Shown: positions 1-64,000 of the stretch, piece after piece
Numbering within the stretch: position 1 is the stretch's first letter
Layout of the letters: every line of letters starts with the position of its first letter
Origin: Gibbula magus
Taxonomy: Eukaryota > Mollusca > Gastropoda > Trochida > Trochidae
Assembly (NCBI GenBank): GCA_936450465.1
Contig: OW388291.1
Location: 34,076,656 to 34,140,655 of the forward strand
Direction of reading: 5' to 3'
DNA length: 64,000 nt
Program-made: the position numbers and the translations under genes
Notes under the pieces: model-generated
Database searches by the model: none
What the model was told of the DNA's origin: nothing
Seen by the model: only the letters and a program-made list of their open reading frames with translations

Positions 1-2093
1 TTTTACATTAGATATGTGAACTAAATATGACTGGTGATGAAGTAAGATAAGACTATTAAAACTAGCTACATGAGTTTGTGATACCACATCTTCTTTTCCA
101 AAAAAGAAAAATAAATAAAGATGGGGAAAACAAAATTTAAAATATATAATTTACTGGCTGTGAGTCCAGGGTCTGCATGTTGCATAATTGCAGGTGTTGA
201 CCTGGGGAGTGACCACTCCCTGGCAGAGATGCAAACAGCAGCTTGCTAATACACAGAGGTTTCAGGTTACTTCTCTGCTGTGTTACTGATTTAGTCTTAC
301 ACTCAGATGCTCAATAGAATTTATTAATTAAATATTGAAAAGGATCCTATAAAACTATGATCCTGTGAGAAACGGGATTTTTAGAAACAAATAGGGGCTC
401 TTTTTCATTATGTAATAAATGTTGATAATTCCAGGATAAAAATAGGAAGTAAAACAATAAACTGCAAAGGTCTACATTATTTATAATGAATATGGATTAA
501 TGTGTAACCAATTTTGATAATAAATTTGATGACTGAGCAATGACTTATTATGTGATATCTTAACCTTTTCCTTAGGGATAATTAATGACATGATTCCTGA
601 TGAGCTTCAGAGCCAGTGGCTCTATTTTTTTAATTAAGGTCAATCTTTTTTGTAAAAGGTCTTCTGTTCATGTACATAAAGCTACAGTAGCATACCAATA
701 TTCTTAACATGGATATTTACAAGAGTTACAAGGAATCAAAGAACTTGAACAGCGCAGGACCACTTATAGGTAGGTCTTTCAGGTTTTACTGCAATGTATA
801 CTCACAACAACATTACAGGCTTTCCTCTTGTGATCATGTTTACTGCAACTTAAAAGGGAATCACAATATAGTATAAAATAATATAGTGTTTACAATGTCA
901 AAACTCTTAAACGCTTTAAAATATTATTTTTCATAACAATCCCCCTGGCATAAAGCTTGATTTTCTGTAATAGGGGTAGATGAATGAATGTCCAAAACAA
1001 AACAGTATGATTTTCAAAGAAATTATATTAGTTCCATTTAGTAGTAGCAGGCCAAGAGTTAAGTGTATAAATTCTGAAAAAGGCAAAAGCAAAAAGTGCA
1101 ACAGAATAAACACACCCAGATAGCTAGCGGCACAGCACTCCTAATTTCTCCAGTGTCACAGTGAAAGATTGAAGTGCTTCAAGCATGACTGTTTCAATGT
1201 AAATCCTACTGCTTTGCTTAGTGTGCCTAACAAAAGCTCCATGCACTGTTTGCTGCGGAATATTCAGAGAATGCTAATAGATTTCTACCAGTGCGGGCAG
1301 TTTAATAAAGGACAGGCACCCCTCCGATAATTCCTCACTTTCCCCATTATCCCCCAAATATACTGGTTAACCCCTTGATCTTTGAGAGTGTCAAGAAACA
1401 AATTTGTGAAATAAAGTGCGACAAGTTAAATGAACACCGACTTTTAATGTCTCAAGCATTATGTCATGAATACATATTTGGATGTTTCTTTTACAGTGAT
1501 TTCCCTCCATCTGTTGTATCCCCGTGATCCTTTGATCTTTAAGCTCAAAACGTAACAGGAGGGAATGAATAGATCTTTGTTGTGTCTTTACTGTTATTCA
1601 CATCTGAAGTGTTAAGTATCTCTACACAACAGTGTATGGAATAAGGACCGTCAGACAGACCTTAACCTTTGGTCAGGGTTGATAACTTTTATGAAATTTT
1701 CACTAACAAGAAAGGTTCTATCAGGGTATTTTTTGTGAAAACTAAATTCGAGGGGATATTCCTGTTAATACATACCAAATGCAATCATGACAAACTTTCG
1801 TGAATATAAATTTGTTTGGGAATATTCATTGATTATTGCATGGAAACAATGTTTTCTTAAGATGCATATACGTTAACATATCAACATTTCAGTTTTTTAA
1901 AAACTTTTCTCATCTTATCACCCGGCGTCTAATCGAGACCTGGAGTCTGTTAGAGGCCCGGCTATTAGAGGAATTCACGGACTGTCAAATGGGACTTATT
2001 TAAAACACTGCTTTAGATTTCTACAACAATACATGTATACAGATATTGGCAATCCAAAAAATATAAAGTTTAATAAATATTCTTTCTTTGCAG
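1..2093. other. Upstream or intronic sequence, no gene seen
   Basis: A+T-rich sequence with only short, scattered ORFs and no recognisable protein. It most likely lies in an intron or 5' flank of the PDZ gene, because the exon starting at 2094 begins with an incomplete codon and so needs an exon further upstream, outside the window. A G+C-richer patch near 1920-1975 looks like an old repeat fragment but has no clear ends. Confidence 0.5.
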
Positions 2094-5000
2094 GTTTTGC
2101 AGGGTATGTTCCGTGTGATGAGTACGTGCCGAATACAGACAGGAAGAAGGTAAGGGTCTTCTAATCTTCTTTAAGTAAATATTCAACTGGCATTATTAAA
2201 ATACTTTAGCCCTAAGATGGTTACATATGGGATAACCCTGTACTGAATATAACTGTTCTATATATACCGGTAGAAAATTTTGTGGACAGCGATACAGTCT
2301 ATTTCAGGCCCTGTTTGCCAAAGATGCCTAAGTACTAAGGATGTCCTTAGTTCAGAGTTACAACATCGAGTTAATTCATCTTAGGCTAGGGGCGGGATAG
2401 CACAGTGGTTAGCGCGTTCGGCTTCAGATCAAGAGGTCCGGGGTTCGAATCCCGCCAGGGGCACAGCAACTTTGTCTGCAGTAGAGAACTGTTCTACATG
2501 CAATCAGGTTTGGGTGCAATGCTACAATGAATTTCAGTGTAGAACCACTCATGGTTTGCAGGTTTCACCGCAATGCATAGCCACATGGCGTTGCGGGCTT
2601 TCTCCCTGCCATAATACTAGCAGCCGCAATTTAAGTGAAATACTCTTGAAAGCGACGTTAAACCCAAACATTCACCACACCTCACCTCACCTTAGGCCAT
2701 GGTTTACCTTAGTTCATTGTTATTACATTGAGTTAAATCACCTTAGGCACACCTAAGGGAGGTGTATGCAGGTGGACCCAAAACTGATCTGTTTCCTTGT
2801 AGGATCAATGAATTAAATGAATGTTACAATTACACAAAATATCGTTTGGACCAATGAATGTTGGACAAATTGACTTACAGTGATCATGATGAACTAAATG
2901 TACAATATGTCAAATCCTTGGATGTATTTGAAAATAATTCAAAGAATTAAAGCATCACATTATTTTGAATGATCCATTACAGTTTGTTTTGAATAAATTA
3001 ATTTTATTGTTTATGAATAATTGTAATATAAAGATAATGGAGCCAAAATCAACTTTATATTCCACAGAAATTCTGCAAAAATAATGTGCCTAATTTAACA
3101 ATTATCAAGAAATAACTATAGGTTTTTAAGAAATCAGTAATTGTCACTATAGTCAAAAAATTATATTTAAATGTTTTCTGTATGGGTATATTTGAGATTT
3201 TCAGTTAAATGTATACTTTTTAAAAATTTTATCCAATGAAACAAAATATGAAATTTAGAAAATGGAAAGATTTGTTGATGTTTAAGTCAACAATAGAAAG
3301 AACTAAAGAAACCTTTGAACAATTCGGTCATGTCCTTTTCTCCTTAGAGGCAATTTTTTCTTTTACAAAGATAAGTCAGTCTATTTTGTGTGCTTATTTG
3401 AAAAACCATACAAAACATGTAATGTTTTTGTTCAGTTTCCTTTAAAGCTCATGTTTTTGTCTGTCCTGAAAGGAGTAATTTAGTGCATTTCCTTGTTTTT
3501 GTAACCTGGTTTTGTATTTGTCACAAACAGCCAATCAGAACCGAGTGTGTTTATACCATAGCAACCATCTTTCTCTCTGCTTTGTCCAGGTTTGGGAAAT
3601 AGATTGAAAATAAATACATTGTTTAAACATTGCTGACTAATTCTAAATAATATATTTTGAATATCATTACTATTTTTTTCTTATGGCGTAATTAATCATT
3701 TTATTCATGAAAAAGAATTTAAATCAAAATTGAAAACATCGAATAACTTGAAGGAACTTGGAGCAAGAAATGAGGAGCTAAAACAAAACCAAAAATAATG
3801 CTCCTTAATTTGATAGTCTAAGCAATTTGTGTTGAATAGAAAACTGTGTTGAGCGATGAGAAGCATGTCATAGTTAACAATGGAGTGGAGGTTGATCAAT
3901 TTGGTTGGGAGATATATTCTCTCAGAGGTCGTTGGATGACGTTCTTTGCATTTTTTACGCCCTCCATCAAAACAAGTGATGTGAGAAAGTCAGTTCATTG
4001 TCTAAATTGTATAATTTGATTTATTTTGCCAATAAAATAGACATAATAAAACTCCATTTATTTTACTCTCTGGGCACTTAATAAAGTTTAAAATTACTTA
4101 TATAAGATACTGCAGTGTAATATCCATACAGACATTTTAAACAAATGTAATAATGCTGCAAGTGCGTATCTCCATAGTGTGCAGTTGTCACAGTTGTCGT
4201 ACCACCATCACAATGGTACATGACTTGCAAAAATACTAGTTTCAACGCATTATCAACAATTTCACTTGATTGATTTGGGCAAGCAATAAACAGAATACTA
4301 AACTGCCTCCCATATAATTCAATACAATACTTGTGAATGATTGATAAAACTGTTATTAAATGGAAAGTCGTTAAATATCCAATATTTCATAAAACTTTTT
4401 TATTTTTATTATTTTATTATTTTTTATTATTGTTACAGTCCCCCGAGTCCAAAGATGACAAACGTAAAACTTGGACCTCACTCCCACATTCGGATATTCC
4501 GGAGTTGTTACAGCGGCACGGATCTTGTGGTTCTCTGGATGATAATTATCTTAATACAATGGTAAGTTTAAATTCATTTTTTGTGGAAAGATAGAAATTA
4601 AGTCCACATTTTATTAAATTTATGGCTTTGATACTTGTCATAGCATTAAAAATTACATTTAAAACTGACTAAGAAGAGGATGCTGCCTTCGAAAACTTAT
4701 GCAAATATTTATATAAAGTGAAGTAAAATTACGTTCACAAGTAAAACACAAAATGTTGCTTTCAGAAAGAGGTAAAATCTCATATTTATATCTTTTACTG
4801 AAAAACTTTTGTAAAAAGAAATATGTATGTGTATCAAAAGGAAATTATGGTAAAATTAAAAGTAAAATTAGTTTTGATCTTTGACATGTTCAAAATTCAT
4901 ATTTGATATACATAGAAAATAATGAATTATTTGACACCCTTAGAAATACCATTATTCTTTAACCATAATAGTACAAGTAAGTTTCCAGGATATCCACTTC

Positions 5001-8000
5001 TTCAGTGTGACTAGAAGGGATTGGGCAATAAAAATCTTGCTATTGAAATCATACTTCTATATATTAATAGGCCCACCAAAGACACCATGCTTATTTAGTT
5101 GCACATCCAGAGGGGACTTGGGGTGATGAGGGAGGGACCCAGAGGGCGACTCCCTCTCCCCCCTCCTCTTCTTTACAATAAGCAATAAGCGACCTCCCCC
5201 CATTGTTCACTTCTGTTATGGTTGATAACCATCACTAGGCTTATTATTATAACATATATTTTACAAGGTTTTGTTGGTTATAGATGGCTTATGAAGGAAT
5301 AGATCTTGTAAGTTCACCGAATGATCAAGTGTCAAACTAACAGATAACTGGAAAAATCATAGCAGTATCTTCTGGCAGTAACTGAGAGGTGATGGTTTAG
5401 TTGTATTTAAATTTGCAAGAAAACATCACTTGAAGAACTTCATTGTCTAAAGGACATCACAGACAATCAACTTCTTGATCAACTACAAAATATTTTTGTC
5501 ATTCAGTTGAGATTGTATTTGTTATTTCACCAAAATATTAAATTTGACAATCTTTGAAAAACATCAACAGTGTTCCTTTAATTGATAAATAAAGAAAAAA
5601 ATTATCAAAACATTAGATTTGCAATATAAGGGCATTTATATGAAAATATATTATATGAATTTTCCAGTTGTCTTCACATGTTACCGCTAATAAGCTTGCA
5701 GGCTTATTATGCATATAAATGCATGTTGAATGTAATTTTTATTCACCTAACACCAATTCAAAATTTATGAACACAAACTATTTTAGAGGCCGAATAAAAA
5801 ACGATTGAGACATAGAAAAAAGGTAAGATGACATAAGATAGTGACAGAGTTTTTGAAAATTATGATAGTTCGTATCTAATACAAAAGCATTTGCTGCAAT
5901 TTAACACAGATTTTAGTTTTAAAAAGGAATAGATTTTAGTTTTTATCAGTTGTTAATACCCATTTTCCATTTCGTTTTACACACGATTATTGTTATAAGA
6001 AATGAGATTGTTCTATGATTTCTTTAGAAAACTGTGACAAATGTTGTGAATTTATTTGTTTAATATTATACATTTTTGTATGAATGGGATAAACACACAC
6101 ACATGAATGATTGTTTGTATTTTTTACTAAAATCATATCTGAAGTTTGGGTGAATATTTCAAAATATATTTTTTTAAATTAATCAATTCATTGAAATGAA
6201 AATTGTAAAAAATTTGGATTTAAATAAACATATATTTCAAATTTAAATGAGATGGTAAGCAAAATTGTTTTGATACAAACACTTTGCATGTTTCTGTTTG
6301 GTTATTAAAACTAATCTGATATTAATTTCATTATAAAATATGTCTTTATCAATGAATCAGTTATTTTACTTAAGTCCCTGGTTTGTTTATATTGCATGAA
6401 CAATTCATGAGATAATATTGTATCTTGCATTGGATTCTTGTAATTATATTAATTACATGTATTAGTTAATTTAAGGCTAACTCTTTTGCTTGTAGATTTT
6501 GAATATACTAACATTTATAGTATTTATTACACAGGATAAAAATGAATATTCCTGTGGATTTTCAAATCAGAAAGATGTAAGTGTATTTGTAAATATGACA
6601 CTGACAATTTTCACTTTTTACTCACAAAATTCATGGTGCAGGCATGATTTGCACTCTTACAAATTTCAGAGTAAAATCATATTTAAGCAAAACCTCACAA
6701 ATTCACATTCATGTCATAAAAAGTACAGTTTAACATAAATCTAAATTTGAATGTGGATGCACAAAGTATACATGGTCTCTTGTAGAAATTCATGGCAACA
6801 CTGTTTCACTGGACCCAATCTGAGACCGAAGGGATTATAAAAGAACATTGTTTGAACTTAAATACTGTATGCACTATTATTTTCACTGTAAAGTGAGATT
6901 GTCATACCATCGAACTTAGCAGAAGGATACATTCCCATATTAAAAATGAAATGTCAGACTTATAAGATCACAGAAATGTTTCTTCAGATATGTAGTGTAA
7001 GTCTTTTACTAGGTACTAGCTTTCTTAGTCTTCTTGATATGGTAGTGACATATGAAAACGTTTTTCATAGAGAATGTAAGATATATTTCTTGAAACAATA
7101 GTGATAGTTCACTTAATCGCTCATTCTACTTTACTTTTTCATTTAATATGTTTCACATTGAATGGAAAAATAATCGTTATGAATTAAGCCAACTGTATAT
7201 GAAAGCTAGGTTAATTCATATCAAAATTGTTTGCGTATTTATATATTAAATCTAAAATATGATTGTTTTTCAACAATGTCAACTGTTTATCAGAAATTCA
7301 TTTTTAGATTTGTTAAAAGTTAATTTCCAGATAAGTTTCACAAAACGATTGTCATATATTCATGCAAATAACATTTCTATATGAAACCATTCATCTGTTT
7401 CACTGGTAACAAATGATATTTTGATCTCTGTTTGTGTGAATGATATACACAGGAAGCATTTATTATTGATTTATAGATAATGTAAATGAAGACAATATTA
7501 ATATGGTCGATCAGATGATCAATCATCAGGATAATGATAAACACATGTGTTCCCGGAAAATGGCGGCATCCATCGCGCATACTCTATTGACATCTGGTTA
7601 CATATAAACCGAGGCAATTTCCACAAATGGAACACGTTATATGAAGTGATACTAAATGTAACAGTAATTACATTCACAGATAACAATACATTTGAAATAT
7701 TATCCCCCGCCGCGCGTTTGGTGCGAAGCGGGGGATACAGTATTCGGCTGCGTCCGTCCGTCAATGCGTATGTCCGTACGAAATGGAATAACTCAAATAC
7801 TATTCACTGGATTCTTTTCCTATTTTGCATATGGGTTCATCATGGGAAGAGTAATGTTCCTACAGAGGTCTGTGACCTTGACCTTCATTTCAAGGTCACA
7901 ACGAAACTTTGTCATGTTTTCCTTGTCAGTGTGATATCTCAAGAACCATTCGCTGGATTCTCTTCATAGCTTCTCCAAGGAAAGACGACGAGCTGATTAA

Positions 8001-11000
8001 ATTTTGGTGACCTCGACATTTTTCTCAATGATAATGTACATGTAAAGGTTGTCAGCGGGATAACTCCAGAACCATTCACCGGAATTTCATCATATCTTTC
8101 ACAAAGCACCTCCTAGGGAAGACTACGAGCTGATTAGATTTTGGTGACCTTGACATTATTCTCAAGGTCATAATGGAACTTTGAATTTTTCGACATTATA
8201 ATGTACATGTAAAGCTTGTCAGCGTGATATCTCAAGAACCATTCACCGGAATTTCATCATATCTTAAACAAAGCACCTCCTAGGGAAGACGACGAGCTGA
8301 TTAGATTTTGGTGACCTTGATATTATTCTCAAGGTCACAGTTGAACTTTGAATTTTTCGACATGTTCGACAGACGATTTTGGTGATCTTTACATTATTTT
8401 CCAATTTTGAAGTATTAATTTGCGGCGGGAGATCATGTCACCTTAGTGACAACTACTTGTTATTACCTCTTACTTGCTATTATTGTTTTGAAGAAAGTCA
8501 TTGTATCAAAACATCTCCCTGCCACAGACCTCAAATAATTGTATTTAAAGGGGCAGTAGCACATTTTTGTGAAAAATTTATTTTTTTAAATTTCCCATTC
8601 ATAATGATAGTTTATGTCATTTATATTTACTTTAGAGGGTGAAACATTTTATTATACAAACCAATTATCCGTAGTTGTAATAACGGTTTTGCGTATAAAG
8701 CAAAAATTGCATGGCGGCCATTTTATTGTGAACTCTTTTTATTATTTCGAATGACAAAAACGATTCCCATGGCTTTACAGAACCATGTACACTCATTTCT
8801 AAGTTTGATTTTCCGAAAAGAGAAGGGAAAAGAGAAAAGTTTTACTATTGGTGACAAATAAAGTGAAGTATAAAGATCTAGCTCCTCTCAGGTACAAGAT
8901 GTGAACGTCTCCAGGTTCAAAGGGTTTTCAAGATATGGTCTCATTAAGAAGTTGATATCCACATGCTATTTACAGGTGTATTTTTGTTTCAGGAAATCAT
9001 GTCTATTGTTATGATTCTGACAAATATTGATGCCATGTTTTCTGACAATTGTCACCTGCAGGATCCAGAGGTTGTCAGCGTGTGTCTGCAGAGCCAGGAT
9101 TTCATTGGTCTGGGCTTCAACATCTCCGGAAATATGAGGGATGGAATCTTCGTCAGTACTGTTCACAACCGTGGCCCCGCCATAGAGTCCGGGAGGGTTA
9201 AAGTTGGTGAGTAGCTAGATGGTTATTTTGACAATAGTTTGCTTAAGTGTAAGAAAAAACATTGTATTCTTCATTTTTGTGTATATACATATGTTAAGAA
9301 AGTTTGGTGAGTTTTAAGTAAGTTTTGGTATTTTTTCGAGTATTTATTATATTTTTTTTGCTCATCTGGTAAGATTCTTAGTACTTAGGCTAGGTAATGA
9401 GTTGAAAACTTTATATAGTTATATGTCCTTATTTCGGTACAAATAATCTGAACACTTTGTTCATTAGGCCATTTGTAGTACCATTATAGTTCAAGAAAAA
9501 TTTGAACTGATAATTGAAAACTAAAGTAAATATTTCCAATCTGCAGGTGACCGTATCAAGAGTGTCACAATATCATTTGACAACATGGTATACGAGGACG
9601 CACTGACGATTCTAAGCTATGCCTCGCCTTATCCAGTCAAGGTCACACTACAGAAGGAGAAAACCGTTGTATACGATCGTCGTAACTCTGACTCTAACGA
9701 AAATCTGAGTCACCCGCTGTATCGTAGCCAGTCCCTTGATGCCCTCCAGCGAATTGGTAGAGAACAAGTCTTCAAGCCCAAGAGAACTCTAAGTGAGATG
9801 AAACCAGAAACAAGGAGAGATAACTCTCGAACACAAAAGTTGGAGGAAATGGGAAAGGAACTATTGGAAGCCATTGATGGTGCTGACAGTCCGACATCCA
9901 TGATACGAGAGTCGAGGCAGATGAAGGAAATTGATTTGACGACTCCAGATGCTCAGGTGAATGTGACCTTGTCAGACGTGACGGTCCACACATCGGACGA
10001 AGGTCAACAGAGGAAAGGGTTGGACTTTCCTGATATCGGAATTCCTAATTTTGGTAAGATTTGGGTTCTTTTCATGCCCCACAAGTTGTGGATGACATGA
10101 TATAATTCATACACTTTTAACTTTTTAAATAATATCTGGGGTCAATTTGGTTATGTAAGTAAGTCATTGGATTTAGTCCAGGAAAATAGATAATCTGAAA
10201 TATTACATAACCTTGGATAAAAGCTTTATGAGCTTTAATTTGTCTATTTTGTTTCTCTACATCTCTACACTTAATAATAGCAAATAATAATAGCAATATT
10301 GATAGTAACCATTCTCCATTAACAAATAGTTAGTACCATCATATCTTGTTAAATTGATAATTTATCAATTCTGTTTTCCAGATTTCGCTGAAGATGAGGT
10401 AATCCAGGAACAGTCCACAAAATCAGAATTGGCTCCAAAGCATTCCAGCTCTGCTGCCCTGGAGTTTGCCAGTCTCATGGACCAGATGCTGGACCTGAAG
10501 GACTCTGCAGAAGCAAAAGCAGACGTCAAAATCCAAAATGGAGGCCTCCCAGAAATGACTACAGCAGAAGTGTCTTCTGAACAGAACACGACACCAAAAA
10601 CACCAACCAAACCTCAGCGTCGAAAACGTCAGTCAAACACAACAAGCCCGACTAGTACAATGTCACCCGATTCTCTCATCCAATCAAGTTTCTCCTTTGA
10701 TTCCCAATCTATTCCGAAAGGCATCAGTGATGCTGGTGTCGAGGATGTCATTGTGGCTGTCACTTCTAAAGCAGTTGAAAGTGTTCCAAGCCGTTACTCA
10801 GACAAAGAGGAAATAGTTGAGGAGGAAATAGTTTGTGAGGTTGCAAAGAAGAAGATTCACATTGGCAGTGATAATATTGAGTTTAAAGTCAGGGAGGTCC
10901 AGGATTCGAGTCCTGTGAGGTCACCATCTCCAACCGGAGGTCAGACGTTTGGTCTGAGTATGAACGGGTCATATCGACCCAAGTCTCCTGAAGGTGATCC

Positions 11001-11898
11001 AATCGAAGAGGAACTAATCGAACGAGAAGTGGCAAAAAAGGACTCTTCTGCTCCTCCTCCAAGGATCATCCAAGAGGAGATTGTTGCAGCAGAAACCTCC
11101 GTAAACTTCTCCACTCCTAAACCAGTAGAGAAGAAGGAAAATCAAAAGAAAGCTCCTGAAATAGATGATGACATGTTGGAGCAAATCATTTCCATGAATG
11201 CAAATCCACCTGGCACATCTGCCTTGAAATGGATGAATAATAATGACATTGAATCGTTCGATATTCCTGAGAAAGATCGGCCAATCTCCCCGAAAGGAAT
11301 AGCTTATGAGATACGAGATGATATTATGACCGGCTTACCAAGGGCTGTGGATCTCAACAAAAGCAACGTTGCCAGAACAATGTCCCACGATCTGAGACTG
11401 TCAGATAAGAAGGATAAGTCTGGCGCAGATTCTCTCAGGGATAACAAGAACAGTACAACAAGTATAGAAAGTTTAGAGTGGTCGGGTCAAAGACTCGTGC
11501 GGTCAGGGTCGTTCACGGATATTCCTCACAATGCGTCCGGCAGCGACTGGACGGACCAAATTGGCCTGGGTGATGGCAGCATTACAATCAAATCTGATGA
11601 TCTTTCTGACTTGGACAATGAGCATGTGATAAAACGAGCGACCAATATTTTCGCTCCCCGTGAAAATCTCGCCAATTTGTCAGACATGTCAGACACACGG
11701 ACCCCTTCAACGAGTGAGAGCCCGTCACCGCCAGCTAACGGCCAGGATATTCAAATAACACAGCTGAAAAATAACAATATCGAAGGGTTGCCGTCTTATG
11801 AAAAAAGTTTTGGGACAAGTGTAACATCAGACAAAAAGGGTAACTACAGCATCACACTTAACATGGATGGTTCTGATGACGATGATATGGACTGCTAG
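2094..11898 (+). CDS. PDZ-domain protein of periaxin/AHNAK type, 3' part of gene
   Basis: Eight exons join in one open frame: 2094-2149, 4439-4561, 5284-5307, 5787-5822, 6535-6576, 9062-9206, 9547-10053 and 10382-11898, all with AG/GT borders and matching phases. They encode 815 residues plus stop; the N-terminus lies upstream of the window. The PDZ domain covers about residues 95-180. It has the carboxylate-binding loop IGLGFNISG and, after an intron, the GDRIKSVTISFDN...YEDAL stretch. The FDN/YEDAL pattern is what places it near periaxin and AHNAK, which act as submembrane scaffolds. The remaining ~630 residues are low complexity, rich in Ser, Glu, Lys and Pro, with repeated EEIVxEVAKK-like blocks (10800-11040). 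The C-terminus is acidic, ending DDDDMDC. A scaffold role is inferred from the PDZ only. The start of exon 2094 is uncertain by 9 bp because two CAG acceptors lie in tandem. The microexons are predictions from splice signals and phase. Confidence 0.82.
2387..2690 (+). mobile_element. tRNA-derived SINE in intron of the PDZ gene
   Basis: The 5' part is tRNA-like, with an A box TAGCACAGTGG (2398-2408) and a perfect B box GGTTCGAATCC (2442-2452), the internal RNA polymerase III promoter. A ~200-bp non-tRNA body follows, and the 3' tail contains GCGACGTTAAACCC, a tail common in molluscan SINEs. A 7-bp direct repeat CTTAGGC flanks it (2380-2386 and 2691-2697), as expected for a target-site duplication. 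It is not a functional tRNA gene because no matching acceptor stem closes. Confidence 0.8.
2698..4438. other. Intron sequence, no gene seen
   Basis: Remainder of the PDZ-gene intron between the exons at 2094 and 4439. It is A+T-rich, the ORFs in it are short and unlike known proteins, and I see no clear mobile element. Confidence 0.5.
7701..8450 (-). mobile_element. Pearl/Helentron-like element with ~168-bp core repeats
   Basis: One end is a hairpin of CCCCCGC and GCGGGGG (7701-7737). The other end is the hairpin GTCAC-ctta-GTGAC (8437-8450) next to GGCGGGAGATCAT, which is the reverse complement of the start of the elements at 38460 and 41495. Between them are core repeats beginning TGTCAGYGKGATA near 7924, 8050 and 8218 (one shortened, one 168 bp apart). 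The elements have no protein. Non-autonomous rolling-circle elements of bivalves (pearl, HINE) have this layout; the family name is inferred from architecture. Confidence 0.6.
8549..8870 (+). mobile_element. TTAA-type MITE, 3' end lost
   Basis: It starts right after TTAA (8545-8548) with AGGGGCAGTAGCAC and is clearly homologous to the complete copy at 30260-30613, including the stretch ATGGCGGCCATTTTATTGTG. The right inverted repeat is missing. It lies in the intron just before the PDZ exon at 9062. Confidence 0.7.
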
Positions 11899-14800
11899 CG
11901 GTACAGTCAGAATAAAGAAGACAATATGCTGTGAAAGCGTTAGAGTCGTAACATATCAATGCAGCAATATTGGCATCAGGAGCCATCAGAATGTTGGGAA
12001 ACGGTGCAGTCCATGAACTAGTTATGTTGCAAAGACATCAACAGAGAGGTCTGTGACATGAATGTGAAGGTGATTTCAATGCATCTCTTCCATGTAATGA
12101 TTGAGAATCACAGGAAGTGAGAGTAATAGGTGCAGAAGTGATGGAAGTCATTATTGTGAATGAAATTGTATTTAGCTTCTATCAGCAGCCTCAGCTCGGT
12201 AACGTTGGTTGATAAACCTCAGGTTGAAAGTCTCAGGTCAGAAAGTGTGGGTTGAGGAGCCTCAGGTCTGTAGCCTCCGGTGGATGACCTCAGATCTTGG
12301 ATGACCTCAGGCCTCAAGTATCGAGAGGATTTAATTATGTGGGTCTAACAAATTTGTGATTCGGTTATTGCAGATAAAATCACTCATAATTTGTAGTTAT
12401 CAGTTCCAACTGCAAAGCTCTTCCTGCTGCCTGAAGTTCTGAACTGGTTTCTGGTATAGACTGTAACATTCATAGACCAATGGAAGGACCATTGGATTGT
12501 CTTCAGTGCTCCATAAAGGAAAAGTCTGGTTAAAAGAAGTGGATCTGAAATACCTGGAATAGTCCTTGACAACAGGTATACAGTATGTGAATGTGTGAAA
12601 TAACTTGAATGTTCCCAGACCAAAGGTAAATGTTGATCTGAAATAAGTAGCACATTCCAGTACCAAAAGGTAAGAAATAACTCTGTTTTGATCTGAAGGT
12701 AACAGAATATTGTTGGATCAGTGGCAGAATGTTATTGTGTTGATTTGATTAAGTATGGAGTTGATCTGAGTTGAACTGGATAAGTATGGAGTAGACCTGA
12801 ATTGATCTGAACGAGTATGGAGTAGATCTGAGTTCATCTGAATAAGTATGGAGTAGATATGAAGCTGGAGTACCTTGAACATAGCTAGACCATGAGTCTG
12901 ACGTGTTATGTCATGGATCTAAGGTTTCAAGGTCGGATTGAGTGTCTTCTACAGCAATAGTGCGCACAAACTGTCCAATGATTCTGTGAGGTCTGCCCAC
13001 AAAAAGTCCAGTTCTAGCTCTGAGATTGTGCTCTTCCCGTAGCAGAAGAAAGATCTTTAATGACACATTTGCCAACCATCGATCAGGAGATATCATGATT
13101 AGCTAGATTTAGTTTAGCATACCATTATTCTCTGTATTAAGAAGTCTAAAAATATTGAATATAAGGAAATGTTGATGATGTAGGTTACAAGTGTAACTAC
13201 TCAGCTCTATGATATTGTAAAGAAAATATTAATTTGGTTTACATGTCAACCGATTGTAAGATGGTTTATTAACAGAATTGTTGATTTATTTATGGATTTA
13301 TTTATGAATGTTTTGTTGGCTACATCATGAAGAAAATGTCATTCAATACAGAGTTAAAAGAGTGAAAGTAATCATAACCAGCACATGAATTTTAAAAATT
13401 AATCTGATATACTAAATGGTTGCTTTATCTATTTTCATCTGTTAGTTTCCTTTGTCACAGGTAAAATAAATTGATGTCATTGTTAATTTGAGGTATCAGT
13501 TATCTTTGATTTATAATTTCCCATAGAGTATATCTTCTTACATGAGCTTGTATTTTGCAATATAACTTTATTTACATTAAATGAAGTTTAAAATTTTTGG
13601 GGAGAATACAACAATTATTTTAAAGGTAATTATTGTTTTGTAGCCTGAAATATATATTTATTCATATCTAAGAGTGAACAAAAGACTTCAATAAAAAAAT
13701 ATTTTAGTGGTAGGCTTTCTTTCCAAAAAAAAAGTCTTCTGAAATTACCTCCCTTCTTTGGCGGGAAGTAGAAATGCCACCATCTTGATTTGAATTACCA
13801 GTTGTTACCAAACACATTTGTTTTGTAAATATTATTTCATATATGATATGATATATGGAAGATATATCTATTAAATGATTATCAATCTATCCAACACTAT
13901 TTGAAGATGATTCCTGAATATTGTCAGAACAAGCTCCCAAATTAATAAATAGATGAAAATGAAAACAAAGCTGTAAATTTAATTTAAATATTTTTTTTCC
14001 ATAGAGAGCGGATTGGAAACATACTTGTTATTTGACTTGGTTCAATTTGATTTACATGAATAATGTGCATGATATAATCAAAATGCAAAAAATTCAAATT
14101 TATTTCATAATAAGATTGTCTTCTAAAACCAATAATTATTTGCTGTAGATGTTCCCAAAAAATATTGATGTTTGTAGGAAGGCAAATTTCTGTTTAATAA
14201 GAAAATCAGACAAGTTATTAATTTAGTGCACCTTCTATTATAACTAATAGCATATAAACTTAATATCTTAGCTAAGATAACATAAGTCTTAGTGATGTTT
14301 TGATATGTTTATGATATGTTACACTGAAATCAATTCTATTGCGATGTCATTTGAAATATTATAATTGTTCACTATTTAATTAGATATTGAAACAATGATT
14401 TCAGTACAATTTATGGGATTATAATGTTCACATTTTCTACATTTAGTAATACATGTACCGGTATGTAGATTAGATTTCCATAACAAAATACTCAATCTAG
14501 AATGTCAGTAGTTTTAGTCATCAACTTATCATATTGATCTGAAGAAAATATTATGTTGCGTCTTTTCGAGATCTGTTCAATTATTGTGGGTTTAGAGAGA
14601 TTTTATGAGCTCTTCTTCTAAATCACTTTTTGGAAACACAACTAAATTTTGTTCATTGTGCAGATCTGATAGGAATACTTTTGTATTGTTTGAAAAATAA
14701 ATCTTTCTGTTGATTACAATTTCCCTATGCAAAGACGGCCATTTATCTTCATGAATCGGAAGCACATTGTCAACATTTATTGAAAGACACTTGTTTATGC

Positions 14801-15534
14801 AAATATATGTATAGAGAGATATGTATACTTGTAAATATCAAATATTTTGCAAACTTTTAACTTTGACCATTTTTGTGTGTGCAATAATCAGGCTTTTATG
14901 GACAATAGCAAATTTATGAAGGAAAATAATAGAATTAGAAATAGATTTTGCTTTAATAATTGTAAAGTTATAATCTACTTAGATACCTCACAGGAGCAAA
15001 ATTCGTGGCAGCATAATTTGAATGTTGTTCTTATATTTGTTTGTGAAAATGGCCAGTTGACATGTAAAGTTGAGATTCAGGGATTAAAATTCAGAAGGTT
15101 TAAATTTTGAAGATTTGCAGATTTTGAAATATAATTAGGTTGATATTCTGGTGGTTTAAGATAAAGATGTATGATTTTACTTGAAAAATTCATAAGTATT
15201 GCTAATTATAAAATCCAGATAAAATTCAATGTTTTGGTATAGAACATTTTAAATTTATTTCTGATGAAAGGTTTATAGACAGCATGAAATTGTCTATCTG
15301 TATATAAATGTTACTAATTTTATCATATATACATATTATACATACTTAGAAATTATGCAAATTGTTGGTTATTAGCATATTTTCTCATTTCATCATTGAT
15401 CATTTGTAAAAATCATTGTATATTTCATAAGTTTGTTTGCATGAAGTTTATAAAGGGCATTTCAAAGCATTTTGAATATTTGAATCAACTGAAACTATCT
15501 GTATATTTCTAATTTGTTTAAACTTATAAATAAA
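11899..15534 (+). other. 3' UTR and downstream region of the PDZ gene
   Basis: No protein is recognisable after the stop codon. Candidate AATAAA signals occur near 13689, at 14696-14701 (followed by a T-rich stretch) and at 15529-15534 (followed by a T-rich stretch); I cannot tell which is used. The UTR also has tandem 31-bp repeats (listed separately). Confidence 0.4.
12750..12863 (+). repeat. 31-bp tandem repeat in 3' UTR
   Basis: The unit AAGTATGGAGTAGATCTGAG occurs near 12751, 12782, 12813 and 12844, a regular 31-bp spacing, with small differences between copies. Confidence 0.75.
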
Positions 15535-17029
15535 GTTTCTAGGTATCGTTTACATAAATATCCATACTGTTGTTTTTTTTAAAACAGCAATTCAAATACA
15601 TTTTATATTGAAATGTGGCAAATCATTCTTTACTCTTGAATTTTTCAATCTTTGTTATATTTTGTAAATTGTTATGCTTTACCCTACTCTCATTTCCATT
15701 GTTTACATATTTTATAATTGTATGCAATAATCATTAAATATCTATACATTATTATTAATTGTTTATACTATTTTGAATTCATGTACAGTAATTATTTACC
15801 TATTTGGGGGATAAACATGTTGATTTTCTTGTTTGACTTTTGAAACCTTCATTTTCATAACTTCTTCCTCAAACACATTGCATGAATTATCTCCATAATT
15901 TTAAAAACATCTCCCAATGTAAGATATTTTTTTTATATAAATGAAATGTTATAATTTATGAATTGAGATAAATTTAGGAAAATTTCAGGAATCTTTTGGG
16001 TTTTTTTTCTTCAAAACAAATGATATTTCTAACAACGATATCTCCTTTTGAACCTTGACATAATATTTTGAATCTTAAGAAAAATTTTGACCACAATTCC
16101 TTTTAAAATAAATTCCTTTTTTACCTCCATTTTGGTGTACATATTTTTGAATTAAAATCAATTACATGAACATACATGAAGAGTTTGATAATGTGTAATC
16201 TAATAAGTGGTAGGGGAAAATATCTATCCTTAAAATGTTTGTGGAAACAGATGAATATATACTGAGAACACAGATTATTGTCATATTTAAGAAAAATAAC
16301 ACTTTGAAAAATAAGAATAATTTGAAACAAATGTTGTTCAAATTTATAAGAGTATTTTGAAGGAAGGAAGTTTTATATGTGAAACATGATTTATTATCAC
16401 ATCACAAAACTATCATGAATAGTCATTATTGAACTGAAAGTCATCAATTGGGGAAGATTTGTCAGAATATTTTCATCATGTTTATTATTTTGTCAACAAT
16501 TTGAAGTCAATATTCAGTGGATCATTTTGTACTTTATTTATACTCTCCATTGTTCTGTCACCTCCAGCATCTTGCCTATAACCATCTCTGAGAGGGTAGA
16601 CACTTTTCTGTGGTTCATAGTGCAACTATTTTTGTAAAGAAATTATCTGTCCATTTATCAATTATATAGAAAATATAATAAAGCAATAATCCATATCCAA
16701 AGAATTGGCTTTTATTATTTTTTAACATATAATTTGCTGAAAGGCTTTGTGCTGAAATGTGACTTTGTTGGTAAAGTTCAATGATGGTGATACTCTCTGA
16801 AAAACATGTGCATTGATTTGGTCGACAAAATAGGCTCCGATACCAAGATGTCGCCTTTATGCAACAAAGGCATACTGGAATCTTGAAAATCACTTGGGAG
16901 TTATTTCAATGCTGACAATAAGAACTTCTTTTGGATATTCAGCAATTACAAGTTTTCAATGACAAGAGTGATCAGAAGATAACATATCCCACCAGTTCTA
17001 CATAAATTATAAACACATCTCAGTACTAC
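15535..17029. other. A+T-rich intergenic sequence, nothing recognised
   Basis: No ORF resembles a known protein on either strand, and I see no tandem array or terminal inverted repeat. Confidence 0.5.
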
Positions 17030-17760
17030 TACAGTAGGTGGGTAATACACATGCAGAGTTTCAGAGAGATATGATGAAGTGTTTTGAAGTTCTACTCCAC
17101 AAATGAACCTATTCCAGAACAAAGTCAAAATCCATGGTGTTTAAATGGAAACAAAGAAAAATGTATTTATTTCAGAAATCTGAAAATATCCAAAAATTCA
17201 GTTGGTGGGGAATACACATGCAAAGTTTCAGGAAGATCAACTTCCCAACACAAGGCATAACTCTTGCCAGTCTGCATTACTGGCTGATTTAAGCCTTGCA
17301 GTATTTCCCTCGCTTTGCTGTGCCAAGATAGTGGATCGCTGCACCTGAAATGCATAGTGGGCCCGGATTTCCAAGCACAGACATCTTCAGGAAATACTGC
17401 AAGGCCTAAATCAGGCAGTAATGAAGACAGGCAAGAGTTATGCCTTGCATTGGGAAGTTGCAGGAAGATATTGAGGCAGGGTTTTTCGAGTTCCGCTCTG
17501 GAAACAAACCGATTCCTGAACAAAGTTGAAATCCAACATGTTTCTATTGAAAAGGAAACAAAAATAATTCAGAAATCTATTAATATTAAAAGGCATCACT
17601 TCAGTTCTTCAGTAATACACATGTAAAGTTTCAGAAAGATCTCATGAACAGTTTTCGAGTTCTGCTCCGGACAGGAAATGATTACATGCAGACGAACAGA
17701 CAGATGAACAGACAGATGAACAAGTCATCTACTATATCTGTATTGCATACTGGTGGGATA
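17030..17760. repeat. ~168-bp core-repeat cluster, pearl-like
   Basis: Three diverged copies share AATACACATGYARAGTTTCAG, then GAGTTCYGCTCYGGA, at about 17043, 17210 and 17610. Spacing is 167 bp, and 168 bp once the MITE inserted in the second copy is subtracted. A short CAGACAGATGAA tandem follows at 17699-17725. The period matches the core repeats at 7.9-8.4 kb, but I see no hairpin ends here. Confidence 0.6.
17238..17460. mobile_element. MITE with ~71-bp inverted repeats and 9-bp target duplication
   Basis: The element begins CAACTTCCCAA and ends TTGGGAAGTTG. Its arms match for about 71 bp with few differences, so the single strand can fold into a hairpin. The 9-bp sequence CAGGAAGAT flanks it on both sides (17229-17237 and 17461-17469). 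A 9-bp duplication is typical of the Mutator/MULE superfamily. It has no coding capacity and interrupts a copy of the 168-bp repeat. Confidence 0.88.
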
Positions 17761-18314
17761 AAAATCTGCCAGTGCTACAGTCAACAAGACCTCTCGTGAC
17801 TAAGTACATTCTCCCCCTACAGAGGTCATGCACATGTGCTCATATCAATAATATTAACTCAGTTATTTTCAACCATATTGGTAATAAGTGATTAATAACA
17901 GGTGACTTGAAAGATATGACAAGAATTACCTCTACTGGGAGAGAATGCAGTCAGTTAGACTAGGACAGCTTGTGCATCTTTTGGGGGGTATTTTTATGAG
18001 TGCTTCACTTCGTAATAGACATTTTCAAGTTTATTTTACTCATTGAAGAAAATTTTTTTTTTAACTACAATGATTATTTTACAAATTATTAGTGAGCTAT
18101 TATATACAGAAGATTTTTTTCCAAATGACAACAAACAGTTGACCAGTATCAATGTTGTAACTTTTGTCACATGGATGTCTGGCCACAATTCATCCAAAGT
18201 TTTTAGAATGATGGTGGCTGTTAAATTTGTGGCAACCCTGACATCAGTTGACATTTACAGCATTTTCTAAAGGAGGCCACATAAAACAATATCTTCCTTC
18301 TTTTCTCATCTCTT
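17761..18314. other. Intergenic sequence, nothing recognised
   Basis: Short ORFs occur on both strands around 18036-18270 but show no known domain. This is the left flank of the DIRS element. Confidence 0.45.
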
Positions 18315-18532
18315 GATTCTTTTTCAGAAGGGATCCTCCTTGGGGTACTTATTGCATAAAATCCTTGATTTTAGATATATGACAGGTTGTAACTATATTT
18401 TTCCACTTTAAAAATTAGTTAAAAAACTAAAAAACTAAAAAACCGTACTTTGGGTCACCCCTCTTGAGCCTCATCCCTTGTGGTTGTCATGCAACCAAGG
18501 GCAGATAACTCTGATCTCACCACTTTTCAATC
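18315..18532 (+). repeat. DIRS left ITR, copy A
   Basis: 218 bp that match the complement of the right ITRs up to TTTTCAATC. It contains a triple CTAAAAAA motif near 18425-18442. Beyond 18532 the match to the right ITR stops. Confidence 0.85.
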
Positions 18533-19353
18533 TGTCATTTCTAGGATAAGGACACATGAAGTTTTGCTCTGATTTTTTCTGAGTTTTTCACTACTGATCC
18601 CTAAGAAAATGGCCCAAGGACAATCTGTATGTGTGGTAACTTCTACCTTGTTACAGTAGGGTCGAATGGCTTCATGTTTTTCAGTAGTAATTTCATGTTT
18701 ATTGTAACTTGCTTTCCCACATGGTGGGAAAGTCGACCCAAGATGGCGGCCATTTTTCTTTGATCAATGGTTTTTGATCAGAGTTTTTTGGTTAGATCTG
18801 GGCTTTCCACGTGTTTATTATATCATTTTAGGGTTCTAGATTCGATTTCCGTAGGTATCTCGAATCGCCCTCTGGCCTACAAGCAAATTAGTTCACATTA
18901 CATGTTCTATTTGTTTCAGTGATGATAGGGGTCTGGCCATGCTTGTTTACATTGTACTTCGCATTTGCCATTCGCCTCTGCTCATGTTATGCATGCATGT
19001 TTACATCATAAAACATCTACATTGCATTTCCCCATGTATTACGTATATATATATGATAAATTTCGTATATATTTACACATGTTAGTACATTGCCCGGTCC
19101 TTGATTGGCTATTTTGCTTCTAGCCTTTCAAGCCCTGCGGGCAGTGTAAGGGGCCTGTGTCTGTGACTGATGGCCACGACGTGTGCTTGAGATGCTTAGC
19201 ACAAGGCTTTGCTGCAGGCATTCACTCCCAAGGCCCGGGCCCGACATGGAAACACCTCAAGTTCTTCACTTAGTAAACAAGTTTCAGAAAGGTGGTAAGT
19301 TTAGGGTAAGGCTTCGGCCCCCGCCTCTGCTTCTGTGACCAAATCGGACCTCG
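18533..19353 (+). other. DIRS A untranslated leader and decayed gag start
   Basis: This non-coding stretch is repeated with few changes at 21979-22571. Near 19125-19250 the frame still shows the gag motif CGQCKG...DGHDVCLRCL, homologous to that of copy B, but it then degenerates. Confidence 0.6.
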
Positions 19354-20236
19354 ATGACTCGTCATCCGAGGCCGATTCAGTCGAGTAAGAGCGGGGGTCC
19401 TCAGCCGGGGAACTTTCCCATCCTCCCACCCCAACACAATCTAATGTACAAGCTAATACTAACCAGTTTTGATATGTCGCAATTCACCGCACTCATTACA
19501 CAGCAAATGAAGGTAATGATCGACTCGGCGGTCTCGGGGCTCCGTACGGAGTTCCGGGCCTCGAGTCGGGAGCCCGATGCTACCCAGGCAAGGGGAGAAC
19601 TCGATCTCGGCATAGTCCAAGGCACGCTTTCTCCCCGGGGTCCCCACCTCCCAGGTTCACCCCTGTGGAGCATGGAGCCCCACGCCAACACACAAACACA
19701 CCAGCACTCCCAGACACCTGGCTTCGGGCAGGTCTCGTCTGGGGGACCGCTGGCCCCGCCTAGCCTGGATCCACTCGTTGGTGTTGGTTCCAAGGCGACG
19801 GCTTCCACCTCTATCTCAGGGTACGAGGCGACTCCTGTGCTTCAGGAGCAACGACCTCTGACCCCTGCCCCCTGCCCTGTGCCCCGCGACCCCCGGCCTA
19901 GTGTCGGTGCAGTCCGGATCGCACGTGGGACCCACGAGCACCCTGCAGAGTATGGAGCCCCAGGCCTCCACAGGTGCCCAGTCCCTCCAGGCACCTGACA
20001 CCGGTCAGGTCCCGTCTGGAGGCCAGCTGGTCCTGCCTAACCTGGGACCTCTCGCTGGAGACGGTCCCCAGGCCCAGGCTTCCACCTCAAGGTATGAGGC
20101 TACCAGCTCCCAGGCTTATCCCTGTGGAGTATGGAGCCCCAGGCCTCCACAGGTACCCAGTCCCTCCAGGCACCTGACACCGGTCAGGTCCCGTCTGGAG
20201 ACCAGCTGGTCCTGCCTAAACTGGGACCTCTCGCTG
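19354..20236 (+). pseudogene. DIRS A gag remnant
   Basis: ORF 19354-19998 encodes a Pro/Gly-rich protein with the stretch FTALITQQMKVMIDSAVSGL, shared with copy B, and a QTPGFGQVSSGG block. It ends at a stop inside the first of two 179-bp minisatellite copies (about 19945 and 20126). At about 20236-20250 the sequence jumps from the minisatellite straight into the end of the RNase H region, so the reverse transcriptase is deleted in this copy. Confidence 0.7.
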
Positions 20237-21645
20237 GAGACTCGGTTTCTCCGTCCCTCCTGGAGGAGACGTGGCAGTTTTTCCTTTGGTGCGATGAAGT
20301 CGACACCACGGTCCTGCCAGTGTACTTACCCGGGGTGGACAATATCCGAGCAGACGCTCTGTCTCGCCGGATTCCCCACGAGTGGCTCCTGGATCGAGAG
20401 ATATTCGAGACTATCTCCCAGTTATACGGGTCATTCCAGGTGGATCTGTTTGCGTCAGGGACGCACTTTCAGATACCTCAGTTTTGCTCCAGGATACCCG
20501 ACACTCGGGCCCTATCCCAGGATGCATTCGAACTGGACTGGACAGACAGAGCTCTGTGGGCTTTCCCACCAGTGCCTCTGATCTCCAAGGTCCTTGCCCG
20601 TCTAGCCACTCATCCTCCGCGTCTGCTGGTGCTTCTCCCACCTCTGTGGGCAGCGCAGGCTTGGTTTCCACAGGTACTCAGGTCTCTGGCTATGCCACCT
20701 GTTCTGTTACTTCTGTCCCAGGACAGAGCCCCCCACCCCAACCCCAGGGTGCAGTGGGTGGCTTGGCCTCTGTCCGGAATCGCCTCCAAAACAGCGGTAT
20801 TCCTGCACGAGTTGCAGACACAATACTGGCTTCGAGGAGGGATTCAACGAACATTCAGTACGAAGATAGATGGGCCTGCTATTCGCGCTGGTGTGCAGAT
20901 AGGGACGTACTCGATCCCTTTTCTGCAGATCTAGTGTTGGTCCTGGAGTTCCTGCAGTCCAGATTGGATGCTGGCTTAGCCGCATCAACTGTCAGAGGTT
21001 ACTCCACGGCTATTTCAGCCTTTCACGTTCCGGTGGACGGTGCTCTTTTGGGTGCCCATCCATTGGTCCAGCGCTTCTTAGCAGGTGTGGACAGGATCCG
21101 GCCTCCTGTGAGGCGGATCAGCCCCGTGTGGGACCTTTCAATAGTCCTCGATTGGCTATCAGGGTCTAGGTTCAGGGATTTGTCTTCGCTGTCTCTCCAT
21201 CTGTTAACCTGGAAAACAGCCTTTCAAGTGGCGGTGGCGTCTGGCAGACGGGTAGGCGACATACATGCTATGTCCGCCGATCCCGGACTCACAGTCTTCC
21301 ACAGGGACAGAGTCAGTATTAGACTGCCAGATTCCTACCGACCAAAAGTGGCCCACTCTTTTCACGTGTCGGCCCAATTGAGTTACCGGCACTTAAGCAG
21401 CCGGCAGCTTCGGGCTCTCAGGCCTCGCACGATCATATTCTAGATGTGCGCAGGACCTTGAAAGCATATGTCAAAAGAACAGCCTCTATCCGTAAGGATA
21501 ATCAGCTTTTCTGCTGTTATGGTGGAGGCAAGCAGGGTTTGCCCGCCTCTAAGCAGTCGAGGGCAGTCGTGAAGTCGAAGGCGTACGCAGCGGCCCTGTC
21601 CTTTATCCCACGGTTACTTCCCTGGCTGAAGACTCCCGTGGGGTG
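20237..21645 (+). pseudogene. DIRS A RNase H tail and tyrosine recombinase
   Basis: The first frame (to 20934) gives the RNase H end (LPGVDNIRADALSRR). An overlapping frame then encodes the recombinase to 21443, including its N-terminal part ADTILASRRDS and box I Arg in SGRRVGDIHAM. A one-base shift near 21380 moves the frame; the rest (DVRRTLKAYVKR...) continues to 21646. Compared with copy B, ~70 bp around the H-x-x-R box are missing (near 21560), so the H-x-x-R motif is gone. Overlap of the RT/RNase H and recombinase ORFs is typical of DIRS. Confidence 0.75.
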
Positions 21646-21689
21646 ATCTTTTTTATGGGATTTTTTGCCCTCGTTTTCCCTCTTGCAAA

Positions 21690-21760
21690 AAAAGGGGGGG
21701 GCGCGGGGTATTTAGACCTGTAAGGCGACTGTGAGTGCGCCAGGTAATCCCCAGGTCCTT
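21690..21760 (+). other. DIRS A 3' untranslated remnant and junction with copy B
   Basis: A purine run (poly-A then poly-G) and the stretch AGGCGACTGTGAGTGCGCCA are shared with 27690-27765. Copy A then breaks off at CCAGGTCCTTGA and the left ITR of copy B begins directly. The four bases TTGA are shared at the joint. Confidence 0.7.
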
Positions 21761-21978
21761 GATTCTTTTTCAGAAGGGATCCTCCTTGGGGTACTTATTG
21801 CATAAAATCCTTGATTTTAGGTATATGACAGGTTGTAACTATATTTTTCCACTTTAAAAATTAGTTAAAAAACTAAAAAACTAAAAAACCGTACTTTGGG
21901 TCACCCCTCTTGAGCCTCATACCTTGTGGTTGTCATGCAACCAAGGGCAGATAACTCTGATCTCACCACTTTTCAATC
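21761..21978 (+). repeat. DIRS left ITR, copy B
   Basis: Near-identical direct copy of 18315-18532. It lies inside the composite, between internal copy A and internal copy B. Confidence 0.85.
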
Positions 21979-22571
21979 TGTCATTTCTAGGACAAGGACA
22001 CATGAAGTTTTGCTCTGATTTTTTCTGAGTTTTTCACTGCTGATCTCTAAGAAAATGGCCCAAAGACAATCTGTATGTGTGGTAACTTCTACCTTTTTAC
22101 AGTAGGGTCGAATGGCTTCATGTTTTCAGTAGTAATTTCATGTTTATTGTAACTTGCTTTCCCACATGGTGGGAAAGTCGACCCAAGATGGCGGCCATTT
22201 TCTTTGATCAATGTTTTTTGATCATGGATTTTTGGTTAGATCTGGGCTTTCCACGTGTTTATTATATCATTTTAGGGTTCTAGATTCGATTTCCGTAGGT
22301 ATTTCGAATCGCCCTCTGGCCTACAAGCAAATTAGTTCACATTACATGTTCTATTTGTTTCAGTGATGATAGGGGTCTGGCCATGCTTGTTTACATTGTA
22401 CTTCGCATTTGCCTTTCGCCTCTGCTCATGTTATGCATGCATGTTTACAAAAACATTTACATTGCAATTCCCCCATGTATTTAGTATATATATATTTTAA
22501 AAATATTTATATATATACACATGTTGCATGTGCACGTCTTGATTTGGCTATTTTGCTTCTAGCCTTTCAAG

Positions 22572-23592
22572 CCTTGTGCCCAATGTAAAGGGCCGGTGTC
22601 TATCACCGACGCCCATGATGAGTGCCTCAAGTGTTTGGCCTCTGACTTTCATCACCCACTCGACTGTGGGATTTGTCAGGCCTTTACCCCCAAGGCCAGA
22701 TCAAGGAGGGATGTTGACTTAAAGTTCTTCTCCGAGGCTTTGGAGAGCGGGCGGGACATCACCAAGCTTGACCCCCCGTCTAAGGCTAAAAAGGTGAAGA
22801 AGTCACCAGTTAAGAAATTAAGCGGTAAGAAGGTTAAGGCTCCGGCCTCCGCTACGGTGTCCTCGGCCAGGTCGGGTCTCGATGATTCGTCATCCGAGCC
22901 CGACTCGGTCGAGGACCAGCGGGGGTCCTCAGCCGGGGATTTCACCCACCCTCCCTCCCCTCAACAACCTAACTTACAAAGTGCTAATTTTAACCCTGTT
23001 GATATGACGCACGCAAATCATTACACAGCAAATGAAGGTCATGATTGACTCGGCGGTCTCGGGGCTCCGTACGGAGTTCCGGACCTCGAGTCATGAACCT
23101 GATGCAGCTCATGGTACCAGGGGAGATCTCGGTGTCGGACTCGTCCGAGGCACGGGGTCTCCTCGGGGCGCTCAGCTTCCGGCTCGCGAGCTGCGGAGTA
23201 TGGAGCCCCAGGTTACCATAACACAAACACACCAGCCCCCTCAGACACCTGGCTTCGGGCAGGTCTCGTCTGGGGGATCGCTGGCCCCGCCGAACCTGGT
23301 GCCGCTCGTTGGAGTAGGTTCCCAGGGTAAGGCTTCTAACCCAGGTTACGAGGCGCCGCCTGTGCTCCAGGTGCAGCGTCCTCGGACACCTGCCCCGTGC
23401 TCCGAGACCGTCGTCCCAGTGACGATGCAGTCCGGGCCGCACGCGGGACCCACGGGCGCCCTCGAGACCCAGGTCTCGGGGGGCCCACTCGAGGTCGGTC
23501 CTCAGGGTATGGGGCACCCAGCTCCCAGGTTTACCCCTGCGGAGTATGGAGCCCCAGGCTTCCACAGGTGCCCAGTCCCTCCAGGCACCTGA
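22572..23592 (+). pseudogene. DIRS B gag
   Basis: The frame opens without a visible stop before the motif CAQCKG...DAHDECLKCL...HPLDCGIC, a Cys/His cluster characteristic of DIRS gag. A Lys-rich stretch (KAKKVKKSPVKKLSGKKVK) and an acidic Ser-rich stretch follow. ORF 22596-23048 stops; the next part (from 23032, MKVMIDSAVSGL) is in another frame. Copy A reads through this point in one frame, so copy B carries a small indel near 23010. The second ORF ends at 23592 where the minisatellite starts. Confidence 0.7.
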
Positions 23593-25195
23593 CACTGGTC
23601 AGGTCCCGTCTGGAGGCCAGCTGGTCCTGCCTAACCTGGGACCTCTCGCTGGAGACGGTCCCCAGGCCCAGGTCCCCACCTCAGGGTATGAGGCATCCAG
23701 CTCCCAGGCTTAGCCCTGCGGAGTATGGAGCCCGAGGCCTCCACAGGTGCCCAGTCCCTCCAGGCACCTGACACTGGTCAGGTCCCGTCTGGAGGCCAGC
23801 TGGTTCTGCCTTACCTGGGACATCTCGCTGGAGACAGTCCCCAGGCCCAGGCTCCCACCTCAGGGTATGAGGCATCCAGCTCCCAGGCTTAGCCCTGCGG
23901 AGTATGGAGCCCAAGGCCTCCACAGGTGCCCAGTCCCTCCAGGCACCTGACACTGGTCAGGTCCTGTCTGGAGGCCAGCTGGTTCTGCCTTACCTGGGAC
24001 CTCTCGCTTGAGACGGTCCCCAGGCCCAGGCTCCCACCTCAGGGTATGAGGCATCCAGCTCCCAGGCTTAGCCCTGCGGAGTATGGAGCCCCAGGCCTCC
24101 ACAGGTACCCAGTCCCTCCAGGCACCTGACACTGGTCAGGTCCCGTCTGGAGGCCAGCTGGTTCTGCCTTACCTGGGACCTCTCGCTGGAGACGGTCCCC
24201 AGGCCCAGGCTCCCACCTCAGGGTATGAGGCATCCAGCTCCCAGGCTTAGCCCTGCGGAGTATGGAGCCCCAGGCCTCCACAGGTACCCAGTCCCTCCAG
24301 GCACCTGACACTGGTCAGGTCCCGTCTGGAGGCCAGCTGGTTCTGCCTTACCTGGGACCTCTCGCTGGAGACGGTCCCCAGGCCCAGGCTCCCACCTCAG
24401 GGTATGAGGCATCCAGCTCCCAGGCTTAGCCCTGCGGAGTATGGAGCCCCAGGCCTCCACAGGTACCCAGTCCCTCCAGGCACCTGACTCCGGTCAGGTC
24501 CCGTCTGGAGCCCAGCTGGTCCTGCCTCACCTGGGACCTCTCGCTGGAAACGGTCCCCAGGCCCAGGCTTCCACCTCAGGGTATGAGGCGCATCCTGGTT
24601 CCAGGATCAGCGACTTCTCCCCCTGCCCCGTGCGCCGCGACCGCTGTCCCAGTGACGGTGCAGTCCGGGCCGCACGCGGGACCCAAGCCATCGGGTCATG
24701 AACCTGATGTTTTTCTGCCTAGGGGGGAGTTCCGGTCTCGGCCTAGTCCAAGACACGGGATCAGCCCGGGGCACCCAGCTCCCAGGCTTAGCCCTGCGGA
24801 GGATGGAGCCCCAGGCCTCCACAAGCGCCCAGCCCCTCCAGGCACCTGACACTGGTCAGGTCCCGTCTGGAGGCCAGCTGGCCCTGCCTAACCTGGGACC
24901 TCTCGTAGGAGACGGTCCCCAGGCCCAGGCTTCCACCTCTGGGTATGAGGCACCTACCTCCCAGGCTTAGTCCTGTCGAGTATGGAGCCCAAGTCTCCAC
25001 AAGCGTACAGTCCCTCCAGGCACCTGACACCAGTCAGGTCCCGTCTGGAGGCCAGCTGGTCATGCCTAACCTGGGACCTCTCGCCGGAGACGGTCCCCAG
25101 GTCCAGGTTTTCACCTAAAGGTATGAGGCACCCAACTCACATGCTTAGCCCTGTCGAGTATGGGGCCCCAGGTCTCCTCAAGCGCCAAGCCCGGG
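23541..25195 (+). repeat. 179-bp minisatellite within DIRS gag
   Basis: GGAGTATGGAGCC or close variants recur at 23541, 23720, 23899, 24078, 24257, 24436, 24798, 24977 and 25155. Spacing is 179 bp (178 for the last) except for one 362-bp gap that contains an unrelated block at 24590-24730. The unit encodes a Gln/Pro/Gly-rich segment similar to the gag stretch just upstream. Since 179 is not a multiple of three, each copy shifts the frame, and in-unit TGA and TAG codons close the frames. All ORFs here are fragments of the same repeat. Confidence 0.92.
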
Positions 25196-25399
25196 CCGCA
25201 CGCAGGACCCACGAGCACCCCCGTGACCAAGGTCGCGGGGGACCCGCTTGAGTTTGAGATTGGAGATCCCTGGAAATCCTTCCTGGGAGCTCCTCGGTCA
25301 GATCACTGCGGCTGGAGGTCATCAGGTGCGCGACTCCATTCGGAGCTCCGCAAGCCAGATGATGAGCGCTGTAGAGGGTTCAGGCCCATTCTAAATCTA

Positions 25400-26515
25400 A
25401 AGATCATGAACTCATAGAGGTACCATCGTTCAAGATGGAGACTCTAAGATCTGTGATTTCGTCAGTGCAGGTAGGGGAATGGCTATCCTCCATCGACCTC
25501 AAAGACGCTTACCTTCATGTCCCAATGCACCCAGACTTCAGAAAGTATCTGCGGTTTGCATTCGACGGGAAGTGTTATCAGTTCAGGGTGTTACCCTTCG
25601 GAATCTCTACGGCTCCGAGGGTATTCACCAAACTCAGCGCTGTCTCAGCTTCAGAACCACGAATCCACCCAGGCTATACTCCACACGTTGGTCTCGCTGG
25701 GATGGATCGTGAACCTCAAAAAGTCGGAGCTAGCCCCGTCTCGGGACCTAATCTTCCTGGGCTCCAGGTTTCAGACGGAGCCGGGGATAGTATCCCTGGC
25801 CCCGGACCGGGTTCCGAAGATCCTGGGGACTGTGAACTCGTTTCTGTGCTCCAACCCACACAGCTCGGGTCTGGCTCCAGCTCCTCGCAGTCATGGCACC
25901 GACCGTGGATGTGGTTTGGAGGTCCCGGCTCCGCATGAGGCCCGTCCAACAAGCCTTGGCGGGTTTATGGTCCCACTCGGAGTCTTACGAGAAGTTGCTC
26001 GTCACTCCGGAGTGGGTCTTACCACACCTGTCTTGGTGGTACAATGTCGATCACCTGACTCGGGGTTACCCCCTGCAGCCTCCGGTGCTGACCCTGACAG
26101 TTCAGTCCTACGCCTCCCTTTCGGGATGGGGCGGGGTTCTGGGATCCCACACGGTCTCGGACCTGTGGTCTCAGGCCGAGTCTCAGATGCACATCAATGT
26201 GCTAGAGCTCAGGGCGGCCTGGTTGGTTTTGCAACACCTGAGAGATCAGGTGAAGGGTCAGGTGGTCCGGCTCCATTTGGACAACAGGACCGCCATGACT
26301 TATATCCTCAAACAGGGAGGGACGGTCTCTCCGTCCCTCCTGGAGGAGACATGGCAATTCTTCCTTTGGTGCGACGAGCTCGACACCACGGTCCTGCCAG
26401 TGTACTTACAAGGGGTGGACAATGTCCGAGCAGACGCTCTGTCTCGCCGGATCCTTGTCCCCCACGAGTGGCTACTGGATCAAGGGATATTCGAGACTAT
26501 CTCCCAGTTATAAGG
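25400..26515 (+). pseudogene. DIRS B reverse transcriptase and RNase H
   Basis: The start of the RT palm is clear: WLSSIDLKDAYLHVPMHPD and LPFGISTAPRVFTK. Right after it (about 25633) the sequence jumps into another frame at a point downstream of where YxDD should be, so the catalytic YxDD box is deleted. The thumb/connection part (LGWIVNLKKSELAPSRDLIF) is readable in a second frame. RNase H is readable in a third frame from 25893 with Glu in HINVLELRAA and Asp in RLHLDNRTA, but the first catalytic Asp is Tyr (TAC, 26109-26111). The frame stops at 26513. Confidence 0.8.
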
Positions 26516-27650
26516 GTCATTCCAGGTGGATCTGTTTGTGTCAGAGACGAACCTTCAGATACCTCAGTTTTGCTCCAGGATACCCGACACTCGGGCCCTA
26601 TCCCAGGATGCATTCGAACTGGACTGGACAGACAGAGTTCTGTGGGCCTTCCCACCAGTGCCTCTGATCTCCAAGGTCCTTGCCCGTCTAGCCACTCATC
26701 CTCCGCGTCTGCTGGTGCTTCTTGCACCTCTGTGGGCAGCGCAGAGTTGGTTTTCACAAGTACTCAGGTCTCTGGCTATGCCATCTGTTCTGTTACCATG
26801 TCGACCGGGACTTCTGTCCCAGGACGGAGCCCCCCATCCCAACCACAGGGTGCAGTGGGTGGCTTGGCCTCTGTCCGGAATCGCCTCCAAAACAGCGGTA
26901 TTCCTGCACGAGTTGCGGACACAATACTGGCTTCAAGGAGGGATTCTACGAACATTCAGTACGAGGATAGATGGACCTGTTATGCGCTTCTTAGCAGGTG
27001 TGGACAGGATCCGTCCTCCTTTGAGGCGGATCAGCCCCGTATGGGACCTTCCGATAGTCCTTGATTGGCTTTCGGGTCCCAGGTTCAGGGATATGTCTTC
27101 GTTGTCTCCCCAGTTGTTAACCTGGAAGACAGCCTTTCTAGTGGTGATGGCGTCTGGCAGACGGGTAGGCGACATACATGCTATGTCCGCCGATCCCGAG
27201 CTCACAGTCTTCTGCAGGGACAGAGTCAGTATCAGACTGCCAGACTCCTACCGACCTAAAGTGGCCCACTCTTTTCGTGTCTCGGCCCCCATAGAATTAC
27301 CGGCGCTCAAGCAGCCGGCAGCAACAGGTTTTCAGGCCTCGCACGATCATATTCTAGACGTGCGCAGGACCTTGAAAGCATATGTCAAAAGAACAGCCTC
27401 TATCCGTAAGGATAAGCAGCTCTTCTGCTGTTATGGTGGAGGCAAGCAGGGTTTACCCGCCTCTAAGCAGTCGATCTCGAGATGGTTTGTCTCGACTATC
27501 TGTTTAGCCTATGTTCTTAAGGGCCGTGAGCCCCCCAGGTGACCTCAAGGCTCATGCGGTAAGGGCAGTCACGACGTCGAAGGCGTACGCAGCAGCCCTG
27601 TCCTTTATCCCACGGTTACTTCCCTGGCTGAAGACTCCCGTGGGGTGTTT
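26516..27650 (+). pseudogene. DIRS B tyrosine recombinase
   Basis: Homologous to the recombinase of copy A, but about 195 bp of the N-terminal half are missing at about 26985, with GCGCT at the breakpoint in both flanking sequences of copy A. Box I Arg (SGRRVGDIHAM) is present near 27160. The H-x-x-R box (KAHAVRAV) near 27550 lies in a different frame, after a C-rich run at 27531-27536. I do not see the terminal nucleophilic Tyr in a W...F...YL context, so a further loss is likely. Confidence 0.72.
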
Positions 27651-27880
27651 TATGGGATTTTTTGCCCTCGTTTTCTCTCTTGCAAAAAAAGGGGGGGGGG
27701 GGGGCGGGGTATTTAGACCTGCAAGGCGACTGTGAGTGCGCCATGTAATCCCCAGGTCCTTGAGTTTTCCTCATGGATTCATTTTATACTTTGGGTGAGT
27801 TATTTCTTGTACTTCTTTGCGCCTTTGGGTGCAGTCTGAATGCCACTGCCTTTGATTTAATCTTTGGGAGTCTGTCTTAT

Positions 27881-27973
27881 GCAATAAGTACCCCAAGGAG
27901 GATCCCTTCTGAAAAAGAATCGAACAAACCTGTATAGGTTCCAGATTCTTTGAAGAGGATCCTCCTTGGGGTA
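27881..27973 (+). repeat. DIRS internal complementary region, ICR1
   Basis: It is the complement of the left end (GCAATAAGTACCCC to GAATC, 27921) joined directly to the complement of the right end (GAACAAACCTGTATAGG onward). This is exactly the junction expected if the two element ends were ligated into a circle, and is diagnostic of DIRS elements. Confidence 0.85.
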
Positions 27974-28011
27974 GGGCCACCCACCTCCCCTTCATTCAGC
28001 CTGCATGACTG

Positions 28012-28248
28012 GATTGAAAAGTGGTGAGATCAGAGTTATCTGCCCTTGGTTGCATGACAACCACAAGGTATGAGGCTCAAGAGGGGTGACCCAAAGTACG
28101 TTTTTTTAGTTTTTTAGTTTTTTAACTAATTTTTAAAGTGGAAAAATATAGTTACAACCTGTCATATACCTAAAATCAAGGATTTTATGCAATAAGTACC
28201 CCAAGGAGGATCCTCTTCAAAGAATCTGGAACCTATACAGGTTTGTTC
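28012..28248 (+). repeat. DIRS right ITR1
   Basis: Inverted copy of the left ITR plus the right-terminal CAGGTTTGTTC. Instead of ending the element it is followed by a second ICR region starting GAGTTTTCCTCATGG. Confidence 0.85.
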
Positions 28249-28371
28249 GAGTTTTCCTCATGGTGGATTCTTTTTATACTTTGGGGTGAGTTATTTCTTG
28301 TACTTCTTTGCGCCTTTGGGTGCAGTTTGAATGCCACTGCCTTTGATTTAATCTTTGGGAGTCTGTCTTAT

Positions 28372-28464
28372 GCAATAAGTACCCCAAAGAGGATCCCTTC
28401 TGAAAAAGAATCGAACAAACCTGTATAGGTTCCAGATTCTTTGAAGGGGATCCTCCTTGGGGTA
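28372..28464 (+). repeat. DIRS internal complementary region, ICR2
   Basis: Second copy of ICR1 with small differences, within a ~490-bp tandem duplication of ICR plus right ITR. Confidence 0.85.
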
Positions 28465-28502
28465 GGGCCACCCACCTCCCCTTCATTCAGCCTGCATGAC
28501 TG

Positions 28503-28739
28503 GATTGAAAAGTGGTGAGATCAGAGTTATCTGCCCTTGGTTGCATGACAACCACAAGGGATGAGGCTCAAGAGGGGTGACCCAAAGTACGGTTTTTTAG
28601 TTTTTTAGTTTTTTAACTAATTTTTAAAGTGGAAAAATATAGTTACAACCTGTCATATATCTAAAATCAAGGATTTTATGCAATAAGTACCCCAAGGAGG
28701 ATCCCCTTCAAAGAATCTGGAACCTATACAGGTTTGTTC
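28503..28739 (+). repeat. DIRS right ITR2 (element terminus)
   Basis: The outermost right ITR. It ends in CAGGTTTGTTC, after which the sequence becomes A+T-rich flanking DNA. Confidence 0.85.
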
Positions 28740-29004
28740 GAATTTTTCCTTCTTTAAATAGGATCAAGTTTTTTTGCAAAGTAGAACAATCTTATTTGGC
28801 AATAATAATGAAAAGCATGAATTTGTATAATTGACCTTCTTGATAATTTTGACATTTTATGATAAACCTTTCTTTAGGTGTCGTAAGGTTTAATTAAAAT
28901 TCTTTGAACATATTTCAGAAACTTCAGAAAACATGTTCTTTTCTACAGACCTAAGTAGTACAAAACCAGGGTGAAATGTAACTAGTAACAATGCAATCCA
29001 TTAA

Positions 29005-29502
29005 AGGTACATCCATTGTGTTGTTGGGGGTAATATATTTCAAACGTTATAAATGGTGATACTTTATTGAGAAGTACCAACTGTTACAAAAAAACTACAA
29101 TTTTGATCATAGTCGACTCAGTATATTGACGATTGGTGGAGGTAAAAGTAGTGATTTCTGATCGAAAACCAGACAATGCATAGCGATTGATGAGCGCCAA
29201 TGACTCAGACGTAATTTTGGAATCTCATTTATAACAGACAAAATAACAAATTTGGGTTTATAATGTTTAATAGGTCATATAACTATTGTGTGTGTAAATG
29301 GGTCGTGCATTTTGGTTTCTACACATGCACAATGATGTTTACTCGATTTTACTTGGATACTAATAATTGTGATTTATTTGGAGATTGGGGATAAAGATGC
29401 ATATATATATGCATATATATATGAATCTATTTGTTCTGTAAACAGCACATATGGTGTTGGAATATATCAAAGCCAATTTTATGAAACACGATGGATGCAC
29501 CT
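29005..29502. mobile_element. TTAA-type MITE, ~498 bp
   Basis: It begins AGGTACATCCATTGTG and ends with the inverted CACGATGGATGCACCT. TTAA flanks both sides (29001-29004 and 29503-29506). TTAA duplications are typical of the piggyBac and Kolobok groups. It has no ORF; an AT-rich palindrome (GCATATATATATGC) lies at 29399-29412. Confidence 0.78.
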
Positions 29503-30259
29503 TTAATTTCTTTTAAAACATCACAACAAATTTAAAAGAGCATTTTATTATTTCATTTTGATATTATAGTAAGAAGTACCAGTTAAAATTTCTGGATATA
29601 GAAGACTTTCAAGCGGGATTCCTTTTAAAATAAAAACACCAATTTTCTGTTTCTTTTTCAGTTTATTTCAAAATAAAACAAAAGTAAATACAACAAATAT
29701 CACAGTTCGACAAATTCTTTATCACATAACTAAATTATACTGTATATCGATGCAAAGTGTAATGGCGTTACTTTGTGGAGGAGTAAAGATAAACAAGGCA
29801 ATTATGAACTTCAATCTGAAAATAAAATTATAAACCAAGTGATGATTTCAATGACATCATTTTTTATATAAACTATAAGTTAAATTTATTTGGCAATGAT
29901 GACAAAACAAACAAATGATCACCATTATGTCAATATAGTTACATAATCATATGAAAAACCATACATGTAACAAAAGAATCCCACATCTTACAACACAAAT
30001 GACAAACTGGGAAATAATGTTCATGAAATAAATGATGATAAAGTATGAAAAATACTAAGACTTTTGGTGGCTGGTCTGGAACTCTTCCTTGAATGTTGTA
30101 ACATTACCAACACTTGGGGAACGAAATAGAGCAAGATTACAAGCACTTGGATAACGAAGTAAGAGTCAAGATGGATAATCCGATACATGCAGTGTATGAA
30201 ATAAGCTTGAAAAGCAGCCAGTCCAGAAAGTTATTTTGTCAATTTGAAAGCGAAATTAA
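29503..30259. other. Intergenic sequence, nothing recognised
   Basis: A+T-rich with no protein similarity and no clear repeat ends. Confidence 0.45.
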
Positions 30260-30613
30260 AGGCGCTGTAGCACGTTTTTAGCAAATTTTATTTTTTCAAA
30301 TTTCTCATCTATAATGATAGTTTATGTCATTTATATTTACTTTAGATGGTAAAACATCCTATTACAGAAACCAATAGTCCGTAGTAGTAATAATGGTGAT
30401 GCGTATAACGCAAAAATTGCATGGCGGCCATTTTATTGTGAACACAATTTATTATTTCGAATGACAAAAACGATGTCTATGGCTTTACTGAGCCATGTAC
30501 ACTCATGTTTAACTTAATTTTCCGAAGAGCGAAGGGTGTTTTACTTTTGGTGACATTATTTTTCAAATACGTTTCATCGACTTATTTCAGCGAAAAAACG
30601 TGCTACTGCCCCT
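30260..30613 (+). mobile_element. TTAA-type MITE, complete copy
   Basis: It starts AGGCGCTGTAGCACG and ends CGTGCTACTGCCCCT, between TTAA at 30256-30259 and 30614-30617. It is the complete relative of the 8549 copy. No protein; the conserved core includes ATGGCGGCCATTTTATTGTG. Confidence 0.85.
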
Positions 30614-30975
30614 TTAAAGTAAAACCTCAAATATCTACCAGCCCCGAGCAAAAGTTGCCAGGTTCCGGGCTGGCAGACAGGCGTTATTTCATACACTGAT
30701 TCATGGTAGAAGTGATGTGTCTGTACAATCGATGTGTCAATACATGATCAGCCAAGGGATATATTACAGAGTTGTGCCAAGATTTCTATAAATATTTGTG
30801 TAAATATTAAAAACATGAAATTGTTTTTGTCATAATTATGATGTGAATGTTAACAATATATATATTTACATATACATGTAAACTGAACTAAGAATTCTTA
30901 GATGAAATATTACATATATAACTTCATGATACTATGGATTTTCATTTGAAAAAAAAACAACAACAATTGAATTCA

Positions 30976-31147
30976 AGTCAGACCCCGTTTAACCAGAACC
31001 CCGTATATCCGAAAACCAAGCCACGGTAGTATTTCAAATCCTCTCTATGTATTTCTTTACAAATGATGATTCGCTTAACCGCACGATTTGCTATCCAGGC
31101 AATTTTAAACTGTAATCAAATCGTGCGGATAAACGGGGTCTGACTGT
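30976..31147. mobile_element. pogo/Tigger-like MITE
   Basis: The right end reads TAAACGGGGTCTGACTGTA and the left end is its inverted form, GTCAGACCCCGTTTA with a decayed outer edge. CAGTC termini with a TA target are typical of pogo-group Tc1/mariner elements. An internal CGCACGATTTG pair is also inverted. Confidence 0.65.
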
Positions 31148-32236
31148 ACGTTAAACAGATCAAAATGTGAATCATCCTGGCACTGAAGAAAACCTCTTTC
31201 TAACAGAGGCATGGAATAATCCAGTTATAATACATATCAGAATCAAGATCATGATTCACTTCAATAACGTTTGTTTTAAAATGAAAATACAACCAGTTTG
31301 CATTATTAATGCATATACATGTAATTCCATACACATTGTATCAAAGATAAAGTTTACCGGTATCAATCACATCATTTTTGAGAAAATGTGATCGCATTTC
31401 AGAATTTTCAAACATGACACACACACATTACAATCAGTAACACAATTTGCCCATTTTTAAATAAACAAAATACAGATCTAACACATTTTTAATTAAAGCA
31501 GTAGGTTTGCCCATCATAATCATAATCAACATTGGTACATACAAATCTTGACTAAGTAATCTAATAAGTGTTCAATGGAGCAAATTAAGCTGTTGTGAAT
31601 CAACAACTTTTAGAACAAATTGAAATTTTGAAGCTTTAACTAATTAATGATAGGAAGGAAGGTGTATGATCAAGCTAACCAGCTGACTGGCTTGTTGAAT
31701 TTAGATACTGAACAACCAAGTTATAAACACTTCTCTGTGACTGACCAGATGAACATACGCTTCCTGGTTAAAAACTTCATCACCTCAAAATGTATTTGAT
31801 TCAATCAGAACTGTGTACGGGTTATTACCGGTACCTCAAATTCAAATGCTTAAATCAGATGACAAAGGTAATAAAGAGTATATCTGACAATCATAGGCAA
31901 GATAGTGTCCCACACACTTTCTCTTTCCTAAGGGAGGTAATTCATGATGCCTAAAGAAACTGGCATACCACCAAGTGATTTCTTGTACGTTATCACCAAA
32001 GAAGAAAAGCTTAACATATTTGAAGATGGACTAATTAAACAAATTTAAACTTTTCTGATAGGCCTGATTGAGAATAAGAGTTCAATAAGCAAATTGATAA
32101 TGAAGCCCCTAGAGAAAACCAGCAAATGAAAACAGACCAGTCAATTTATTATTCAAATTATATTGACTAAAAGACACAATTAATGAGATTAACAACACAG
32201 ATTTTTAAATGAGATACAATAGAGATATAATCTCAA
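31148..32236. other. Intergenic sequence, nothing recognised
   Basis: A+T-rich, with only short ORFs lacking known domains. Confidence 0.45.
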
Positions 32237-32927
32237 TTCTTACCCAAGCGGGCACAGATATGCCGGGTATTAAAGTTTTCATAATGGTCATGGGAATTAC
32301 AGTTTTTCTAAATATAACTTGCGTTTTGATTGGTTGACGGAACTACTTTGCGCTCATTCATGAATTGCTTAGCTATCCTGCTTTATCTTAATCATATAAT
32401 TGAACAATTTCGAGCATACCTAATTGAAGTCACACGTCAGTAAAACATATTAAATATAAAATCATGTTCAACCTAAGTTTCCGAGACCGTAATGACAGTA
32501 TTAAACTTGCAAGGCGAAGCAGCATGCAAGAGTCGCCGGCTGCACTGCCGTGACGTCATTGCTTTGTGACGTCATTAACCATGACGTCATTTGGTGACGT
32601 AATTACACTCCTATCTTGCATTCCAACAGTGCGATTGTTAGTTCACGTTTTAACTAATTTTCTCTCATTCTGCGATATAGTTTACAATATAAATGAGTTG
32701 TTTACTATGTCAGTAAACCGTTTTGGCAATAAAATTCAACAGTTACTTTAGAATAGTTCTGAAAAAATAGAGCAAGTTGCAAACTATTTAGATATGCGCA
32801 TCTTGAAGGTGTGAAAGAGTTTATGAATGGCGTATGACTACAATTTGTATTTTACTGTCTAATCAAAGATCGTGAATTGGGGTCTTGTTTTTCGATTTTT
32901 ACGCATTAAAATGATCTTGGGTAAGAA
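32237..32927. mobile_element. Possible non-autonomous element with 12-bp inverted ends
   Basis: TTCTTACCCAAG at the left and CTTGGGTAAGAA at the right are perfect complements 691 bp apart, directly next to the hairpin element at 32928. No target duplication or ORF is seen, so the call is tentative. Confidence 0.35.
32551..32602. promoter_or_regulatory. Cluster of four CRE (CREB/ATF) sites
   Basis: Perfect TGACGTCA palindromes at 32551, 32567 and 32582 and a TGACGTAA at 32595, spaced 13-16 bp. TGACGTCA is the cAMP response element bound by CREB/ATF bZIP factors. No gene starts directly here; the next coding start is the gag-like ORF at 33208. Function is inferred from the motif only. Confidence 0.55.
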
Positions 32928-33077
32928 AAAGAATAACCAACTCGGTGCTCGGAATTACGAATTATCTGTCCATCGTGAATTATTATGTCAAACTCCTCGC
33001 TAAAGCTCGGAGTTTATCACAATAATTAACTCAGGACAGATAATCCGTAATTCCTCGCAACTCGTTGATTATTCTTA
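32928..33077. repeat. Foldback (hairpin) MITE
   Basis: The two arms, each about 75 nt, are nearly complementary from AAGAATAACCAACTCG to CGTTGATTATTCTT, with the centre CTCCTCGCTAAAGCTCGGAG. The whole segment can form one long stem. No coding capacity. Confidence 0.75.
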
Positions 33078-33207
33078 TACACATCACAATCCAATTTTTT
33101 CTGTCACATCAGAGAACCCTTTACTCATACCATCCTCAAACATGGCTGACTTTACTCGCCAGGGAGCATTTTCCATGGTGATGGTGGCAGCTTGAAAACC
33201 CTCCCAG

Positions 33208-34134
33208 ATGAGTTCTAACCACCCAGGGAAAGAAGATAGTGAGGTTTTGACACTCTTGAATGATGTTCTGAAGGAGATAAAGTTGAGGACATCAGAAGAA
33301 GACACTGAAGTTCAAGAGGTCACCCCAGAGATCGACAGTAGTAGCAGTAACAGTGGTGGTGGTCAGTCAAGTGTTAAAGGTGAAGAACATGGACTGCCAC
33401 AGTCCAAGAATATGAACATATCCACTGACAAGCTTGCAGCGTGGAGGAAAGACTTTAAGATAACAGGACAAATTGGTGACAGTAAGAACTGCATTAACTT
33501 TAACAGTCTCATTCGACAAATTGATGCAGGCAAGGTAAAGGGTAACACTGATGAAGAGGTTGTGGAAGGAGTTATCAAGGCCATTCAACCAGGATCAAGA
33601 TTGAGAAGTTACTTGGAGTGTAAGAAGGAATGTACTCTCCCTGTGTTGAGAAGCATCATTCGTTCTCATTACAGAGAAAAGACACCAACAGAACTTTACA
33701 GTGAACTGACTACTCTAACGCAAGGTACACATGAAGATGCACCAGATTTCCTGCTGAGAGCACTTGATGTGAAGCAGAAAGTAATTTTTGCCTCACAAGA
33801 AGATAGTGCACCGGTACAATACAAAGATCTGGTTCAACAGATGTTCCTTCACAGTCTGGAAACAGGACGTATATCTGACAGTGTGAGACATGAACTGAAG
33901 CCCAAAATGAATAGTATCTTCACTCAAGAAACCGAGAGATTGTCAAAGACAAGACAGAAAACAAAACTTGGCAAGGTTTCAAGGAAGACAATTACAGAAA
34001 ACCACCTGAGAGACAGAGGTTCATGCCCGGATGTCCTAAGTTTTGTTTTGAAAAATATCCCGATGCGATACTCCAAACGGTCCTCGATACATCGATGTTT
34101 ATTTTCGTTATCGGCGAATCCCGATGTCAAATAG
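33208..34134 (+). pseudogene. LTR-retrotransposon gag (capsid) fragment
   Basis: The ORF of 308 codons has a disordered Ser/Glu-rich start followed by a capsid-like domain at about residues 75-240 (WRKDFKITGQIG, LIRQIDAGKVKG, LRSYLECKKECTLPVLRSII). This resembles gag proteins of Ty3/Gypsy-type animal elements, which assemble the particle. After about residue 240 the similarity fades, no CCHC zinc knuckle is seen, and no protease or pol follows, so this is an isolated fragment. Family assignment rests on recognised pattern, not on a search. Confidence 0.6.
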
Positions 34135-34503
34135 GCTCAATAAGTAAATATGACTTAGATGTCATTTATTTTCAAATAGCATGCTTACAATTAAAAAAGA
34201 TTTGCTTTGAAATTCTTGCTCCGAAAACATTTTTTGACAATATTAGCAGTCGATGTAACATTCATCAATCAGTGTTTTAACTTGGTCATCTCGAATTCGA
34301 ATGCATATAGAAAAATCCTTCCGGAAACTGACGAGATATTTACAGATATTTATGTTGTAAATTGTCCTTATTCTTATAATTATTTAGAGATGCATACTTT
34401 AATCAACTGATTTATGATAAGAGTCTAGAAGGAAAACGTTAATGCAAATTACAAAACGAAAGTTGTACCTCCTGAACTTCCCATAATCCCCTGCGCCAAA
34501 CAA

Positions 34504-34580
34504 AATGGCGGATGGTGTTTCGTTCATCGAGGCACCACCTGTTTTTAAAGCCTCTGTGTGCAAGGAAAAGTACCGAAGGT
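34504..34580 (+). other. Orphan start-like coding fragment
   Basis: CAAAATGGCGGATGG gives a strong translation-start context followed by 25 open codons (MADGVSFIEAPPVFKASVCK...). It is cut by a MITE at 34581; beyond the MITE a stop follows soon. It may be the first exon of a lost or captured gene; I do not recognise the product. Confidence 0.3.
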
Positions 34581-34663
34581 CAGTGGCGGATCCAAGGGGG
34601 GGGTTCAGGGGGTCCGGACCCCCCCCTTTTCAAATCCATGTATAAGTTGGGATATACATTTAC

Positions 34664-34694
<31 letters not shown>

Positions 34695-34755
34695 ACTGAG
34701 TGGAGAAAAATTGTTTTGGGACCCCCCCCTTTCAAAAATCCTGGATCCACCCCTG
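34581..34755. mobile_element. Short MITE with CAGTGGCGGATCCA ends and poly-C core
   Basis: The left end CAGTGGCGGATCCA and right end CTGGATCCACCCCTG are imperfect inverted repeats. GAAGGT is present on both flanks (34575-34580 and 34756-34761). The core holds a run of 29 C (34666-34694). This is a widespread animal repeat type, without a protein. Confidence 0.65.
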
Positions 34756-34761
34756 GAAGGT

Positions 34762-35533
34762 GTTCTTACGGTGGATCGTTCTAAGGTGGTTTGTTATTTG
34801 AACTTATTTCTCAATAGTTTACTTTTTATTTTAAAATGAAGGTTTTTTAATTTCAGATACTTTGAAGTTGGTAAAATGTATTTGAATTTGAGATACTGAG
34901 ATGATGTGAGATCTTAATATAATTTATTTATTTTATCAAGTGACTCCAGTGACAAATTGACAACAGAAGTTTGTTATTTGTGAACAGTTTCCAGTTTCAG
35001 TTTGTTTTCCTGTTAGCATTCTTGGTAAATATACTAAAAGTTTGGATAATATTCAGTTACTCACTTTCACTAGGTGTGAATGAATTTACTGTTACATTAA
35101 GTGACTCCAGTGACAACAGAAGTTTGTAGTTTCCAGTTTGTCATAAATTTCATATTTCATCTTTATATTCTATTACATAGTAAACATTCATTTCTCAACT
35201 CTCTCAAGTGACAAAATTCTCAGGTGCATATATAGTATATACACTACAGTAACAGTATGATATCATGCTTAATTTGTTTTTACCTGTTCATAAAAAGGTT
35301 CCAAATAAAAAGGTTCTTTCATTTAACCAATCATTGCCTTTGTTTTGATGTAATAATTTGATGTAAGAGTTGGTAAGTTGGGTTCAATGATATGAAGATT
35401 TAGTATCGTGATACGTATCGTATCGCCTGCCTTGTATCGGGATACGTATTGTATCCCAGTTAAGGTGCACAATACTTTGGCAATATATCGTTGGGACGAA
35501 AATTATAGTATTGTGATGTATCGTATGACAAAA
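34762..35533. other. Intergenic sequence with ATACG/CGTAT-rich patch
   Basis: No gene is seen. Near 35399-35530 several GATACGTATCGTATCG-like words in both orientations suggest the terminus of an old DNA transposon. This patch borders the truncated 5' end of the ORF1 pseudogene. Confidence 0.4.
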
Positions 35534-36668
35534 TGTATGCCAATACCACCACTACAATTTACCACTAAGGAACAAAGAAATGCACACTATTCAAATTCAA
35601 AATGTGAAACAGGATCCAACCCTCTCCAGTGTTTATGGTGTAAAGGCAGATTCATGTTTGAACAAGCTTGACTACTTTCATGTCATAAATGGATTACCAT
35701 CTGATCTTGCCCATGACTTATTTGAAGGTGTTGTCTGTGAAACACTAACCAATGTTATTGTGCGTTTGGTTAATGAAGGTATTTTCAGCCTATCTGAGTT
35801 AAATAACAGAATTTAAAATTTTACCTTCTCAAACAATGATAAGTCAAATAAACCCACAACTCTTTCATCTCAAATCAGAAATTTCAAGGTGAAGCAAACT
35901 GTTGCACAGATGTGGTGTTTAGTTAGATTTTTTCCAATGATTGTTGGTGACTTAGTTCCAATGCAAAATCCTGTATGGAAAACACTCTTACTTTTGGAAG
36001 ATGTGCTTTACTATGTATGTGCACCTGTAATGGATCGAGGACATACCATGGTGATGAAGGACATCATTGAAGACTTCCATGCATCATTCCTAGAGAGCTT
36101 TCCAGGGGAACCTATCAAACCAAAGATGCACTTTATGTTGCACTACCCTGAACAGATGAAGAAGTTTGGCCCTCTCATTCATCTTCAGACAATGCGTTTT
36201 GAAGGAAAACATAATTACTTTAAAGAACTTGTCTAGTGGATGAAGAATAAGATCAACATTTGCAAATCCCTTGCTGTTAGACATCAATATTATCAGTTTT
36301 TATTTAACACCAACAGCTGTTTCTTAAGCTCAGGTCAATTCGAAACAACAGGTGATGCAATGGTGCCACTTTGTCTTTTGAAGGCAGAATATCAGCAAGT
36401 TTTAGCCAGGCATATAGATGATGACTCAGTGGAAATTTTCACATCAGCCTCTGTTCATGTTTTAGGAATCAAGTATCAGGTTGGTGACTGTATTGTGTGC
36501 AATGAACAGGACGATCACTACTATGCCTTTATTGTTGATGAGGATTGTTCTCAATGTGAACTTGTTAAAGTGGCCGACCTCAAAGATCCAAGTCCCTTAG
36601 GGACTTACAATCACCCAGTTCGACACGACCAGTCCGTTATTGTCATGAAACTCATGGTGTGCAGTTAG
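35534..36668 (+). pseudogene. Unit 1 ORF1: transposase-like pseudogene (C-terminal half)
   Basis: It is homologous to the C-terminal half of the ORF at 46662-49130. Shared landmarks are LPSDLAHDLFEGV against VQDPMHVFLEGI, and KMHFMLHYPEQMKKFGPL...MRFEGKHNYFK against the same pattern there. One frame runs from 35580 to 36668 with two in-frame stops (TAA 35814, TAG 36234), and a frameshift near 35580 joins TTKEQRNAH to it. The N-terminal half and zinc fingers are missing. The D-x-H-D/E-G and HYP-GPL-RFE-KH pattern recalls animal En/Spm-like transposases; that class is an inference. Confidence 0.75.
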
Positions 36669-36671
36669 TTC

Positions 36672-37290
36672 AGGTACAGTAAGGATTATATTAACGAACT
36701 ACCATCTCAAATAATCGGTAAGATCCGTCCATACCTCACCAAACCTGCTGCTCAAAAACTCACTGCATCCCTTATTTTATCCAGATTGAACAACTGTAAT
36801 TGTCTCCTTGTGAACACCACTAAAGAACTGATCAAAAGGTTTCAAACCCTCCAGAACACTGCTGCAAGAATCACCTCCAGATCATCAAAATTTGATCACA
36901 TTTCCCCAGTCCTGAAAGATCTTCATTGGTTACCTGTCTCATTTCGTATTGACTACAAAGTCCTTCTGTATGCCTACAAATGCTTCACAGCAATGCTCCA
37001 CCTCACCTCAATGAAATAGTCACCATATACTGTCCTCCGAGACCTCTGAGATCACAACAACAAAAGCTTTTCAGTGTTCCGAAAATTCAAATTTTTGGGA
37101 AAAGAACCTTCAAATATGCAGTTGCAGAAAAGTGGAACTGTCTACCTGAAACTCTCAAATCTGCCTGTTCCCTTGATTCATTCAAGGGGCAACTCAAAAC
37201 ATTTCTTTTCTCTAAAGCTTTCTCCTGCTAAGCGCACAGAGCATAGAACTGTGAATGATGCGCTATACAAATGCATGAATTATTATTATT
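36672..37290 (+). mobile_element. LINE (L2/CR1-like) 3' end
   Basis: It encodes the end of a reverse transcriptase ORF in two frames: LILSRLNNCNCLLVN, LQNTAARITSRSSKFDHISP, LKDLHWLPVSFRIDYKVLL, then LPETLKSACSLDSFKGQLKT. The 3' tail GCGCTATACAAATGCATGAATTATTATTATTAT is characteristic of L2-like LINEs. It is 5'-truncated, as usual for such insertions, and lies between ORF1 and ORF2 of unit 1. Confidence 0.85.
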
Positions 37291-37489
37291 ATATCTGAAA
37301 CTTGTTAGGTATATCATTTCACAAATGGTTGAACAAGTGATTTATTCACAAATTCACTAACATGTTTTGAGATCAACTTAAGAACTACACTAAATGTCAA
37401 TATAAATTTCAGAATTATATAATTTAGAAAAGAGTTTGCATTTGATTTGTGTCTACTTTGCTGTTGATTCATTGCTTTTGTTTTTTAGA

Positions 37490-40400
37490 AACAGACAAAA
37501 GATGGAAGAAAGGAATAAGAAGTTTCTATTAATCAAGTACAAGTCTTCCTCAAAGAAAATTGTGTTTACTAATGATCTTACTTTAACATTTATTGATGAC
37601 AACATAAAATCTAAATTCAACATTGAAAATGGACAATTACAATATTGGGACTCGGACGTCAGTGATTGGCTAGACTTAGATACAGAAAGCATAGATGAAA
37701 TAAAGGGTGAAAACATTGTTAAGGTGCAAGTTTTGTGTGACGAACCAGAGATCTAGACAAGTTGAAATAACAACCAGTCCGAGGAAACTGAACCAGCAAT
37801 AGTTCTTCAACCACCTCAGGAGAATATTGAAACCAAGCCCCTCCCCATGCCTAAAAAGAAGGAAGAAGACAAATCAACTGACAAAAAGGAAGTGGTCTCA
37901 GATTTACTTAAAAGGTATGTTCTATGAGCGTTTTTGCTTTCTCTGTGTATGGTTATTCTGATATTTCACTCATTATTTATTCATATCATTAACTTGTAAC
38001 AATCTGTTAACACCTGGCAATTTTATTATGGAATCAATGCGATGCACTATGGTAAACAATACAGACAAAAAAGTTCAAGATTAATTTTCAAAGTGGTTTT
38101 TTTTTCTTTTAGAAAGCCATGGCTGAGGTTGTATGAATTTCCTTCTGCAACTTGTCCCAAATCCCTCTTGTTGAAGTTGGAGACACACCAGGATTTAGCT
38201 AAGCGTGATGTCAGTCAGCTCTTGGAAACACTGTACAATGATGTCACATTGCATGAAGGTGGATTGTAAGTTTATTCAGTTAACTTGCTTTGGCATTATA
38301 TAGTTTTAGTTTATTTAACATACAATTATCAATCCTCCTTTCGAAGGTATATCATGGATTTGGATTTCTAGCTTAACATTATGATATTATGTAATATCCC
38401 TTTGAAAACATGTTCAACTGTTGATTTCAAATTAAACAAGAGAATTAGTGAGCACAGCTCACTCATGATACCCCCGCTTTTAACATTGGTCATAGATAAT
38501 TGTTTGAAAATAGCAAAAGGGCATCAATGTTTAAACTTTTGTATGAACGGACCATTATATATAAGTATTATAAAGCAGAGTAAGTATTACACTTGTAAGC
38601 ATGTTTTAGAAGTAAAAGTTGAAAAATGGCATTAAATGTGCAAATGAGGGTATGAAACATACAAATATGCAAATGAGGGTATGAAATATAAAAATGACAG
38701 ATGTACACATCAGTGGTTTCGTAACATTTGAACAATTAGTGTCTAAGTTATGAGTGGAACAAACAGTGTGAATGGCGAAGATGAAAAACGGAGAAAATTT
38801 GCATAAATTATGCAAATGAGGGTATGAAACATACAAAAGGCAGATGTACACATCATGGTGATTGTACATATCAAGTTTCGTAAAATTTGAACAATTAGTA
38901 TTTGAGTTATGAGTGGAACAAAAACTGTGAATGGCAAAGTCGAAAAACAGAAGAAAATTGCATAAATTACGCAAATGAGGGTATGAAACATACAAAAGGC
39001 AGATGTACACATCATGGTGATTGTACATATCAAGTTTCGTAAAATTTGAACAATTATTATTTGAGTTATGAGTGGAACAAAAAATGTGAATGGCAAAGTC
39101 GAAAAACAGAGATAATTTGCATAAATTATGCAAATGAGGGTATGAAACATACAAAAGGCAGATGTACACATCATGGTGATTGTACATATCAAGTTTCGTA
39201 AAATTTGAACAACTGGTTTCAGAGTTATGAGTGGAACAAAAACCTGACGGACGCACGGACGGACGTGCTGACCGCTATATACCCCCGACTACTTCGTAGC
39301 GGGGGTATAATAATTAGAATACAGTATAGTTCCAATTTAACTGAATAGTGTCATATGTTCCTGTATAGGTACCCTACTTCAGAGAAATATGGGACTCTGG
39401 TGGATGCAATCCTGACTTCATTTCCATATCTTGCCAAGCAGGGGGGTGACATGTCTCTTCTGTCAGTAAGGGTAAGTTAAATCCCTGGTCATTGTTTTGT
39501 GAGGATGAAAAAACATTGCGACAAAAATGTGATGATTCACTTATGGAAAGATTAATGCTTATAGGTTACTAACACTATTAAGATTGATTGTATTGTGTGT
39601 AATATAATTCAGTCCATATATGATGATATACTAAACTTGATTACATATATATTGTTATGAAATTCCTTTCTTGAGTGTTTGTTAAGGTTCATGTTCAAAC
39701 CTCGACTTTTGAGATTTGCTCAGTTTGTTTATCTTATAATTATATATGCAGGTATATTGGAAAGAAAAGCTTAAACAGAAATGGGGAAATGAGCGCAAAT
39801 CGAGGGACCGTGACCTCCCTGAGGTGAAGAGCAGAAAAAGAAAAATAGCACAGCAGAACTCTGAAACTCCTTCAAAGAAAATTACTTTGACCTGGGGACT
39901 GGCCAACTACCTCCCTCCACCATTATCCTCAGAAGATGACACATCACTGAAGCTTCACATTGAATGGTTAAAAAGAGAGTGGAAGAAGACAGAGCCAAAC
40001 ATCCCATCAGTAGAGCTGAAAATGAACTTAACATTTCCTCAGAGGCGGGCTGATGTCATCACCCATGGGTTGAGTGTTGCTGAACTGTTAGAAAAATATC
40101 CATGGCTAAGGAGTAGAGACCAGGTAATAGGAAATATGTATTATATTTAGTCATCTAAACTCATTCATCTTGTTCCTGATACTGTGGTTTGATGTATACA
40201 AGGTGAATTTGCCTTATTTCACATTTTATTTTAAAGAATATTGTCTTCATTCACTAGTCACATTTTAAAGTAATGTGCCTCCTCTTATATAATCAGATTT
40301 TAAATCTATATTCCAGTTGCTGGCAGAATACACCAGGCTCGGCCCAAATACCACTATAAACAACATGGACACGCTATTAATGGATGGCATGGACAAATAT

Positions 40401-41126
40401 CATGAGACTATTACACATTTGGCCAAAGGAAAGAAGATGGCGAAGTTTATAGAGGACATCTATGAAGAGATGCTTCTCCAAAGAGTGGAGACGCAAAGAA
40501 AATGTAAGATAAATGCATTCAGTTTTATAATGGACATTTACTGAGCAAAACAATTTTTTTTTACCTGTATAGTCTATTGTCAATTTCATGAAAAGTCAGT
40601 CTCAAAGGTATTTGTGTATTCATGTTACTCATCTATAATGCATTTTCTATTTTTCATGATAGTCATTTTGATATAAGTTTGCTTATTGTCTCAAATTTTG
40701 TACATTCAGACACTCATCATAAGGTTTCTATTCTACTTAAACAGATTCGAGCAAATGTGCAGCTATCTTTGGATTGGGGACTTTATTGAAAGAAAAAATT
40801 GAAAAGATTGTTGCAATCGGAGAGAACCACCCAGATGAAGAAGCTGCAATAAAGAAAGTCATGAAAGAAAGGTAACAACAACTGACCTAGAAGCATTTGA
40901 AATACACATAGAAGGTGTATCACTATTTAAATGTGAAACCTTCATGGAAGCTGTGGCAGGACTGATGGCTAGCATTTATACAATGAACTTGGCATACCCA
41001 AAAGTATGTGAAAAAACATTGATATTTATACAGAATGTGGTACTCGGTTTGACTGATGAGAGGCAAGCGGACAAACGAATCATATCTGTTCTCTCAGACA
41101 TCAACAAAGCAAAGAGAATGAAGTAA
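37490..41126 (+). pseudogene. Unit 1 ORF2: SAMD3-like protein with ubiquitin/PB1-like N-terminus
   Basis: Exons are 37490-37914, 38113-38265, 39369-39471, 39752-40123, 40317-40503 and about 40746-41126, with consistent splice sites and phases. Translation would start at 37502 just after a TTTTTTAG acceptor. Residues 1-84 look like a beta-grasp (PB1/ubiquitin-like) domain. The part after 38113 has the pattern LYPTSEKYGTLVDAILTSFPYL ... YWKEKLKQKW seen in SAMD3-like animal proteins. The C-terminus (MASIYTMNLAYPK) aligns with that of the intact gene at 49187-57276. The gene is broken: in-frame TAG (37754) and TGA (37763) and a one-base deletion at about 40875. The intron after the second exon contains a pearl-like element. 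Confidence 0.75.
38455..39312 (+). mobile_element. Pearl/Helentron-like element with 159-bp core repeats
   Basis: The left end is the hairpin GTGAGC-AC-AGCTCAC followed by ATGATACCCCCGC. The right end is the hairpin ACCCCCG...CGGGGGT with loop ACTACTTCGTAG. Core repeats beginning GCAAATGAGGGTATGAAACA lie at 38812, 38971 and 39130 (159 bp apart) plus a divergent first copy at 38640. AATTAG occurs at both edges. It lies in an intron of the ORF2 pseudogene. No protein; reverse-strand ORFs through it follow the repeat. Confidence 0.8.
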
Positions 41127-41494
41127 TTTTCGTTGTAGAACGAGACCTGAAATTAATCAGTCATTTTGTAATAATCGCAGCATCTAGTATATGCTTGAAT
41201 ATCAATTAGCTGGTTTTAAAGTGTAGAATTGAAGATGTAATGTATAATCAAAAAGGTCTGCAAAAGTAAAAGTTGTTTTACCATAAAAGACTGTATCCTG
41301 TTGCCATTCTACTTAGCTAAGTGAAACTGATCTTTCTGCAAGTGAATGGATAGGTGCCAGTCTCTTATAAATCTTGGTAAACTATGACTCAATCCAATCT
41401 TTTAGAATGTCACATCTTTAAAAGATTAAATGTGCTTTCATGTTTATATTCTGATTATTGATATTGACTTCAAAACAGTTTTTGAGTGAAGAAA

Positions 41495-42295
41495 AAAGTG
41501 AGCATGGCTCACATACCCCCGCCATCCGCTATCCGTCCATTGAGAATTATAGATGTGAAGGTTACTATGTTTAAAAAACAGCTTCAAGCATCATAATATT
41601 GTCCAAACTAATTTTAGGAACTGACTGTTATTTCAAATTTCATTCACCCAGATGTAATATTTTTCAGGTAACTTAATTTTTCCCATTAGGGCATCACACC
41701 GGTAATTTGTACCAAGTTCAATTACAGATTCAAGGGCTTCATAACTCCGTAAAAAATAATATTTCGGAACTGGACTGTGAACTCGATGAAGAGTATCATC
41801 TGGACTACCTACATTTAAAATTTCATTCACCTAGATGTAATAGTTTCCGAGAAAACTTGTCCCCATTGGAGCATCACAGTTCTTTTGGTACTAAGTTCAA
41901 TTTCGGATTCAAGGGCCATAACTCCATAAAAAATAATATTTCGGAACTGGTTTTCGAACTCGATGAAGAGTATCATCTGGACTACCTCCATATTAAATTT
42001 CATTCACCTAGATGTAATAGTTTCCGAGAAAACTTGTCCCCATTGGAGCATCACAGATCTTTTGGTACTAAGTTCAATTTCGGATTCAAGGGCCATAACT
42101 CCATAAAAAATAATATTTCGGAACTGGTTTTCGAACTCGATGAAGAGTATCATCTGGACTACCTCCATATTAAATTTCATTCACCTAGATGTAATAGTTT
42201 CTTAGAAAACTTGTCCCCATTGGAGCATCACAGTTCTTCTGGTACGAAGTTCAATTTCGGATTCAAGTGCCATAACTCCGTAAAAAGGAGCAAAT
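41495..42295 (+). mobile_element. Pearl/Helentron-like element with 177-bp core repeats, right end missing
   Basis: It starts with the hairpin GTGAGC-ATG-GCTCAC and ATACCCCCGCC, like the element at 38455. Core repeats containing GGCCATAACTCC are spaced exactly 177 bp (41914 and 42091), with a more divergent unit before and a partial one after. The right hairpin is absent; the sequence passes directly into the hAT pseudogene at 42296. The long ORF 41707-42315 is only the 59-codon reading of the repeat. Confidence 0.78.
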
Positions 42296-42301
42296 ACACT
42301 G

Positions 42302-43704
42302 CCAGTCTCCATTGAAGATCTTCTGATCAGTGTATACTACTACCTGGAGAAAAGTTCCAAGAGGCAGAAGGAGCTACGCGACTTGCAAGTTCTTCATGAT
42401 GTTGAAGTTAGAAAGATCTTGAAGCATGTTGCAACCAGGTGTTTTTCTCTCGGTGTGTGCCTCAACAGAGTGTTGAATCAATGGACACCCCTTCAACATG
42501 TCTTCAAGGAAGAGAAAAACAACAAGACAAGTGCCGGCATACAGACGACCTCAGACAAATCAAAAACCATGAAAGCAAAGAAAGACCAGTCAGCAAGCAT
42601 GTCAGAAACTTGTAAACAGAAAACTGACCAGCAAACTTCAAAGCCAAATGACAAGACAATATCCAAAACATCAAGCAAACCAGCTCCACCGAAAACGGAC
42701 AAGCCAAAGGCAGACACATCAAAGACGACAAGTGCAAGCAAACCAGCTCCACCGAAAACCGACAAGCCAAAGGCAGACACATCAAAGCCGACACGTTCAA
42801 GCAAACCAGCTCCACAGAAAACCGACAAGCCAAAGGCAGATGCATCATAGCCGACAAGTTCAAGCAAACCATCTGCTGCTGCGCAGAAAGCTGACAAAAT
42901 CTACCAGAATTTAACTAGCAGCACCTTCAAATTGTATTGTCTCTTCCTCAAGAATAACCTGCCTCTCTTTGACCATGCCAATCAGCTCCTGCAAAATGAA
43001 AAGCCTTGCATCCAAATTCTGCATTCTGTTCTTGACAGACTGTTCAGAAATCTTCTCACAAGATTTGTCAAACCTGAGGCAATCGTCAGTGTAAAATCAT
43101 CAACCTCTGTTAAGTTTCAACTGAGAGAGAACCAGAAGGACGACGATGACAAATTGACAGTGGATGCCGAGACAAGGGACTTCATCGAGAGTCATCCGCA
43201 CCTTGACTTGCAAAGCTTCTACCAAGCTGTGAGGCTATATTTTCTCACAGTTTGCAACTACATGTCCAAGAAGTTCTTTTAAATGCTACAGTTGCAGATG
43301 TCAGCAGAAGAAGTGAGATGGACTTCAATTCCCTCTCTTTCTTTGTGAAGAGGTTTGCAGCCATATCCAAGTCACTCCATCCTGGAACTTTGGATGAACT
43401 GGAAGGCGAGTTCTTGGAGTATCGGATCCAAGACCTTCCTGCAGACGTCATGGAGACGGAAAGGGCAGATACAGCCTGGGTCTTGATAGGAAAGATTCTT
43501 GATCCTGCAACTGGTACCAAGAAGTATGGACTGCTTTCTAAAGTAATGCTTTCCATCCTGGTCATATTCCATTCAAACACTGATTGCGAAAGGATTTTTA
43601 GCTTTGTGACTAAATCCAAAACCAAATTCAGACCGAACATGACAACCCCAACATTGAGTGCCCTGGTCACTCACAAGGTGTCAATTGATGCTAACCCATG
43701 GTGA
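42302..43704 (+). pseudogene. hAT-family transposase-like pseudogene, C-terminal part
   Basis: Homologous to large animal hAT-derived proteins. The landmarks are SIEDLLISVYYYLEKSSKRQKEL, KHVATRCFSLG (usually TRWLSLG) and, at the end, the dimerisation motif HSNTDCERIFSFVTKSKTKF. A Lys/Pro/Thr-rich stretch with three 21-residue repeats (63 bp) lies at 42673-42850. Breaks: TAG at 42848 in the same frame that continues to 43282, and a one-base shift in the T-run near 43277. The N-terminal part is lost at the pearl-like insertion. Confidence 0.78.
42673..42862 (+). repeat. 63-bp coding tandem repeat
   Basis: AGCAAACCAGCTCC recurs at 42674, 42737 and 42800, exactly 63 bp apart. It encodes SKPAPPKTDKPKAD plus a variable hexa/heptapeptide. 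The third copy contains the TAG stop of the pseudogene. Confidence 0.9.
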
Positions 43705-43799
43705 GAAAGCCTTCTCTGCAGAAATCCAAAAACAAGTCCTCAGAGATGCGAAGAGTGCAACCTACAGCATGTTGAGTAAATGAGTATTCAGAAATACTA

Positions 43800-44150
43800 A
43801 AAGTAGTGAATGTGGACCCTTTTATGGCAGTATTTTTAGAATGTAGATGTTCTATTTCAGTAGATGATACTGATTGCAGTATTTTCAGAGGTGACTCAAA
43901 GTAGTGAATGTGGACCCTTATTGACAATATTTTTAGAATGTAGATATGCTATTTAACAAGATGATACTGAATGCAGTATTTTCAGAAGTGACTCAAAGCA
44001 GTGATTGTGGACCCTTTTCTGACATTATTTTTAGAATGTAGATGTGCTATTTGACAAGATGATACTCATACTGAATGAAGTATTTTCAGAAGTAACCCAA
44101 TGCAGTGAATGTGAACATTAATTTTTAGAATGTAGATGTGTGTTTAAACT
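43800..44150 (+). repeat. ~97-bp tandem repeat
   Basis: GTGAATGTGGACC-like words occur at 43807, 43904, 44001 and 44105 (97, 97 and 104 bp), each followed by TTTTTAGAATGTAGATG. It follows the hAT pseudogene and may be its 3' untranslated or subterminal region. Confidence 0.8.
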
Positions 44151-44377
44151 TATTTAATTGGAGAATATATTTTTAGAATATAGATGTGGTTTTTGACATG
44201 ATTTATTATACTGAATGTCTATGCAATATGTTAAGAGATGACATTATAATATATTGTGAATGTGCTTAATGACATTACAGATTAATTCTTGTTTCTATCC
44301 TGTGTTCTGCAAGAAAATTTACCTTTCATGGAAAAAGTATTGCTTACTTAATGTTAGGGACATATATGTTTGAACTA

Positions 44378-44752
44378 CACTAGGCAAAAAAAGAAATGCA
44401 TAGGTGAACCTTCTTTTTCAAATTTATTTTTTTATTAAATACTGTCATGATTATGACCTGAATGTCTAGGGAATATATGTTTATGTCGTAAACATTAAAT
44501 TGGAATACCTAAACGCAACATCATGTGAATGATCACCAAAATACAGTGATTTCGATACAAAATCATGACAAGTGCGTGCTGAAAAAGTTGTCAGCATGTT
44601 GCACGTGCATCACATGGGGAATTACACTTGGCAGTGGTGAGTATAAAAGGGAGGCAGTCCGACATTGAAACACTTGCAATCAACCCCGGAAACTGAAAGT
44701 CAAAATGCCGAGGTTAGATCTTGCAGCCCGGAACAGAGCCATCGGACGTCTA
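44378..44752 (+). mobile_element. Tc1/mariner-like element, 5' part only
   Basis: It begins after TA with CACTAGGCAAAAAAAGAAATGC, a Tc1-like terminal repeat, and holds a TATAAAA box at 44642-44648 and a start codon at 44705. The 16 codons (MPRLDLAARNRAIGRL) match the N-terminus of Tc1-like transposases, which open the DNA-binding domain. It is cut at 44752 by the CACTG end of the large element; no continuation is seen at that element's other flank. Confidence 0.8.
44642..44648 (+). promoter_or_regulatory. TATA box of the Tc1-like gene
   Basis: TATAAAA lies 57 bp upstream of the transposase start codon, a normal distance for a short leader. Confidence 0.5.
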
Positions 44753-45790
44753 CACTGTAAAATTGCTGAACACCAGACGTGTTCAATATTAACACATGTC
44801 GTGTTTAATTTAGTAACACTAGTGTTCTTCCTGTGCACACGCATATTTTGTGGTGTTTAGATATAAACATGCATGTTCAAGTTATGAACACGTGTGTTCA
44901 TCATACAGACAATAGGTGTTCTCTTTTTTAACACTACATTTTCAAATATTACTTATTACTTTCGAATCTGAAACAATTTTTCAAAAAAGTGTGTTTGTTT
45001 GCCTGTGGTAAGTTTTCAAAAGTTTAATTTTAAATTTTTTACCTAATCACAATTTTAGAGTATGTTACCTTAATTTCAAGGGGTTAACAAATCAAATTGT
45101 GTTCAGACTTTTTTTAACAACTTTGTCGGAGCACAATTACTTAAATAAAAACCGCTGTTCATGGATTACTGCACATTTTCAATTAAAAAAACGTGGTTAT
45201 TAGTTTACCCATTGCAGGCTTGAACACCTGTGTTCTGCGTTTGAACACCGATGTTCAAATTTACCGCTCCAGACGTGTTCAGTATTAACACATGTCGTGT
45301 TTAATTTAGTAACACTAGTGTTCTTCCTGTGCACACACATATTTTGTGGTGTTTAAGATATAAACATGCATGTTCAAGTGATGAACACGTGTGTTCATCA
45401 TATAGACAATAGGTGTTCTCTTTTTGAACACTATGGCATAAATTTTCAAATATTACTTATAACTTTCGCATCTGAAATAATTTTTCACAAAAGTGTGTTT
45501 GTTCATCAACCTGTGGTAAGTTTTCAAAAGTTTGATTTCAATTTGTTTACCTAATCATAATTTTAGAGTACGCTACCTTTAATTTCAAGGGGTTAACAAA
45601 TCAAATTGTGTTCATACTTTTTTTAACAACTTTGTCGGAGCACAATTACTTAAATAAAGACCGCTGTTCATGGATTATTGCATATTTTCAATTAAAAAAG
45701 CGTGGTAATTAGTTTGCCCGTTGCAAGCTTGAACACCGGTGTTCTGCTTTTCAACGCCAGTGTTCAAATTTTCCCGCTCTTTCGAAAGTT
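44753..45790 (+). repeat. Duplicated left subterminal region
   Basis: About 44768-45270 and 45271-45790 are tandem copies of ~500 bp, with CCAGACGTGTTCARTATTAA at the start of each and CGCTCTTTCG/CGCTCCAGACG at their ends. Each holds GTGTTCA/TGAACAC words in both orientations. In En/Spm the equivalent repeats bind TnpA; that role is inferred here. Confidence 0.8.
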
Positions 45791-46661
45791 CTTAACCCAA
45801 GATGCAACGCGAACAGGACGGAAGTTAACTTGGCGAAGCAATTCGAACACGGTGCAGTCTACTCCAAAAGCTGCAAAGAACGTTTGGTCACTTCTATAGA
45901 TTCCTTAGCTACAACGAGGTATTTTTAATTTCGATTCGTAGATCTTTAAAGTGCTAATTATGTAAAGCTTGATTTAAATCGTCGTTTCCATCGTACATTT
46001 ACACATTTTGTGGCCCAAACGTCAACCATGTATAATGAACGTCTGAAGCTTGTGCCATATTGGTAGATTGACTTGATTGATGCTATTTCCAGTTACAATT
46101 GCAGGTTGATTAAATGTAGAATTAATAATTTCCTAATTTCATTGAAATTGTGTTCGTTGGATCCTTTACTATCCAAATTCTTTAAATTTGTGAGAGGTGA
46201 CCTTGAACCTCAAAACTACTAGACCCAGATTTTCGAAGCTATCTTAGTGCTAAGATAGTCGTAAGTGCCATACATACATACATACATTGACTTACGACTA
46301 TCTAAGCACTAAGATAGTTTCGAAAAAATGGGCCCTAGGCGTACTGAATTAGTGGTTAGGTTTGCTCAAAAGGTCAAAATGTAGGTTAGGTCTAATTGAC
46401 TGTGATACGTTTAATGGAATTGCTTATCCTACTGAAATTTAAATGCACGTTTTTTTTTAAAAATAAGGTCCTCTAGAAACATTACAAACCGGCACATCAC
46501 TGTGGACTTTTGCTAAAGTACAATGATTGTATCAGAGTTATCATTCACCAGGACCCTTTTATGCAATATGTCATAATTCATTGAATTTATTTACAGTGAA
46601 CACGTGGTAGGCCTAAATGCAGAAAGTAGTTTGCTTGTTATTTTGCATTTTATTTGCAATT
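45791..46661 (+). other. Leader region of unit 2
   Basis: No protein is recognisable. A possible non-coding first exon ends at 45918 (GAG/GTATTT). An acceptor TTATTTACAG at 46596 lies shortly before the ORF1 start, so ORF1 could be reached by splicing. A hairpin MITE sits at 46220-46337. Confidence 0.4.
46220..46337. mobile_element. Hairpin MITE
   Basis: The arms TAGACCCAGATTTTCGAAG-CTATCTTAGTGC and GCACTAAGATAG-TTTCGAAAAAATGGGCCCTA are inverted repeats, each continuing into CTAAGATAGTCGTAAGT / ACTTACGACTATC. The loop is a short CATA microsatellite. The element folds almost end to end. Confidence 0.8.
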
Positions 46662-49130
46662 ATGGATGACGAGCAATTCATGTGCAATTTATGCTGCTTT
46701 GGGACAAACTTGTGGAAAGAATATCAGCATCACTACATAAGACTGCACAAAAATGATCCTAATTTTTCAGTAACTTGCACTATTTGATCATGCTCTTACA
46801 CCACTCGTACATGGAACAGTTTCAAAGTTCATGTTCATCGCAAACACAAATTCACAAATGAAGTACATGTTGAACAAAATTATGATGATATGGATGTATC
46901 TGAAATTGGTGAAACTGATAATGAAATGACCCACTTCCAACCTGATCAGTTAGTTTTTCAGAATTCTTTGTATGCAATGTCTCTCGAAGCAAAACATAAT
47001 ATATCACAGAGTGCTGTGAATGACATAATCTCTTCCACAGGACTGTTAGTCAATGCACAGCTTGATTTCTTCAAACAGAAAGTTGCAAAAGAACTGGAAA
47101 ACAGAAGTATTGATCCATCTTTCATTTATGAAATACATGTTGATCACTTACTAGATGATTTTGATTCAGCCAGCAAGAGGTTTTCATTCTATGAAAATTG
47201 TTCAGACCTACCTTATGTGAAACCTGTTGATGTGGTTTTAGACACCCGCTATGTAACAAAAAAGGGTAGACTAATTGAGCAAGAAAGACTTGGTTATTAC
47301 ATTCCCTTAAAGGAATCTTTGAACAAGTTGCTAGAGCTACCAGAGATATGGAACCATGTTGTCAATCCTCACACATCCACTGATGAATTCCTATATGATT
47401 TATGTGATGGTGAGTATATTCAAAGTAACATTTTGTTTAAAGAAAACCCACAAGCATTACAACTGCTTTTGAATACAGATGACTTAGAAATAGTGAACCC
47501 CCTTGGCTGTCATGTTAAAAAACACAAAATCACTATGTTCTACTATTTACTGGGAAACATCCCTCCGCAATTCAGGTCAAAATTGAGTGCAATTCAATTA
47601 GTTGCAATTGCAAGGACTAAAGATGTCAGAGAAAATGAAGGAATTGAAAGACTCTTACATGACTTTTTACAAACTTTGAATCAGTTGTCAAGTGATGGTG
47701 TAGAGTTCATAATCAGTGGGTCATCACAATTGATTAAGGGAGCTTTGGTAGCGGTTCCAGCAGATACATTAGCATCAAACTGGCTGGGAAAGTTTAAGGA
47801 AGGTGTAGCATTTGCACGAAAGAATTGCAGAATGTGTGAAGTGTCTTCTTTGGATCTGAAGAACAGAGTTATTGATCACCAGTGTCAACTGAGAGATGAG
47901 ACTGAGCACTCAAGGCGTTGTACCTTTATCGATGAACTCTCGAAAGGCAGTCGGAGGTACTGGAGCAAATTGTGGGGGATAAATGGAAAAAGTTGTCTGA
48001 TGGGACTTACAAACTTTTCAATCACATCTGGATTGGTACAGGACCCCATGCATGTATTTTTGGAAGGAATAGTTCCTCGTGATTTGGGTCTTCTATTATT
48101 TCACTTGACTGTCACCAAAAAGTATTTTACTTTGAAGTGGCTGAATGATAAAATAAGGACTTTTCCTTATTCATATTTACACCTGTCAAGCAAGCCAGAA
48201 GACACATTTGACAAAGGGGATCTTGACTGTTGTACAAGGGTCAAACAGTCTTCTTCATCACTTTTGACACTGTGCCAAGTCATTCCTCTGATTGTCGGCC
48301 CAAAAGTACCCTTTGGAGATGAAAATTGGATTAATTTCCTGAGACTTGTCCAAATTGTTCTGCTCTGTACGAGCTCCTACTGCCACAGAGACACTGCATC
48401 CTTACTGCGGATATTGATTGCAATTTTTCTTGAGAAAAGTAAAGAACTGTATCCAAAGTCATCTTTCATACCCAAAAAGCACTTCATTATACACTTTCCA
48501 AGGCAAATGATCATGTTTGGGCCCCTGAGGCACCATTGGTGCATGCGTTTTGAAGGGAAGCATGGTTTTTTCAAATCCAAGAAAGTGAAAAACTTCAAAA
48601 ATCTTCCTTACTCGCTTGCTCGGCACCACCAACTGTACATGTGTTTGAAACAAACAGGCATTAAGGGTGAAATGTCAAATAACTTTCTCTATGATGGAGA
48701 TTCTGTCCAAAGAGGTGAAGAAATAAATTTCACATTCAAGTATCCCAATCTCAGACAAACAATGGCTGATTTGAGTCAAACTGAGCCAGTTGAGGAGTGG
48801 ATGATGTATAGCACACAATCTGTGTCCATACATGGACTTCATTACAAGACTGGATGTGCTGTTGTCCTGGAATATGACAATGATGTACCTGTTTTTGCCA
48901 TTTTGAGAGACATTGTTGTTTATCACAAAGAAAAGTACTTCATCCTTGAAGGTACAAATGTACCATCTTTTTTCAGTGAACATATCCTTCACTACATTTT
49001 GGTACCCGATCAAACAGAACAATTGATATCCTTTCAAAATCTCAAGTTTAAGTGGCCACTCAGTGTGTACATGTACGATGGAAACCTTGTCACGATGAAT
49101 TCTAATTCACACACTTTCCAACTGTTTTAA
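46662..49130 (+). CDS. Unit 2 ORF1: zinc-finger transposase-like protein
   Basis: Intronless, 822 codons from ATG 46662 or 746 from ATG 46890. The N-terminus has two C2H2 fingers: C-x2-C-x12-H-x4-H (MCNLCCFG...HHYIRLH) and C-x4-C-x12-H-x4-H (TCTI*SC...KVHVHRKH). The single in-frame TGA (46785-46787, codon 42) falls between the two Cys of finger 2. Of the 746 residues, a Cys/His cluster CRMC...HQCQ...C lies near 312-350, DPMHVFLEGI near 385 and KKHFIIHFPRQMIMFGPL...MRFEGKHGFFK near 527-562. These last motifs are shared with the decayed copy at 35534-36668 and resemble animal En/Spm-type transposases; DNA transposition is therefore the likely role. Everything after codon 42 is open. Confidence 0.75.
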
Positions 49131-49186
49131 ACTCAAAATAACAGCAATTTGTTCTTAGCAAGTTGAATTCTTTTTAGAACAACAAA

Positions 49187-52100
49187 ATGCCTTTGTTTAA
49201 ACTATGGAATAACACAAGAAGCCTGAGGAAATGTGTGCTGGCCAAATCCTTGGAAGAACTAAAGAAAAAAGGTAAATAACTTTATTTTATGCCATGTTAA
49301 TAATTGTCTTATACAAAATGAATCATATTATAAATGAATTTAATATATACCCATGTAAGCTAAGGATAGTAAGGGATGTGCAATATTTTTGCAATACAGA
49401 TAGTGTAATACAATTATTGCAATATTGTTTTTAGCTAAGGTACATAGCTCTGACAGACGTCAGAGCTATGGAGCAGCCCCATAGGCCCCAATGGAGGAAT
49501 TCCTTTGTCGCACTTTCGCGCACTTGTTACGACTTTCGCGCATGAATAAACCATTGAAATGTCTTTATTGCATTAATAGCTATCCGTCTGCCCCATTTTC
49601 GCTCGTCAAATCTCAGGAATAATATACTTTCTAAGCCATCAAACATCGCAGTCGATGCTTCGATAAGCGCGTCGCCATACTGCATCACGTGATACCGGGG
49701 ATCCCCTTCTTAAAATAGATCAACTCGCGTGATGCACCAAGACGATACACGTTTGACAAGAGAATATAAAACTACCCGGGTCGGTAAATTACTCTTCTGT
49801 TGATTACACTCATTTATTTTACTAGTGAATATATTATTTAACTGGCGAGTAAAATAAAATAATTATGTAATCGTTTTGACTCAATATGCTGAAAATTGGA
49901 TTTAATGTTTTTTTAAAGCAAAACAAGAATCACATATTCATAAAATACAAATAAATTCAAAACCAATTTATTCTATAAAATATATGTGTATATTATAAAT
50001 TTGTGTTATTGAATTATGACTACGAAGTGAACCGTTGTACATCTGTATTAAAGGAATTTTGTAAAATGGTAATTATAAAAGATATCCTAAAAGAGTTCTC
50101 TTTGTAAACGATGCAATGGCATCTGCTTTGATGGTTCATTTTCAACCCCTTAAACATGGTTGTGTTTTTTTTCCAACTCTATGCTCATTATATGACTTTG
50201 TTTATATGTGTACCTCCAAAATATAAAAAAAAAATCTACAATAAATGTATCACACACATAAAAAAGCAAAATATTCATGTATGTTATGGTGGATGTTCTA
50301 TGCAATCTCTCTTATATATCTACTAAATTGCTTGTTTTCCGAGACTTTGTTTTACGTCTCTATGTGTTACCTTCAACAGAAGAATCAAAATAAAAATCCA
50401 AAAAAATTCTTATATTATTAGAAATGACGCTAAGGATTTAAACTGAAAACTAAACGCACTTACAATGTGAAGTCATGCTTATGGTTTAAACGTATTTATT
50501 TACCGAATGATGGGTTTGGCAAACAAGAGTGAACTCTTTAATGTCTGGAAAAAATATTTTGTAAGACAAAAATAAACATGGCCCCTTAAAACAAACCTCG
50601 TCAAATTCATAATGACAATTATCCCATTTGATTGTTAATTGTTGATAATGACGGCTAGTCATAGTATATTGAAACTATTTCATGTGATTATTCAAGGAGT
50701 ACCCAGAGAAAAGGCCCTTTACTTTCCCTGTGGACTTTTAGAAATAGTTCGATAATAATAACAATATATCTATATATGCATAGCGCATAGTTTCAGGCAG
50801 GCGATTATTTCAGACGTATTTGACATATAGGTGAATCTAATGTAAGGTATTCCAATTGTTTAATATATCCAATTAAAATATCATGGTATCTATACGGTTT
50901 AAAGAGTTCGATTGGGAGATTTTATCATAACAATACGCATATATCCAATGAAACTTAAACGGTATATTGCAGACTTTTCAATGTTTTCATCGTGTTCGTA
51001 ATTTAAGGAAAACGCAATATGTTGAGAAAGACCCCGTTGTCTTTCCTCAGATGAAGTTCAAATATACAAATGTTAGTTTATTTATGTATTTAAAGCTTAT
51101 GAAGAACAAATAAAACGTTTGTAGTCTTGTCTTCTGCACCTTTTCCAGATTGAAAAAACAACATTTGATAGCGGTATCATCCGTCAGTCTGAACTTAATC
51201 AATCTCATCAGAACAGTGCTTTTATACTTTGCAACCTGTAATGTATGCTAAAATTTGGGGAACGATTTCATAGACATTGCATCTGCTGTTTGGCCTTTAC
51301 TCTTTTAGTCTATGACTAAATTCTCAACTCAAATACGATTACTAGTAATTAACCAGGGGTAGAAACTAACCTGAAATGGTCACTAGCCTTTTGGGCCAGT
51401 AGCTTTCAGATCCTACTAGCCCAGCCAAAGTTCTTCTATCCCAGTAACAAACAGACAGGAGACGTAGAAAACAGATTATTAATAAATGATTTGCTTTATT
51501 GCAAATTCAGAAAATCTCTTTTAATTTCAAATTATTAACTCATTTCACTTCAATATTATTATATTCCCATTTACTAGTATTGGCTCGAATTTTCAAAGAG
51601 GGGCCGCGTGGGGTCAAAATTAACCTTTCAATGCAGTAGCATTTCTAAAAGTACTATCCCAGCACAGGAACTCAATATCGATAAGTAAAACATAGGTAAA
51701 ACGTAGGTAAAATAAACCTACCCCCTATATTATATATCAACCCGGGTAGGTTTGTTTTACCTATGTTTTACTTACGATATCGATTTCCTGTGTAGTCCAG
51801 ACTTATTCCAGCTAGCATAAAACATCTCCATGATCATTTCACCTCAAATTTTAACTCGTCCTTTGAACTACTGTTATAACGCGAGACGATTGAAATATTT
51901 TGAAATTATGGATTAGGCATGGTGTTAATCTTTAATACGCACATGTTATCCTACACATTAGCTTTCTCTCTCATCAATTAACAAATTGTGTCAAAACTAA
52001 AAATTAACAATTTACATTATTTCCAAACGTCAACGTTTTGCATAAATGACGTAACATAAAATTGAACAATGAATTTCATTCCAGTATGATTTCAGAATCT

Positions 52101-55100
52101 GAAGACTTATTTCTGTAAATTATCTTTAGATTATTACATCTTAACATTATTATCAGTCATGGTATTATTATAAAATATATCTGTTGTACTTTTAAAAAAA
52201 GATTATTTCATACTGAGCTTTTTTTTTTACAAGTAAAATATTAAATTGGAGTTAGCTGTGAACAATATATAATTTACACGAAGGAAGCTGGACTCTATAA
52301 AGCATTAGTTAATCATAGTTTAATTATATCAATGTAAATCAATTTCGATCATTGTTGAACGGGTGCATCACGCGAGTGGATCTATTTTAAGAATGGAATC
52401 CCCGGTATCACGTGATTCAATATGGCGACGTGCTTATCGAAGCATCGACTGCGATGTTTGATGACTTAGAACAAATATATTTCCTAAGATTTGACGAGCG
52501 AAAATGGGACGGGCGGATAGCTATTAATCCAATAAAGATATTTTAAAGGTTTGTTCATGCGCGAAAGTCGTAACAAGTGCGCGAAAGTGCGACAAAGGAT
52601 TTCCTCCATTGGGGCCTATGGGACTGCTCCATAGCGGTAATGTAGTGGAAACGATAGGGAGAACGGAATACCGATATGTTCTCTTAGCTATATTGTTTTC
52701 AGTGAGCAATATAATGAAATTAACTAATATCAAGTCATTTTTATTCAAATCACGGACTTAAATTACATTAAGTCCGTGTTCAAATATAGTGTTTTAAGGC
52801 ACAGTTACATGCTAAATGCGCAGAAAAATTATTTTGGTGTAAAGAAAATGTGTTAGGCTGTTAAAAGAATGAGATTAGAATTTTTAAAATATAAAAACCG
52901 TCATTTACTTGCAAATTTTATCCTTTTTTGAGTAGGATGCATTTTATCAAATGAATAATATCTAAACTGCATACAAAAAAGTACAAAAAGTTGATTTTAT
53001 TACTCGCCCGTGTAAGATTTCACCAGTGTAATTGTGTAATATTTATGTAGAGACTATTAAAAGTGTATAATATTTTTTGTATATCAGTATCATTGATTAG
53101 TATCATATATTAGGAATATGGCGAGCATAATACATCTATTTTTATTCTTAAAGTTAATATATGATATTATGACAACACACAAGGTAAATAATCTCTTTAT
53201 CATGTAATATCATTTTGGAAATCATCTTCAACTGTGACCTAATTTTTACCAAGTAATTTTATTCACAGTAGACCACACCAAGGTGAAGGTCACATTGTCG
53301 GATATATATGGAAATAATCCATCGTAAAATATTTCTTAAAGGGTATATCCATGTTTCCTAAAAATCTGATATTCAGTTAATTTATGGTTATATTTTTATC
53401 CTAAGTCTTTTTGAAGCCAACAGCGCTGCAAAAGGGGAAGTAACTCTTAACCATATTCATAAAAAGCTGCGTTGTCATGGTTGTTTCGCTTGTCTGTATC
53501 CTTAGACTAAACAGTGATTATTTACGAAGGTGGGATTGTTTCATTTGTTATTCACATACAAGATAACATGTTCCATCACTCGAAAGCATGATCAAAGATA
53601 ATGATTTGTTCAGTCGACCACACGAAAACTGAAGCTCATTTCTAACAGTATTTCATGTACATTTTCCGATAGTGGCTGGATGTTGTTGGTTCTTTGACCA
53701 GACTCTTTTATGTATTTTTTTGGTTTCCATTTACAGGTTGTGAAAAGCTTGGCATTTCTGGAGATGTTCTCATTGTGACATCAAATGATGGGACTGAAAT
53801 TGATGAGGATGAAACGTTGCTTGAATTTGGCCAGCTTGCGGAGGTACTTGTCCTCCTCAGAAGTAATGAAACTTGGGCACCGCCGATACCAGTCACTACA
53901 GCTGAAGAGGTTGAAAAGACAGCATCCCTTGATCACATTCCAGAACAAGCAAACCAGGAAGATCGAGGACCTGATCCAATGAATCTCCTAAGTTTAACCT
54001 TACAATCAGAAGGTATGTTGACAAGCTTTGGCCTTCTATTGTAGTCTCATTCATCTAAAATTTCAGGACTGCGGTTTACCTAATTTTTTTGTTCAAGGTG
54101 TGATTTTATGTGAGTATGTACTCCGAAACGTTGTATATTTTCACATTTAATAAGTTGTTATCCAGAAAATCTTCATGTTCTTATGGATACCACTTCTAAA
54201 TGCCCTTCAAAGACCTGATGCAAAGATTTTATTATATAATAAATCAATCATTGAAAATGTGGCTTTTCTTGACAAATACCTTGTTTATCTCATCTCATGA
54301 GTCGTGAGGTAAACAATTTAAATATCCCTTGTACCCGCACCACATGTGATGATATAAACTCTCTACTTCATGAGATGAGATTAACATTGTATTTGTTAAA
54401 AAAAAAGCATAAAATATCCTCTAATATCCATGTTACTTGATAAAGTAAACCGGGTATTTGACAAACTCAATTAAGTATCCTCTAGTCTATGTATTTTATG
54501 CACTTGGTAATAACATTTAATTTAAATTCAAGTTGAAAAGAAAAAGAGGAACAAAAAGTTAAATATTTAAATTTTGGGACAATTTTGATCACTTCTTTAA
54601 TTGCTTTAACATTTTTATTTCAGAAATGGTTAACACAACTCCAGCCAATATCCCGCAAAGGATAAAGATTGAAGATTTGCCAAGGTACTCTGAGCTGGTG
54701 CTGAGGCACCTTAGAGATGGATCATCAGAAGTAATTTGGAACAAGTTGATCAACGAAACGGCTCAGCACTATTACGGGAAGTACTTGCACATAAACGACT
54801 CCAGTCACTACAAGGCTATCGGAGAAAGAGTTTATGCTGCGTGGCCCTGCATTAGAATGGAAGGGACTCATCCATGGGTTAGTAATTTTACGATTATCAT
54901 CATGTGTATATTATAGATAATATATGTCTTTTCAAGGAGCATGATTGCACAAGTTGTTTTCTTGAGTAATGTTTGCATTAGCTTAAAAAACTTGTTAAAA
55001 ATGTTTAGATTATGAAGGTGACATATTAGTATTTCTATTCATGCCAAGCTAAAAGTCTAATGTAAATACATTGAAATAATGAATATATAATATCTTTGTT

Positions 55101-57276
55101 AATATTATGCAATATTGTATCTTTTATTACAGACAACATTTGTCAAGCAGCTATCTATGAGGATCCGACACATGCGTCATAGCGCCAAGATTAAGAGCAG
55201 CCCTGCCACATCATCAACCCTGCCGCCACCCAAAAAAATCTTTACATCTCCAAAGAGAGATACAAATCAGAAAGAACTGAGCGAAGAAGATGTAAAAGCC
55301 CATGTGAAAGAACTAAAAGATGAATGGACAAAAACCAAAAAGAACCGTAACGTTTCACACATCAAAATGCTTCTAAAGGAGACTCTCCCATACAGAGACA
55401 GTGTGCTAAAAAATAGCAAGACACTGGTCAGCGGGATCCTTGAAGAATTTCCTTGCTTCACAGATGCTCTCTTTGTAAGTTTTTTCTATCTATTCAAGTT
55501 GTCTGTATAAAGTCTGGTTGTGGTTGTAAATGTTAGAGAAAAGGCTCCATACTTTTATATGTCTGACTCCAATTAATGGCAATTATTGTAAGTATAGCAT
55601 GTGTTTGAATGAAGGCGGATTTGAAATAAAGGAAACATTTTCAATCAATTAAACAGGTCGATGCAAATAATAATAAAAAATTCCAATAAATTGTCTTAGT
55701 GAACTGCAATACGTAATGTTTTTTTCCAGTTGCTATGTGAATTCAAAGCAAGATTTGGAGCCGAGAAGTTAGTTGCTCTTTCTGAGAACATGAAGAGGGT
55801 TGTGGTAGCGTGTCACAAATTGATGAAGAAGGAGACGTCTGATGAGCCCAAAGAGGAGGTACTGTGTATAAATATCAGTCAAAATCTTCATTCATCATAA
55901 CCATGATGCGCATGAATATGTTTTATTTTGACATGACATGTTGAACCTTGTTATTATTTTGAAGCATTCCTCCCTACAATAGATCATAGTTCAAAATACC
56001 GTTATATATCTGTGCATTTTTTGGGTTGTACCTGATTTTTTTGTATCACCAGAGTCATGGAATTATGCAATCTGAAGCTTCTTTGACAAATATGTGTTCA
56101 CTTATCTCTTGTTCGATACTGAGCTCGTTTGTTTGGCACTTAAATTGAAGATCTTGCCTTTGGAAAATAATGCTCTGAAAAACAGTTCTTCTCCCTTATA
56201 TGTACACTCATTGTTGACCAAAACAACCCCTCATTATCTATATGCTTTATCTCTAGGGAAATATGTGACTAATTAAAAATTAACGAATATTTCCACTAGC
56301 TTACACTGACATTTTATTTGAAACAGGACACAAGAGCAATGGTTGATGTCATCCGATTTATTGAGCAAGAAACCAAATTTGACAGAAGTGGGAAAGGGAA
56401 CACTCCAAACGCTCATTTCAAGACACTTGTTCAAGTACATGATGTAAGTGATAGTGAATTAAACAATCTGTTTTATCATTACTGAAATGAATGAGTGGCT
56501 AATTTATCAATCATCAAGAAAAACTTTAATGTAATCCTGTAAATACATTAAGATAATGTTGCTATTAAATTCATCTGAGCTATGTATACCTGTATGCAGC
56601 TTCAAATGATTATCTGCGGGTAACAGTTTTGATTTTCAATTTTACCTTGTGAATGATTGACTCCAGAGACCTTAAATTTTATTTACATTGATTACCTTGG
56701 CCCAAGGGAACTGTAAAATTGTAGACTTCATGATTATTGCCCCTACTATTAAATGGCCACGCAAAAAAACCCTTCTCTAAAAACTATGTTAAGTCCTAAA
56801 AGGTTGAATGTCATTTCAGGATCCTTAGCTTTTGGGATTTGGTGCTCTGGTAGCGCTTTATATGGGTATCCTGTAGCCTCTTTTTATGTATTATATAAAG
56901 CCTGATGAGAGCCATTTATTGTATGTTTTCCTTTTTACAGGATGTTGCAGATTCTGACATTGGAAAAATGTTGATAACCAAGCCGATGGAAGCTCCTCAT
57001 GTCATCGTTTTCACCAAAAATCAAGTTGTGAATGGAATGTTCATCGTTGGAGATGGCTGTTCCATTCGCTGTCAAGGCAGTAGTGTCACTTCCTCAGTTT
57101 TGCAACTCATTAGCTTGTACTACAACTTTGATATTGAATATCCCAAGTGTCATGCAATGGTTCTTGGTCTCTTCCAACAATTTGCCTTTGGAGAGCCATA
57201 TTCGATGCAAACATCCAAAAAATTCAAGTTCTTTGTCCATAGATTCAGACCAGTGTTTGAATCTACCGAACTGTGA
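49187..57276 (+). CDS. Unit 2 ORF2: CIDE-N domain fused to SAMD3-like protein
   Basis: Seven exons: 49187-49271, 53737-54012, 54624-54877, 55133-55474, 55730-55858, 56327-56443 and 56941-57276. All phases match, giving 512 residues without a stop. Residues 1-75 form a CIDE-N (CAD) domain: FKLWNNTRSLRKCVLAKSLEEL, then DVLIVTSNDGTEIDEDETL and VLVLLRSNETW, matching the conserved R-x-x-x-LxEL, EDGTxVD and L-x-x-x-x-W pattern of DFF40/DFF45/CIDE proteins. That domain makes head-to-tail homotypic contacts. Residues ~120-300 (VIWNKLINETAQHYYGKYL, SSHYKAIGERVYAAWPCI, FVKQLSMRIRHMR) follow the SAMD3-like pattern of unit 1 ORF2. ATG lies 10 bp after a TTTTTAG acceptor and 56 bp after the ORF1 stop. Host CIDE proteins lack the C-terminal part. 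Role unknown; a DNA-binding or assembly partner of ORF1 is inferred. Confidence 0.85.
49465..52635. mobile_element. 3.2-kb element with ~274-bp terminal inverted repeats
   Basis: 49465-49738 and 52362-52635 are inverted copies starting GCTATGGAGCAG and sharing GCGCGAAAGTGCGACAAAG-like words and CCGGGGATYCC. The interior has no long ORF. Long TIRs recall MULE-type non-autonomous elements, but no target duplication is evident, so the class is open. It lies in intron 1 of the CIDE-N gene and makes that intron 4.5 kb. Just outside the left end is a perfect 12-bp hairpin (CATAGCTCTGAC / GTCAGAGCTATG). Confidence 0.78.
51663..51792. mobile_element. Foldback MITE nested in the 3.2-kb element
   Basis: CACAGGAA...ATATCGATAAGTAAAACATAGG on the left is complementary to CCTATGTTTTACTTACGATATCGATTTCCTGTG on the right. 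The centre contains the palindromic GGGTAGG/CCTACCC. Short and non-coding. Confidence 0.78.
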
Positions 57277-59234
57277 GAATCAGCCATCAACATTGTTGAT
57301 CTTTTGACTTACCTGCCTTGTACAAATTTTTATTTGATTCTATTGCCGTGCATATGTTACTAAGGACACCTGTGTATTGTAGGCTTTAAAGTGGTGAGAT
57401 GATATATCCCGATACCAGTTAATGAAGCACCCAGGGACCTGTAATCTGATTGTAATTACAACTTGACAAGTTGCGAGACAATACATGCCCAAATACTCTA
57501 CAAATAAAGAGTTTTAAAGACAGTAGAATAGATAAGGCATAAAAAGGTTTTATTGAACAGAAGGAATGCAATATTTCCTCTTTTAGTGAAGTTAAAACTT
57601 TAATTGTCATTGACATTATAGATGAATGGATTTAATAAAATCAGTGAATCTAATGTGCAGACATAAATCTGAAATATTATTTCTTCAATTTGTCTGATTA
57701 CCTCCAGTCTAACTTGAGTGAAAAAAATACTTCAAAAGCTTTTCAAACTATACAATATATTGTTAAATATTATGGAATAATATCGGGATATATCTTCTCT
57801 TGGCTATATATTGATGTATCAAGGACTCTCTTGTAAGTCTTGTGAATTTATTGCCTGTTTTGGATAGATCTTTCTGAAACTTGGTACATCCTTGAGTACC
57901 TTGGGTATACATACATCAGTTATGCACATGTTAAGATTAATGGTGGTGCAGCAATGATGCCTGTTGTGCTCTCAGAGCACTCTTACTGCAGTTTGTATCT
58001 TTGATACATTTGAACAAAAGTATGTTATTTGATTTCCCTATCAAATATAAAATAATTGAATTGACTCGTTAGGGTCAAATATCCTACCGTATCAAAGTGA
58101 ACAGTTGCAGCCTTTCTTCCCATTCAAACTGACTGGCAGTGACTGAAGCTGTTAATATTTTTGGATTTTAATAGAATTTAGTTTTTGTATTCCTCGGACT
58201 AATTTCCCATGTTTTCAATGCACTTTCTTTAATTGCATTGCATTGCATTGAATCCATTTGAGCTTTAGGAATGCATAATCTCTTCCTAAGAATAATCATA
58301 TTGAAGCATGATATTCTTTTTTTTATGATTTTTTCTATTATGATATCCTAATGTTCACTAGAAGAATAGTATTGTGAAAGATATATGAGTGAGCTTTATT
58401 ACCTCAGGATTTGGTTTTCATTTCATTTAATCCCCTTTTAAGCTCATACTAAGTAGTATCTCATTGAGCCCAATGTCTTCAAGCAATAAACAAAAAAACA
58501 ACTACATTTGATGTTTATGCACACACCAGTCAGTATTGATATTTTGATCTCTTTTTGCACTTTCTTTGTTTTTCAAGAACACATTATATCTTATTTATCT
58601 TTGCCTAAACATTTGGTTACAGTTTACTTGTATACTTGTCATTTCAACTTGCCTTTTATTCCAATGTGTGACAGCAGTTTCAAGGTCAAAAGGCTTGTTT
58701 CTAAGTAAATATATCATATTCGTTTCATTATGTTGTCATCGCTACTGTTTCAAATATAACCCAACTCAATTCACTCGACTTGTTTCGTTATTGTTGGGGG
58801 TATAATGCAATGTTAGTGACCAACACTTGTTTGTTGGATTGTTGTTTGTTATAATGCAGATTTTATTTTTATTTAAATGTTGTTGTTATATCTGTTTATT
58901 GTATCTGGCATAGTAAAGTGTTATACTGCTGCATGTTTTTTAAGGACATAATTGAGGTTTTCATATTGATGCACAATGCCAAAGAAAAATAGTATTGGTG
59001 ATTCCACTTGCTTCTTTGACTGATATTACAGTAATAGACAAATTATTAATTTCAGTAGACACTTTTCTTGTATTTCTGTCAAACAACTGCACAGTATATA
59101 CCCATATATGCATGTAATGATCTGAAACAGTAATGTTGTCTAGTTGTTGTCTTGGTTTAAATCAAATAAATAATTGAAACCACATGTTTATTGTTTTTCA
59201 GTTTTTAAGTTTCATTATTTTAACACTGGGTATG
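57277..59234. other. 3' flank of the CIDE-N gene within unit 2
   Basis: No protein is recognised. Around 57840-57985 the words GATAGATCTTTCTGAAACTTGG and the hairpin GTGCTC-TCA-GAGCAC look like a pearl/HINE core-repeat fragment. The rest is A+T-rich. Confidence 0.45.
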
Positions 59235-59711
59235 CTTTCTGCTATGGCGTTAAAGATGATGAACATGAAATGTTCTAAGTGATCAACATTTGGTGTTCAA
59301 GATGATAAACATCAGGTGTTCCAAGATGATAAACATCAGGTGTTCAAGATGATAAACATCAAGTGTTCAAGGTGATGAATGTTAGTGTTCAAGATGTTAA
59401 CATTATGTGTTTATGAAGTGTTCACTTTTGTAACACCCAGGTTTTTAAACATGTAAAAGTGTTCAAGAAGTGTTACATGGCTTTGAACATGTAAATGTGT
59501 TAACATTTTGAACACTTGGAGGTGTTCAAAAGTTGAACACTATGTGTTGAAATGGCGTTCCGCTATGAAACGCTTGGTGTTTAAAATTGAACACCTGGTG
59601 TTTAAAATCGAACGCCTAGTGTTCAACTTTGGAACATCTATATGTGTTCAAGAAGTGTTACAATTAAGTGTTCAAATAGTGTTCATTCCCTGAACACTTG
59701 ATTTTACAGTG
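59235..59711 (+). repeat. Right subterminal GTGTTCA array
   Basis: Fifteen GTGTTCA/TGAACAC words occur between 59292 and 59699, most in a longer AAGTGTTCAAG context and in both orientations, ending with the terminal ATTTTACAGTG. This mirrors the left end and supports one element spanning both. Confidence 0.8.
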
Positions 59712-60350
59712 TGTGTTTAGGCCCAAAGATAAGGATCAAAGTCCAAAGTCTGAATCTGTAGAGGATATTGACATTCAGGCAACAAGTGAACTGTCAGACT
59801 CCTACATAAGCTCCTCAAACCTAAGGAAACAACAGCTCCTTGATCCAGAAATCAGCCTAGTCATCTGTCATCAGGAACAAGAATGACTTGGAAGGAAAGA
59901 AAGAAGAATTCAAGAACAAAAGCACTAGCACAAGAATGGAAGAACTTGGAGAAGATGAAGTCTTATACAGAGTCACAAGTCTACATGGAACAGAGCGACA
60001 ACAGATTGTATTGCCGTCTACATACCATGATAAAGTTTTCGAAGAACTTCACAACAAGATGAGACACTGTGGAACAGAAAGAGTCGTCTCCATTGCGAGA
60101 GAATGCTTCTACTGGCCCAAAATGTATGAAGACATAGAGACTTACATTACAAAGAAATGTTCATGTATCAAGGACAAGACCACATTTCAAGACATGTGCA
60201 CCAATGAAATCGATAGAGACAACAGAACCGTTTGAACTTATCGGCATAGATTTTGTGCATCTAGAAAGGAGCAAAGGTGGATATGAATATATCTTGGTTC
60301 TATATCTTCGCCCAACCCGGGACATCCCCCTCGGCCACACCACCACATGA
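59712..60350 (+). pseudogene. Ty3/Gypsy pol fragment (integrase N-terminus)
   Basis: The frame around 59888-60180 shows the integrase zinc-binding pattern H-x-H-x(n)-C-x-C (LHNKMRHCGTERVV...FYWPKMYEDIE...KKCSC). After a frame change near 60190 the start of the catalytic core follows (PFELIGIDFVHLERSKGG) with its first Asp. A stop at 59884 separates an upstream piece, and similarity ends near 60300. Reverse transcriptase and the LTRs are not here. The hAT end CAGAGGTGCC begins at 60352. Confidence 0.75.
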
Positions 60351-60407
60351 CCAGAGGTGCCAACCACTCCGATTTAGGCGGAGTTACTCCGATTTTACAG
60401 TGAAAAC

Positions 60408-61886
60408 TAGGGCTTCCACGGGTACTCGAGTACTCGAGCACGAGTCGGGTTTAGCTGGACTCGAGTCCATTTTCTGGGACTCGAGGACTCGATAAAAGAT
60501 CACATTAATTTCACATTAACTTTAGTCACCTTGGGAAAGTTGAACATGTCGTGCCTGAAAAGATTTAACGACAACTGCAGTGGACCCTGTATGTCGTGTT
60601 ACCTGAGGGACAAGTTCTATACCACGTTACAAGTGAACAGTGACATCAGCCTTGGTCACATCAGCTACTTTCATTATCACAGCCACAACGTTCAGTTAAA
60701 ATCGTACAATGCAACCAAATAAAACATTGAAATGATGATATCAGATGAAGTTTATACCAACAAATGTAAATAAATATGAAGCTTATATGGTCAAGTTTGT
60801 CGATATACTGATGTTAGAAATTAAACTTGTGTTTATTAATTGTATGTTGGTCGAGTATATGTTTGTGAAATAAAAGGCAATAATCAAAATCTTATATCAC
60901 TACAGAATAATGATAATGACACCGACATTTGAGGTAAAATACTCCATGTCAACTGTATGGTCAAATCATCATGGGCACAACCATTCAAAATGCGAGAATT
61001 TTGCTTGGACATAACTGAATCCAATATGAAATATGAAACGGGTTTGAGATCTAGCAGGAATGTAAATCTATAAGCGGTCCATTTCTTAGTAGGGATGTGA
61101 ATTTGTCTACGAATTGTTGACATTGAATAAATAGAAAGCTATGTACAAGTAAGATAATATTTTTATTGTAAATTGTGTTTGTTTATTATGTCTTCACTAT
61201 AAATATTAATTATCTAAATCACAACCATTTTCTACTTTTCTACTTGCTACCCTTCATGAAATTATCACGACCATTCTTTGTTTATAAAAACGGCGGCCTT
61301 AGTCTTATACACTGCAATGATTTTCAAGATTATCGATTATGGTTTCGCCTATATACATTAGATGTCAAATTCATTCCTAACCATTCCACATCTAGATTTC
61401 TTACACTTGATGTGTAGATTAGAACAACGACACTGTCACACATTTATTCAACAGTACCATTTTATGTCATATGTACTGTATGCCTTTGTCACTGAAGGAG
61501 AACATAAGTAAATATTATTTTTATTGGAATTTTCTGTCTCTGTCATCTGCATGTCTTTATCACTGAGACATAAAATAAATAGCCTAAATATTATTTAATT
61601 TGAACCTGAAATGGTGTTAGATTCATCAACTGTTGTGCTGAACATTGTATGAGTAGTGTTTATTTTGGGGGACATATGGCTATATTGTATCGCGAAATGG
61701 GTATTACTTCGTGGTATATCAATGTTCCACTGTATGCATATTAATATAAAACCTCAAAGACAAACAAAATGTTAGAGTGACATGCTGCCACTTAGCTGAA
61801 AGGTATCAATTTCGAGTACTCGAGTCCGAGTCGGGTCCAACCCCTCGAGTACTCGAGTCCAATATTTTGGACCCGTGGAAGCCCTA
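60408..61886. mobile_element. Non-autonomous hAT, 1479 bp, nested in the larger hAT
   Basis: The ends are TAGGGCTTCCACGGGT and its perfect complement ACCCGTGGAAGCCCTA, followed inward by CGAGTACTCGAG repeats on both sides. The 8-bp duplication GTGAAAAC flanks it (60400-60407 and 61887-61894), the size made by hAT transposases. No meaningful ORF inside. Confidence 0.92.
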
Positions 61887-62188
61887 GTGAAAACTCCGCA
61901 CTCCGAAACGTAAAAATAAAACTCCGAATTTACCTTATTTTGCTTTATTAAAAATTAAAAACACAATTGCAATCGTATATCCTCGATAATGCACGGGAAG
62001 TGATGAAATGCGCAAGCGCAAAACCGGTGTTATTTCCGATGTTTCGCTATGAAATACAATACAAAAGCGGTGTTGTGTCAAACTGGTCGCTGTTTGTGCT
62101 CCGCACAGCGATTTCTGAACAATTTCTACGTAAATTTACGAAGCGGTTTTACATGCGGTGTGCCGAGTTTTAAAGTAACGCGGGAAAC

Positions 62189-64000
62189 ATGGCCGGCATG
62201 GCTCAGGCTGGGAAACTGCCCAAGAAGAAGCGTTCCGTTCATAACCAAACATTTTCGTCAATTTATGAACATTCCTTCCCTGAATTCACTAAATCCAGGT
62301 TAGGAGAATCTTACGCTTTTTGCAAAGTGTGCATTTGTGATATTTCGGTGGCACACGGCGGGAAGACCGATCTTGCTAGACACTTGACTAGCGCTAAACA
62401 CATCGCCAATCATAAACTGTCGTCTTCCAACTCGAAGTTGTCAAACTTTTTTTCAAACTCCAAGTCCGACGACGATGTAATCCGCGCGGAGGTTATATTC
62501 ACCAAATTCTTGATAGAAAAGAATTTACCAATATCGGTTGCCGATCACAGCGGACAGATGTTCCGAAATATGTTCAAAGACAGTGATATTGCGAAGAAAT
62601 ATGCCTGTGCCAGGACAAAAACAACGGCCATAATGGACGCATTGGCAAAAGATGACGACAGGTATGTTTTTATTATGAAATTGTGTACATTCTGACATAT
62701 GATATTGTATCACTCTCGCTTTCCTGTCCCAGCAATCAACTTGACTCGTTAACTGTCCTATTTTCGATCACTTGATAACATTTACGTCTTGTCATACAGG
62801 CATACATATTATTATTATTTGTCATTTGTTTAATAGGAATGCTATTTCTACAAGTGGTAAGTAAGTCCAAGGTAAGTTTTCATGGCCCGTTTTCATGAAT
62901 ATAAATGTTTGGGGAATCGGGGAGGCATTGCACACATGTGACAGTTGTCCTTGTGCCTCTGGGGAAGGGGGGTGATGTTGCCGAGCAATTATTGCTCCCC
63001 TGACCAGGCGGGTAGCCTGGCATGCGTAAGCTATGCCCGATTTTTCAAAAGTGTTCAAGCTGAACTTTATTTTCAATAGATTACGACTATTTTAAGGGAT
63101 TGAGATTGGTAGCTAATATGAAAAATTTATCATATCAACTTTTGTAGGTCTGCCTTGCTATTCCAATTTATTAATTTAATTTTCAGAATCTTGACCCAGG
63201 ATTTGCTGCACCATCCCTTCAGCATTGCCACAGATGGAAGCAATGATTATGAAAACAAAAAGCTGTACCCGGTTGTTATTCGAGTGTTCGATCCCAGACA
63301 GGGCCAGGTGATTTCAACATTGCTGTCCATGCCTGAATGTACAGAAAATTCAACAGGGGAAAATATATTTGGGTAACTATGAAAAGAGTTTTTTTTTTGT
63401 TTTATACTTACTGAAATTACTCAGTGTAACCGTACTCTGGAATGCGGAATGTTTATTTGTTCATGACAGTTTGTAGGTGTCATGTTAGTAATTTCATATA
63501 CTGCATTCAAAGTGTTGCGAGTTTAATTTGGTTTATATTTTATTTGTTTTCATACCAGAATATATTTGGATGTTGCTGCATGATGTTTTGCTGCATGACG
63601 CATGGATGTTTTTTGTACTTGCTTTTTACCTTGGACAGTAGATATTGGTGAGTTTTCTTTGCCAGATTCTATGGTTTGCTGTGTAATCACTTATTCTGTC
63701 AAGTTCATTGACATGTCGATTTTAAAAATTAAGTTCAACCTTTAATCTCAACGTGATTTGTGTAAACTAAAATTATACGTTACCGACATTGCATCCATAA
63801 TGATAATAATTTGAGATTGATACCAACAGACATGCCATTTTTATACATTCCATATTATATATGCCACATTTAATTGAATGTGTTATACTGTTGTAGCATT
63901 CTTGATGAGGAACTGTCGCAGAGGAATATCTCTTGGAAAAACTGTCTCAGTTTTGCTGCGGATAATGCATCTGTAATGAGGGGTATTCACAAGGGAGTGA
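62189..64000 (+). CDS. hAT transposase with BED-like zinc finger, partial
   Basis: Exons 62189-62661, 63187-63372 and 63897-64000+ join in frame (phase 2 at both junctions). Residues ~45-75 form a BED-like finger (AFCKVCICDIS...DLARHLTSAKH). The second exon carries the start of the catalytic core (HHPFSIATDGSNDYENKKLYPVVIRVFD) with the likely first Asp. The third carries the next motif (LSFAADNASVMRG) and runs off the window. No stop interrupts the visible part, so the gene may be functional. The bound substrate would be the element's own ends, as in other hATs. Confidence 0.85.

Follow-up and report, generated by a model that had tools for sequence, protein, structure and literature searches.

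The question raised by this locus is whether a transposon can encode a CIDE-N domain and, if it does, where the domain came from and what the element may use it for. CIDE-N, familiar from proteins that cleave the DNA of dying cells, is a domain of DFF40/DFF45, CIDE and insect Drep proteins, and makes homotypic filaments. The window analysed here is a stretch of 64,000 nt of the Gibbula magus assembly GCA_936450465.1 (contig OW388291.1, 34,076,656-34,140,655, forward), in which the initial annotation described a unit of 14,959 bp with matching ends, GTGTTCA arrays and two genes, the second of them opening with CIDE-N, and added that no transposon was known to encode one. Our literature search agrees with the latter remark: we found no published transposon with CIDE-N in the accessible text of the open-access literature.

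The element and its copies in the genome

Positions 44753..59711 of the forward strand (14,959 bp) are a single CACTA (En/Spm) element. Its ends are perfect 11-bp inverted repeats, CACTGTAAAAT at 44753..44763 and its inverted copy, a minus-strand feature that reads ATTTTACAGTG in the window, at 59701..59711. The former occurs once in the window, at 44753, and the latter twice, at 59701 and 60392; the 60392 occurrence was set aside as a terminus because no array precedes it. These ends, which have the CACT(A/G) of CACTA (En/Spm) terminal inverted repeats, are the same in five other copies, of which those designated C8, C9, C13a and C13b align over bases 1-14959, and C11 has the 21-bp left end together with an aligned right end.

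The GTGTTCA arrays are likewise real, with about 0.35 motifs expected per end. On the left (44753..45800, a ~500-bp unit in two copies) GTGTTCA/TGAACAC occurs 14 times, against a mean of 0.34 and a maximum of 2 in 200 dinucleotide shuffles; on the right, where 23-bp repeats extend over 59234..59711, there are 15 occurrences within 59200-59711 (mean 0.37 and maximum 3 in 200 shuffles). The 13.4 kb between the arrays hold 3 motifs (shuffle mean 2.6), and the 1.8 kb inspected on each side of the element hold none. Subterminal arrays are also found in C9, C13a and C13b. The short target-site duplication that, with such arrays, characterises CACTA elements is seen through the other copies: it is 2 bp long in 5/5 of those with both complete ends, and 3 bp in none. 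According to the accessible text of the respective papers, SmTRC1 of Schistosoma has a 2-bp duplication in 7/14 copies (PMC1636069), and plant CACTA elements have one of 3 bp (PMC4158355). The window copy has no target-site duplication (flanks TA/TG); the sequences on its two sides resemble parts of different mobile elements, and one flank may therefore have been rearranged. An inverted-repeat insertion with 274-bp arms (about 49465..52639, ~3.2 kb) is nested in intron 1 of the second gene and is not present in C8 and C9. An Rfam scan gave nothing reaching gathering scores.

The linkage between the ends and the CIDE-N gene was settled by copies in the window's own 1.47-Gb genome. The 21-bp left end, used as a probe, was found at 8 places (reversed control 0), and at four of them, namely the window, C8, C9 and C13:40.83 Mb, the CIDE-N exons lie between matching ends; the remaining four places have no CIDE-N exons and keep later exons of the second gene. 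Exon 1 is missing from C13b. C8 and C9 are further full-length copies on other contigs with an intact second gene (ORF2): like the window copy, they retain both ends, preserve the transposase gene (ORF1) along the whole 780-residue alignment and encode a 512-aa ORF2 in which every splice site is in place. CIDE-N exons also occur at a fifth locus, C15:31.08 Mb, where the copy is older and has the family ORF1 upstream; no element ends were found in the two stretches inspected there. The CIDE-N gene is thus linked to CACTA ends, and the initial annotation's own test for refutation, that CACTG ends and the gene never occur together, went the other way.

ORF1 (46662..49130, forward strand) has the frame of a CACTA transposase, with two C2H2 fingers in its N-terminal part. 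The transposase character proposed for it stands, with one correction: an in-frame TGA at 46785-46787 falls between the two fingers and is followed by 780 open codons, and two other genome copies have an open frame of 837 aa. Of 2432 candidates in a protein search, 75 were homologous at E <= 0.001, and in a 20-row alignment taking in 19/75 of them D231, D326, E589, C347, C350, H565 and H569 are invariant. The AlphaFold model (pLDDT 84.7) has the RAG1/Transib fold; by homology and fold ORF1 is a RAG1-fold DDE transposase, the Tnp2-type enzyme of CACTA (En/Spm) elements. No relative emerged from IMG/VR scans in which an ORF1 homologue, the ORF1 alignment, ORF2 and an alignment of two cores served as queries, and the terminus pattern matched 10 viral contigs. 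Among GTDB genomes one contig, from an Aquifex bin, carries ORF1, and no ORF2 was seen there.

The second gene and its CIDE-N domain

ORF2 is fully open, as first described: seven exons on the forward strand join into one 512-aa frame, and all six introns are GT-AG. A putative splice acceptor AG lies just ahead of the ATG (49176..49177), and a similar AG is found in families C12 and C10 and in element B, a decayed, distantly related CACTA at 35559..41123 (forward strand), separate from the CIDE-N element, with remnants of ORF1 (tblastn 2.5e-32) and pieces of ORF2. Exon 1 (49187..49271) encodes the first 28 residues of CIDE-N and is present at 4 genome places, each with the family ORF1 upstream; exon 2 (53737..54012), with the remaining CIDE-N and a linker, is present at 5. 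The intron between them was confirmed to be of phase 1. Exon 3 (54624..54877) is defined by splice sites and an open frame. Exon 4 (55133..55474) holds a conserved core that is also present in element B's second gene (0/1000 shuffles reach the score; BLAST E 1.3e-6), and exon 7 (56941..57276) a C-terminal domain similar to the ORF2 C-terminus of element B (1/1000). Exon 5 (55730..55858) alone is unlike the matching piece of element B (946/1000), and exon 6 (56327..56443) is the sole exon where another frame outscores under the codon model.

A profile search upheld CIDE-N at the start of ORF2. Residues 4-75 of the joined exons 1 and 2 match PF02017 with E 4.2e-17 and 62.4 bits, against a curated cut-off of 23.5 (positions 4-75 of 76); the E-value is 3.8e-5 for the exon 2 frame alone and 5.5e-16 for the 512-aa protein. 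PDB sequence matches at E <= 1 are all of the CIDE family (11/11, 12/12), DREP2 being the best. ORF2 resembles the CIDE domains of Drosophila DREP2 and animal DFFA (PDB 4d2k; PMC6292858, accessible text) in the CIDE-N sequence, the DGT motif and both charged filament faces. The DREP2 interface residues K13, R22, K23 and D56, E61, E64 given in that text align with K5, R14, K15 and D46, D51, E54 of ORF2, and K9, another DREP2 interface residue, falls outside the aligned stretch; judged by this correspondence, ORF2 CIDE-N is predicted to have opposite basic and acidic faces. The rest of ORF2 differs from DFF/CIDE proteins, with no match to DFF-C, CAD nuclease or CIDE-C (Pfam, E <= 5), and Pfam recognised no DNA-binding domain in the 512 residues. 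A search with the whole protein gave one match among the best 8000 candidates scored, a Folsomia CIDE-N protein, and among the 7 candidates for residues 408-500 there was no match.

ORF2 as a whole is under purifying selection, a signal that rests on few changes. Between the window copy and C15, over five of the seven exons (5 and 6 left out), there are 13 synonymous changes in 268 sites and 13 nonsynonymous in 974 (omega 0.27; Fisher p 0.001), and omega is at most 0.44 against each of seven other copies, again from a small number of changes. Taken by themselves, the CIDE-N exons differ by 3 synonymous and 4 nonsynonymous changes (omega 0.39), too few to show selection. In the C15 copy, which has a stop in exon 7, exon 1 is identical over 83/83 aligned nt and exon 2 over 266/276. 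ORF1 compared with C15 gives no purifying signal (omega 2.09 over 156 codons).

Origin of the CIDE-N exons and the second genes of other families

A CIDE-N profile search of the host genome gave 4 exon matches in at least 2 host genes (15 candidates scored); as the element's own split exons were not among the matches listed, the search may have passed over further split CIDE-N genes too. One of the two host genes has a DFF-C piece downstream. In the host DFFA-like gene the CIDE-N intron is of phase 1 and falls within the same glycine codon (G|GT) as in ORF2. ORF2 CIDE-N is 47% identical to that of the DFFA-like gene, no more than the latter is to a springtail protein (48%) or a fly protein (47%), so a recent donor is not visible; nor does any part of the element match the host intron significantly (best match 22 nt, E 0.46).

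Five other CACTA families, picked for long ORF1 frames among 45 ORF1 matches, were inspected downstream of ORF1. Five ORF2 N-termini compared with that of the window element, element B's among them, fall into two sequence classes (element B, C10 and C12; C11 and C15b), both of which differ from CIDE-N, and none has a recognisable CIDE-N. Pfam gave weak hints of Ubiquitin_2 for C10 (E 0.015) and SAM_TNK for C11 (E 0.12), and no hint for C12 and C15b. The profile comparison of the element B class with CIDE-N was not significant (probability 0.8 percent), and a single comparison of the window CIDE-N with the C10 N-terminus was borderline (27/500 shuffles). None of these other N-terminal modules has a confident fold; that of element B folded poorly on its own (pLDDT 59.4), and no fold is claimed for it. 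At C3:25.2 Mb, inspected by eye, a clear ORF2 was not seen downstream of ORF1. The second gene of element B is similar to those of C10, C12 and C15b (0/500 shuffles each); the window ORF2 core has a modest similarity to C12 (3/500), a weak one to C10 (17/500) and none to C15b (394/500), and its tie to these families runs through element B. ORF2 looks like the family's standard second gene, in which an exchangeable N-terminal module precedes a conserved core and a C-terminal domain.

The initial annotation left open whether a host exon pair had been captured or a transposon-borne protein uses CIDE-N assembly, and our analysis favours both. It is likely that the exon pair was captured as genomic DNA, with its intron, from a DFFA-type host gene, since the phase-1 intron at the glycine codon is shared with the host DFFA-like gene and CIDE-N stands in the slot held by other N-termini in related second genes. 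Use by the element is favoured, as an inference, by the conserved charged positions, the intact frames and the omega of ORF2.

Possible roles of ORF2

Maize TNPA binds subterminal motifs and is not known to have a CIDE-N. With middling confidence we propose a two-gene animal CACTA in which ORF2, as an accessory protein of the TNPA kind, binds the ends and is assembled through a probably captured CIDE-N. In such a scheme ORF2 would bind the GTGTTCA arrays at both ends, CIDE-N would join many ORF2 molecules head to tail by its opposite charged faces, and the two ends, coated and paired in this way, would be handed to the transposase. Array binding, filaments and end pairing are our inferences, and the TNPA-like role is suggested by the position of ORF2 and by related second genes. 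Maize En/Spm is similar in having two element proteins (TNPA and TNPD), a transposase and an accessory protein, and motif arrays at both ends (roles partly from the accessible text of PMC1636069). SmTRC1, as described in the same text, shares the CACTA-type transposase, terminal repeats, a 2-bp duplication and more than one protein product; it differs in that its sequence begins with CCC and its shorter proteins are not detectably similar to those of other elements from animals or fungi, and the accessible text does not mention CIDE-N.

The alternatives have to be weighed against this scheme. A host gene between chance CACTG ends, or an assembly chimera, would agree with the missing target duplication and the unlike flanks of the window copy, but is refuted by the five additional copies whose ends are exactly the same: all have a 2-bp duplication, with a chance of ~1/16 per copy, and two are full-length and lie on other contigs. 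We take its probability to be practically nil. We consider it very unlikely that CIDE-N is an old module of the element's own, with which the host DFFA-type CIDE-N shares an older origin, possibly by passage from transposon to host; the identity of 47%, in which no recent donor is visible, and the lack of a significant intron match speak for this, while the five other N-termini, in two classes without CIDE-N, and the fact that CIDE-N, as a component of DFF genes, is widespread in animals (PMC2426694, accessible text) speak against it.

The CIDE-N exons might also be a chance acquisition useless to the element, since C13a and C11, which have no CIDE-N (the exons were perhaps lost after insertion), keep both ends and target duplications, and the changes in these exons by themselves are too few to show selection; their intact, in-frame state in 3/3 full-length copies, their conservation in the older C15 copy and the omega over five ORF2 exons make this quite unlikely. 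Unlikely as well is a counter-defence in which ORF2 CIDE-N binds host DFFA/DFFB and blunts the apoptotic nuclease upon transposition breaks. Partners exist in the two host CIDE-N genes, the charged positions that mediate CIDE contacts are retained, and an interaction with host DFF was proposed for CIDE_N ORFs of betabaculoviruses (PMC5245865, accessible text). MyunGV#8 ORF38 of that report is similarly a CIDE-N in a parasitic genome, but a small viral protein, whereas here CIDE-N is the N-terminal module of a transposon's second protein; the viral proteins have 91-111 aa, and one of them 185, against the long core and C-terminus of ORF2, and no CIDE-N is recognisable in related second genes of this genome. 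In Hydra, where two genomes have CIDE-N counts of 10 and 7, the domain was discussed beside transposase domains (PMC7642931), and in the accessible text this expansion is not placed in transposons.

Going back to the scheme of an assembled end-binding protein, we may tentatively extend it, with less confidence, to the second protein of animal CACTA elements in general. Each would be a polymerising end-binding protein on subterminal arrays with an exchangeable N-terminal assembly module, possibly ubiquitin-like in element B, C10 and C12, possibly SAM-like in C11 and C15b, and a captured CIDE-N in the element described here; if this is true, transposons build their transpososome with filament-forming domains recruited from death and signalling proteins of the host. 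Should CIDE-N behave here as it does in other proteins, the part of polymerisation in pairing transposon ends could be put to the test, and there would be a concrete point of entry to the second gene of animal CACTA elements. The CIDE-N of ORF2, probably taken from a host gene, suggests that domains pass between an apoptosis gene family and mobile DNA, and that a transposon can turn borrowed filament-forming parts to its own purposes.

The CACTA unit and its copies in the genome

The unit at window 44753-59711, which the initial annotation had proposed as a CACTA-like transposon, is real: its ends match, forming a perfect 11-bp inverted repeat at 44753 and 59711, and GTGTTCA arrays lie just inside both of them. 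Fourteen motifs occur in 1048 bp at the left end, which consists of a ~500-bp unit repeated twice in tandem, and 15 in 512 bp at the right end, each against ~0.35 in dinucleotide shuffles, while the stretches read in both flanks contain none. The left flank (44379-44752) resembles the start of a Tc1-like element, and the right flank (59712-60330) contains a zinc-binding domain of the retrotransposon integrase type (E 8e-12).

Across the 1.47-Gb Gibbula magus genome, where the window is G000:C3:34076656-34140655, the 21-bp left end was found at 8 places (reversed control, 0), and 20 kb was read at each of the 7 outside the window. Copies on contigs C8 (17.1 kb, of which ~5 kb is inserted sequence close to the left end) and C9 (15.0 kb) possess both ends and all seven ORF2 exons; ORF1 identity over 780 residues is 99.7 and 99.9 percent, respectively, and ORF2 is in both open throughout, with 512 residues and every splice site kept. 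The copy at C13:40.83 Mb has both ends, a partial ORF1 and ORF2 exons 2-7, and those at C13:5.61 Mb and on C11 have both ends without the CIDE-N exons. Two-bp target duplications (TG, TG, TG, CA, TA), identified after the fact, accompany all five of these copies with complete ends and are of the length reported for the Schistosoma element SmTRC1; the window copy, flanked by the dinucleotides TA and TG, has none. The remaining two places, C1:32190018 and C1:32220854, lie 31 kb from each other and are old deletion derivatives that lack CIDE-N and have imperfect right ends. They share both flanks and therefore look like one duplicated insertion, one member of which was probably carried by a segmental duplication.

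In a search with ORF2, four places had CIDE-N exon 1 and five had exon 2; the additional one is an older C15 copy with ORF1 remains upstream and no element ends within the stretches read. Matching ends thus enclose four of the five CIDE-N loci of this type, and the expectation that ends and CIDE-N gene recur together was borne out. An inverted-repeat insertion with 274-bp arms and a possible GGTA duplication (49465-52639) lies within ORF2 intron 1 and is missing from two other copies.

ORF2 and the origin of its CIDE-N domain

Predicted ORF2 comprises seven exons with GT-AG introns and encodes 512 residues. Under a codon model taken from ORF1 the exon frame scores above all five alternative frames in every exon but exon 6 (6 of 7), and the exon frames outscore the introns. 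CIDE-N occupies residues 4-75 (Pfam profile, E 4.2e-17), its score climbing from 24 to 62 bits once exon 1 is joined, which supports that splice; no further domain in the 512 residues exceeds the cut-off.

With the same profile (E <= 0.001) the genome gave at least four exon matches in two genes, both on C17, among matches that omit the transposon's own exons and are not exhaustive. One of these genes is DFFA-like and is followed by a DFF-C piece below cut-off (E 4.6e-4). Reading frame and GT-AG borders put the intron in the CIDE-N of this gene within a glycine codon (G|GT, phase 1), and by alignment the transposon intron matches it in codon and phase; the intron of the second C17 gene is in phase 0, some codons further on. 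In Dffa of amphioxus and vertebrates, a 2008 family survey (PMC2426694) places a phase-1 intron within CIDE-N. Identity of the transposon domain to the two host genes is 47 percent (DFFA-like) and 36 percent, too low for a recent donor to be named, and the DFFA-like host intron has no significant match to the element.

A second gene with a variable N-terminal slot

Element B, at 35.56-41.12 kb of the window (35559-41123), holds decayed ORF1 and ORF2 remnants of another CACTA lineage. Similarity between the second gene of this element and ORF2 is found in exon 4 (0 of 1000 shuffles reach the score) and in exon 7 (1 of 1000) but not in exon 5 (946 of 1000), and the N-terminus of the element B gene does not match CIDE-N (502 of 1000). 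Second genes 3' of ORF1 were delineated by eye in four further families: N-termini on C10 and C12 fall in the element B class, and those on C11 and at C15:63.73 Mb share another class. Element B also links the second-gene cores of C10, C12 and C15:63.73 Mb, the three families compared. ORF2 looks like a standard CACTA second gene, and CIDE-N occupies a variable slot in it, since related second genes differ at the N-terminus and the cores compared join through element B.

Second-gene starts of two other CACTA families (L072:2293-2571 and L073:2194-2481, both minus strand) appear SAM-like, with a weak Pfam hint for one (E 0.12) and none for the other. A contig binned as Aquifex (L001, QNXQ01000014.1) is probably contamination, because its 844-codon CACTA transposase frame is animal-type. 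According to PMC7642931, CIDE-N is over-represented alongside transposase domains in a pair of Hydra genomes, with 10 and 7 occurrences, and some of these may be additional transposon second genes.

Possible function of ORF2

The filament contact of DREP2 is described in PMC6292858 as using charged residues, of which ORF2 has same-charge counterparts in our alignment, and DREP3 polymerises via the same kind of opposed faces, as PMC8647176 reports. Between the window and C15 copies ORF2 gives an omega of 0.27 (Fisher p 0.001), the CIDE-N exons by themselves being too short to decide on selection. On the DREP2-like charges, the DREP3 parallel and this omega, we favour ORF2 as an accessory protein that would bind the element ends and would assemble by way of its CIDE-N domain.
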